Positions 1-41,799 of a DNA stretch of 41,799 nt are shown here, one piece after another. Numbering within the stretch: position 1 is the stretch's first letter; each line of letters begins with the position of its first letter. A program made the translations under genes and the position numbers. The notes beneath the pieces were generated by a model. The model was given only the letters and a program-made list of their open reading frames with translations. It was not told where the DNA came from and searched no databases. Source of the stretch: Chloroflexaceae bacterium (GTDB lineage Bacteria > Chloroflexota > Chloroflexia > Chloroflexales > Chloroflexaceae); NCBI GenBank assembly GCA_028282325.1, contig JANQID010000058.1, positions 1 to 41,799 on the forward strand, written 5' to 3'.

Positions 1-15
1 GAGGCACCGCATGCG

Positions 16-91
16 GTCATTCTGAGCGCAGCGAAGAATCTCAGGTTCCAATAACGCCGAGACCCTTCCCCTTCGCCTCGCTCAGGGTGAC
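16..91. repeat. MITE-like palindromic element, copy 1
   Basis: A 76-bp element begins GTCATTCTGAGCG and ends CGCTCAGGGTGAC, so its ends are imperfect inverted repeats (11 of 13 bases). The pentamer ATGCG flanks it on both sides, which could be a target-site duplication or part of the repeat. It encodes nothing. Related copies lie at about 141-216, 14835-14916 and from 41732 to the window end. The left end is a motif I know to be dispersed in many bacterial genomes, where translation yields spurious HSERSEES-type peptides. Confidence 0.8.
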
Positions 92-140
92 ATGCGGCGT
101 GTGTATCATCATTTGGTATCGACACGGCCATCGCTATGCG

Positions 141-216
141 GTCATTCTGAGCGCAGCGAAGAATCTCAGGTTCCACTAACGCCGAGACCCTTCCCCTTCG
201 CCTCGCTCAGGGTGAC
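141..216. repeat. MITE-like palindromic element, copy 2
   Basis: This is the second copy within the tandem duplication, with the same inverted ends as copy 1. To its right, at about 230-243, the motif ATCATCATTTGGTA matches the outer inverted end seen in the copy at 14818-14943. In this copy that outer end supplies the ACC AAA TGA (Thr-Lys-stop) codons of the minus-strand channel gene. Confidence 0.8.
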
Positions 217-233
217 ATGCGGCGTGTGTATCA

Positions 234-1502
234 TCATTTGGTATCGACACGGCCATCGCCGGCGATCAGCGCGTGCAGATCACGACCCGACGGCCGCTGG
301 AACACGCGCAAATCGAACTCCGGCGCCGATGCCAGAATATGGTCGAAAATATCGGCCTGCACCGACTCGTACACCGCCCAGGCTTTCTCCTTACAGAAGA
401 CATAGATTTCGATGGGCAGACCATTTTCGGTCGGAGCAAGCTGGCGCACCAGGAACGTCATATCCTGATTGATCATCGGGTGGTTGCGGAGATACGCTTC
501 GACATAGGCGCGAAATGTGCCGACATTGGTCAGCCGCCGCCCGTTTATCGGGGATGATTCATCAATGCGATGCTGTCGATTATAGGCTTCGACTTCGGCC
601 TTTTTGCGCTCCAGATACTCGGCAATGGACTGAATCTTCGCAAAACGGGCGAGCATTTCCTCATCGCAGAACTTGATCGAGTTCATATCCACATTGAACG
701 AGCGCGTAATGCGTCGCCCGCCCGACTCCATCATACCGCGCCAGTTGCGAAAGGACTCGCTGATCAAGGCGTAGGTCGGAATCGTCGTGATCGTCTGATC
801 CCAATTGCGCACCTTGACGGTGGTGAGCGCAACCTCTTCCACATCGCCATCGGCTTCATACTTCGACATCTCGATCCAATCGCCCCGCGACACCATATTA
901 TTCGCCGTCAATTGAATACCGGCCACAAAACCCAGGATGGGATCTTTGAATATCAGCATCAGCACTGCTGTGAACGCACCCAGACCGCTGATCAGATACA
1001 AAGGCGTCCGGTTGATCAAAATTGAGATCACAAGCAACACGCCGATCGAATAGACAACGATCTTGACCACCTGGAAAAAACTCTTGAGCGGTACGCCGCG
1101 CACCCGATCGAGTGCGCGCACGATTTCAAACACTCCGTTGAGGAATGCATCAATCGCCAACACGCTCATAACAATCATATAAACCTCGACCAGTCCCAGA
1201 ATAAATGCGACCAGTCGCGTATCGCCATCGAGCATCGATGGAACGAGCACCTGAATCACTAATGCCGGAGCCAGGTGCGCCAGGCGATCAAACACGCCGT
1301 GCTTGAGCATGACGTCATCCCATTCGGTGCCTGTGCGCAACACGGAAAAACGCACCCCGGCAAGCAGAACCTGCTTGACGATGATGTCGGCCAGCAAACC
1401 TACTGCGATGATCAACGCCAGCGTGATCGTCTTGGCCAGCAGATCGGCGAAGAACGGATCAATATCGCGACTCACAAGCCAGTTGTTGATGATCTCTAAC
1501 AC
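234..1502 (-). CDS. MscS-family mechanosensitive channel, YbdG-like
   Basis: A 422-residue protein with several hydrophobic segments in the first 190 residues, followed by the MscS beta-domain region (DPILGFVAGIQL, then a GDWIEM stretch) and a long soluble C-terminus ending near LRVFQRPSGRDLHAL, which resembles the YbdG/YnaI-type miniconductance channels. The role would be relief of turgor on osmotic downshift at the inner membrane. The start is GTG at 1502, with GAGGAG on the minus strand seven bases upstream. The length agrees with YbdG (about 415 residues). The last codons and stop lie inside the right part of the duplicated 125-bp repeat, so the native C-terminus may have been altered by the element. 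It faces away from msrB across a 416-bp gap. Confidence 0.85.
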   Translation of the reverse strand: MLEIINNWLVSRDIDPFFADLLAKTITLALIIAVGLLADIIVKQVLLAGVRFSVLRTGTEWDDVMLKHGVFDRLAHLAPALVIQVLVPSMLDGDTRLVAFILGLVEVYMIVMSVLAIDAFLNGVFEIVRALDRVRGVPLKSFFQVVKIVVYSIGVLLVISILINRTPLYLISGLGAFTAVLMLIFKDPILGFVAGIQLTANNMVSRGDWIEMSKYEADGDVEEVALTTVKVRNWDQTITTIPTYALISESFRNWRGMMESGGRRITRSFNVDMNSIKFCDEEMLARFAKIQSIAEYLERKKAEVEAYNRQHRIDESSPINGRRLTNVGTFRAYVEAYLRNHPMINQDMTFLVRQLAPTENGLPIEIYVFCKEKAWAVYESVQADIFDHILASAPEFDLRVFQRPSGRDLHALIAGDGRVDTK

Positions 1503-1918
1503 GCTTAAACTCCTCGTTCGCTCAGAGACTTGCTGACAAGACCAGGTCAGCCGACGGAAACAAAAACGCCGTTTGACAGCGCCGGCAGGACGCGACTCAA
1601 ACGACGCTCTATGTTTCAGGCAAGCAACAAAGACTCGCTGGCTGCCGACCGGCGCCAGATGGCGCGCCGTGTATACTACTCAGCGCCTATCTGCTTGTCA
1701 AGCGGAGAATGACGATCTTCCGTAATAGATATGCAATGCTTTGATCGCGGCCACGAAACATTTGCAAATTATGGTACCATTTATATAAAAGTAAGTTTTG
1801 AATAATCCAACTGGCTACAAGTATGGTAAAAAGTGACGGACGGCAGACTGGATCGGTCTGATCTTGCCAACGTCGAGAATGGCCCGCTTTTTCAGACCGT
1901 CTTTGAGGAGCAAACCCT
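1503..1918. other. Divergent intergenic region upstream of msrB
   Basis: This 416-bp stretch separates two divergent genes. The part near 1530-1712 has a short open frame without family resemblance or ribosome binding site, which I do not count as a gene. The right half is AT-rich and contains a plausible msrB promoter (1762-1789) and a leader of about 120 nt with complementary segments (1836-1901). Confidence 0.6.
1762..1789 (+). promoter_or_regulatory. Predicted sigma70-type promoter of msrB
   Basis: TTGCAA at 1762-1767 and TATAAA at 1784-1789 are separated by 16 bp, in an AT-rich context. Transcription from here would give a leader of about 120 nt before msrB. Confidence 0.5.
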
Positions 1919-2347
1919 ATGAGTGATACAAACGTCGAGAAGATTGTAAAACCGGAAGAAGAATGGCGTCAGGAGCTGACGCCGGAGCAGTTTTACGTGA
2001 CTCGTAAGAAAGGCACCGAGCGCCCATTCACTGGCGAATATCACGACTCCAAGCAGCCCGGCGTCTATCGCTGCGTATGTTGCGGACAGGAGCTGTTCGA
2101 CTCGGAAACCAAGTTCGATTCGGGAACCGGCTGGCCCAGCTTCTGGGCGCCGATTCAAGCCGATAGCGTCAAAACCGAGGACGACCGCAGCCTGTTTATG
2201 CGCCGTACGGAAGTGCTGTGCAGCCGCTGCGACGCGCACCTCGGCCACGTTTTCGAGGACGGGCCAGAACCCACTGGTCTGCGCTTCTGCATGAACTCGG
2301 CGGCGCTGAAGCTTGATCCAGAAACCCGGAATAAGAACAACGCTTAG
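1919..2347 (+). CDS. msrB: Peptide-methionine (R)-S-oxide reductase MsrB
   Basis: This 142-residue protein has the full MsrB signature. Two CxxC pairs (C52/C55 and C101/C104) would bind structural zinc, SGTGWPSF lies at 68-75, [10 protein letters not shown] begins at 107, and the catalytic cysteine is C124 in LRFCMNS. It reduces methionine-R-sulfoxide in proteins. No signal peptide is visible, so it should be cytoplasmic. The SGCGWPSF position that often holds the resolving cysteine is a threonine here, so another thiol or direct reduction must complete the cycle. GAGGAG at 1905-1910 sets the start. A strong nested hairpin follows the stop codon. Confidence 0.95.
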
Positions 2348-2349
2348 GG

Positions 2350-2424
2350 CTTCGCCAACAGTTCATCGGGTTACATCTCTTCACCCGGCTGTCTGCAACG
2401 GGCAGCCGGTTGTTGTTGGCGAAG
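2350..2424. terminator. Nested inverted repeat after msrB, likely bidirectional terminator
   Basis: CTTCGCCAACA at 2350-2360 is perfectly complementary to TGTTGGCGAAG at 2414-2424. Inside it CCGGCTG (2385-2391) pairs with CAGCCGG (2403-2409). It lies between convergent genes. There is no long T tract, so termination by the classical intrinsic mechanism is not certain. Confidence 0.6.
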
Positions 2425-2442
2425 ACTCATAATCCCAAAGCC

Positions 2443-2661
2443 TCAGTGTTCGCCGACCAGATAAGCATCCGCGCCCTCGACCAGCACATCATACCCGGCG
2501 TCGGTTTTGCGCAAGCGAAAGTGAAACGCCCCTTGCCCGCCCCGGCGCTGACGCACCTCTGTATCCACGCACTGACAAATGGCATTCCAGAGTCCAGCTT
2601 CGCCCTGATAATAGCGCCGAATCAACTCGACCAATTCGGCGTCGGCGTTAAAACGCAACAT
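2443..2661 (-). CDS. Small hypothetical protein (72 aa)
   Basis: I do not recognise this family. The start is placed at ATG 2661 because GGAGTG lies just upstream on the minus strand; an in-frame ATG at 2694 would add 11 unlikely residues. The product begins MLRFNADAELVELIRRYYQG and is charged and soluble, with one short amphipathic N-terminal helix and a predicted strand-rich C-terminal half (GAFHFRLRKTDAGYDVLVEG). No membrane segment or signal is visible. It converges with msrB across the nested hairpin. Confidence 0.6.
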   Translation of the reverse strand: MLRFNADAELVELIRRYYQGEAGLWNAICQCVDTEVRQRRGGQGAFHFRLRKTDAGYDVLVEGADAYLVGEH

Positions 2662-2756
2662 ACAACACTCCTTTTGATGCGCCCATCGTACCATACTCGC
2701 CGGGCATCAACCAATCTCGTTTTTGTGGTAGTATTTTGCAGCGTCGAGATGAGCTA

Positions 2757-2802
2757 AGATGGATGCACAGTGTTCCATCTCACAGAACGACGATGTTATA
2801 AT
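2757..2802 (+). promoter_or_regulatory. Extended -10 promoter with overlapping dyad
   Basis: TGTTATAAT at 2794-2802 is a consensus extended -10 element. A perfect 7-bp inverted repeat, AGATGGA (2757-2763) and TCCATCT (2774-2780), covers the -35 area and could be an operator. The gene at 2834 begins about 30 bp downstream. Confidence 0.45.
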
Positions 2803-2833
2803 CTCGATTAGTGGCAGCGCATGAGGAGGCAGC

Positions 2834-3130
2834 ATGGCCCGTGTACCATCCAACGATCAGACCGATACTCCAACTTGGCAAGAATGCAGCCAGGCGCTCG
2901 CGACGATGTTTCAGCCACATGAAATGGTCTGGCTCATTGACCGGACATACAACGCAGAAAGCGAGACCTGGCTCGTAGACATCGCTCGCCTGAACGCCCA
3001 GGGCCGTTGGATGCACCAGCGTTACCGCTATGATGTCGCCGACAAGACGGTGTATTTTCGCGGCGAAAATCCATTGAGTGAAAGCGATCTGGCTGAATTA
3101 CGCAAGACGGGAACGCCGTTTCAGCGCTAG
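2834..3130 (+). CDS. Small hypothetical protein (98 aa)
   Basis: A soluble 98-residue protein with no family I can name. It starts at ATG 2834 directly after GAGGAGG, so translation is probably strong. Residues 15-98 look like one small alpha/beta domain (MFQPHEMVWLIDRTYN, then ETWLVDIARL and YRYDVADKTVYFRGE), rich in aromatic and charged residues with no cysteines in motif spacing. Its own promoter with an overlapping dyad lies upstream, so it is probably monocistronic. Confidence 0.65.
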   Translation: MARVPSNDQTDTPTWQECSQALATMFQPHEMVWLIDRTYNAESETWLVDIARLNAQGRWMHQRYRYDVADKTVYFRGENPLSESDLAELRKTGTPFQR

Positions 3131-3212
3131 CATACGGCGCGGCCTGTTATTGCAACATTGTCATATCAATTTGCCGTGACAACACGTTATGTTAGAGGTG
3201 TAAGGCAGTTCT

Positions 3213-4136
3213 ATGCAACCTGTGGATATGCAATCGACGCCGACTGAGCACCGCAATCCGCAACGAACGCTCATCATATTGCTGGGGGCAGTCGCGATCG
3301 TTGCGCTGATCATTGTGTTGCTGAGCCTGAACAGCGGTTCAAGCGCTGCATTTGTGACCGGCGGCAGCAGCGTGGCCGTGCTGGCCATCCCGGCATTCCT
3401 CGCCGGGGTGTTTAGCTTTCTCTCGCCATGCACTCTACCGATTCTGCCGGCCTACTTCGCATTTACGTTCCAGGCTCAGCGGCAGACGATTGTTGTCACC
3501 AGCGTGGCATTTTTCCTGGGCCTGGCAACTACTATGACCTTGCTGGGAGCCAGCGCCACGGCATTGAGCAATCTGTTGTTCGATAACAAACAGGCGCTGA
3601 CGTTCTGGGGCGGCATCCTTGTCATCGGTTTCGGCATGATGAGCATGCTCGGCAAGGGCTTTGCCGGACCGCAGATCCAACAACGCCCCGCCGCTACAAT
3701 CGCCGGTTCGTACATCTACGGAGCAACCTTCGCTCTGGGTTGGACGGCTTGCGTCGGGCCGATTCTGGGCGCGCTGTTGACACTGCTGGCAACGACCGCC
3801 GGCATCGCGATCGTGCAGGGCGCAATCCTGGCGTTCATTTACTCATTGGGTTTGGGCGCACCGCTCATCCTTTTGGCCGCCTTTTTCAGCCGCTTGGGCA
3901 GCGGCTCGCGTTTCTGGAAAATCATTCGCGGGCACGGCTTCGAGGTGCGGGTTGGCCCCTGGACGCTCTACCTGCATACGACCAGCGTCGCCAGCGGGAT
4001 TTTGCTCATACTGATAGGCTGGCTGCTGGCCAGCGGGCAGCTTGAATTGATCTCGCAATTCTCGAATACCAGTTCGTTCTCGCAATGGTGGGTCGGCATC
4101 GAACAGCAAATTAGTGAGTTATTTGGATTGCAATGA
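3213..4136 (+). CDS. ccdA: CcdA/DsbD-type thiol-disulfide transport membrane protein
   Basis: A 307-residue polytopic membrane protein of the CcdA family. It has an extra N-terminal membrane segment (about 18-38), then SPCTLPILPAY with C73 and GWTACVGPILG with C180, the paired redox cysteines that carry electrons from cytoplasmic thioredoxin across the membrane. Such proteins supply reductant for cytochrome c maturation or for extracytoplasmic thiol proteins. The start at ATG 3213 has AAGG eight bases upstream. Its TGA overlaps the ATG of the Nudix gene. It lies two genes after msrB, which fits a redox-repair neighbourhood, but no cytochrome c assembly genes are adjacent, so the actual acceptor is unknown. 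Confidence 0.88.
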   Translation: MQPVDMQSTPTEHRNPQRTLIILLGAVAIVALIIVLLSLNSGSSAAFVTGGSSVAVLAIPAFLAGVFSFLSPCTLPILPAYFAFTFQAQRQTIVVTSVAFFLGLATTMTLLGASATALSNLLFDNKQALTFWGGILVIGFGMMSMLGKGFAGPQIQQRPAATIAGSYIYGATFALGWTACVGPILGALLTLLATTAGIAIVQGAILAFIYSLGLGAPLILLAAFFSRLGSGSRFWKIIRGHGFEVRVGPWTLYLHTTSVASGILLILIGWLLASGQLELISQFSNTSSFSQWWVGIEQQISELFGLQ

Positions 4137-4594
4137 TGGAATTATCTGTTGATGATGACACGACGGAGCCGGTGCACGCCGCCGGGGGCGTGGTGTTCTG
4201 CTACGCTTCCGACGGCACGCCGCTGGTATTGCTTATTCGCGACCGGTACAATTCTTGGACGTTGCCAAAAGGGCATTTGCACGTCGGCGAGAGTGAAGAA
4301 CAGGCCGCCCAACGCGAGGTTGTCGAGGAGACCGGCATCACCTGCACGCTCGGCCCGCTGGTGCAAAAGATCGCCTACCCGGTGGTCAAACGCGGCGTCA
4401 CGCGCACCAAGCAGGTGTCTTTCTTTCTGGCGTATGCCGACTGTACCGAGCCGATACCGTCGGCCGAAGAGGAGATTAGCGCAGCGCGTTGGACACCCAT
4501 TCCCGAGGCGCTAACTTTAATCGAGTACGCGCAGGTGTGTGAGGTGTTGCGGCGTGCGCTGATCCTGTTGCCGAACGATGAGATGATGCGGTGA
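4133..4594 (+). CDS. Nudix hydrolase
   Basis: This 153-residue protein has a complete Nudix box starting at G47 (G-x5-E-x7-RE-x2-EE-x-G, seen as GHLHVGE then REVVEETG), which binds metal and hydrolyses a nucleoside diphosphate linked to another group. WTLPKGHL just before the box is typical of small diadenosine-polyphosphate or NDP-sugar type members, but the substrate cannot be read from sequence. Start ATG 4133 overlaps the ccdA stop in an ATGA arrangement, so the two are translationally coupled; ATG 4136 is an alternative. It ends 38 bp from a convergent STAS gene. Confidence 0.9.
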   Translation: MMELSVDDDTTEPVHAAGGVVFCYASDGTPLVLLIRDRYNSWTLPKGHLHVGESEEQAAQREVVEETGITCTLGPLVQKIAYPVVKRGVTRTKQVSFFLAYADCTEPIPSAEEEISAARWTPIPEALTLIEYAQVCEVLRRALILLPNDEMMR

Positions 4595-4632
4595 AAGCTC
4601 GGCAGGTTGAGGGTTAACAACATGGCTTCCGA

Positions 4633-5487
4633 TCACCGCATTGTCGATTTGAGAGCATCCGGATCGGCTGTTGTTCTGATCATCAGACCGCGGCGGCGTA
4701 ACGCATATTCCATGCCAGCCTGCACATTGGCGCGCGTTGCAATGTGCGAAATATCAATCCCAAGCTGAATGATCGTCTGTGCTGCTTGGGGGCCGATACC
4801 TACAAGAACCACCCCGGCGCCAAGCAGTTCAACCGCACGCGCCATACGCAGCAAATGCGCTGCGACCGCCATATCTACCACCGGAACGCCGGTAATGTCG
4901 ATAATCACCACTTCGGCCTGCTGCGTCGATACGCCCTCGAGCACCGTTTCGGTAATATACTCCGCCCGTCGCTCATCGATCCGACCAACAAGCGGCAGCA
5001 ACAATATTCCCTGGTAAATCGGTAAGATCGGCGATGATAACTGCTCAACCAGCACCGTCCGCTCTTGCAACACCTCAGTATAGGCGCGCGTAAACGAATC
5101 CGAAGCCGCGCGCAAGGCAATGTGAGTCGCGGCGTAGAGCCGGTCAACGGCAGCCATGCGTTCTTCTACGGAGTCGATCTCGCGCAGAAACAGATTGCGC
5201 ACCGTGTCAGTAATCACAATAATGCCCTGCTGAAGATCCTGGATCGTATGCCCCTCGCGCGCCCGATCATAGCCGATTTGTACATAGTTTTCGGCGTAAA
5301 ACTGCGGCTCCTCAGTTTCCCAGTTGAGATCACGACCGAGATACTCAAGCACCTTCACCGCGCGCGGATGCAATTGTTCGGGCGTCAGCGTCGCGTACAT
5401 CCCTCCCCCTTCTGTGATCGCACGTGTCACAACTGTTGCAACCAGTTCGTCAAAATGGGTGCGGAAGGTTTCAGCGTAGTGGGGCAT
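4633..5487 (-). CDS. RsbR-like STAS-domain protein, one phosphosite lost
   Basis: A 284-residue protein with an all-helical N-terminal sensor-like domain (about 1-145) and a C-terminal STAS domain (about 152-265, SSPILPIYQGILLLPLVG then IIDITGVPVVD). The architecture matches RsbR co-antagonists of stressosome-type partner switching. The first phosphoacceptor position of RsbR, usually VVDT, is M206, whereas the second (AQT) is kept as T238. Start ATG 5487 is preferred because GGAGAT lies about ten bases upstream; an in-frame ATG at 5517 has none. It follows a paralogue at 5709-6560 in the same direction after a 221-bp gap and may have its own promoter. Confidence 0.85.
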   Translation of the reverse strand: MPHYAETFRTHFDELVATVVTRAITEGGGMYATLTPEQLHPRAVKVLEYLGRDLNWETEEPQFYAENYVQIGYDRAREGHTIQDLQQGIIVITDTVRNLFLREIDSVEERMAAVDRLYAATHIALRAASDSFTRAYTEVLQERTVLVEQLSSPILPIYQGILLLPLVGRIDERRAEYITETVLEGVSTQQAEVVIIDITGVPVVDMAVAAHLLRMARAVELLGAGVVLVGIGPQAAQTIIQLGIDISHIATRANVQAGMEYALRRRGLMIRTTADPDALKSTMR

Positions 5488-5708
5488 AGCAACTGATCTC
5501 CGATAGGACACATTCACGAAATAAGAACAGTGAGCAGATGTGAGATTACTTGCAAAGATTGGTTCAGGATTCTCTGGCGCGATTTGTGGAAGTCTCTAGC
5601 GAAACGATCTGCAGACTTTCCTCGCTGTTCAAACAAGTTGTAAGGATGGAGCGAAGCGGAACAACCCTGGATGCTATGTCTTCCGCCATGACAGGCCAGT
5701 TGCGCCCG

Positions 5709-6560
5709 CTAAACTATCTTGCGCCCGACCCGGGCCAGCGCATATTGAATGCCTTCCTGCAAATTCGCGTAGATCACGATCCCGCTGAGATCGACGCCAA
5801 GTTGCACGATGGTCTGCGCAATCTCCGCGCCAATGCCGACCAGAATTACCGTAGCACCGACGAGCTGCGCCGCACGCGCCGCCTGCAAGAGATAATTGGC
5901 CACATTGGTATCGACCACCGGCACACCGGTAATATCGACAATCACCAGATCGGCCTGCTGATCCGTAATTGCCTGAAGCAGATCCTCCATCACCTGGGAA
6001 GCGCGATAGCTATCGACGGCGCCCACCAGCGGCAGCACCAGGATGCCTTGGTACACTGGCAAGATAGGCGAGCCGAGATCGCGAATCGTCTGGCGCTGGG
6101 CTGCGAGCTGCATTTCCTGAGCCTCTAGGTTGGCGCGGACCTCGCGCAGCACTTCGCCAAAACCAAGCGCCAGCATATTGCTCATCGCGTGGAAGAACTC
6201 ATTCAGACGACGCAGATCCTGCCAGATCCACGGTTGCTGGTTCTGCATAAAGGTCTCGTAATGCTGCCACGTCCGATCGCGCATCACGCTGACAGCATCA
6301 AGGATCTCGCGCATCGAGAAGCCGCCGGACGCCTGTCGCTCGCTGAGCTGACGCAAATATTGCGTCATCCGTTCCGGGTCATCTTCAGCAATACTCGCGG
6401 CAAGAGTCATAAATGTTTGATGAATGGAATCGTACAATTCTGCGTGGTCTTGCTGGCCATACGTAGGTCCCACGTGCATAATGTTGGAAACCAGTTCATC
6501 CATATCGACTTCGGCGCGCTCGCGGAGAAATAGGCCAAACTGTTTAATGATGTCTGTCAT
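5709..6560 (-). CDS. RsbR-like STAS-domain protein with both phosphosites
   Basis: A 283-residue paralogue of the neighbouring STAS protein: helical N-terminal domain (1-150), then STAS domain (about 160-283) with GVPVVDTNVA (T218) and EIAQTIVQLG (T250) at the positions phosphorylated in RsbR by an RsbT-type kinase. It would act in the cytoplasm in a stressosome-like scaffold or partner-switch complex. Start ATG 6560 is supported by GAGGAG four bases upstream; a longer frame to 6641 overlaps proS and is not used. It starts 23 bp after the proS stop, so it is probably in the same transcript. No RsbT, RsbS or sigma-factor gene is in the window. Confidence 0.88.
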   Translation of the reverse strand: MTDIIKQFGLFLRERAEVDMDELVSNIMHVGPTYGQQDHAELYDSIHQTFMTLAASIAEDDPERMTQYLRQLSERQASGGFSMREILDAVSVMRDRTWQHYETFMQNQQPWIWQDLRRLNEFFHAMSNMLALGFGEVLREVRANLEAQEMQLAAQRQTIRDLGSPILPVYQGILVLPLVGAVDSYRASQVMEDLLQAITDQQADLVIVDITGVPVVDTNVANYLLQAARAAQLVGATVILVGIGAEIAQTIVQLGVDLSGIVIYANLQEGIQYALARVGRKIV

Positions 6561-6583
6561 GATCTCCTCGCAGAGATGAACCG

Positions 6584-8026
6584 TTAGTACGCACGGGCGA
6601 AGATAACCTGCTGCTCCGTTTCTTTGCCGGTCAGCACACAACGCCCGACTGTGTTTGGCTGTTCCAACGGAATGACACGGATCGTCGCTTTGGTTTCGTC
6701 TTGAATACGTTGCTCATCTTCGGTCGAACCCGCCCAATAGCAGCGGGCGAAGCCTTTTTCGACCGCTTCACGCAACTCGGCATAGGTCGTCACATCAAAG
6801 GTGCGTTCTTCTCGAAAACGAAGCGCCCGGTCAAACAACGCCTGTTGCACCTCATCGAGCAGCGCAGCCAGCGCCTCCAGAAGGCCGGTCTGCGAAAGGA
6901 AGCTCTTGCCGGCTTTACCGGGAATATCGCGTCGCGCAACTGCAACGCTGCCTTTGGCAATATCCTTCGGCCCAATTTCTACCCGCAGCGGTACCCCTTT
7001 GAGTTCCCATTCGTTGAACTTGAACCCCGGCGTCAGATGGTCGCGGTTGTCCACCTTGAAGCGCACAACGCCTTTCCACGCCGCCGTGATATGATCAACC
7101 ACTTCGAGCACCGCCGCGCGCTCCTCGGCGCTTTTATAAATTGGCGTCACTACAACCTGGATCGGCGCAATACGCGGCGGCAGCACCAATCCTTCGTCAT
7201 CGGAATGCGCCATAATCAAGGCGCCGATCAGCCGCGTACTGATGCCCCAACTGGTCGTCCAGGCATGCTGAACCGTGTTATTCTGATCGGTGTAGGTTAT
7301 ATCGAAGGCCCGCGCGAAATTCTGTCCCAGGTTGTGCGACGTTGCGGCTTGCAATGCCCGTCCATCTTGCATCATCGCTTCAAGCGCATACGAGCGCAAC
7401 GCCCCGGCAAATTTCTCTTTTTCAGACTTCAGCCCTTTGATTACCGGCAACGCCATTTCACACTCGACAAAATCGGCATACACCTCGTGCAAAATTTTCA
7501 ACGTTTCCTGCTCAGCGTCCGCCTCATCGGCATGAACGGTATGCCCTTCTTGCCAGAGAAACTCCGCCGTACGTAAGAACGGACGGGTGCGCATTTCCCA
7601 GCGCATCACATTGGCCCACTGGTTGATCAGAAGCGGCAAATCGCGCCAGGAACGCACCCACTTGGCATAGAAGTAGCCAATGATCGTCTCGCTGGTTGGA
7701 CGCACAACATACGGCTCGGCTAGATCTTCGCCGCCTGCGCGGGTGACTTCGGCGACTTCAGGAGCAAAGCCTTCGACGTGTTCGGCTTCCTTCATCAAGA
7801 AGCTTTTGGGGATGAGCAGCGGAAAGTAGGCATTGACATGACCGGTCGCCTTGATGCGATCATCCAGACCACGCTGCATAGCTTCCCAGATCGCATAGCC
7901 TGTTGGCTTGAACACGATGCAGCCGCGTACGACCTCGGCATAATCGGCCAGATCTGCGCCCCGCACAATGTCAAGATACCACTGGTTGTAATCTTCGGCA
8001 CGCGGGGTGATGCCTTCCTTCGGCAT
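6584..8026 (-). CDS. proS: Prolyl-tRNA synthetase, type 3
   Basis: This 480-residue class II synthetase charges tRNA-Pro. It has the short archaeal/eukaryal-like type: class II motif 2 (RTRPFLRTAEFLWQEGH), no large INS editing insertion, an anticodon-binding domain beginning near PIQVVVTPIY, and a zinc-region-like C-terminus that ends in tyrosine (IFARAY), as is usual for type 3 enzymes. Start ATG 8026 has AGGAG six bases upstream; the longer frame from 8044 has none. It lies 68 bp after the biotin carboxylase gene and 23 bp before a STAS gene, all on the minus strand. Confidence 0.95.
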   Translation of the reverse strand: MPKEGITPRAEDYNQWYLDIVRGADLADYAEVVRGCIVFKPTGYAIWEAMQRGLDDRIKATGHVNAYFPLLIPKSFLMKEAEHVEGFAPEVAEVTRAGGEDLAEPYVVRPTSETIIGYFYAKWVRSWRDLPLLINQWANVMRWEMRTRPFLRTAEFLWQEGHTVHADEADAEQETLKILHEVYADFVECEMALPVIKGLKSEKEKFAGALRSYALEAMMQDGRALQAATSHNLGQNFARAFDITYTDQNNTVQHAWTTSWGISTRLIGALIMAHSDDEGLVLPPRIAPIQVVVTPIYKSAEERAAVLEVVDHITAAWKGVVRFKVDNRDHLTPGFKFNEWELKGVPLRVEIGPKDIAKGSVAVARRDIPGKAGKSFLSQTGLLEALAALLDEVQQALFDRALRFREERTFDVTTYAELREAVEKGFARCYWAGSTEDEQRIQDETKATIRVIPLEQPNTVGRCVLTGKETEQQVIFARAY

Positions 8027-8094
8027 AAGTTGCTCCTTGCGCACACGCTCTCAAGACGCCTGCAAGCTCACCTACGTATCGACGGTCTGAGTCG

Positions 8095-9876
8095 TTATTT
8101 TGCGAACGTTGCCAGCACAGTGCCGGCGTCGATTGTAACGCCCGACTGCACTTTAACCTCAGCGATAACCCCGGCATGCGGCGCGGTGATCTCATTTTCC
8201 ATTTTCATCGCTTCCACCATAAAGAGCACCTGGCCGGCTTCAACTTCCTGGTTCGCTTTGGCATGTATCGCGACGATGCGCCCCTGGATGGGACTGATCA
8301 CGCCGTCGATCTTGGCCGCCATTGCCGACGAGCGTCGCTTGCCGCCGGACGATTTGTCGGCGCGCGCATAACCATTGCCCGCCGTCTCGTCGGCGACGAC
8401 AGCGCCGAATTCGGCAACCCGCACGGTAAAACGGCGTCCATTCACTTCAACATTGAACGAGCGTGCATCCGCAGACTCGGCATCCGGCAGAGGCATTATT
8501 GCCGGATCTTCGATGCGAGCGGTCGCCTGTTCAATCAGTTCCGGGTGGCGGGGAATAAAATTCACGCTGATCTCATTATCGATGAAAGCCGGGTGCGCCA
8601 TCACCGCCTGGTGAAATGGAATTGTTGTCACAATGTCTTCAATAAGGTAATCACCCAGCGCACGGCGCGTGCGGGCAATGGCCTCGGTGCGATCCTGGCC
8701 CCATACCACCAGCTTGGCCAGCAGCGAGTCGTAGAATTGCGGAATGCTATACGATGCACGCACACCGCTATCAACACGCACACCCAGCCCGGACGGCTCA
8801 CGATAGGCGCCAATTGTCCCCAGCGCAGGGCGGAAATTGGCCCGCGGGTCTTCAGCGTTGATACGGCACTCAATCGCGTGACCGCGCGGTAGAATGTCTT
8901 CCTGGCGCAACCAGAGCTGTTCTCCCTGTGCGATGCGAATCTGCGCCTTGACCAGATCGATGCCATAGACCATTTCTGTTATCGTATGCTCAACCTGGAT
9001 GCGCGTATTCATTTCCAGGAAGTAAAACTGGCCATCCTGATAGAGAAACTCCAACGTTCCCGCGCTGACATAGTTTACCGATCGAGCCAGACGCACTGCC
9101 GCAGCGCCCATTTCGGCGCGCAGTTCCGGTGTCACAATCGGCGACGGGCATTCCTCGACCAGCTTCTGGTGTCGGCGTTGAATCGAGCAATCGCGCTCGC
9201 CAATGAATACCACGTGGCCGTGGGCGTCGGCCAACACCTGAACCTCGATATGGCGCGGATCATCCAGATATTTCTCAACATACAAATCAGTGTTCTTAAA
9301 CGAGACCTCGGCCTCGCGAAAAGCGCTCTGGAAAGCCGATTCGATTTCATCGGCCTTACGAACCACGCGCAACCCGCGGCCACCACCGCCGCCGACCGCT
9401 TTGATCGCTATTGGATAGCCATATTCTTCTGCCAGTCCAAAAGCTTCTGACGCATCGGCCAACGGCTTGAGCGTTCCGGGAACAACCGGGACGCCTGCCG
9501 CAGTGGCCTCACGTCGCGCAGCGACTTTCCCGCCCATACGATCCATCGCCTCTGCCGGCGGTCCGATGAACGTCAACCCTGCCTCGGCGACAGCCTGCGC
9601 AAACATCGAGTTCTCAGACAAGAAGCCGTAGCCCGGATGGACAGCTCCTGCTCCGGCGAGCTTCGCGGTCTCGATAACCTTTTCAACGTTCAGGTAGCTT
9701 TCTGCAGAAACAGGCGGTCCGATCAAATACGCATCATCGGCATAGGCGACGTGCGGCGCATCACGATCGGCTTCGGAGTAGACGGCTACGGCGCGCAACC
9801 CCAGTTCGCGGCACGCCCGTATCACCCGTAGTGTAATTTCACCCCGATTGGCAATGAGTACAGTATCGAATGTCAT
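8095..9876 (-). CDS. Acyl-CoA carboxylase alpha subunit: biotin carboxylase fused to BCCP
   Basis: A 593-residue fused subunit. The N-terminal biotin carboxylase begins FDTVLIANRGEI, with an ATP-grasp domain (about 115-320, containing GGGGRGLR) and the biotin carboxylase C-terminal domain (about 335-445). A linker follows, then a biotinyl domain with EAMKMEN in which K558 takes biotin. It carboxylates biotin with bicarbonate and ATP for a separate carboxyltransferase acting on acetyl- or propionyl-CoA; in phototrophic Chloroflexia such enzymes feed the 3-hydroxypropionate cycle, but that cannot be shown here. ATG 9876 is chosen because it gives the conserved N-terminus; upstream in-frame ATGs at 9888 and 9909 exist. 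No beta subunit gene is in the window. Confidence 0.93.
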   Translation of the reverse strand: MTFDTVLIANRGEITLRVIRACRELGLRAVAVYSEADRDAPHVAYADDAYLIGPPVSAESYLNVEKVIETAKLAGAGAVHPGYGFLSENSMFAQAVAEAGLTFIGPPAEAMDRMGGKVAARREATAAGVPVVPGTLKPLADASEAFGLAEEYGYPIAIKAVGGGGGRGLRVVRKADEIESAFQSAFREAEVSFKNTDLYVEKYLDDPRHIEVQVLADAHGHVVFIGERDCSIQRRHQKLVEECPSPIVTPELRAEMGAAAVRLARSVNYVSAGTLEFLYQDGQFYFLEMNTRIQVEHTITEMVYGIDLVKAQIRIAQGEQLWLRQEDILPRGHAIECRINAEDPRANFRPALGTIGAYREPSGLGVRVDSGVRASYSIPQFYDSLLAKLVVWGQDRTEAIARTRRALGDYLIEDIVTTIPFHQAVMAHPAFIDNEISVNFIPRHPELIEQATARIEDPAIMPLPDAESADARSFNVEVNGRRFTVRVAEFGAVVADETAGNGYARADKSSGGKRRSSAMAAKIDGVISPIQGRIVAIHAKANQEVEAGQVLFMVEAMKMENEITAPHAGVIAEVKVQSGVTIDAGTVLATFAK

Positions 9877-10290
9877 AAGCTTCCATAGCATCGGCCTGCC
9901 CAAGAGCAAGCCCGATATGAGTCAAGCTGTTATAAACAAATCTTTCGATCTCGGACAGAAGACCAGCCTGTTTCCCCGAATCGGTGTACGTTTCGCAGCT
10001 TACTTCGATCTGTATAGCTGCCTAATCGAGACTGCTCTGTTACACCCTCGGTTTGACTCCTAAAATGTAGCATATCACTCTCAAAGTGGCAACCGGACGA
10101 TTCTTGCGCTATCTGTCAAAAGAGCACAATCAACCCGTAGCATTTACGACATCCCTCGCGTTCGTATAAGTATAGAAGTGTACGCTAATATGTAGCGGAT
10201 TACACCCTGACACCCTGGGCAGAGGTGGACAGATTGCACCAGCCGATGTACAATCGGGAGTTGCGTAGAAGCCACCGGCAGGACGGATGG
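9877..10290. other. Divergent intergenic region, 414 bp
   Basis: This separates the carboxylase operon (minus) from the response-regulator gene (plus). I find no protein or RNA gene. The only recognisable signal is a weak plus-strand promoter at 10143-10170. No convincing minus-strand promoter for the carboxylase operon was found. Confidence 0.5.
10143..10170 (+). promoter_or_regulatory. Possible promoter of the response regulator gene
   Basis: TTTACG (10143-10148) and TATAAG (10165-10170) with a 16-bp spacer, about 120 bp before the chosen start of the next gene. Confidence 0.35.
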
Positions 10291-11307
10291 ATGACAGACA
10301 TCATCCCAACGAAGAAAAATGATGCCACAACTCATTCTTCATCATCCTCTACCGTTAATTCAGCGCTCTGGGCAGTTCCCCCGGCCGGCGCAGATAACCG
10401 TCCCCTCGCACGCATCCTGATCAGCGAAGATAACACTGGCATCCAACAAATCTATATGACATTGCTGCCCCGTTACGGTTTCGAGTTGCTGGCCACTCCG
10501 GGCGGCGATGGGTATACAACTGTGGATATGTGCCAGAAATACACGCCCGATCTGGTAATCACCGATGTGAACAAGCCAGGACTGAACGGTCACGAAATCT
10601 GCCATGCATTGCAAACCAACCAGCGTACTGCGCGTATTCCGGTATTGTTTATCACTGCGATGGATGAGAATCTGGAACGTCAACGAGGATATACGTTATG
10701 CGCCGATGACCATATAGTTAAGCCTTTTCTCTTCGAGCAACTTCTGTATCATGTTTCAACCCTGATTCGCCTGCCGCGAGGAACCCAGGAACATCTGACA
10801 CGCTCAACGCTAACGCTGTCCGGCGCTGATTTCAAGCACCCAATCACGGGTATACCTGGCCCCTCGATATTAGAATCGGCATTGCCAAGGCTGACAGACG
10901 ATATATGGACGGCGATCAGTTTTACCATCAGCGGGTTCGATATGCTCATACGGTCGTACGGTCGCACAACTGCCAACGACCTACTGCTCAAGCTCGCGAT
11001 GACGCTGAATTCGGCGCTGGCGCAACTCAAAAACGCCGACATCGTTCTGGCTCATACCGGCTATGATACGCGCCTGGTGCTGATCGGCCCGACTCAGGCG
11101 CTGCACGATCTTTCACACCATACTCACGAACGTTTTCGCAAGGCTGTAGATCGTATGCAGTCCATTTCCAATCGCTCCAATCATAGTGATAGCAATCAAA
11201 AAACGCCTTATCCAGAGCTTATCATCCGCCAGTTGAGCAACTTCGCGGAACCCATAACGCATATGTCCGAACTGCTACGCGCACTCGACAAGATGCCCGC
11301 CGTGTAA
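10291..11307 (+). CDS. Response regulator with degenerate GGDEF-like output domain
   Basis: A 338-residue protein. Residues 1-38 are polar and disordered. Residues 40-160 are a receiver domain with acidic E46/D47, phosphoacceptor D92 (VITDVNKPG) and K144 (IVKPF). Residues about 180-300 follow the spacing of a GGDEF domain (ITGIPGPSILESAL in place of LTGLPNR, then FDMLIRSYGRTTANDLL), but the signature loop is TGYDT (256-260), so diguanylate cyclase activity is very unlikely. The domain might bind nucleotide or protein partners. Start ATG 10291 follows AGGACGG; an in-frame start at 10225 is possible. No histidine kinase is adjacent. It converges with the lipoprotein gene 22 bp downstream. Confidence 0.8.
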   Translation: MTDIIPTKKNDATTHSSSSSTVNSALWAVPPAGADNRPLARILISEDNTGIQQIYMTLLPRYGFELLATPGGDGYTTVDMCQKYTPDLVITDVNKPGLNGHEICHALQTNQRTARIPVLFITAMDENLERQRGYTLCADDHIVKPFLFEQLLYHVSTLIRLPRGTQEHLTRSTLTLSGADFKHPITGIPGPSILESALPRLTDDIWTAISFTISGFDMLIRSYGRTTANDLLLKLAMTLNSALAQLKNADIVLAHTGYDTRLVLIGPTQALHDLSHHTHERFRKAVDRMQSISNRSNHSDSNQKTPYPELIIRQLSNFAEPITHMSELLRALDKMPAV

Positions 11308-11329
11308 CGACGCAGACGTTGGCGCACAT

Positions 11330-11896
11330 CTACCCCTCAGTCATAAACCAGCGCCGGTTTATCTGTACAACGGGAAATTTACTATTCTGCTGACCGATAA
11401 TCTCATCAAGCGGGCCCTCACGACGACGAACGATTGTCTGTTTCTCGCCTTGCCCCTCAACCCAGGTCAAAATAATTTTGCTCTCGGCCAATCGAACGGT
11501 TGCACGTTCGCCATCGCGGGCAACGAGTTCGATGTTGGTATAAGTAATCTCGAAGCGCAGCGTTTGCTCCGGCCCTAGCAGCTCTTGATCGTAGGCAAAG
11601 TTCGCCAGCATCTGGCGGAATGCAGCGCGTTGGTCGACTCGTTCGCTAGGGGTAAAATAGCTAGACAGGCGCTCGGCCCAACCCTGCCGCGTTTCTTCGT
11701 CGATGAGCGCAGGATCTTGTAAGGCTCGATTAAAATCCTCGAAGAAGCTGCTGGCGACAGCTTGCGGGCTGCTGCCGCCGACACCGAGGTTCTCCTGCTC
11801 AATATTGACCGGCACGCCACAGGCTGCCAACAATGCCAGACTCAGCCAAGACAGCATTAGATAGAGCCATATGCAGTTCGACGCCTTGAATTTCAT
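11330..11896 (-). CDS. Hypothetical lipoprotein (188 aa)
   Basis: The N-terminus is a lipoprotein signal peptide with lipobox LAAC (C26), so the mature protein should be lipid-anchored outside the membrane. The rest is soluble, with no family I recognise: a helical segment (about 45-100, AVASSFFEDFNRAL) followed by strand-rich sequence (TLRFEITYTNIEL, ATVRLAES, TIVRRREGPLDE). The fold resembles small NTF2/DUF4878-type secreted domains, but this is only an impression. Its ATG overlaps the TGA of the pseudo-PP2C gene, so the two proteins are translationally coupled and probably act together at the outer face of the membrane. Confidence 0.75.
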   Translation of the reverse strand: MKFKASNCIWLYLMLSWLSLALLAACGVPVNIEQENLGVGGSSPQAVASSFFEDFNRALQDPALIDEETRQGWAERLSSYFTPSERVDQRAAFRQMLANFAYDQELLGPEQTLRFEITYTNIELVARDGERATVRLAESKIILTWVEGQGEKQTIVRRREGPLDEIIGQQNSKFPVVQINRRWFMTEG

Positions 11897-14508
11897 GGCG
11901 TTGTTGTAGCGGTAGGCGCAAGGTTACTAAACGGCTTTGGAAGGGCGGGCAAGTTCGCCTGTACAATCTGACCGCCATTCACAAGATAGAGCTGGGATCG
12001 AGCGCCGCTTTCATCGACAAATACGCCGCTTAACTGATCAAGCCGAATGTCGGAGTCGGCGCGTACATACATTTGTTGCAGTACATCGCCGCTAGCTTTA
12101 TCAATCTGGATAATCCGCTCATTGAGCGTATCAACGAGGAAGATCCATCCGCTGTCCGGCGAGCCGGTAACAAAAAAGCGCGTAACAGCCGAGATCGAGG
12201 GCGTAATTTCGCCCGGCGCAATCTCGCGAACAAAACTCCCCTGGCTAAACACCAGAACCGTACCATTCGGCAAGAGAAGATAGATATTACCGTCTACAGC
12301 CATATCAACTGCGCTGCCGACATCACGACCGCTTAGCCCTGCGGGATTAAACCAGAATTCTGGGGGATCACCGTAGCGACCGCTGGGATATTTGAGAACC
12401 TCACGCATTTCGGCTCCCCAGACATACAAATTGCCCTCGTAGGTTTCCAGATCCAACCGATCACGAATCACCCATGCCTCGCTGCCACCAAGGCGCGTGT
12501 AGTTCCAATCATTCCCGCTTCGGAAGTAGTAACCAAAACCGGCAGACGACTGATCAATCGCAATGATATTATCAACACGCCATGCTTGCGCCTGAATCGG
12601 ACCAACTATCGTATTCTGAACCGCCTGACCAGGACGTAAAATCGGTTCCGGCTGACCGCCCTCCCTGGGGATGCGGTACAGTCTGGAGGTGTTGCGATCA
12701 CCATCGATTGCATAGACATAGCGTAAGGCATCAAGCGCAGAAGTGTCAGTTGTCACCGTAGTTGGACCAGGTACGATGAGACTGGCAAACCGTCCGCCAG
12801 GAAGCGGATGCTCAGCCAGGACTGTCGAATCCTCAAAGAAGGTGACATATTGTACTGCGGCCAACGCTCGCTCGTATTCGCGTTGCAACTCCTGATAGCG
12901 CAGCCAGAGCGCAGCATTCGTGACCGTTACCATTGGGCTGGCGCGCACTTCGTCAATCGCCTGGCGCGCAACTTCCAATCGTTCCAACGCGCTGGCGTCA
13001 TCGGAGGCCTCACGCACCGCAGCAAGTAGTTGATCGGCCTGATCGAGATAGTTAATCGCCTGCTGTTGTACGGTGCGTTGCGAAAGATTCAACCCATAGA
13101 GAATAAGCAGCGTGACCAGTAACGTAATAATCGTGAGCAAAATCCACGGAAATGGCGGACGCTGACGTCGGTATGACAGATCATTGCTGCGCATAATCGG
13201 GATCGGCTTTGCGGCTGGTCGACGCCGGAGACGTGGTTTAAGCCAGTCGCTGGCCGCCGTATTAAAACGCTGGAACGGCAGCATTGCCCGCTCGAGCCAT
13301 GTCATAGCTTCCCAGGGTCGTTGTTCATAGCGGGGGCGATAAGGCTGGGCGTAGCGAGCCAAGACCTCCGGGGAGCTCAAATCAATGCGCTCCTGGGTTG
13401 TCGAGATGTCATCGTACGCATCTTCGCCAAGAAAGGCCGATGGCGGCAGCGTATCATCATCTTCGACGGTTGCGGCAACAGACGGCTTTCGACGGCGGGG
13501 AATATTTGGATCGGGAAATTCACGTTCCTGCAAGCTCGCACCAAGATCAATCGGACGCGGCTTCGGTGGCAGCGACGGCGAGTGATCAGGCAGATCGGGC
13601 ATTGTTGTCAGGTCATCTGACGGTTGATGGCGAGTTCCGGCAGAGCGCTCACGCTGGCGTCGCTTGCGCGTCATAAGAACGACATCGCCCGATAGACGTA
13701 CAGCCCAAGCTTTGATTGCGCGCAGCATCCACTGGCTACGCTCACGCAGACCTTCCTGACTCAATGGCGCTCGCCGGGCGGCGAGACTCAGCGCTGGCAC
13801 TATTTCAACAACGAGTGCATGCGCCTCGACAAGATTGTTCTGTTGACACAATGTCAGCAGGCATTCAGTTGCCGCATCCGGATCTTCGGTATACACAACT
13901 TCTTCAATAACATCGCGGTGCAAGAACTGCGCCAGGTTGCTGGAGCACATCACCAGCATATCGCCATCATGGAGCGGTGAACGATACAACTCCGGTTCAA
14001 CAAAGAGGCTCATCCCCAACGCCCCCGGCTGTAAGAATGGGGCGGCGCTTACGTGAGCCACTTGCCACGAAGGGTGTGTAGGCAACGCTCGCACATGACC
14101 TTCAGAGAGGATATAGGCTTGCGACGGAGACACCTGAGCCAGAAATAAGTTGCGCCCGCGAATAACTGCACAGGTAAGTCCTACATATGTCCGTTGGTGA
14201 TCGGGGACATTGAAATTGTGCTGATACAAAGCCTGGTTCGCGGCACGGACAGCCGCACGCAACGCCGATGTCACACTGAACGATGTATCCTCATAGAACG
14301 TCTTGCGAATCGTCCGCGCCGCTTGTTGGCAAGCTTTCAGACTGCCCGCAAGATCTTGGTCAGACTCGACGACAATGTACATCCGACCCTTACGAGCTTC
14401 GGGCGAAAACAGCGACTCCGGTTCAACTATCGTTATCAGGTCACTGACATATTGCTGTATCGCGCTTACCAGGCCAAACTGGCTGGTACGAGTTTCAAAC
14501 GAAGACAT
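11893..14508 (-). CDS. Membrane pseudo-PP2C with extracellular propeller-like domain
   Basis: An 871-residue single-pass membrane protein. Residues about 40-240 align by pattern to a PP2C phosphatase: VVESDQD stands where VxADGMGG would be, VSPSQAY where GDSRxY would be, and CSSNL where CSDGL would be. All metal-binding aspartates are therefore lost and it should be catalytically inactive. A polar, proline-rich linker (about 285-450) leads to a membrane segment (about 454-473), a helical segment (480-555), and an extracellular part (560-850) of repeated strands with WFNPAGLSG, VDMAVDGNIYLLLPNG and VDTLNERIIQIDKASG, which resembles an NHL-type beta-propeller. ATG 14508 lacks a clear ribosome binding site. 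It overlaps the lipoprotein gene. Confidence 0.75.
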   Translation of the reverse strand: MSSFETRTSQFGLVSAIQQYVSDLITIVEPESLFSPEARKGRMYIVVESDQDLAGSLKACQQAARTIRKTFYEDTSFSVTSALRAAVRAANQALYQHNFNVPDHQRTYVGLTCAVIRGRNLFLAQVSPSQAYILSEGHVRALPTHPSWQVAHVSAAPFLQPGALGMSLFVEPELYRSPLHDGDMLVMCSSNLAQFLHRDVIEEVVYTEDPDAATECLLTLCQQNNLVEAHALVVEIVPALSLAARRAPLSQEGLRERSQWMLRAIKAWAVRLSGDVVLMTRKRRQRERSAGTRHQPSDDLTTMPDLPDHSPSLPPKPRPIDLGASLQEREFPDPNIPRRRKPSVAATVEDDDTLPPSAFLGEDAYDDISTTQERIDLSSPEVLARYAQPYRPRYEQRPWEAMTWLERAMLPFQRFNTAASDWLKPRLRRRPAAKPIPIMRSNDLSYRRQRPPFPWILLTIITLLVTLLILYGLNLSQRTVQQQAINYLDQADQLLAAVREASDDASALERLEVARQAIDEVRASPMVTVTNAALWLRYQELQREYERALAAVQYVTFFEDSTVLAEHPLPGGRFASLIVPGPTTVTTDTSALDALRYVYAIDGDRNTSRLYRIPREGGQPEPILRPGQAVQNTIVGPIQAQAWRVDNIIAIDQSSAGFGYYFRSGNDWNYTRLGGSEAWVIRDRLDLETYEGNLYVWGAEMREVLKYPSGRYGDPPEFWFNPAGLSGRDVGSAVDMAVDGNIYLLLPNGTVLVFSQGSFVREIAPGEITPSISAVTRFFVTGSPDSGWIFLVDTLNERIIQIDKASGDVLQQMYVRADSDIRLDQLSGVFVDESGARSQLYLVNGGQIVQANLPALPKPFSNLAPTATTTP

Positions 14509-14817
14509 AGGTTTTCTATCACTGAACGTAGCGTTCTGGTCTTCGTGTCTTCGAAAGCCATTCGCTACTGTTGCACATCATAAGCTAAACGCGTTCAAAG
14601 ATTATAGCAGCAGCCTAGAACACTGACAAACATCGCTGATCTAATCTAAAAAACGTCACATCCGCTTATATGCAGCAAAAGGGGCGCAAATCAGATAAAA
14701 TTGCTAGAGTGAATGCACGGCATGCTTGCCGCGACTTTAAGCGTCTGCTATTATAGAATGGCGTCTAATTACGCTATTGCGCAAACACGTGATTCATGAC
14801 CTATGTCGGCGGGACAC

Positions 14818-14943
14818 TACCAAACAATAATGGTGTCATTCTGAGCGCAGCGAAGAATCTCAGATTTCCACAACGTCGAGCCCCTTCACGCTGCCTGCGG
14901 CTTCGTTCAGGGTGACATACGGCATGGGTATCATCGTTTGGTA
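14818..14943. repeat. MITE-like element with nested inverted ends, copy 3
   Basis: This is the most complete copy. Inner ends GTCATTCTGAGCG and CGTTCAGGGTGAC bound 14835-14916. Outside them TACCAAACAATAAT (14818-14831) is complementary at 12 of 14 bases to ATCATCGTTTGGTA (14930-14943). The full 126-bp unit is thus an imperfect palindrome with two nested pairs of ends. It is non-coding and sits between two divergent genes. Confidence 0.75.
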
Positions 14944-15037
14944 ACAACCGACGCAAGAGGATCAAAAAAATTACCGTACATCGTTTACTTTGGTAGAATC
15001 AAAAACTATCGTTCACTTGCTTCCCCTGCAAATCGTC

Positions 15038-15043
15038 TATAAT
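15038..15043 (+). promoter_or_regulatory. Candidate -10 element before the cyclase gene
   Basis: A perfect TATAAT about 50 bp upstream of the cyclase start. The -35 region is poor: TTCACT gives a 20-bp spacer and TTGCTT a 15-bp spacer, so an activator may be needed or the promoter is weak. Confidence 0.4.
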
Positions 15044-15091
15044 CGAGCGCCAAAAATTGTTGCGCACGGTCGTACTTGAGGAGCCACGCCA

Positions 15092-16612
15092 ATGGCCCGT
15101 CTTTCTGTCTCAATCAATAATGAGCATCGCACCTTTGCCCTGACTGAAAAAGGCCTTAAAATCGGGCGTCAGCTCGATAATGACATCGTATTGAACCATG
15201 CTATCGTCTCGCGCCATCACGCATATATTGAATTGCGCGGACGGAAAGCATGGGTTCTTGATCTGAGCAGCCGGAACGGAGTTTTTGTTAATCGCCTGCG
15301 CGTTAAGGAAGAAGATCTCCACGACGGCGACAGCGTCACAATCGGACCGTTTGAACTCCAGTTCGAGGATCGCGCCGCTCAGAGCGTTGTGCTTGATGAT
15401 AGCCGCTATCTTCCGCTCGCTTCTGACGCCCAGGCGGTGAGCAGCGAGCAACTGCCGCTGGCAACGCTGGACCTGCAAGAGTTCTATGCGATTAGTATGC
15501 GCCTCAATCAGATTGTCGATTTTCGTGAACTGCTCGACCTGGTGATGGAAGAAGTGATGCGCGTCGTTCCAGCGCAACGCGGGTTTCTCTTGCTGCGCAA
15601 AAGCAACGAGTTGGTTCCTATGGTGGTTGTGCCGGCAGACCAAAGCGATGTTGCGATCAGCAGTACGATTGTACGCACAGCCCTCGAAGGCGGTGAGGCC
15701 GTGCTCACGCGCGATGCTCGGCTGGATTTTGCCGGCGCCGAGAGCATTATCAGCGCCAATATTCGCTCGGCTATTTGCGTCCCACTGCTCTTGCGCGGGA
15801 GTGCAACCGGCCTCATCTTGCTCGATTCACCGGGCCAAAATAAGTTCAACGAGCGGGATCGCGATCTCGTGCTGGCTATTGCCAGCCTAGCGACCGTCGC
15901 GATTGAACGCGCTCGTTTAACCGACGAGTTACGACAACAGGCGCAATTGCGGCAAAACCTGGAACGCTTCCTCTCACCGAATGTCGCAAGCGCCCTCTCG
16001 CGCTATGTTGCACAACATGGCAAGCTGTGGGAAGCGCAAGAACAACAGGTAACGGTGCTCTTCGCCGATGTGAAGGGTTTTACATCGCTTTCCGAACGCC
16101 TATCACCACGCGAAGTGCAAGACCTGCTCAACGAATACTTGCACGAGATGACCGATGTCATTTTTAAGTACAACGGAACAGTGGACAAATACATCGGAGA
16201 TGGTATCATGGCCATATTCGGTGCGCCACGCTTACCCGACGAGCCCTCTAATGAACAGCACGCAGTTCAGGCTGTGTCCGCCGCGCTCGAAATGCAGGCC
16301 GCCCAGAAACGATTAATCGACAAATGGGACCCGGACAAAGCCTTCACGATACGCGTCGGCGTCAATACCGGGTTGGCATATACCGGATTCTTTGGCACAA
16401 GCCACCGATTGGAGTACACTGCCATTGGCGATACGGTTAATACTGCGTCGCGACTGGAATCAGCAGCCGAACCAGGCAGCGTCTTTGTCGGTGAAACAAC
16501 CCGTCAGACTATCGATGGAACTTTCACCGTCCAGGAAATGGGTGAACTTCAACTCAAAGGAAAAGCGCATCGCGTACGAACCTATAAGGTTCTTGGACGG
16601 AGAACGCCATGA
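15092..16612 (+). CDS. FHA-GAF class IIIb adenylate cyclase
   Basis: A 506-residue soluble cyclase. An FHA domain (about 1-95, GRQLDNDIVL, SRHH, SSRNGVFVN) would bind phosphothreonine. A GAF domain (about 135-275) would sense a small ligand. The catalytic domain (about 315-505) has metal aspartates D326 (FADVKGF) and D370 (YIGDG), substrate-specifying K366, and N450 and R454 for catalysis. The partner of the lysine is T443 (EYTAIGD) instead of Asp, the Lys-Thr pair of class IIIb cyclases, many of which respond to bicarbonate. It should make cAMP as a homodimer. GAGGAG precedes ATG 15092. Its TGA overlaps the ATG of the PSP1-domain gene. Confidence 0.9.
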   Translation: MARLSVSINNEHRTFALTEKGLKIGRQLDNDIVLNHAIVSRHHAYIELRGRKAWVLDLSSRNGVFVNRLRVKEEDLHDGDSVTIGPFELQFEDRAAQSVVLDDSRYLPLASDAQAVSSEQLPLATLDLQEFYAISMRLNQIVDFRELLDLVMEEVMRVVPAQRGFLLLRKSNELVPMVVVPADQSDVAISSTIVRTALEGGEAVLTRDARLDFAGAESIISANIRSAICVPLLLRGSATGLILLDSPGQNKFNERDRDLVLAIASLATVAIERARLTDELRQQAQLRQNLERFLSPNVASALSRYVAQHGKLWEAQEQQVTVLFADVKGFTSLSERLSPREVQDLLNEYLHEMTDVIFKYNGTVDKYIGDGIMAIFGAPRLPDEPSNEQHAVQAVSAALEMQAAQKRLIDKWDPDKAFTIRVGVNTGLAYTGFFGTSHRLEYTAIGDTVNTASRLESAAEPGSVFVGETTRQTIDGTFTVQEMGELQLKGKAHRVRTYKVLGRRTP

Positions 16613-17895
16613 CGATGGTCGTGGGAATACGATTTAAAGATAGCGGCAAAACGTATTATTTTGATCCGGGTGATCACGAGCTTCAACAGGGCGATCAGGT
16701 TGTCGTTGAAACCGTTCGCGGTATGGAGTTGGCAAAAGTCGCTTATGAGCGTCGAGATGTTGATGAGAGCGAAATCGTCGGCGATCTCAAACCGGTGATT
16801 CGCCGCGCCGAACCGTCTGACTTCGAACGTATGTATCTACTCCACTCCCGTCACACGGAAGTGCTTGAGCGTTGCGCCGAAAAGGTTCGCGATCATAATT
16901 TGCCAATGAATTTGATCAAAGCTGAATATAGCTTTGACGGTTCGCGTCTGACCTTCTACTTTACTGCTGAGAACCGTGTCGATTTTCGTATGCTAGTACG
17001 CGATCTGGCGCGAACATTCAAAACGCGCATTGAGCTACGCCAGATTGGCCCGCGCGATGAAGCCAAGCTGATCGGCGGCGTCGGCCCATGCGGACGGTTG
17101 CTCTGCTGCACTACTTTCCTGCCCGACTATGCACGAGTAAGCATCAAGATGGCCAAAGAGCAAGACCTCCCGCTCAATCCGTCGAAAATTAGCGGCGTGT
17201 GCGGTCGTCTGCTCTGTTGTCTCTCATACGAGCATGAGCAATATGCTGATATGCGCTCGCAGTTGCCCCGCAAAGGCGCCTGGGTGCATACTCCAGATGG
17301 GCCAGGCGAAGTTGTGTCGGTGAATGTTCTCCAACAATTGCTGACCGTTCAGCTATCGAGCAGTGGTATGCAGGAGATATATCCCCTCGATAAGATCGAG
17401 GAATCCACCGATAATGTGAGCGCAATTGCACGCTATCGCAATGAAGAAGGGATTACGCCAGCCGCCCAGAACGATTGGGATGTTGAGAATGAAGATATCC
17501 CAATACGCGAAGAAGGGCGGCGCTCACAGGTTGATCTCGACGATAGCGATGTGCTTGAAGCTCTGGCGCTGCTCGAAAACGGCGAGCTTTCGTTTGAAGA
17601 CTTTAATCTGGATGGTCAGAACTCCGCACCCGATGAAGCTTCTTCAAAACGATCCGAAAATCGCACCCGCTTCCGCGACGCCAAACGTCAGAAAACAGCG
17701 CAACAGGTTGCTTCCAACAACGCCGGAAAAAGTGGCAGAACGTTGAGTGATGAGCAAATCAAGGCCGCGCTTTCTATGGGTTCCCACGATGCAAACGCTG
17801 GAACGCCGACTGCACCATCATCCGAATCGGACAACCAACAACAACACAAACAGCGCAAACGCAAGCGGAGGGCGAAGACCGACCGGAATGATTAA
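16609..17895 (+). CDS. PSP1-domain protein, RicT/YaaT-like
   Basis: A 428-residue protein whose first 270 residues match RicT (YaaT). Two CGRLLCC motifs (C161, C166, C167 and C198, C203, C204) are the cysteines that hold iron-sulfur clusters in the B. subtilis Ric complex, which helps RNase Y process mRNA. The C-terminal 150 residues are polar and low-complexity, ending in a basic tail (KQRKRKRRAKTDRND) that could contact RNA; this extension is longer than in typical family members. It is translationally coupled to the cyclase by an ATGA overlap. RicA and RicF partners are not in the window. Confidence 0.88.
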   Translation: MTMVVGIRFKDSGKTYYFDPGDHELQQGDQVVVETVRGMELAKVAYERRDVDESEIVGDLKPVIRRAEPSDFERMYLLHSRHTEVLERCAEKVRDHNLPMNLIKAEYSFDGSRLTFYFTAENRVDFRMLVRDLARTFKTRIELRQIGPRDEAKLIGGVGPCGRLLCCTTFLPDYARVSIKMAKEQDLPLNPSKISGVCGRLLCCLSYEHEQYADMRSQLPRKGAWVHTPDGPGEVVSVNVLQQLLTVQLSSSGMQEIYPLDKIEESTDNVSAIARYRNEEGITPAAQNDWDVENEDIPIREEGRRSQVDLDDSDVLEALALLENGELSFEDFNLDGQNSAPDEASSKRSENRTRFRDAKRQKTAQQVASNNAGKSGRTLSDEQIKAALSMGSHDANAGTPTAPSSESDNQQQHKQRKRKRRAKTDRND

Positions 17896-17940
17896 TCAAG
17901 CGCCGCTCTCCCGGTGGGCATTACCATATGTTGTACAGCA

Positions 17941-18432
17941 ATGAATGAATTTGATCTAGTTATTCTCGCAATCATTCTCTTGTTTACCGGGCTGGGCATT
18001 TACTGGGGGCTGATCCGGCAGGTTCTGGCAATCGTTGGATTTCTGGTCGGCGTTATTCTGGCCGGTCAGTACGGCGGCGACGTTGCGGGATGGATCAGTT
18101 CGTTCGATGTGAATGAGGCGCTGGCCGGCGCACTGGGTTTTATCCTGGTGTTGCTATTTGTCAGCAGCGTCGCCAGCTTGATCGCCTCGCTGCTACGCTT
18201 CTTTGTCGGCCTGTTGTTCCTGGGATGGGTTGATCATCTGCTTGGCGGCGTGCTTGGGCTAGTTCAGGCACTGCTAGCAAGTGCAGCTCTCATCATCATC
18301 ACAATGGCTTTCCCGCTGCCAGCCTGGAATCAGTCGATTGCCACATCACAGCTTACACCGCCGTTGCTGCCCCTTAGCGCCGCCCTGACCGCACTGCTGC
18401 CGGAGATGTTTCGGGTCGCCATACCGCTTTAG
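17941..18432 (+). CDS. CvpA-family membrane protein
   Basis: A 163-residue membrane protein with about four hydrophobic segments (6-30, 32-50, 62-90 and 95-125) and the CvpA pattern near the start (NEFDLVILAIILLFTGLGIYWG). Family members are linked to colicin V production and envelope homeostasis, but the biochemical role is not known. ATG 17941 gives the usual family N-terminus; a GTG at 17914 is in frame. No strong ribosome binding site is seen before either. It follows the PSP1-domain gene after 45 bp. Its stop overlaps the stop of the convergent glycosyltransferase. Confidence 0.75.
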   Translation: MNEFDLVILAIILLFTGLGIYWGLIRQVLAIVGFLVGVILAGQYGGDVAGWISSFDVNEALAGALGFILVLLFVSSVASLIASLLRFFVGLLFLGWVDHLLGGVLGLVQALLASAALIIITMAFPLPAWNQSIATSQLTPPLLPLSAALTALLPEMFRVAIPL

Positions 18433-19691
18433 AGGTTCATATACAGCCGTTCAATCTGGGGCGCAACTATTTCAGTCGCAAACTGCCGGCGCGCAGTTTC
18501 GCGGGCTGCTGCTCCTATTCGTGATCGTGCGGACGGATCGGCGAGCAAGCTCGCTAGGAGACGAGCGAATTGCTCTGGAGTCGCCGCCAGCGCGCCGTTC
18601 ACCCCATCGCTGATGATGTCGGGCGTCCCGCCGGTAGGCATCGCCAGTATGGGCGCGCCCAGAGCGCCGGCTTCCAGCAATACCCGACTAAGCGGCTCGC
18701 CCCACGCCGAAGGAAAGAGCAACACCTCGCAACGCGCCATCAGGCGCAGCACTTCATCGTGATCGGCCCACGCAAGAAAGCTTGTCGGAACGCCTAGCGC
18801 GCCGAGATCGCGTTCGATCGTGGATTTGAGCGAGCCGGTTCCGGCGACGATTAATCGCGGTAGTTTCGTGGCATCGACTCCCGCCCGTACAGCCGCCTGA
18901 AAAATCTCCGTAAGCAGTCCCGCCCCTTTGTTGCGCTCCAATTTGCCGACAAACAGCATAAACGGCCCGTCGAGATCGGTCCGCGGCGGCTTCGCGGCAA
19001 TGTCGGCGTTTGCCGCCAGATCAACCATATTGGGGATGACATAGATGCGTGCGTCGGGCGCAATGCGCGCCAGGCGCTGCGCGATGTAGTTGCTGACGGC
19101 GATTATCGCGTCGGCCTGAGCCAGAAACGCCGCCCGACGGCGCACGTGCCCAATGATATAGGGCAATGCCGCGAACGCCAGCGTTCCGCGTAGGGCGCCC
19201 ATCCGCATAGGCAAATCGGCGGCCAGGCTGGCCCACGTTGCACGTGCGCAGGGCAAACGATCGGCATGCAAACCCGTCGCGAAGTAGTCCCACGGCCAAT
19301 GGTCGCGTACAGTCGCCACCACAGGGACGCCCAGACGCCGCCCGGCAATCACGGCAGCGGGCGTCACCTGCGCGTGCTGGGCGTGGATGACCAGGGGCGC
19401 CGCGTCTTCAGCGCTTGCCGTTGCGACGATCACATCGGCCAGCGGTCGCCACAGGCGCTCGTGGCGAAAGTAGTTGCGTGCAAACGGCAAACGCGGCGTA
19501 CGATAGCCCCAATGCACCGCAGGCACGCCCACAGCATAAACCGAACGCTTACCGCGCATTCCCTCGCGCGGAACGATCGCTGTCACATTGTGCCCGCGTG
19601 TGATCAGTGCATATGCCAGAGCATGGGCGCTCCACGCCGCACCGCCGACGCTGCCAGGAGGAAACACATCGCTTGGGAGCAGAATTCGCAT
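18429..19691 (-). CDS. Glycosyltransferase, GT4 family
   Basis: A 420-residue GT-B fold transferase. The N-terminal domain starts MRILLPSDVFPPGSVGGAAW (acceptor side, with a glycine-rich loop). The C-terminal domain has FMLFVGKLERNKGAGLL, a stretch LLFPSAWGEPLSRVLLEAGA that is the GT4 E-x7-E region, and a GGTPDIIS turn for nucleotide-sugar binding. It probably adds a sugar from an NDP donor to a surface glycan or lipid; the substrate cannot be read. Start ATG 19691 fits the family N-terminus although no ribosome binding site is visible; a TTG at 19727 is in frame. Its stop overlaps that of the CvpA gene by three bases. Confidence 0.88.
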   Translation of the reverse strand: MRILLPSDVFPPGSVGGAAWSAHALAYALITRGHNVTAIVPREGMRGKRSVYAVGVPAVHWGYRTPRLPFARNYFRHERLWRPLADVIVATASAEDAAPLVIHAQHAQVTPAAVIAGRRLGVPVVATVRDHWPWDYFATGLHADRLPCARATWASLAADLPMRMGALRGTLAFAALPYIIGHVRRRAAFLAQADAIIAVSNYIAQRLARIAPDARIYVIPNMVDLAANADIAAKPPRTDLDGPFMLFVGKLERNKGAGLLTEIFQAAVRAGVDATKLPRLIVAGTGSLKSTIERDLGALGVPTSFLAWADHDEVLRLMARCEVLLFPSAWGEPLSRVLLEAGALGAPILAMPTGGTPDIISDGVNGALAATPEQFARLLASLLADPSARSRIGAAARETARRQFATEIVAPQIERLYMNL

Positions 19692-19734
19692 TGACGCTAT
19701 TGTACGGCGATCTGCCTGGACAACCAAGTGGCGC

Positions 19735-19765
19735 TTGACTCTCCCGCCGCGGGAGGGTGTATGCT
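19735..19765 (+). promoter_or_regulatory. MerR-type promoter/operator with 19-bp spacer
   Basis: TTGACT at 19735-19740 and TATGCT at 19760-19765 are separated by 19 bp. The spacer contains the perfect dyad CTCCCGC-C-GCGGGAG (19741-19755). Over-long spacers with a dyad between -35 and -10 are the hallmark of promoters activated by MerR-family proteins through DNA distortion. It reads into the merR-type gene at 19815, so autoregulation is likely. Confidence 0.8.
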
Positions 19766-19814
19766 ATGCGTGCAAGCTTGACCAGACTTCCACCGCGCGG
19801 AGGAGGAGGCTACG

Positions 19815-20630
19815 ATGTTTAAGATCGGCGACTTTTCCAAACTCAGCCAGGTGTCGATTAAGACGCTACGCTACTATGATGAGATTGGGCTGCTCAAACC
19901 GGGGCAGGTCGATCGCTTCACCGGCTATCGCCTGTATTCCGCCAGCCAGTTGACCCGGTTAAACCAGATCCTGGCCTTCAAAGACCTGGGATTCTCGCTG
20001 GAGCAGATCGCCCAGTTGCTCAACGAGAATCTGCCGCCGTCCCAGATCCGCGGCATGCTTCGTTTGCGTCAACTGGAACTTCAGCACGAAATCGCAACAA
20101 CGCAGGAGCGCCTGTTACGCATCGCATCGCGGCTGAGCGCTATTGAACAGGAGTATTCTATGTCAACCTACGAAGTCGTGATCAAATCAATCGAACCGCA
20201 AACTGTGATCGCTATCCGTCGCCGCATTCCGAACTACAGCGCCATTGGCGATCTGCTGAACGAATTGTTCGGATTTATGGGACAACATCAGATCAAACCA
20301 AACGGCGCGCCGTTGTCCATCTACTATGATCCTGAATATCGCGAGCAAGATGTGGATGCGGAGGCGCTGGTTCCCGTGAGCGCGGGTGTGATCGGCGACG
20401 GGCCGGTTGTAACATATGAACTGCCCAGCGCTGCGACAATGGCCTGCGTGATTTATCAGGGCGGTTATAGCGCAATCGGCCAGGCGTATTCAGCACTGAT
20501 GCACTGGATCGAGGCCAACGGCTATCGCATCGTCGGGCCAAATCGCGAGATCTACCTGCGCGGCCCCGAGTCCGGTCCGGACGAAAGCCAGTATGTCACC
20601 GAGGTGCAGTTCCCGATTGAAAAAGCTTAA
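19815..20630 (+). CDS. MerR-family regulator with GyrI-like effector domain (BmrR type)
   Basis: A 271-residue activator. Residues 1-70 are the MerR winged helix (FKIGDFSKLSQVSIKTLRYY, then DEIGLLKPGQVD). A coiled-coil dimerisation helix covers about 80-115. Residues about 118-270 are a GyrI/BmrR-like effector-binding domain (ETQ-like IEPQTVIAIRRRIPNY, YYDPEY, REIYLRGPES) that in relatives binds cationic or amphipathic drugs. It probably activates its own promoter upstream. GGAGGAGG immediately precedes ATG 19815. No drug exporter is adjacent on this strand, so a regulon target may be elsewhere. A strong hairpin follows. Confidence 0.9.
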   Translation: MFKIGDFSKLSQVSIKTLRYYDEIGLLKPGQVDRFTGYRLYSASQLTRLNQILAFKDLGFSLEQIAQLLNENLPPSQIRGMLRLRQLELQHEIATTQERLLRIASRLSAIEQEYSMSTYEVVIKSIEPQTVIAIRRRIPNYSAIGDLLNELFGFMGQHQIKPNGAPLSIYYDPEYREQDVDAEALVPVSAGVIGDGPVVTYELPSAATMACVIYQGGYSAIGQAYSALMHWIEANGYRIVGPNREIYLRGPESGPDESQYVTEVQFPIEKA

Positions 20631-20640
20631 ACCCACACAA

Positions 20641-20675
20641 CAGCGGGGAGGCGGCTCGCGCTCGCCTCCCCGCTG
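20641..20675. terminator. Bidirectional terminator hairpin
   Basis: CAGCGGGGAGGCG (20641-20653) pairs perfectly over 13 bp with CGCCTCCCCGCTG (20663-20675) around a 9-nt loop, between two convergent genes. It has no T tract. Confidence 0.75.
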
Positions 20676-20702
20676 CGCTTCGATAACTCGATCTTCGGGC
20701 TC

Positions 20703-21188
20703 CTACAACTTATAGCCAATCGTACGCAGCAGATCTTTGCGCCGCGCAATGCCATCCTCATCTTCAACGCCTGCCGGCGGCTGGCCGTCGATCACACCGA
20801 GAATGCCGCGCCCTTGCATTGTCTCTGCAATAATCACCTGAGTATGATTCGCGGTGGCGCAAAAGATGCGACATACTTCCGGCGTCTGCTTGATCGCATT
20901 GAGCACATTGATGGGATAAAAACCTTCGCCGAGAAAAATGATAAACGAATGCCCGGCGCCGAGGTTTTGCGCATTCTGTTTGGCCAGTTCAATCATAGCC
21001 TCGTCGGTGCCCGACCAACGCACCAGCCGTTCCGCCGAGGCCTCGCAAAACGCAAGCCCGAAAGCAATGCCGGGAACAGCATTGACAAGAGCTTCGTGCA
21101 AATCTTCAACCGTCTTGATAAAGTGGCTCTGACCCAGAATGAAGTTCGTTGATTCGGGCTTCTCAATGCTGGAAACAATCAGTTCCAT
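20703..21188 (-). CDS. Adenosine-specific kinase (DUF355 family)
   Basis: A 161-residue protein of the compact DUF355 family, whose archaeal member was described as an adenosine-specific kinase making AMP from adenosine and ATP. Conserved blocks visible are PESTNFILGQSHFIKTVEDL, GIAFGLAFCEAS, GAGHSFIIFLGEGFYPINVL and ATANHTQVI, plus a glycine-rich GRGILGVIDGQ near the C-terminus. Start ATG 21188 has GGGAGG upstream and gives the family length; the frame to 21284 is too long. Two identical 10-bp palindromes lie in its upstream region. The family is more usual in archaea and thermophiles. Confidence 0.85.
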   Translation of the reverse strand: MELIVSSIEKPESTNFILGQSHFIKTVEDLHEALVNAVPGIAFGLAFCEASAERLVRWSGTDEAMIELAKQNAQNLGAGHSFIIFLGEGFYPINVLNAIKQTPEVCRIFCATANHTQVIIAETMQGRGILGVIDGQPPAGVEDEDGIARRKDLLRTIGYKL

Positions 21189-21212
21189 TGTTGCCAACCT
21201 CCCTGGTCTTGG

Positions 21213-21222
21213 CGAACGTTCG
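21213..21222. promoter_or_regulatory. Palindrome CGAACGTTCG, site 1
   Basis: A perfect 10-bp palindrome 25 bp upstream of the adenosine-specific kinase start. The same sequence occurs again at 21344-21353. Candidate operator half of a pair. Confidence 0.4.
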
Positions 21223-21342
21223 GCCGCTTTGCCGCGTTCGCGCATTGATATATCGATATGTCTTCCAAACCTCACAGCGATCATTCGATCAAGGCCAGCA
21301 TTCTCAATACCATCATCGAATCTTTAACCTTACCGCGCATAA

Positions 21343-21354
21343 ACGAACGTTCGT
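21343..21354. promoter_or_regulatory. Palindrome ACGAACGTTCGT, site 2
   Basis: A perfect 12-bp palindrome containing the same 10-bp core as 21213-21222, close to the 3' end of the M42 peptidase gene. TetR-type repressors often bind such sequences, but no such regulator is adjacent. Confidence 0.4.
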
Positions 21355-21359
21355 ATTTT

Positions 21360-22430
21360 CTATGCCTGCAACCGCCGCACGGTTGCCGCATCCAGACGTT
21401 TGATCACAGCGACCATCAGACGAACGGCCTGATCAAAGTCGTCGCGGTGCAGAATCGAAGCGTGCGTATGAATGTAGCGCACCGGTATGCCAACCACGAG
21501 GGAGGGAACACCCGCACCAAAAAGATGTATCTTGCCCGCATCGGTGCCGCCTCCGGCCATTTTGTCGAACTGAAGCGAAATATCTTCATCGGCGGCGACA
21601 TCGATCACCAGATTGCGCAAACCGATATGCGGGATCATACTTCCATCGTAGAGCAAGATCACCGGCCCACGTCCCAGTTTGCCGATCGCATCGTCAGCGC
21701 TGACGCCCGGCATATCGCCGGCAATACCCGTGTCGAAGGCAAAGCCAATGTCGGGGCGAATCACGTGCGCCATTGTTGTCGCGCCCCGCAGGCCAACCTC
21801 CTCTTGCACATTACCCACGCCATAGACGATATTGGGATGCGGTTGATCCTGAAGCTGGCGCAACACCTCGATCGCCAACGCGCAGCCAAACCGATTGTCC
21901 CAAGATTTCGCCATCAGCAACTTGTCGTTGCGCATCGGGGTAAACGGGCCGACAGGGACCACGGGGTCACCAGGATGCACGCCCCACTCCTCAGCCTCTT
22001 CACGCGAGGCCGCCCCAATGTCAATGAACATCGCCTTCTTTTCAACCGGCTTTTTACGCTCGTCGGGACTGAGGATGTGCGGCGGCTTTGCGCCAATCAC
22101 GCCAATAAGCGGGCCATTGCGGGTATAGACCTCAACCCGCTGCGCGAGCATCACCTGCTCCCACCATCCGCCCAGGGTCTGAAATTTGAGATAGCCCTCG
22201 TCGGTGATGCGCGTCACCATAAAACCTATCTCGTCCAGGTGTCCCGCCAGCATTATCTTCGGCCCATCGGAGACACCGATTTTGCAACCGGCGATGCCGC
22301 CGAGGTTATCGGTTACGATTTCACCGAGCGGCTCTAGATAGCGGCGCATCACCTGGCGCACCGGCTCCTCGAAGCCAGGCACGCCGGGAGCCTGGGCCAG
22401 CTCACGCAACAATGTCAACGTTTCATCCAT
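21360..22430 (-). CDS. M42-family metal aminopeptidase
   Basis: A 356-residue cytoplasmic dinuclear metallopeptidase of the M42 family (glutamyl aminopeptidase/TET type). The ligands are visible: H64 (AGHLDEIG), bridging D178 (SWDNRFG), catalytic E210 and ligand E211 (VQEEVGLRG), D233 (FDTGIA) and H321 (RYIHTHAS). It would remove N-terminal residues from peptides produced by the proteasome or other proteases, usually as a dodecamer. GAGGAG precedes ATG 22430. The cca gene ends 31 bp upstream in the same direction, suggesting co-transcription. Confidence 0.93.
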
Positions 22431-22461
22431 TGTCCATCTCCTCTGTCAACAGTGACAAGAC

Positions 22462-23787
22462 TCATGGATCCGCCTCAGGGTTCACACAATCCTGGCGTTC
22501 ATCCGCGAGCGCCTGACGAACCCAGGATTCTTCTTCCGCCCGTGTCGCCACCAGGCCATCGAGCCGGGCCGAACGCAGCGCGCGCAAGAGTTGACCGAGG
22601 CGTGGTCCCGGCGGAACGCCTAAACGTTGAAGCGCATAACCGTCAAGGTGCGGGTTCACAGAACACAGATTTTTTTGATAATGCTCGATCATATCGCGCA
22701 CCGGAGGATATGCCGCATAGTGTACCACAGTCAACGCCGTTGCGCTGAATGATCGCAAGCGTGCATCGAGAGCGCTGTTCGAGAATTCCGGCGTTAATTC
22801 GGCGAGATGTCGCCGCAGTTCGCCGACGTCGCGCAAAACCTGCGCTGCTGCGCCGGGCAAACGATAATAGGCAATAAATTGCTCGCGTTCAGCCGCCGAC
22901 AGGTCGTAGGTCAACAACCCGGCATAGACCAGCGGATCGGGCGCATGCTCCGCCGCGAAACGTACGCAACGCTCGGCCATCTCCGCGCTCCAGCCCAACT
23001 TCGGCCAGATGTGCGGTGTGATCGCCAGGTCATCGGCGAGCCGCAACGCCTGATCGGGACGCGGTTCCTCCAGCGCCAAGCAAAGCTCTGTACGCAAACG
23101 ATCAGGGCTGACGCACTCCAGCCGTCGCCGATCCAGCGCAGCGGCGAGCAACATCCGCGTATGCGCTTCGATCTGCAACCGAAGCCGGGACGCCAACCGC
23201 AGCCCGCGCAGTATGCGTGTAGGATCGTCATCAAAGCTCGCATCGTGCAATACGCGCAGCACACCAGCCTCCAGATCAACGCGACCGGCAAACGGATCGA
23301 GCAGGTGGGCTGGTATCAGGCGTTCGCCAGCGACGCGCAACTCCAGCGCCATCGCATTGATGCTGAAATCGCGGCGGAACAGATCGCGCGCAATGTCGGC
23401 GAATTGCACGATAGGCAGCGCCCCCGGCTGCTGATACATCTCGCTGCGCGTGCGCGCCAGATCGACGACGAGCGGTGCGCCGGACGGATCGCGCGGATCG
23501 GCAAGTGCGACGGTCGCCGTGCCGAAGGGCCGATGCGCCGCAACCAGCCGCCCGTGGAACACCTCCGTCAGAGCGTCGGCCAGCACAATCACGTCGCCCT
23601 CTACAGCCAGATCTAGGTCGCGCTGCAACGATCGGCCTAGCATCAGATCGCGCACGCCGCCGCCGACAAGCCAGAGCGTCGCCGAGTGGCGCTGAGCCAA
23701 TCGAGCAACGCGGACTAACAGTCGAAGCAACGGCGAATCAATGCCTTCCAGTATGGCAACAACGTTCTGTCGAGCCAGCGGTGGCAT
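22462..23787 (-). CDS. cca: CCA-adding enzyme / class II nucleotidyltransferase
   Basis: A 441-residue class II nucleotidyltransferase. The head domain has LVGGGVRDLMLGR and the metal-binding DLDLAVEGD, followed by RRDFSINAMALEL and the neck motif DPTRILRGLRLASRLRL. Class II enzymes either add or repair CCA at tRNA 3' ends or polyadenylate RNA; the neck and head pattern fits tRNA work, but sequence alone does not exclude poly(A) polymerase. AGGAGAG lies two bases before ATG 23787. It is divergent from the tRNA-Val gene, whose promoter occupies the 52-bp gap. That tRNA encodes its own CCA. Confidence 0.9.
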   Translation of the reverse strand: MPPLARQNVVAILEGIDSPLLRLLVRVARLAQRHSATLWLVGGGVRDLMLGRSLQRDLDLAVEGDVIVLADALTEVFHGRLVAAHRPFGTATVALADPRDPSGAPLVVDLARTRSEMYQQPGALPIVQFADIARDLFRRDFSINAMALELRVAGERLIPAHLLDPFAGRVDLEAGVLRVLHDASFDDDPTRILRGLRLASRLRLQIEAHTRMLLAAALDRRRLECVSPDRLRTELCLALEEPRPDQALRLADDLAITPHIWPKLGWSAEMAERCVRFAAEHAPDPLVYAGLLTYDLSAAEREQFIAYYRLPGAAAQVLRDVGELRRHLAELTPEFSNSALDARLRSFSATALTVVHYAAYPPVRDMIEHYQKNLCSVNPHLDGYALQRLGVPPGPRLGQLLRALRSARLDGLVATRAEEESWVRQALADERQDCVNPEADP

Positions 23788-23795
23788 ACCTCTCC

Positions 23796-23824
23796 TTGAC
23801 AGTAACCCGGTTCGATGATACGAT
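23796..23824 (+). promoter_or_regulatory. Promoter of tRNA-Val
   Basis: TTGACA at 23796-23801 and TACGAT at 23819-23824 with a 17-bp spacer. The tRNA begins 15 bp after the -10 box, leaving a 5' leader of roughly nine bases for RNase P. Confidence 0.75.
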
Positions 23825-23839
23825 ACTGTGCAGTCATTC

Positions 23840-23916
23840 GGGCGATTAGCTCAGTTGGTTAGAGCGCCACGTTGACATCGTGGAGGTCAGTGGTTCAAGT
23901 CCACTATCGCCCACCA
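23840..23916 (+). tRNA. trnV: tRNA-Val (GAC)
   Basis: A 77-nt cloverleaf: acceptor GGGCGAT pairs with ATCGCCC, the D-arm includes GCTCAGTTGGTTAGAGC, the anticodon stem CCACG/CGTGG encloses loop TTGACAT (anticodon GAC), and the T-arm is AGTGG/CCACT around TTCAAGT. The discriminator is A and the CCA end is encoded. It reads GUC and GUU valine codons. Confidence 0.97.
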
Positions 23917-23917
23917 A

Positions 23918-24196
23918 TTGTACCACGCACCTCTTTTCCCTCAAGCATATCTATCGCGGCAGGTGGTTTCAGGTGAATTGACGAACGAGTCACGCACGGA
24001 TCGCCTGACGTATACGTTCCCTGCGTTTACGTTGCCCGCCTATGATACTGCCTTCCTCGACACGGCGGAGGGCGTCGATGATTTGTCATATGGCGATTTC
24101 TACTGGGGACAAGACGCAGTGGCTTGGACCAGCGGTGATCTTGCCGTACTCCGCGACGCCAAAGGCGCCGAAATCGACACCTACGTTGTTGAATAA
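23918..24196 (+). pseudogene. Lamin-tail-domain remnant
   Basis: The open frame immediately after the tRNA encodes the second half of a lamin-tail domain: TYTFPAFTLPAYDTAFLDT, then DFYWGQDAVAWTSGDLAVLRD and AKGAEIDTYVV, which is the usual order of strands (YxFPxFTL, LYW, VWxxxGDxxxLRDxxG). The expected N-terminal half and a secretion signal are missing, and the only possible starts are poor (TTG at 23918, no ribosome binding site). It is best read as the 3' relic of a secreted LTD protein truncated at the tRNA boundary. It ends 15 bp before the epimerase gene. Confidence 0.65.
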
Positions 24197-24211
24197 ATTC
24201 CAGGAGTAACT

Positions 24212-25168
24212 GTGCGCGTCTTCATCACAGGCATCACCGGGCCGGTTGGCAGTTTTCTCGCCGATTATCTCCTTACCTTCCCCGACATCGAGATCCATGC
24301 CTTCAAACGTTGGCGCAGCGACCCGCGACCGATCGAGCATTTGTTTGGCCAGATAACGTTTCACGAGGGTGATATCGAAGACGCATTCTCAATAGAGCGC
24401 GCCATTGAGCGCGCTGCGCCTGATCGGGTCTACCACCTGGCGGCCCAGAGCTACCCCAGCGCCTCGTGGGACGCCCCAATCGCCACGATGCGCGCCAATG
24501 TCGAGGGAACGATCAACTTGCTGGAAGCCGTACGCCGCCAATGCCCCTCAGCGCGGGTGCATATCGCCGGCACCAGCGCCGAGTACGGATGGGTGGCCCC
24601 CGAAGACACTCCAATCCGTGAGACGCACCCGCTGCGACCGGCCAGCCCATATGGCGTCAGCAAAGTCGCCGCCGAACTCACCGGCCTGCAATATCACCAG
24701 AGCTATGGCCTGCACGTTATAGTGACGCGCTCTTTTAACCATGTCGGTCCGCGTCAGGGTGATCGCTGCGCGATGCAAACGTTTTGCCAGCAAATGGCCG
24801 CCGCTGAAGCCGGTCGCCAGGAATCGGCAATTCTGGTGGGCAATCTGGAGCCGCGCCGCGACTTCACCCATACCGCCGATGTAGCGCAGGCGCTGTGGTT
24901 GCTGCTGGATCGCGGCACACCCGGCGAGGTGTATAATCTGTGCTCCGGCCAGGCCACGCGCATTGGCGACATCGTCGATATCGTGCGCCAACAAGGTCGC
25001 GTCCCCGTCGAGATACGCGTCGATCCCGCCCGGTTGCGCCTCGTCGATGAACCGGTGTTGATGGGCGACCCACGCAAGTTGCACGCCGCTACGGGATGGG
25101 AGCCGCGCATCGGCATTGCGCAGATGGTCGCCGAATTGCTCGACTACTGGCGTGAGCGCCTGGGCTAA
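24212..25168 (+). CDS. Extended SDR NAD(P)-dependent sugar-nucleotide epimerase/reductase
   Basis: A 318-residue Rossmann-fold enzyme of the extended SDR family. The dinucleotide motif is GITGPVG (G7, G10, G13), the catalytic triad is S122, Y147 and K151 (SPYGVSK), and the C-terminal domain has RRDFTHTADVAQAL and YNLCSGQATRIGDIV, as in GDP-mannose 4,6-dehydratase/GDP-4-keto-6-deoxymannose reductase relatives. It would act on an NDP-sugar for glycan synthesis, in keeping with the nearby glycosyltransferases, but the exact reaction is not fixed by sequence. Start GTG 24212 has CAGGAG six bases upstream. Confidence 0.88.
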   Translation: MRVFITGITGPVGSFLADYLLTFPDIEIHAFKRWRSDPRPIEHLFGQITFHEGDIEDAFSIERAIERAAPDRVYHLAAQSYPSASWDAPIATMRANVEGTINLLEAVRRQCPSARVHIAGTSAEYGWVAPEDTPIRETHPLRPASPYGVSKVAAELTGLQYHQSYGLHVIVTRSFNHVGPRQGDRCAMQTFCQQMAAAEAGRQESAILVGNLEPRRDFTHTADVAQALWLLLDRGTPGEVYNLCSGQATRIGDIVDIVRQQGRVPVEIRVDPARLRLVDEPVLMGDPRKLHAATGWEPRIGIAQMVAELLDYWRERLG

Positions 25169-25206
25169 AAACACAGCCAGATTCGCCCCTCGTCATCATA
25201 GGTGTT

Positions 25207-26094
25207 ATGGGAACGCTCTACATGGTTAGTACGCCGATCGGCAACCTAGAAGACATTACGCTGCGTGCGCTGCGCGTATTGCGCGATTCGACGCTGATCG
25301 CAGCAGAAGACACGCGCCACACACGCCGTCTGCTCAACCACTATGATATTGTCGTTCCGTGCATTTCATACCACGAGCACAACAAACTGCGCCGCCTCGA
25401 CGACATTCTCAGTGCGCTCGCGAACGGCGACGTGGCGCTGGTATCCGATGCCGGCGCGCCGGCGTTGTCCGATCCCGGTTTTGAACTGGTGAACGCCTGC
25501 ATCGCCGCCGGATTTCCGGTGACGCCGATCCCCGGGCCGAGCGCGCCGATCGCGGCATTAACCACATCCGGATTGTCGACTGATCGTTTTCTCTACGTAG
25601 GATTCTTGCCCCGACGCAGCGGAGATCGACGCGCGTTGTTCGAAAACATCGCGAACCTGGCGGTCACGCTGGTTTGTTTTGAAACGCCGCACCGTTTGCG
25701 CGGTGCGCTTAACGACATCCACGCAACGCTCGGTGATCGACAGATCGCCGTTGCGAACGATCTGACCAAGCGGTTTGAAACGATCCTGCGCGGAACGGTC
25801 AGCCAGATGATTGAGCGCTTTGCCGCCACACAGCCGCGCGGCGAATTCACCCTTGTTATCGCGGGCCAGCCGATCGAACAACGTCGGCGGCGCGACCAGC
25901 AACGCATCGCGGAAGCCGAGCCGCCCGCCGCGCCTCTCGATGAGGCGACCATCGCCCGACGCCTGACCGAACTCCGCGACCAGGGATTTGGCGGCAGCGC
26001 TGCCGCCCGCATAGTCGCCAGCGAAACGGATGCGCCCAAAAGCGCCGTGTATCAGATCTGGCTGCGCCTTGACGATGCAACACAGGATGATTGA
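25207..26094 (+). CDS. rsmI: 16S rRNA (cytidine-1402-2'-O)-methyltransferase RsmI
   Basis: This 295-residue protein has all RsmI blocks: LYMVSTPIGNLEDITLRAL at the N-terminus, AEDTRHTRRLLNHY, ALVSDAGAPALSDPG, PIPGPSAPIAALTTSGL and FLPRRSGDR. With S-adenosylmethionine it 2'-O-methylates C1402 of 16S rRNA in the decoding centre. The length is normal. A short helical C-terminal domain (about 240-295) is present. ATG 25207 is preferred from the family N-terminus; only a weak ribosome binding site (GGTG) is near. The stop lies one base from the stop of a degraded minus-strand ORF. Confidence 0.95.
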   Translation: MGTLYMVSTPIGNLEDITLRALRVLRDSTLIAAEDTRHTRRLLNHYDIVVPCISYHEHNKLRRLDDILSALANGDVALVSDAGAPALSDPGFELVNACIAAGFPVTPIPGPSAPIAALTTSGLSTDRFLYVGFLPRRSGDRRALFENIANLAVTLVCFETPHRLRGALNDIHATLGDRQIAVANDLTKRFETILRGTVSQMIERFAATQPRGEFTLVIAGQPIEQRRRRDQQRIAEAEPPAAPLDEATIARRLTELRDQGFGGSAAARIVASETDAPKSAVYQIWLRLDDATQDD

Positions 26095-26095
26095 T

Positions 26096-26341
26096 CTAGG
26101 CAAACGCCAGGGCGGATTGCACCTCCGCCTGCAACTCATCGGGATAGAACTCCGCTCAGTGCAAAACGCGATCCAGGTCGCAAAAATGCACATGGGCGGC
26201 AGTCACATCATCGCGCAGGGTGCCTTCGACTACTTTGCGTCGCCATAATCCAAGGTGCAAATGCCCGACAGGCAACGTGTTGGAGCCTATAATCACGGAA
26301 GCGCCGAGCCTCCGCAAGTAATTGCTATAAATGCCGCACAA
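26096..26341 (-). pseudogene. Degraded ORF with an in-frame stop
   Basis: On the minus strand a protein-like sequence runs through RRLGASVIIGSNTLPVGHLH, VEGTLRDDVTAAHVHFCDLD and RVLH, meets TGA, then continues in the same frame as AEFYPDELQAEVQSALAFA before TAG at 26096-26098. The second part looks like a natural helical C-terminus, which suggests that the TGA is a disabling mutation. I do not recognise the family, and no credible start is visible, so the 5' end is also probably lost. Recoding of the TGA is an alternative but nothing nearby supports it. Confidence 0.4.
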
Positions 26342-27128
26342 CAGCGAAACACCCCGGCTGGATTACCGAGGTGCTTCACTTTGCCATCTTCTTGTTTTAG
26401 CGGCTAACACACTTACGTAGCAACGTACTGGTTTTTGGTTTTAAGTGGTATTTTGATCTTTAGGAACGTGCTGCAACTGGATCGGGACGTTGTGCTGGGA
26501 TGTGATGGTTGAATGTCGGGCTGGGATGGTAGTGCGATGTTCTCCTAAAAACCAATAGCCTGTAAAACAGACGGCTTGCAGCGAGATTTGGTTGGAATGA
26601 GGGATATGTCGTTCTCAACTGCGCTTACACTATACCATATTCACTGCTCGCTGTACAATCATTCAATAGTCTTATACGCTGTACGCTCCAGGTACTAGCT
26701 CTTAAGCAACCGGAAGTACCATAAATAGCATCAAACACATAACACAACACCCTCTCACACAAGATCCCAAAGTTATGAATTATTCTTTGAAAATATTTTT
26801 TCATACGTTTGCTACACTATACATTATTATTGTATCACAAAAATGTCATTTTGCTAGATCTTACAGCTAACAAATTCGTTATTTTAATCTTATTTATCCA
26901 GACGCAATACAGTTTTTCGGCTACAACACCTAGCAAAACCCTGCGCCCAAAATTATATTATATTGCCAGGCATTTAGCGCGGCATGATGTAGCGAAAATT
27001 CAGGACTCCCGGATTGACGATGGATCTTTTGAAGGCTATAATCTGGCCCATTGCATTGAGACAGCGGAACACATGCTATCGTCTGTCTGCCTATCGTCAT
27101 TTGTGTGCATTCCCCATCACCCAACGCT
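26342..27128. other. Gene-free, AT-rich region
   Basis: About 790 bp with no credible gene. The part from about 26620 to 27000 is much more AT-rich than the rest of the window. A weak hairpin sits near 26350-26380 (ACCCCGG/CCGAGGT with one mismatch) and a small TACGT/ACGTA hairpin near 26415. The right end holds the promoter of the next gene. The stretch may be an acquired or decayed segment or a long regulatory region. Confidence 0.5.
27014..27042 (+). promoter_or_regulatory. Consensus sigma70-type promoter
   Basis: TTGACG at 27014-27019 and TATAAT at 27037-27042 are separated by exactly 17 bp. Expected transcription start is near 27049, giving an 80-nt leader to the glycosyltransferase ATG. 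Confidence 0.75.
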
Positions 27129-28295
27129 ATGAAAGTGCTCTACATTGCCAGCGGCATCCCAGTTCCTGGCACACTGGGCGGCTCTACCCATGCGCTTGAA
27201 GTGGCCCGCGGGCTGGCGCGACGTGAACACACTATTCATCTGATAGCCGCCAGCCGATCGGGATGGGGCGGGCTGGCGCCGTTTGTGCGACCGGTCTCAC
27301 ACCCATTTGCCGGCTTTTTGCTGCACCACCAGGACATCCCCAAGAGTATTGCGTTTCTGGGCGCGTGGCCGATTCTGCGCTTGATGCGCGCACTACAACC
27401 TGACACTGTTATTGAGCGATATTACAACTTCGCTGGCGCCGGAATCTGGGCGGCGCAGCGATTGGGCATCCCCAGCTTGTTGGAAGTCAATGCCCTGATC
27501 ATCGATCCGCCGACCGTATTCAAGCGCCGCCTCGATGACGCGCTCGGCGGGCCAATGCGACGTTGGGCGCTGGCGCAATGCCGCCGAGCAGATCGGATCG
27601 TCACACCGCTGCACACAACGACGCCGCCTGAGATTGCGCGCGACAAAATCGTTGAGTTGCCGTGGGGCGCTGATGTAGAGCGCTTCACGGCGATTGCCGA
27701 GCAACGTCTGAGACGACCGCCGGAGAATCCGCCCACGGCGATCTTTCTCGGCTCATTCCGCGCCTGGCATGGCGCGCTCGATTTCATTCGCGCGGCGCTA
27801 CGGCTGCTGGAAGCGGGGCGAGATTATGCTTTCACGCTGGTCGGCGACGGACCGGAACGCCCGTTCGCCGAGCGGCTGGCAGCCGCATGGCCAGGCCGTT
27901 TTCGTTTTACGGGGGCGATCCCCTACGATCAGGTTCCCGGCGAGTTGCAATGCGCAACGGTCGGGGTTGCACCTTTCACGACCGCGCCCCACCCGGCGCT
28001 GCAATCGGCGGGATTCTTCTGGTCGCCACTCAAGGTATATGAGTATATGGCCGCCGGGTTGCCTGTCGTAACCACAGATTTGCACCCGCTCAATACGATC
28101 ATTCGGCATGAGCGAGAGGGGATACTGTTTCGCGAAGGCGACATCGGCGACCTGGCCGCTGCGATCGATCGCGCGCTGTGCGATCCAACGGCGCGCATAA
28201 TGGGGGCGCAAGCGCGCGAGCGGGTGGTCGCGCATTATTCATGGCAAAGCCACTGCGCGGATCTTGAGCAGATCCTGACGTCGATGATCGGATAA
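27129..28295 (+). CDS. Glycosyltransferase, GT4-like
   Basis: A 388-residue GT-B transferase. The N-terminal domain begins MKVLYIASGIPVPGTLGGST, with the usual glycine loop, and the C-terminal half has AIFLGSFRAWHGALDFIRAA, a FTLVGDGPER turn and the SPLKVYEYMAAGLPVVTTD donor-binding segment in which E (VYEYM) is the GT4 contact to the nucleotide sugar. It probably builds a surface glycan with the NDP-sugar enzyme upstream. The start at 27129 fits the family; a frame start at 27105 is less likely. No ribosome binding site is visible although the promoter upstream is near perfect. Confidence 0.88.
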   Translation: MKVLYIASGIPVPGTLGGSTHALEVARGLARREHTIHLIAASRSGWGGLAPFVRPVSHPFAGFLLHHQDIPKSIAFLGAWPILRLMRALQPDTVIERYYNFAGAGIWAAQRLGIPSLLEVNALIIDPPTVFKRRLDDALGGPMRRWALAQCRRADRIVTPLHTTTPPEIARDKIVELPWGADVERFTAIAEQRLRRPPENPPTAIFLGSFRAWHGALDFIRAALRLLEAGRDYAFTLVGDGPERPFAERLAAAWPGRFRFTGAIPYDQVPGELQCATVGVAPFTTAPHPALQSAGFFWSPLKVYEYMAAGLPVVTTDLHPLNTIIRHEREGILFREGDIGDLAAAIDRALCDPTARIMGAQARERVVAHYSWQSHCADLEQILTSMIG

Positions 28296-28423
28296 GCGCC
28301 TGGAATGTCTAAACATCACCGCACGGATAGGCATACTCGCAGTTGGCATCGGCAAAGACAGGAAACCGACTGCGAGCCCATGGTACAATACCGGATACGT
28401 ACTGGCGTGCGTGAGGCCCGCAT

Positions 28424-30277
28424 ATGACGATACACATCCTTACACTGACGGTTGCAGCCCAGATCGCTGCCGGCGAGGTTGTCGAGCGACCGGCCTCGGT
28501 AGTAAAAGAGTTGGTTGAAAACGCGCTTGATGCCGGGGCGCGGCGAATCAGCGTGGAAGCACGCGGCGGCGGCGTGCGCGAAATCAAAGTTCAAGACGAC
28601 GGATGCGGCATCCCGGCGAGCGAAGTCGAGCTTGCCTTTGAGCGGCATGCGACCAGCAAACTGCGGCAGGCCGATGATCTGTGGCGCATCGGGACGCTCG
28701 GATTTCGCGGCGAGGCGTTGCCAAGCGTTGCAAGCGTGGCGCAGGTCATTTGTGTTACACGCGCGTCAAGCGAAGAACTGGGCGTCGAATTGCGCATTGC
28801 CGGCGGGGAAATTCAGGCGCGAACACCGCGGGGCTGTTCGCCAGGCACCGCTATAGTCGTCCGCAATCTGTTCTACAACACGCCCGTACGCCGCGATTAT
28901 TTGCGCTCGGACGCGACCGAACTCAGTGCGATCAGCGCCGTGGTGCAGCAATACGCCCTGGCCTATCCGGAGGTGCACTTCACACTGTTGCTCGACGGGC
29001 GGTTGGGTTTGCAAACCAGCGGCGACGGCGAGTTGCGCACGGTGTTGATCGAGCTGTACGGATTGGAAGTCGCCCGCCAACTCTTGCCTGTAGAAGCCGC
29101 TTACGGCGAAGGCGAAGAAGCTGTACGGGTCAGCGGCCTGGTTTCGCCGCCGGGGTTGACGCGCGGATCGCGCGGGTATTTGCACCTGTTCGTGAATCGA
29201 CGGGTATTGCAGCCGCGCGGCGCACTGTCCGCGGTTATTGAAGATGCGTACCACACGCTGCTGATGAAGGGGCGGCATCCGCTGGCCGCACTGAATATCG
29301 ACGTACATCCGGCGATGGTTGATGTCAATGTGCATCCGACCAAAAGCGAAGTCAAGTTCCGTTCCCCATCACGCGTCCATTCCGTCCTGGGGCGGGCGGT
29401 GCGCGCGGCACTGACAGAAGGCGCCGGGGTGCAAGCCTGGGCCGAGCCATCGCCGCTGATCGATGGCGTGCAACGACGCTTTGAGCTACGGCAGATCGGT
29501 CAGTCTCGCGAGACGGCCCAAACGACGCCGACTGCCTGGGGAGTGGGAGTCGGCGCGTGGGACGCACAACACAGTCGTTGGGACGTAGGCGGCGCTCAGA
29601 CGACGCCTCCGCGCGATCAGGAGCGGGCGGTAGGGGATGGCACCACACCCGAAGCGGCTGCGTCGGCTGAAACCGCACCGGCCAGCAAATCCTCCGCCCT
29701 GCCGCCGCTGCGGGTAGTCGGCCAGGTCGGGCTAACATATATCATCGCCGAGTCGCCGGAAGGCATGTATTTGATCGATCAGCACGCCGCCCACGAGCGC
29801 ATCACCTACGAGCGACTGATGGCCCAACGAGGCGGGGGCGCGCTGGAATCGCAGCATTTGCTGATGCCGCAAACGGTCGCACTCCCGCCGGCTGCCGCAG
29901 TCACGCTGCTCCGCAATGCTGAAGCGCTGACCGAATGGGGGTTCGGGATTGACGAATGGGGCGAGGGCACGGTGCGTCTGCGCGCGGCGCCGTCCGAGAT
30001 CGCGCTCGATGATGCGCCGAAACTGCTGCTGGAGATGGTCGACCACCTGGAAGGACGCGGCGGCAGCAATCCGCACGACTGGCGCGAGGCGATCTTGACC
30101 ACGCTTGCCTGCCATTCATCGGTGCGCGCCGGCCAGACACTCTCGTTCGAGGAGATGCGCGAATTATTGCGTCAGCTTGAACAATGCGTCAATCCACGCA
30201 CATGCCCGCACGGTCGCCCGACCATGGTGCTGATCACGCCTGGCCAGCTCGAACGCCAGTTCGGACGGCAGGCGTAA
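28424..30277 (+). CDS. mutL: DNA mismatch repair protein MutL
   Basis: A 617-residue MutL. The GHKL ATPase domain is complete (ENALDAGA at 32-39, QDDGCGI, TLGFRGEAL, GTAIVVRNLFYNTPVR). A variable acidic/proline-rich linker covers about 350-430. The C-terminal dimerisation domain has the endonuclease motif DQHAAHERITYE starting at D452 (DQHA-x2-E-x4-E), ACHSSVRAG and CPHGRPT, so it should nick the daughter strand itself, as expected in organisms without MutH. Start ATG 28424. MutS is not in the window. Confidence 0.96.
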   Translation: MTIHILTLTVAAQIAAGEVVERPASVVKELVENALDAGARRISVEARGGGVREIKVQDDGCGIPASEVELAFERHATSKLRQADDLWRIGTLGFRGEALPSVASVAQVICVTRASSEELGVELRIAGGEIQARTPRGCSPGTAIVVRNLFYNTPVRRDYLRSDATELSAISAVVQQYALAYPEVHFTLLLDGRLGLQTSGDGELRTVLIELYGLEVARQLLPVEAAYGEGEEAVRVSGLVSPPGLTRGSRGYLHLFVNRRVLQPRGALSAVIEDAYHTLLMKGRHPLAALNIDVHPAMVDVNVHPTKSEVKFRSPSRVHSVLGRAVRAALTEGAGVQAWAEPSPLIDGVQRRFELRQIGQSRETAQTTPTAWGVGVGAWDAQHSRWDVGGAQTTPPRDQERAVGDGTTPEAAASAETAPASKSSALPPLRVVGQVGLTYIIAESPEGMYLIDQHAAHERITYERLMAQRGGGALESQHLLMPQTVALPPAAAVTLLRNAEALTEWGFGIDEWGEGTVRLRAAPSEIALDDAPKLLLEMVDHLEGRGGSNPHDWREAILTTLACHSSVRAGQTLSFEEMRELLRQLEQCVNPRTCPHGRPTMVLITPGQLERQFGRQA

Positions 30278-30425
30278 GCGATCTTGCCGCCACAACGTCT
30301 CACACGACTTCAGAGACAGCTATTGGAAAGTAAGCAGCGGAGCAATTCCGGGATAGGTTTCGTGCGCCTGAAATCGCAGGCTATTGCAGTGGAGATGCGA
30401 CAGGCGTCACATCCCCGCCGAGCGG

Positions 30426-31307
30426 CTATTTGGTGACGCGACGGAAACTGCGTGCGCCCGCCAGGAGCATAATGCTGGCAAGGGCGAGCAAGATGAGCAG
30501 CGCGCTGCCGATGACCGAACCAGCGTTTGATCCGGCCGGAATGCTGGACGGGCCGTAGAGCAGCAGGCGGAGCGCGTCGATGGTATAGGTAAGCGGGTTA
30601 ACTTTCGCGATCGCCTGAAGCCAACCGGGCAGAAATTCTAACGGCAATTGGGCTGAACTGGTAAACAGGAGCGGCAGGGTCAGGAAGTTCGAGATCAAGA
30701 ACGTCGCCTCGTTGCTGCGCGTTGTCAACGCCACGGTGACATTCAAGCCGGCCAGCATCAGGCCGAAGAGCAGTGCGATGCCCAAGGCTGCCAGAATGCC
30801 GGGGAGGCCATACGCATAGGTAATGGTCATCTGCAGGCCGCCGTCGCCAAAGCGGAGTCCAGCCAGGAAAGTCGCGAGCAGAATGATCACCGCTTGCATC
30901 AGCATACGAGTCATATCGCCGAGAATCTTGCCGAGCAAAATCGCCAGCCGATTGATCGGCGTGGTCAACAGTTTGCTGAGAAAACCGCTGTCGAGATCGC
31001 TTATCAGCCCCAGGCCCGATTGCCCGGCGCCGAAGAGGATGGTTTGTAAAATGACCGCCGGCGCAAAGAAGGCCAGGTAGCTCTGGCCGCCAAAGGCCTC
31101 GGCAAAGCCGGGAGCGCGTGCGATACGTTCAAAGATCTGGCCAAACAGCAAGAGCCAGACCATTGGCTGAACCAGCGAGAAGTAGAGGATCACCGGACGC
31201 CGCGCCAGCTTGGTAATCGCACGCCGATAGAGGCTCCACGTTTCGTTTATGAACGCCCCGGGTTTGCGCCTCAGCGCAAACCCGGCGCTCGCAGTCGTCG
31301 TATTCAT
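30426..31307 (-). CDS. ABC-2 type transporter permease (DrrB-like)
   Basis: A 293-residue permease with about six membrane segments: ILYFSLVQPMVWLLLFGQIF begins the core, then a second cluster around AVILQTILFGAGQSGLGL, and three further helices ending with a helix near ALLILLALASIMLLAGA. It pairs with the DrrA-like ATPase encoded 16 bp upstream and would export a hydrophobic compound. Start ATG 31307 is chosen; the longer frame to 31634 overlaps the ATPase gene and is not membrane-like. The same operon starts with a MarR regulator. Confidence 0.88.
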   Translation of the reverse strand: MNTTTASAGFALRRKPGAFINETWSLYRRAITKLARRPVILYFSLVQPMVWLLLFGQIFERIARAPGFAEAFGGQSYLAFFAPAVILQTILFGAGQSGLGLISDLDSGFLSKLLTTPINRLAILLGKILGDMTRMLMQAVIILLATFLAGLRFGDGGLQMTITYAYGLPGILAALGIALLFGLMLAGLNVTVALTTRSNEATFLISNFLTLPLLFTSSAQLPLEFLPGWLQAIAKVNPLTYTIDALRLLLYGPSSIPAGSNAGSVIGSALLILLALASIMLLAGARSFRRVTK

Positions 31308-31323
31308 AGTTGTCGCAATTCCT

Positions 31324-32343
31324 CTAGCGGCGTCGTCCAAATGGGCCGCCGCGCACATTGCGCCAGTTCTGCATCGGCGCCTCGTCACGGATCTTCGAAC
31401 CGGTATGTTTGAGAAATACGTCATCAAGCGAAGGGTTAGACAGTGAGAGCTGCGCCACGCGCAGTCCCCTGGCGTCGAGCAGGCGCAGCACATCGGCGAC
31501 TGCTTCGCCGCCGTTGCGGGTATAGACATTGAGTCCTTCATCAAAGCGGTCGATGCCGGAAATAAACGGCGCATCGCCGAGCACAGTCTGCGCCTGTTCG
31601 CTCTGTTGGGCGACGCTCTGGCCGTTGTTGGCAAAGCGTAGAATGATCACATCGCCGCCGATCTCTTGCTTGAGCTGGCGCGGACTACCGATCGTTTTGA
31701 TCTGGCCCTGGTCAATGATCGCCAGCCGTTGACACAGCTTGTCGGCCTCCTCCATATAGTGCGTCGTGAGAAAGATTGTCAGGTTCTCCTGTTTATTGAG
31801 CCGTTCCAGATACACCCAGAGGTTGGCGCGATTCTGGGGATCGAGGCCGGTTGTCGGTTCATCCAGGAACAAAACACGCGGCTGGTGGATCAACCCTGTC
31901 GCCAGATCGAGCCGTTTGCGCATCCCTCCGCTGAAAGAACCGGCCGGGCGATGGGCGTCGCCGGCAAGATCCATCAAGTTGAGCAGCTCATCGGTACGAC
32001 GGTGCAATGTGTTGCGATCCATATGAAACAGCTCGCCCTGAAGCAACAAATTTTCGCGGGCGGTGAGGTCGTCATCGACGCCAACCTCCTGCGCGGCATA
32101 GCCGATCAGGCGACGGACAGCGTCAGGATTCGCGTCGACGTCCAATCCCATAATGCGCATATCGCCGCTTGTCTTGCGCAGCAGCGTAATCAACATCTTG
32201 ATCGTCGTTGATTTGCCGGCTCCGTTGGGTCCGAGAAAGCCGAAAATTTCGCCCTCTTCGACGTGAAATGAGATCGACCGCACCGCCTGCGTGCCGTCGG
32301 GATAAGTTTTCGTCAGATTCTGCACTTCAATAACAGGCGTCAA
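31324..32343 (-). CDS. ABC transporter ATP-binding protein (DrrA-like)
   Basis: A 339-residue ATPase with Walker A GPNGAGKST, signature FSGGMRKRL, Walker B VLFLDEPTTGLD and switch histidine near LTTHYMEEAD, plus a C-terminal extension typical of the daunorubicin-resistance (DrrA) group. It drives the permease encoded downstream. The start is TTG 32343 with AGGAGG seven bases upstream; the SD overlaps the marR stop region, so translation is coupled. The C-terminal 40 residues are arginine-rich (MQNWRNVRGGPFGRRR). Confidence 0.93.
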   Translation of the reverse strand: MTPVIEVQNLTKTYPDGTQAVRSISFHVEEGEIFGFLGPNGAGKSTTIKMLITLLRKTSGDMRIMGLDVDANPDAVRRLIGYAAQEVGVDDDLTARENLLLQGELFHMDRNTLHRRTDELLNLMDLAGDAHRPAGSFSGGMRKRLDLATGLIHQPRVLFLDEPTTGLDPQNRANLWVYLERLNKQENLTIFLTTHYMEEADKLCQRLAIIDQGQIKTIGSPRQLKQEIGGDVIILRFANNGQSVAQQSEQAQTVLGDAPFISGIDRFDEGLNVYTRNGGEAVADVLRLLDARGLRVAQLSLSNPSLDDVFLKHTGSKIRDEAPMQNWRNVRGGPFGRRR

Positions 32344-32346
32344 GGA

Positions 32347-32799
32347 TTATCCTCCTGTTTCGGCAATAAGCCGTTCCACCATCGTTACCGCCCGTCCAAG
32401 CAAATCCAGTAACTGCTGTTGATCGGCGGAATCGAGCGAGTCGATAAGTTGTTGCATCTTGTCCATCCGTTGCGCATGGAGTTCATCCATCAGACATTGC
32501 CCGGCGTCGGTCAGCCGCAACAGCCATACACGACTATCATTGGCATGTCGTATGCGCTCCACCATCCCGGTATGCTCCAGCTTCCGAGCCAGCATCGTGA
32601 CCGAAGGCGGGGTCAATCGCAACGCCTCAGCCAGATCTTTCATCGACGTCATGCCTTGTCTGGCAATGTGGCGCAGCGCCTTGAAATGCGAGATGCTAAG
32701 ATCCAGGTGGATCATCTCGTTGAAAGCCGGCGACCGTGAAAGAGTATTGATACGATCGAGCAAATTGGCAAGTTGTTCTGACGGACTTGCAGCATCCAT
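32347..32799 (-). CDS. MarR-family transcriptional regulator
   Basis: A 150-residue dimeric winged-helix repressor: dimerisation helices at the ends, winged helix about 48-100 (MTSMKDLAEALRLTPPSV, then MVERIRHANDSRVWLLRLT with the DxR wing). It is the first gene of a three-gene operon with the DrrA-like ATPase and permease and very likely controls that exporter in response to a ligand. A candidate operator overlaps the start of transcription at 32814-32830. ATG 32799 has only a poor ribosome binding site. Confidence 0.92.
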   Translation of the reverse strand: MDAASPSEQLANLLDRINTLSRSPAFNEMIHLDLSISHFKALRHIARQGMTSMKDLAEALRLTPPSVTMLARKLEHTGMVERIRHANDSRVWLLRLTDAGQCLMDELHAQRMDKMQQLIDSLDSADQQQLLDLLGRAVTMVERLIAETGG

Positions 32800-32813
32800 A
32801 AACAGCCCGAAAG

Positions 32814-32846
32814 TTAATTCGTCTAACTAACTACCAAAATAGTATA
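32814..32846 (-). promoter_or_regulatory. marR promoter -10 with candidate MarR operator
   Basis: On the minus strand TATACT (plus-strand 32841-32846) is a good -10 element. Just downstream an imperfect 17-bp dyad, TTAGTTAGACGAATTAA (32814-32830, 12 of 17 symmetric), is in the style of MarR operators. No good -35 is seen. Confidence 0.45.
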
Positions 32847-32880
32847 CCACGCTTTGGAGGAGCAGTTGCGAGTCATATGG

Positions 32881-33645
32881 CTAGCGTCTGTCGGGGGAAG
32901 CAACAACTACCAAGCGGGGACTCTCGGTTGTATAGGCGTCGAGGTCATACGAGCCGTAGACCGAACGCACCAGAAACCCGGCGCGGGCGAGCAAATGCTC
33001 CATCTCGTAGCGATAAAACCAGCGCATCGTGAAGTTCATCACCCGGCGTTTTAATTGTCCAGTTGAGTCATGCTCGTCGTAGAAGTAGGTGACATGGCTG
33101 GTCTGGGCGGCAAGATCGCTATCGATGGCGACAAATTTGTGGACCCGATTGCCATCCAGGACGTAGGATCGTTCAAGCATTAGACGGTTGTCTTCTTTTG
33201 TCATCTGCATCAGATCGGGATTGAACAGGTCGATGATCAGCAGACCTTTGCGATCCAACGCCCGCCGCACGGTCGCCAACGCGGCAAGCTGATCGCCAAC
33301 TTCTTCGAGGTGCATAAACGAATTTACAGCAACGAAGGCCAACGCGAAATGATTAGCAGGAAGACTGACTGTGCGCACGTCGCTTTCGATCAAGACGACG
33401 CGATCGCCGAGATCGGCTTGAGCGATCCGGGCGCGAGCAAGTTCCAGCATAACCGGCGAACTATCCACGCCGGTAATCGCATACCCTTCTTCGGCAAGTG
33501 GCAAGAGCGCCCGCCCGGAGCCGCACATCAATTCAAGAATCGGCCCGCCGGCGCGACGGGCCATCTCGCGAAGGAACACAATATCATCGATGTAGTCGCG
33601 GAAGTCAGCATCGTAGTAGCGGGCAAACGGGTCATAGCTGTGCAT
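32881..33645 (-). CDS. Class I SAM-dependent methyltransferase
   Basis: A 254-residue Rossmann methyltransferase. Motif I is ILELMCGSGRALLPLA, motif II region GVDSSPVMLELARARI, and a later block LIIDLFNPDLMQMTK. The pattern resembles the ubiquinone/YcgJ-like or glycine/sarcosine-type group, so the substrate is a small molecule that cannot be named. Start ATG 33645 overlaps the stop of the upstream membrane protein by one base (TGATG), so they are coupled. It ends 82 bp before marR. Confidence 0.88.
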   Translation of the reverse strand: MHSYDPFARYYDADFRDYIDDIVFLREMARRAGGPILELMCGSGRALLPLAEEGYAITGVDSSPVMLELARARIAQADLGDRVVLIESDVRTVSLPANHFALAFVAVNSFMHLEEVGDQLAALATVRRALDRKGLLIIDLFNPDLMQMTKEDNRLMLERSYVLDGNRVHKFVAIDSDLAAQTSHVTYFYDEHDSTGQLKRRVMNFTMRWFYRYEMEHLLARAGFLVRSVYGSYDLDAYTTESPRLVVVASPDRR

Positions 33646-34202
33646 CAGGGCAATCCTGCGCTGAGCACGAACGCCGCCGCAAACACGCCGCCAAGCAACA
33701 ACAAGCCCAGGATGCCGAACGCCAGCACTTTCGGACTGATGATCGGCTCGAATCCCGGCGGTTTGATTTGCGGCGATGACGATGTTGTGATGTCCGACGT
33801 GGCTCTTGACGACAACTGCGTCGCGTTGGGCGGAGGCTGCAACGAGGGCGGGCGCACCGGGCGCGGAGGGGATGAAACGGACGAAGCTGACGAAACAGGC
33901 GGCGGATTGGGGCGCGGAGGCGCAGGCGGGGCGGCACTGGTTGGCAGGCTGGTTTCCTTGGGCTTCCCGGCATTAACCGCCGTGTTAATGATAGAGGTAA
34001 GCACCGAGAATGCTATCAGTCCACCAATCAACACAAAAAGCAAGGTGTTTGCGGGCACAACGACGCCAAATACCTGACCAAGCACATTGGACAAGACGCG
34101 CGAAATCTGTGATCCGAATATAAGCGCCAGAAAAATCAGAATGCCAATCCAGTTCGACAGCGGGTTGCGTTTTTTTTGTTTAGGTCTCGATTGATCTTGC
34201 AT
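33645..34202 (-). CDS. Proline-rich membrane protein, unknown function
   Basis: A 185-residue protein with two or three hydrophobic segments (about 15-35 and 40-62, and 160-183 at the C-terminus) separated by a long proline/serine-rich linker (about 65-145). The short polar N-terminus is basic (KQKKRNPLSNW). No family is recognised. It overlaps the methyltransferase start and is likely co-transcribed with it; a structural or scaffold role at the membrane is possible but not shown. Confidence 0.65.
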   Translation of the reverse strand: MQDQSRPKQKKRNPLSNWIGILIFLALIFGSQISRVLSNVLGQVFGVVVPANTLLFVLIGGLIAFSVLTSIINTAVNAGKPKETSLPTSAAPPAPPRPNPPPVSSASSVSSPPRPVRPPSLQPPPNATQLSSRATSDITTSSSPQIKPPGFEPIISPKVLAFGILGLLLLGGVFAAAFVLSAGLP

Positions 34203-34261
34203 AAGCGTATCTCCACAGTATCACGCAATGGAGAGTTCCACGAAATACGTGTTCTGTAATT

Positions 34262-34273
34262 GGCGCAAGCGCC
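34262..34273. terminator. Short hairpin after the sortase stop
   Basis: GGCGC (34262-34266) and GCGCC (34269-34273) form a short stem directly after the sortase stop, with flanking AATT bases partly extending it. Too short to be certain. Confidence 0.3.
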
Positions 34274-34729
34274 TCAATTCATAGGTTCAGCGCGCACGAT
34301 CAGGCGATGGGTATACACACCGATCGGAACGCACGTAATCAGGGTCAACGTCTCGGCAGCAGTCGGCTCCATCACCCATGTTTCGTGCGGCAACAGGGTC
34401 AGCACTTCACGCACAACATAGCGCTGTTTCTGATCACCAACAGCGACAATGACGGCGTCGCCGATTCGCGCCTCAGGCAAACGACTGAAGATAATGCCCC
34501 GATAGCCCACATGTCCGGCGATCACAATATTGCCAACCGTGCCGGGATAACCGGCGATAGGCCAGTAGTGCGCGGCGGTATAACGCGGCACATCCCATTC
34601 GCCATATGAAAACCCGGTCAATACGACGGCGGTGTCCACATCAATGCGCGGCATGTTGATATGCCGGGGACGCACAGCAGACCATGCAGCATCAGCCGAG
34701 TCAACCGGTCGCATCGCCGATACCGGCAT
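34274..34729 (-). CDS. Sortase catalytic domain, detached from its signal by a frame break
   Basis: The 151-residue product has the sortase core: RHINMPRIDVDTAVV, IAGHVGYRG with the catalytic histidine, TLITCVPIGVYTHRLIV with the catalytic cysteine and arginine. Sortases are extracytoplasmic transpeptidases, but no signal peptide or membrane anchor is encoded in this frame. The upstream frame (34701-34976) encodes exactly such a signal plus a domain and ends inside this region in a frame one base out. Start at ATG 34729 (or 34714) is tentative. Either a +1 frameshift interrupts one gene, or two coupled genes overlap. Confidence 0.7.
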   Translation of the reverse strand: MPVSAMRPVDSADAAWSAVRPRHINMPRIDVDTAVVLTGFSYGEWDVPRYTAAHYWPIAGYPGTVGNIVIAGHVGYRGIIFSRLPEARIGDAVIVAVGDQKQRYVVREVLTLLPHETWVMEPTAAETLTLITCVPIGVYTHRLIVRAEPMN

Positions 34730-34976
34730 GCCACTCCAACCGGGCGCGCTCAAAATACTGCACCGGTCGGCCATCTTCGACAAAGACTTCCGTTATTGGG
34801 AAGCCAAAAATCGGCAGACCGCCTTGCCAATCAAAAAACTCGCGAAAGCTATATGCCAGCGTATGGCCGGTCTCGCGAAAGAAGACCGGCTTGCCTGCCT
34901 GAGTATTCGCCTCGGCAGAAGCCGGCCACAGCGTGACAATGACAAGCAGGAGCAGCAGCACGCACCCGTATTTCAT
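34701..34976 (-). CDS. Secreted YFERARLEWH-domain protein, probable N-terminal part of the sortase gene
   Basis: The 92-residue product begins with a signal peptide (MKYGCVLLLLLVIVTLW, cleavage near SAEA) and continues with FFRETGHTLAYSFREFF, GGLPIFGFPITEVF and VQYFERARLEWH, a short domain I know from secreted proteins of Chloroflexota. It stops at TGA soon after this domain, 28 bases into the sortase frame. The break falls where a linker would be expected. Start ATG 34976 has a weak GGAAA upstream. Confidence 0.65.
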   Translation of the reverse strand: MKYGCVLLLLLVIVTLWPASAEANTQAGKPVFFRETGHTLAYSFREFFDWQGGLPIFGFPITEVFVEDGRPVQYFERARLEWHAGIGDATG

Positions 34977-35096
34977 ACACGCATTTCCATAAATCTTGAA
35001 AGCATCGTATCGTCTCGTTGCGTGTATTGTATCATGGGCGGCGGAACGAAGAATGGAGGATCGGCACATTCTGGCCGGATCCTCGTCATTGTGCGT

Positions 35097-35486
35097 CTAC
35101 TTGGGCTGTTCGGCCCAGGTAGGAATAACACAGATGAAGGCCAGCGGCTCATCGCTGGCGGCCTCAAACTGATGCACCTCGTTCGTACCGGTAAAGACGG
35201 CATCGCCGACGGTGATGTCATTCCACGTATCGCCGAGCAATACCCGTCCTCGCCCCTGAATAACAACAACGCCATGCTGGTGCGGATGTTGATCGAAGGG
35301 CGTGTGACTGCCCGCAGGAACGGTGAAATAGCGCACGATAAAATCGCTTGCGCCATCTTCCTGGCCCACCAGAACGCGGCGGATAACGCCCGGCGCGGCT
35401 TCGCTGCGATACTCCTGCGTCGGTACGTCAGCGTACTCCCAGGTCCGCGCCTCCGTCGAGGCCACCTGTCGATGAATGCTCCCCAT
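35097..35486 (-). CDS. Cupin-domain protein
   Basis: A 129-residue single-domain cupin. The beta-barrel pattern is clear: FTVPAGSHTPFDQHPHQHG, VVVIQGRGRVLLGD and DAVFTGTNEVHQFEA. Compared with the usual metal motif, one of the two histidines of HxH and the glutamate are replaced (DQHPHQHG), while the second-motif histidine is kept, so metal binding may differ or be absent. Function is unknown; single cupins include isomerases, dioxygenases and binding proteins. AAGGAGT precedes ATG 35486. Confidence 0.8.
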   Translation of the reverse strand: MGSIHRQVASTEARTWEYADVPTQEYRSEAAPGVIRRVLVGQEDGASDFIVRYFTVPAGSHTPFDQHPHQHGVVVIQGRGRVLLGDTWNDITVGDAVFTGTNEVHQFEAASDEPLAFICVIPTWAEQPK

Positions 35487-35617
35487 AAGCCCATCACTCC
35501 TTGATGTTTCATCAATGCGGGAAGAAACTGTGGATCGCGGCAGCGCGCAAAGAGCCCGCTTCGCTGCATTTTCACTATACCTGAGCCGCGCCGATTGTCA
35601 AACGCACCGCCCGAATA

Positions 35618-37015
35618 CTACACAGAGGAAACTGCCGAGGAAGCGTCGGAATCGCACTGGGAAACGCCGACCTGAACGATGACCAGGGTGACATCATCAT
35701 TTTGCTCGGCGCCGCCACGAAACGTAACTACAGCATTCCAAAGCGTTTGCAACATGTGGTTCGCATCGCTCCCTTTCGTGGAATACAATACCTGGCGCAA
35801 CCGTTCGTAGCCGAAGATCTCGCGTCGCTCGTTCATCTCTTCAATCACGCCATCGCTAATCAATATTATCTGGTCGCCGGGACAGAGCTGAATGCTCCGC
35901 TCGTCATAGGATTCATCGGGCTTCGCACCGAGCGGCAGACCATTGATGACATTCTCTTCCACGGCGCTGTCGCGTTTGATAATAGGGTAGGGATGACCGG
36001 CATTGGAGAAGCGCAACGTAAGCGTTTGCAAATCGAGAATTCCGTAGAACGCCGTCACCATCTGCTTCACCGAGCGATCGCTGCACATAGTTTGATTGGC
36101 ATTCACAAGCACATCGGCGGGCGAATCGGTTCGCCGAGCTTCATTGCGCAGAATGCTGCGCGTCATTGTCATTACCATCGCGGCGGCCAGACTCTTGCCA
36201 GTGACATCGGCCATCACAATTCCCAGCCGATTCTCGCCGAGATCGATAAAGTCATAGAAATCGCCGCTAGTTTCACGCGCCGACTCGGAGCGCGAGGCGA
36301 TCGTCAGCCGATTGTCGGGAGCCGGCGGATCAGGGTACAGTTGTTGTTGCAGATCACGCGCAATTTCCAGATCGCGGCGCATCAAACTGTCATGAAAAAT
36401 TTGTTGACGGGCGGCGTCGAGCTGTTGTTCGGCTTTGATTAGATTTGTTTGATAGAGCCAGGAGATAATGCCCAGCACAACGATAAATACGCTAATTGGA
36501 AAGCTAAAACCGAGACCATAGGCGCTATCATTCAGGTTGCCGAGCGAGTCTGTCGCCAGGGCAAAGGCGCCGGTGATCAACGCCACATTGAACACAGCGC
36601 TCCAGATAATCGCCCAGGGCCTGAGCAACATGCCCGCAAGAATCACCGTCAGCGCCAACATATAGCCGAACAACGCCGCAGCGGCCGGATTCTGAAAGAT
36701 AACGATATTTAGAACAAAACTGAGCGCCAGGAGAACCTCAAGCGTGGCGCAGAACAACATTGTAGCGAGGGCGAATCGCTTTTGGGTATAAAACCAGAAG
36801 ATAAGCAGTTGTATGCCTGCACTCGCCCCAACAATAATAAAATCCCAGATGTTCGAGGTGATCGGCGGCACAAGCATCACGATCAGGGAGACGATATGCA
36901 ACCCTATTCCGCTCAAGATCAGGGGATAAAGCAGCCTGGCTTTATTTTGCAGTTCCGAATTCAATTCTAACGCAACCAATTCGCGATCTATGCGTGAAGA
37001 GATTGGGAAAGACAT
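35618..37015 (-). CDS. Membrane-bound SpoIIE/RsbU-type serine phosphatase
   Basis: A 465-residue protein with about six membrane segments (roughly 30-190), a linker helix (about 195-225, QQLDAARQQIF) and a SpoIIE-type PP2C domain (about 235-450). The metal-binding acids are visible: ETSGDFYD, ADVTGKS, ILISDGVIE and NDDVTLVIV. RsbU-type enzymes dephosphorylate STAS anti-anti-sigma factors; the STAS proteins in this window are natural but unproven targets. ATG 37015 is chosen; an in-frame start at 37066 extends into the non-homologous upstream. No ribosome binding site is visible. It follows the RiPP-precursor-like gene across a strong hairpin. Confidence 0.88.
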   Translation of the reverse strand: MSFPISSRIDRELVALELNSELQNKARLLYPLILSGIGLHIVSLIVMLVPPITSNIWDFIIVGASAGIQLLIFWFYTQKRFALATMLFCATLEVLLALSFVLNIVIFQNPAAAALFGYMLALTVILAGMLLRPWAIIWSAVFNVALITGAFALATDSLGNLNDSAYGLGFSFPISVFIVVLGIISWLYQTNLIKAEQQLDAARQQIFHDSLMRRDLEIARDLQQQLYPDPPAPDNRLTIASRSESARETSGDFYDFIDLGENRLGIVMADVTGKSLAAAMVMTMTRSILRNEARRTDSPADVLVNANQTMCSDRSVKQMVTAFYGILDLQTLTLRFSNAGHPYPIIKRDSAVEENVINGLPLGAKPDESYDERSIQLCPGDQIILISDGVIEEMNERREIFGYERLRQVLYSTKGSDANHMLQTLWNAVVTFRGGAEQNDDVTLVIVQVGVSQCDSDASSAVSSV

Positions 37016-37044
37016 AGTGTAAAACTTGTTTTTGAGATGTAGCA

Positions 37045-37089
37045 GCGCGCCACCCGGATCACGCAATGACGATCGTCAGGATGGCGCGC
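37045..37089 (-). terminator. Hairpin with nested palindrome after the RiPP-precursor-like gene
   Basis: GCGCGCCACCC (37045-37055) pairs with GGATGGCGCGC (37079-37089) over 11 bp; on the minus-strand RNA the single non-Watson-Crick position is a G-U pair. The loop ends with the perfect palindrome TGACGATCGTCA (37067-37078). It lies 37 bp after the precursor stop and 30 bp before the phosphatase start, so it can terminate or attenuate read-through, or bind a regulator. Confidence 0.6.
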
Positions 37090-37126
37090 CAGAAATATCC
37101 GCATTACAAGTCCTGGTAACTTCCGT

Positions 37127-37351
37127 CTACTTCCAGAAGCTGCCTTTGCCACCCACGAAAGGTCGAGAAATTTGATCAGGTGTTAGTTCTTTCTTGAGTT
37201 GCTCAACACTTTGCTTGACCTGCTCAACTTCATCGGGGGTCAGGCCTAAACCTGATGCTTTGATCGAACCTTCCGGATCAGCCATTAACTTCTCGCGAAA
37301 ATCCGCGTCCATAACTGCGCGTCCGACCAGACGTTCGAAATCGGGGCTCAT
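37127..37351 (-). CDS. NHLP-clan (Os1348-like) RiPP precursor candidate
   Basis: A 74-residue peptide. Residues about 1-55 have the nitrile-hydratase-leader-like pattern seen in Os1348-type precursors: FERLVGRAVMDADFREKLMA, DPEGSIKASGLGLTPDEVE and a helix QSVEQLKKEL. Residues about 56-74 (LTPDQISRPFVGGKGSFWK) would be a short core with Gly, Ser, Thr, Phe and Trp and no cysteine. AGGAGG six bases before ATG 37351 is the strongest ribosome binding site of this region, suggesting abundant product. It is co-directional with the isoprenoid-synthase-like gene upstream (91 bp) and the phosphatase downstream. No YcaO, radical SAM, LanM or peptidase-transporter gene is in the window. It could also be a small non-RiPP relative of nitrile hydratase alpha. 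Confidence 0.65.
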   Translation of the reverse strand: MSPDFERLVGRAVMDADFREKLMADPEGSIKASGLGLTPDEVEQVKQSVEQLKKELTPDQISRPFVGGKGSFWK

Positions 37352-37442
37352 ACATCACCTCCTAAGGTTACTATAAAGACCATACCAGACGACACGACCG
37401 TTCTTCCGTGCTTGATCCATTATGTAAAAAGTCAACGAATTG

Positions 37443-38453
37443 TCAAATACCGGGCTGCATCCCAAACAGCGAACGCATACTCGCTCGCCGCTCGCGTTCC
37501 TCCGCCCACATCTGGGCGTCTCTGGCCATATGCTGTTCGATCAGGTCGCTGAAGCGCGATGAATCATACGGCGCCAGATGATCAAGCGCCTGTTGCTGCA
37601 AATCCCGATGCGTCCGCTCGATACTGCTCCAAAAATCCTCGTTGTGAAGCTGAAGTCCCGCCAGGCGCTCCAGGTCAAGCTCGTCGCCAGGCTTAATCTT
37701 CCCATTAGCGTACAGATAGCTCATAAGCTGCGCCGAAACGTAGTTTATCCGCCCGCCCCGGAGGTCATCAAGCCAGTCGCTTGCGTCGTCGCCGATCTGA
37801 CGAGCGGCGGCAAAGCAGTGCAACGCGGCGATCAGATCGCGCGAGATCGGCTGTTCAGGCGCAATGCCCGCCAGGTGAAGCTGGGCCAGCGTGCTAAAGA
37901 AGAATGGCGCTGCGCGTTCGATTATCCACGCGATTGTGAATTGCATCAGCCCATCGGGCGTCAGTCCGCTGATACGATCAAAATGGGCGTGTAACTCACG
38001 CGCATGAGCCGCCGCAGATTGAGCGGCAAAACGCTGAAACTCGCTCCAGCAAGGCGCCTCGGTGACGCCAAGCATGCGGTAGATCTCGACCATTTTCAGC
38101 AGTGCCAACTGCGCGCTCGGCAGATCCGCAACGATGGCGCTTCCATCAAGCAAATCGTCCTGAACGGAGTAGTATTGCCAGCCGTACAGATTGGCGACGC
38201 CCAGTTGGAGAGCGATGTCCGGGCTCACCGGAACCAGATCGCTGAGCCAGAACGGTAAAAGCGCGACGAGACGGCTAAATTCATATGTCGCCAGTTTGGC
38301 GAAGCTGTCCAGCGCATCATCACGCAGCGGAACATCGTAATGGGAAATGTCGAAATAAATCGTTGCAGTGATAGCTTGATAGCGCTGAGCATCGACTGAC
38401 TGCTCAGCAACGGAGGAGATAGTATGAATTGGCGCCTCCTTATCTGAATGCAT
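37443..38453 (-). CDS. Class I isoprenoid-synthase-like protein
   Basis: A 336-residue all-helical protein with two aspartate-rich motifs of class I terpenoid/polyprenyl synthases: QDDLLDG (D99, D100, D103) and QIGDDASDWLDD (D222, D223, D226), the second followed by LRGGRINYVS. These motifs bind Mg2+ and the diphosphate of an allylic substrate. The product could be a polyprenyl diphosphate, a terpene, or a prenylated acceptor; overall it does not look like a canonical farnesyl or geranylgeranyl synthase. ATG 38453 lies only about nine bases after the expected transcription start and has no ribosome binding site. An internal AAGGAGG begins 14 bases inside the frame. Confidence 0.75.
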   Translation of the reverse strand: MHSDKEAPIHTISSVAEQSVDAQRYQAITATIYFDISHYDVPLRDDALDSFAKLATYEFSRLVALLPFWLSDLVPVSPDIALQLGVANLYGWQYYSVQDDLLDGSAIVADLPSAQLALLKMVEIYRMLGVTEAPCWSEFQRFAAQSAAAHARELHAHFDRISGLTPDGLMQFTIAWIIERAAPFFFSTLAQLHLAGIAPEQPISRDLIAALHCFAAARQIGDDASDWLDDLRGGRINYVSAQLMSYLYANGKIKPGDELDLERLAGLQLHNEDFWSSIERTHRDLQQQALDHLAPYDSSRFSDLIEQHMARDAQMWAEERERRASMRSLFGMQPGI

Positions 38454-38468
38454 AACACTATGTTGCCC

Positions 38469-38497
38469 TATATATTACCACGACATCACCAGTGCAA
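38469..38497 (-). promoter_or_regulatory. Promoter of the isoprenoid-synthase-like gene
   Basis: On the minus strand TTGCAC (plus 38492-38497) and TATATA (38469-38474) are separated by 17 bp. The -10 ends 15 bp before the ATG, so the mRNA would be nearly leaderless. Confidence 0.6.
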
Positions 38498-38683
38498 AGC
38501 GTTGGGGGAAAATGTTATCATACATATGAACGTACGCCTATCGTAGAATCGCCATGGTATACGCGGCATCATTGCGCAAAGCATTGCGATATGGCCGCTT
38601 CTGTGCTATACGTGATACATTAAGCGTTGATGTAACCGACGCGTCGTCAATTGTTATACATCTTAGTTCCTGGGAGGTTCAGC

Positions 38684-41600
38684 GTGTCACCACACATCAT
38701 CGTTGTTCGGGGATCGCTGGCTGGTCGTACATTTCCGTTGGGCGACGCCCCGCTCTCGTTGGGACGCAATCCGGACAACGATATTGTGGTGTCGGATCCG
38801 CGCGCATCGCGCCGCCACGCCGAAATTCGTCGCGAAACCGCCGGCTTTGTCCTCTATGACCTGGGAAGTTCAAACGGCACTTTGGTTAATGGGCAACGCA
38901 TTCAATCTCGCGCGCTGCAACCCGGCGACGAGTTTGCGATCGGCGACTTTGCGTTTCGCTTCGACGCCCCCGCAGTCGCAGACGGTGAAACGCTGGTGGT
39001 TGGTTCGCCCATGCCTCCCTTCGTCGCCCCCGCAGAAGCACCCGCGGGCAGCGCGCCGCCCGGACAAGCCCCCTTGCCGCCGATGATCGGTTCGCCGCCG
39101 CCCGGTCGAACTCCAGCCACCGGGCATCAACCTCGCAAGCCGGGTCTGGCATTGCTGGCCGTCGTTGGCAGTCTCTTCGTCTGTATTGTGCTCGCCGGCA
39201 GCATTGGCGGTTACATGTGGTGGCAATCAGGGCGTAGTTCCGATGATCCTATTACGAATCCCGCGCCGGAAGCCACCATTGTCGCATCTTCGCCATCCGT
39301 CACCGTAGTCGCCGATCCTGCCAGTGAACTCCCTGATGATGCCGCAGATTGGACGGTGATGGTCTATCTTGACGGCGACAACAACCTTGAGCCTGATGCG
39401 CTGATTGATTTTATGGAAATGGCTGAGGTTGGCTCCAGCGATCAGATGCACATCCTGGTGCAGCTTGATCGCATCGCTTCGCCCGAACGCTGGGACGACG
39501 CCGACTATGGCGATTGGACCGGCGTCAAGCGATTTCGAGTTGAACGCGGTATGCAACCCACAGACGCTAATCAGATTGCCGATCTGGGTGAATTGAATAT
39601 GGGCGATCCGGAAACGCTCGCCGATTTTCTAGAGTGGGGCATAACAACTTATCCGGCGCGCCGCTATGCGCTGGTGATCTGGGACCATGGCGCAGCATGG
39701 CTGGGCATCGCCAGCGATGACACCAGCGACGGCGATGCAATACTCCTGCCCGAATTGAGCGCAGCGCTCAATGACGCTCAGCAGCGCACCGGCATCGATA
39801 AGCTCGATTTGATCGGGTTCGACGCTTGTCTGATGGCGCAGATGGATGTGTTGCAGACGGTTGCGCCGTTTGGCCAGGTGGCTGTCGCAAGCGCCGAGAT
39901 GGAGCCGAATGACGGCTGGGCCTGGGACATCTGGCTGGATGAGCTTGCGCGCAACCCTGAGCAAAGCGCTCGCGATATTGCGCCCGTCATTGTATCAAGC
40001 TACATTGACTATTATCAAGACACCGGATCCGACGAAGTAACGCTTTCGGCGTTCGATCTCAGTCAATCCGATCAACTGATCTCCGGCCTGGATGCGCTCT
40101 CAAACGCGATGCAGAAAAACTTGACCGGATCATTTACCGCCATCGGCCAGGCGCGCTCATTCGCAACGTTCTATGCACCGCTCTACGCCGAAGATTTTAG
40201 CGCAGTTGATCTCGGCGACTTCGCGCGTCTCCTTCCTGAGCAAGGCGCACACAGCGAGATTTCATCCGCAGCGCGAACGCTGTTCGACACGATCGAGCAA
40301 GTTCGCATCGCTCACGGCAGCGGAACGTATCACCCTAATTCGACCGGTCTCTCGATCTATTTTCCTCAGGTCGAAGAGTTGTATTACCCAATTTACGAGC
40401 GCAATTCGCCGCTTCCCAACCAAACCGGCTGGGATGAATTCCTGCGCGACTTGCATCAGACCAACGACATCGCGCTCACTCGTCCGACGATTAGCGACTT
40501 GAGCGTGAGTAGCACGACAGTCAGCACAGACGCCCCCGTTGCACTGAGCAGCACGGTGGCCGGTCAGGACATCGCCTATATTTTCACGTTCACCGGAACG
40601 CCGAATGCCAGTCGTGACACCGTTCGCCTGCTCAACATTGACTTCGTCTATCCGCCCGGCGTCGCCCCCACGGGCGATGCGCCATCCTGGGACACCAATG
40701 GAACTCAGTTGCGCCGTGATTGGGATGCCACAAGTTGGCACTTGACGAACGGCAATGAAACAATCAATATTCTGTTGGGCCCGGTCAAATATGGCACAAA
40801 CATCTATGGCGTCGAGGGCGTCTACACATCACGCGACACCGGCCAAGAGATTGACGCGGGACTCATCTTTGAAATAGCCCAGGGACAAGGCATCTTGCGG
40901 CGCGTCTGGGGCTTTCCTAAGCGCGCCGGCAAGCAAGATCCACAGCCGTTTGAGCTTTCCCCGCAACCGGGCGATACGTTTACCGCCTATATCCGAACCT
41001 ACGCCGATGAAGGCGATCATCTGAAACCGGACGTCGTCGCTGGCGAGACTATTGTCTTCGGCGATCAACCGCTGTCCGCATTTCTCGGTCCGGCGCCGGA
41101 TGGCGACTACGTAACGGGATTTATGGTACGTGATGTATCGGGTCAATTCAGCTACCAATACGCCGATATTCGCGTCAGCAACGCTGCATCGCCGCAACAA
41201 CCCACGCAGGAAGCGGATAGCGCCACACCGCAGGTCGGTGATGTTGAAGGCATGCTGGCCTATACTAACCGCCAGTTGCGCTTTGGGATAGACTACCCGG
41301 AAATGTGGGAGCCGTTCGATACCGGGCGCGACAAAATCGTTTTCTACAATCCAGCAAACACGGATGATACGTATTTCAGCATCGATGTCTATAAACTTGC
41401 AGCGTCTCCCGATGCCGCAAGTCTGGACATGTTGAATCAGTTTCTCGATCTGTTGAACGACGAATCAGGCTATGAAATCCAGCGAGAGATTGAAAGCTTC
41501 AACGTAGCCAGTCGCCAGGGATACGAAGCCGAACTCGTCTACGACAACCACGCCGGACGGCAAATCTACGTCGCCACGGTCGCAGTAACCAGCGAGAACA

Positions 41601-41701
41601 CCAACCTCACCTATCTCTTAACGATCGAGGCGCCGATCGAGTCATTCGACCGTTACCTTGAGACCTTCAATACAATGCTGGCCAGTTTTGAGATCGAATA
41701 A
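38684..41701 (+). CDS. FHA-transmembrane-clostripain (C11) protease
   Basis: A 1005-residue protein. An FHA domain (about 1-95, GRNPDNDI, SRRHAEI, GSSNGTLVNG) is cytoplasmic. A proline-rich linker (100-152) leads to one membrane segment (about 154-178). Outside is a clostripain-type C11 peptidase domain (about 222-580) with DGDNNLEPDAL, the catalytic H335 (IWDHGAAWLG) and C382 (GFDACLMA). Beta-rich repeats (about 600-860) and a C-terminal domain (about 875-1005, FGIDYPEMWEPF) follow. It would couple binding of a phosphorylated partner inside to protease activity outside. Start GTG 38684 has GGGAGG seven bases upstream; an upstream ATG at 38651 is less likely. The stop abuts the outer end of a repeat element. 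Confidence 0.85.
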   Translation: MSPHIIVVRGSLAGRTFPLGDAPLSLGRNPDNDIVVSDPRASRRHAEIRRETAGFVLYDLGSSNGTLVNGQRIQSRALQPGDEFAIGDFAFRFDAPAVADGETLVVGSPMPPFVAPAEAPAGSAPPGQAPLPPMIGSPPPGRTPATGHQPRKPGLALLAVVGSLFVCIVLAGSIGGYMWWQSGRSSDDPITNPAPEATIVASSPSVTVVADPASELPDDAADWTVMVYLDGDNNLEPDALIDFMEMAEVGSSDQMHILVQLDRIASPERWDDADYGDWTGVKRFRVERGMQPTDANQIADLGELNMGDPETLADFLEWGITTYPARRYALVIWDHGAAWLGIASDDTSDGDAILLPELSAALNDAQQRTGIDKLDLIGFDACLMAQMDVLQTVAPFGQVAVASAEMEPNDGWAWDIWLDELARNPEQSARDIAPVIVSSYIDYYQDTGSDEVTLSAFDLSQSDQLISGLDALSNAMQKNLTGSFTAIGQARSFATFYAPLYAEDFSAVDLGDFARLLPEQGAHSEISSAARTLFDTIEQVRIAHGSGTYHPNSTGLSIYFPQVEELYYPIYERNSPLPNQTGWDEFLRDLHQTNDIALTRPTISDLSVSSTTVSTDAPVALSSTVAGQDIAYIFTFTGTPNASRDTVRLLNIDFVYPPGVAPTGDAPSWDTNGTQLRRDWDATSWHLTNGNETINILLGPVKYGTNIYGVEGVYTSRDTGQEIDAGLIFEIAQGQGILRRVWGFPKRAGKQDPQPFELSPQPGDTFTAYIRTYADEGDHLKPDVVAGETIVFGDQPLSAFLGPAPDGDYVTGFMVRDVSGQFSYQYADIRVSNAASPQQPTQEADSATPQVGDVEGMLAYTNRQLRFGIDYPEMWEPFDTGRDKIVFYNPANTDDTYFSIDVYKLAASPDAASLDMLNQFLDLLNDESGYEIQREIESFNVASRQGYEAELVYDNHAGRQIYVATVAVTSENTNLTYLLTIEAPIESFDRYLETFNTMLASFEIE

Positions 41702-41799
41702 TACCAAACGAATTTGGATCTACCGCAAGCGGTCATTCTGAGCAAAGCGAAGAATCCCGGCTATCGGGGACGCTGAGACCCTTCGCTCTGCTCAGGGTG
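41702..41799. repeat. MITE-like element, copy 4 (runs off the window)
   Basis: The outer end TACCAAAC (41702-41709) begins at the base after the protease stop codon. The inner element starts GTCATTCTGAGC at 41732 and reaches CTCAGGGTG at the window end, so the last bases are missing. The internal sequence is more diverged than in copies 1-3. Confidence 0.7.

Follow-up and report, generated by a model that had tools for sequence, protein, structure and literature searches.

Three adjacent genes in the 41,799-nucleotide stretch of DNA analyzed here (hereinafter, the window) probably constitute a signalling module that produces a prenyl-tryptophan lipopeptide and that, in Chloroflexota, is coupled to a phosphatase. 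The trio, which consists of genes for a synthase-like enzyme, a short peptide and a membrane phosphatase, is most likely an unrecognised relative of the ComX and PalX peptide signalling systems of Bacillus and Paenibacillus. Prenylation of Trp73 of the peptide appears very likely, as judged at the sequence level from the identity of motifs with those of PalQ, the fold of the enzyme, the conservation of the Trp and the co-occurrence of enzyme and peptide.

The genes are located on the minus strand of the window in the order enzyme (336 aa), peptide (74 aa), phosphatase (465 aa), with intergenic gaps of 91 bases between enzyme and peptide and 111 bases between peptide and phosphatase (Table 1). 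The gene order and the curated models agree with the preliminary description of this locus as a 74-aa Os1348/NHLP-type peptide encoded directly after a synthase-like gene, with a phosphatase downstream. The very strong ribosome-binding site reported for the peptide gene (TTAGGAGGTGAT-GT-ATG) is indeed a full match to the consensus. Neither a protease gene nor an exporter gene adjoins the trio in the window. A defence-system affiliation of the locus was considered and dropped given that there is no PADLOC match.

Table 1. Genes, motifs and predicted signals of the three-gene locus, with positions in the window.
Feature	Positions	Strand	Basis
Trans-IDS-like peptide (Trp) prenyltransferase, predicted; 336 aa	37443..38453	-	AlphaFold2 model, fold match, invariant FARM/Gln/SARM
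First Asp-rich motif DDLLD, enzyme residues 99-103 (PalQ D89/D93)	38145..38159	-	Invariant D99 and D103
Q219-xx-DDASD, with DDASD as enzyme residues 222-226 (PalQ Q197, D200, D204)	37776..37799	-	Cross-phylum conservation, published PalQ residue positions
Sigma-70-like promoter TTGACA-16-CATAAT, directly 5' of the peptide gene	37419..37446	-	11/12 consensus match; weak evidence, sites of at least 9/12 being as numerous in shuffled sequences as in the real one
Shine-Dalgarno TTAGGAGGTGAT of the peptide gene	37354..37365	-	Direct sequence
Os1348/NHLP precursor peptide, 74 aa, C-terminal end GGKGSFWK	37127..37351	-	NF038399 and PF14407
Trp73 codon, predicted prenylation site, penultimate residue	37133..37135	-	Only invariant tail column; single Trp in relatives
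Six-TM SpoIIE/PP2C phosphatase, predicted receptor, 465 aa from ATG	35618..37015	-	PF07228; six TM segments; adjoins the peptide in 22/22 carrier genomes
N-terminal six-TM sensor domain of the phosphatase	36401..37015	-	Homologous to Patescibacteria histidine kinase sensors (hhalign)
SpoIIE/PP2C catalytic domain, Asp residues D252, D270, D388, D440, D441	35669..36235	-	Invariance in 8 relatives; fold match

The peptide belongs to the Os1348 family of the NHLP clan (NCBIfam NF038399, E-value 1.3e-16, 60.4 bits with a curated cut-off of 40; Pfam PF14407, E-value 1.7e-14, 54.3 bits with a curated cut-off of 48), and its Pfam matches up to an E-value of 10 do not include the ComX family (PF05952). 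The key feature of the peptide, overlooked in the preliminary description, is that its only Trp lies among the last three residues. All 25 peptides that are encoded next to a TM-SpoIIE phosphatase gene (in 22 genomes) contain exactly one Trp, located at position -1, -2 or -3; this Trp is mostly penultimate and is exactly C-terminal in only 3 of the 25. The tails include GSFWK (in the window), LGWN, TQWG, GVWA, SVWS, SSWK, SGWS, PVWS and GSTW. Among the other Os1348 peptides of the class, encoded away from TM-SpoIIE genes, none of about 50, a few of them with truncated or uncertain reading frames, has a Trp in the last three residues. The leader regions of the relatives are 55% identical, and identity in the linker and tail is 21% apart from one invariant Trp.

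The phosphatase contains a SpoIIE domain (PF07228, E-value 6.2e-51) located C-terminal to six TM helices and a long signalling helix. Its five catalytic-domain Asp residues are invariant in the relatives compared (Table 1), and the catalytic fold matches those of RssB, SpoIIE and SiaA. The TM-SpoIIE gene adjoins the peptide gene in every carrier genome, including those in which the enzyme is encoded elsewhere. The sensor domain (over 100 bits) is found in the same 22 genomes and in one more (G010), where exporter genes and a frameshifted phosphatase gene flank a site from which both the enzyme and the peptide are missing.

Homologs of the enzyme are also present in Patescibacteria, namely on a Falkowbacteria contig (L041) and, within the order to which this contig belongs, in 16 of 111 genomes. 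The usual gene order in these loci is an OmpR-type response regulator, an ORF of 33-57 aa, a six-TM histidine kinase and the enzyme, which in some Patescibacteria is fused to a cyclase-like half. The short ORFs have C-terminal ends such as NPGTPWRD and PGKPWL; no NHLP domain was detected in these Trp-ended peptides. The sensors of the kinases align with the sensor of the Chloroflexota phosphatase (hhalign scores of 33-78, whereas unrelated multi-TM proteins do not exceed 22.4 and shuffled sequences do not exceed 19.5), so that a single sensor domain appears to be coupled to two outputs. The kinase and response regulator are found only in the Patescibacteria loci whereas the Chloroflexota loci, that of the window included, encode the SpoIIE phosphatase instead. 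The preliminary description assigned to the phosphatase a role in the regulation of synthesis; the conserved pairing of peptide and phosphatase, together with the exchange of kinase and phosphatase behind one sensor, makes a receptor role likelier. On the strength of gene linkage and sensor homology, the phosphatase is a reasonably likely receptor of the peptide product. A broader proposal is that one module, comprising a Trp-ended peptide, a trans-IDS-like prenyltransferase, an optional cyclase and a six-TM sensor, spans Chloroflexota and the ultra-small Patescibacteria, with the sensor feeding into a histidine kinase or, in the case of Chloroflexota, directly into a PP2C phosphatase. The latter would represent a kinase-free class of pheromone receptors, possibly sensing polycyclic terpenoid peptides. 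We give this proposal about an even chance of being correct.

The peptide could also be prenylated to yield an antimicrobial or membrane lipopeptide, in which case the phosphatase would be involved only in self-protection or in the regulation of expression. The products of NHLP precursors are often bacteriocin-like, and an exporter of the MacA/MacB/FtsX type is encoded upstream in four relatives (L031, L032, L034 and L191). However, no carrier genome lacks a TM-SpoIIE gene immediately next to the peptide gene, wherever the enzyme is encoded; in another phylum, the homologous pair is accompanied by two-component kinases bearing a homologous sensor; and a histidine kinase is likewise encoded at the PalX and ComX loci (PMC10853753 for PalX). 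An antimicrobial or membrane function is thus unlikely, and signalling remains the preferred interpretation.

The enzyme itself is not recognised in searches of Pfam, NCBIfam, PADLOC and PDB sequences, and a search of a plasmid collection yielded a single distant homolog, from a cyanobacterium. As modelled with AlphaFold2 from an alignment of 12 sequences (pLDDT 90.2), the enzyme has the trans-IDS fold. The model aligns with the polyprenyl synthase 4jyx over 283 residues (VIA-align Z score 23.6, rmsd 2.8), and its Foldseek matches include the tryptophan farnesyltransferase Ord1 (9v4g). Ord1 is not among the best 50 matches in a DALI-like structure comparison, so that the structure supports affiliation with the isoprenoid-synthase superfamily but not with the PalQ subfamily. 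Both DDxxD motifs of class I synthases that were noted in the preliminary description are present (DDLLD and DDASD). Of the respective residues, D99 and D103 are invariant in 12 Chloroflexota sequences and in 15 cross-phylum sequences, and in 15 sequences from two phyla, Q219, D222 and D223 are invariant and D226 is nearly so. The spacing of the first Asp-rich motif (FARM), the Gln and the second Asp-rich motif (SARM) is the same as that of D89/D93, Q197 and D200/D204 of PalQ, as compared by the published PalQ residue numbers. A Gln preceding the SARM is common to Trp-directed trans-IDS-like enzymes (review PMC13290415).

The distribution of the enzyme in the class closely follows that of the peptide. 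The enzyme is found in 22 of 158 genomes, which are exactly the 22 that encode a Trp-ended peptide beside TM-SpoIIE (Fisher's test, 2e-27 by genome and 5e-12 by genus, with 9 of 78 genera, both values being inflated by shared descent). Most of the relatives have the gene order enzyme-peptide-phosphatase, and Chloroflexus has peptide-phosphatase-enzyme. The co-occurrence persists in six Herpetosiphon genomes and three others (G004, G032 and G060), in which the peptide and phosphatase genes are together and the enzyme is encoded elsewhere. Furthermore, in three carrier genera, the enzyme and the peptide are absent together from some species (Chloroflexus G042; g5; g11). The pairing of enzyme and peptide is therefore beyond chance and recurs in many other genomes. 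The preliminary description suggested a search for this pair elsewhere; given its conservation, the concern that the two genes might never be neighbours in other genomes does not apply. Chloroflexus aurantiacus appears to carry the module (carrier genome G043, which we take to be strain J-10-fl), and its apparent presence in this culturable species makes the proposal directly testable.

The fold and the DDxxD motifs are also common to FPP and GPP synthases and would be compatible with a conventional synthase of small-molecule prenyl diphosphates or terpenes; the Os1348 peptide would then have nothing to do with the enzyme and be a small phosphatase regulator. This is quite improbable considering that the enzyme and the Trp-ended peptides co-occur perfectly, the unlinked cases included, that the Trp-recognising Gln is present at the PalQ position, that the Trp is the sole invariant residue of a fast-evolving tail, and that in Patescibacteria the enzyme is accompanied by unrelated Trp-ended peptides. 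Alternatively, the enzyme could use the Trp just as an anchor and modify another residue or the C-terminal carboxylate. This has a parallel in the prenyl transfer to peptide termini in cyanobactins (PMC10853753) but is barely credible because Trp is the target of every characterised trans-IDS-like peptide prenyltransferase (review PMC13290415) and the tail has no other conserved residue. A prenylated peptide, considered plausible in the preliminary description, is well supported by the PalQ-like motifs, the Trp conservation and the co-occurrence.

In six relatives (L029, L031-L034 and L070), the same gene run additionally includes a gene for a class II terpene cyclase-like protein of the 310-aa type. 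Those of these proteins that were read contain the DLDDT motif, and their profile hits a range of terpene cyclases in the PDB, among them squalene-hopene cyclases and drimenol synthase, with a weak match to SQHop_cyclase_C. No class II (DxDD) cyclase was found in the window genome (the one genome searched, with 99.98% completeness) and hence the product in this case is probably acyclic.

From these observations, we infer the following course of events. By analogy with PalX, the Os1348/NHLP domain (approximately residues 1-50) would dock the precursor on the enzyme, where the first Asp-rich motif is expected to ionise an allylic diphosphate (C5-C20). As the identity of its motifs with those of PalQ suggests, the enzyme would then prenylate the indole ring of the penultimate residue, Trp73, which Gln219 and the second Asp-rich motif would keep in place. 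Where relatives encode the separate, one-domain class II terpene cyclase, as several do, the prenyl group would subsequently be cyclised. The modified C-terminal peptide would be cleaved off and exported, possibly by the MacAB-type exporter in the four relatives that encode one upstream. The neighbouring phosphatase would sense the prenylated peptide through its six-TM domain and alter its PP2C activity, with the output probably directed towards a STAS-type anti-anti-sigma partner encoded elsewhere. In this simplest account, a prenylated peptide signal meets a membrane receptor as it does in ComQXPA and presumably in PalQXP, a phosphatase having taken the place of the kinase in Chloroflexota.

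The supposition of the preliminary description that the chemistry would be new is not supported: PalQ/PalX (PMC10853753) and ComQ/ComX, the latter with a different precursor, already prenylate Trp, so that both Trp prenylation and the pairing of precursor and enzyme are known (PalQ, 2023). What appears to be new, going by the sequences, is the SpoIIE phosphatase in place of a kinase as the candidate receptor, the separate, often present terpene cyclase-like gene, and the recurrence of the predicted six-TM sensor in Patescibacteria, on histidine kinases whose neighbours are homologous enzymes and Trp-ended peptides. In the literature searched, which mostly comprised papers accessible without subscription and accordingly does not prove novelty, no phosphatase-coupled receptor, split cyclase or occurrence in Chloroflexota or Patescibacteria was found. 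If the proposed function is correct, prenyl-tryptophan peptide signalling is not a speciality of Firmicutes; lipopeptide quorum sensing would extend to two phyla for which the literature searched reports no such system, and a phosphatase-type receptor for a prenylated peptide would be introduced. Patescibacteria would gain a candidate cell-to-cell signal, and the split prenyltransferase and cyclase genes could become new tools for peptide lipidation.

Among the known systems, PP2C phosphatases of the RsbU/SpoIIE/SiaA type, members of which regulate partner-switching, resemble the window phosphatase in the catalytic domain and fold but not in the six-TM sensor, a domain that also occurs on Patescibacteria kinases and that in the window is associated with a peptide gene. 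In ChrPC (Hubrich et al. 2024), as far as it is described in a review (PMC13290415), a class II cyclase and a trans-IDS-like prenyltransferase are combined in a fusion. Compared with fusions of this type as described there, the Chloroflexota prenyltransferase and cyclase are separate genes linked to a membrane phosphatase, and the window locus lacks the cyclase.

The ComQXPA system of Bacillus, for which a 2014 census found no loci outside Firmicutes (PMC4008528), similarly combines a homolog of class I prenyl synthases, a short precursor with a Trp near the C-terminus and a multi-TM receptor, and the Patescibacteria loci likewise bring together a response regulator, peptide, kinase and enzyme. 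However, the window precursor is not matched by the Pfam ComX family, the second Asp-rich motif is absent from ComQ (PMC10853753) and, instead of ComP and ComA, the Chloroflexota loci encode a phosphatase as the candidate receptor, without a response regulator. Of all known systems, PalQ/PalX/PalP of Paenibacillus comes closest, in particular that of P. alvei, where the C-terminal Trp of an NHLP precursor is prenylated by a trans-IDS-like enzyme (PMC10853753). The two systems share a precursor of the NHLP type with a Trp at the C-terminal end, a trans-IDS-like enzyme with the FARM, Gln and SARM at equal positions, and a three-gene cluster that includes a signalling protein. They differ in that this protein is the histidine kinase PalP in Paenibacillus and, as a candidate receptor, a SpoIIE phosphatase in the window, and in that the system described here is found in Chloroflexota, often with an extra cyclase gene and sometimes with unlinked genes. 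The difference that matters most is the position of the Trp: PalQ requires Trp at the very C-terminus, with extra Ala residues abolishing activity (PMC10853753), and would itself reject the penultimate Trp that prevails in the window-type peptides, so that the site rules of the two enzymes must differ.

In genome G010, the exporter genes are followed by a frameshifted gene for the membrane SpoIIE phosphatase, the predicted receptor; the enzyme (predicted peptide tryptophan prenyltransferase) and the peptide are both absent at this locus and both present in the congener G041, in what looks like a joint loss. In Herpetosiphon, where the enzyme gene has moved away from that of its peptide, the next gene after it encodes a DnaJ-like protein instead. 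The divergent gene in the window encodes FHA, clostripain-type C11 peptidase and PsbP-like domains, and its product could conceivably process a peptide; no such gene lies beside the module among the relatives listed.

A second Os1348 family, with the C-terminus (G/A)GxGF, adjoins a nucleotide-cyclase-like multidomain protein of about 1450 aa. Most Chloroflexales carry peptides of this class, and the pair, which differs from the proposed prenyl-tryptophan module, is apparently uncharacterized. Related Os1348 peptides at two loci end in SKAWFRVGP; at L116, where the neighbors were read, the peptide comes after a 1235-aa cyclase-like protein. On a plasmid of Tolypothrix sp. PCC 7910, a distant enzyme homolog lacking the glutamine ahead of the second Asp motif is encoded immediately before an Os1348 peptide that carries VNWRVD internally; the gene table, which leaves out genes spanning the record start, has no entry for this enzyme gene.

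Loci mentioned in the text
Feature	Locus	Coordinates	Strand
FHA/C11 peptidase/PsbP-like gene	window	38684-41701	+
Exporter genes, frameshifted phosphatase	L191 (G010)	1-4745	
Enzyme, DnaJ-like gene (Herpetosiphon)	L019, L021-L023, L035-L037, L039		
SKAWFRVGP-type peptide	L116	3236-7257	
SKAWFRVGP-type peptide	L117	6554-6772	
(G/A)GxGF peptide, cyclase-like protein	L027 (window genome, G000:C55)	3805-8453	
(G/A)GxGF peptide, cyclase-like protein	L118 (G043, presumed Chloroflexus aurantiacus)	6784-11332	
Enzyme homolog, Os1348 peptide	L042 (NZ_CP050446.1)	1-1115	
Patescibacteria four-gene locus	L041	4570-7708	
Same make-up	L169, L171-L174, L178-L180		
Long Patescibacteria enzyme	L175	2294-4366	
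Long Patescibacteria enzyme	L176	2357-4321	
Long Patescibacteria enzyme	L182	4748-6688	

The Patescibacteria loci combine a response regulator, a short Trp-ended ORF (NPGTPWRD), a six-TM histidine kinase and the enzyme, and are candidates for a ComQXPA-like system in ultra-small bacteria. Some Patescibacteria enzymes are long (650-690 aa), and those of L176 and L182 contain a class II terpene-cyclase-like N-terminal half, which is the opposite of the prenyltransferase-cyclase order implied by the name of the known fusion ChrPC.
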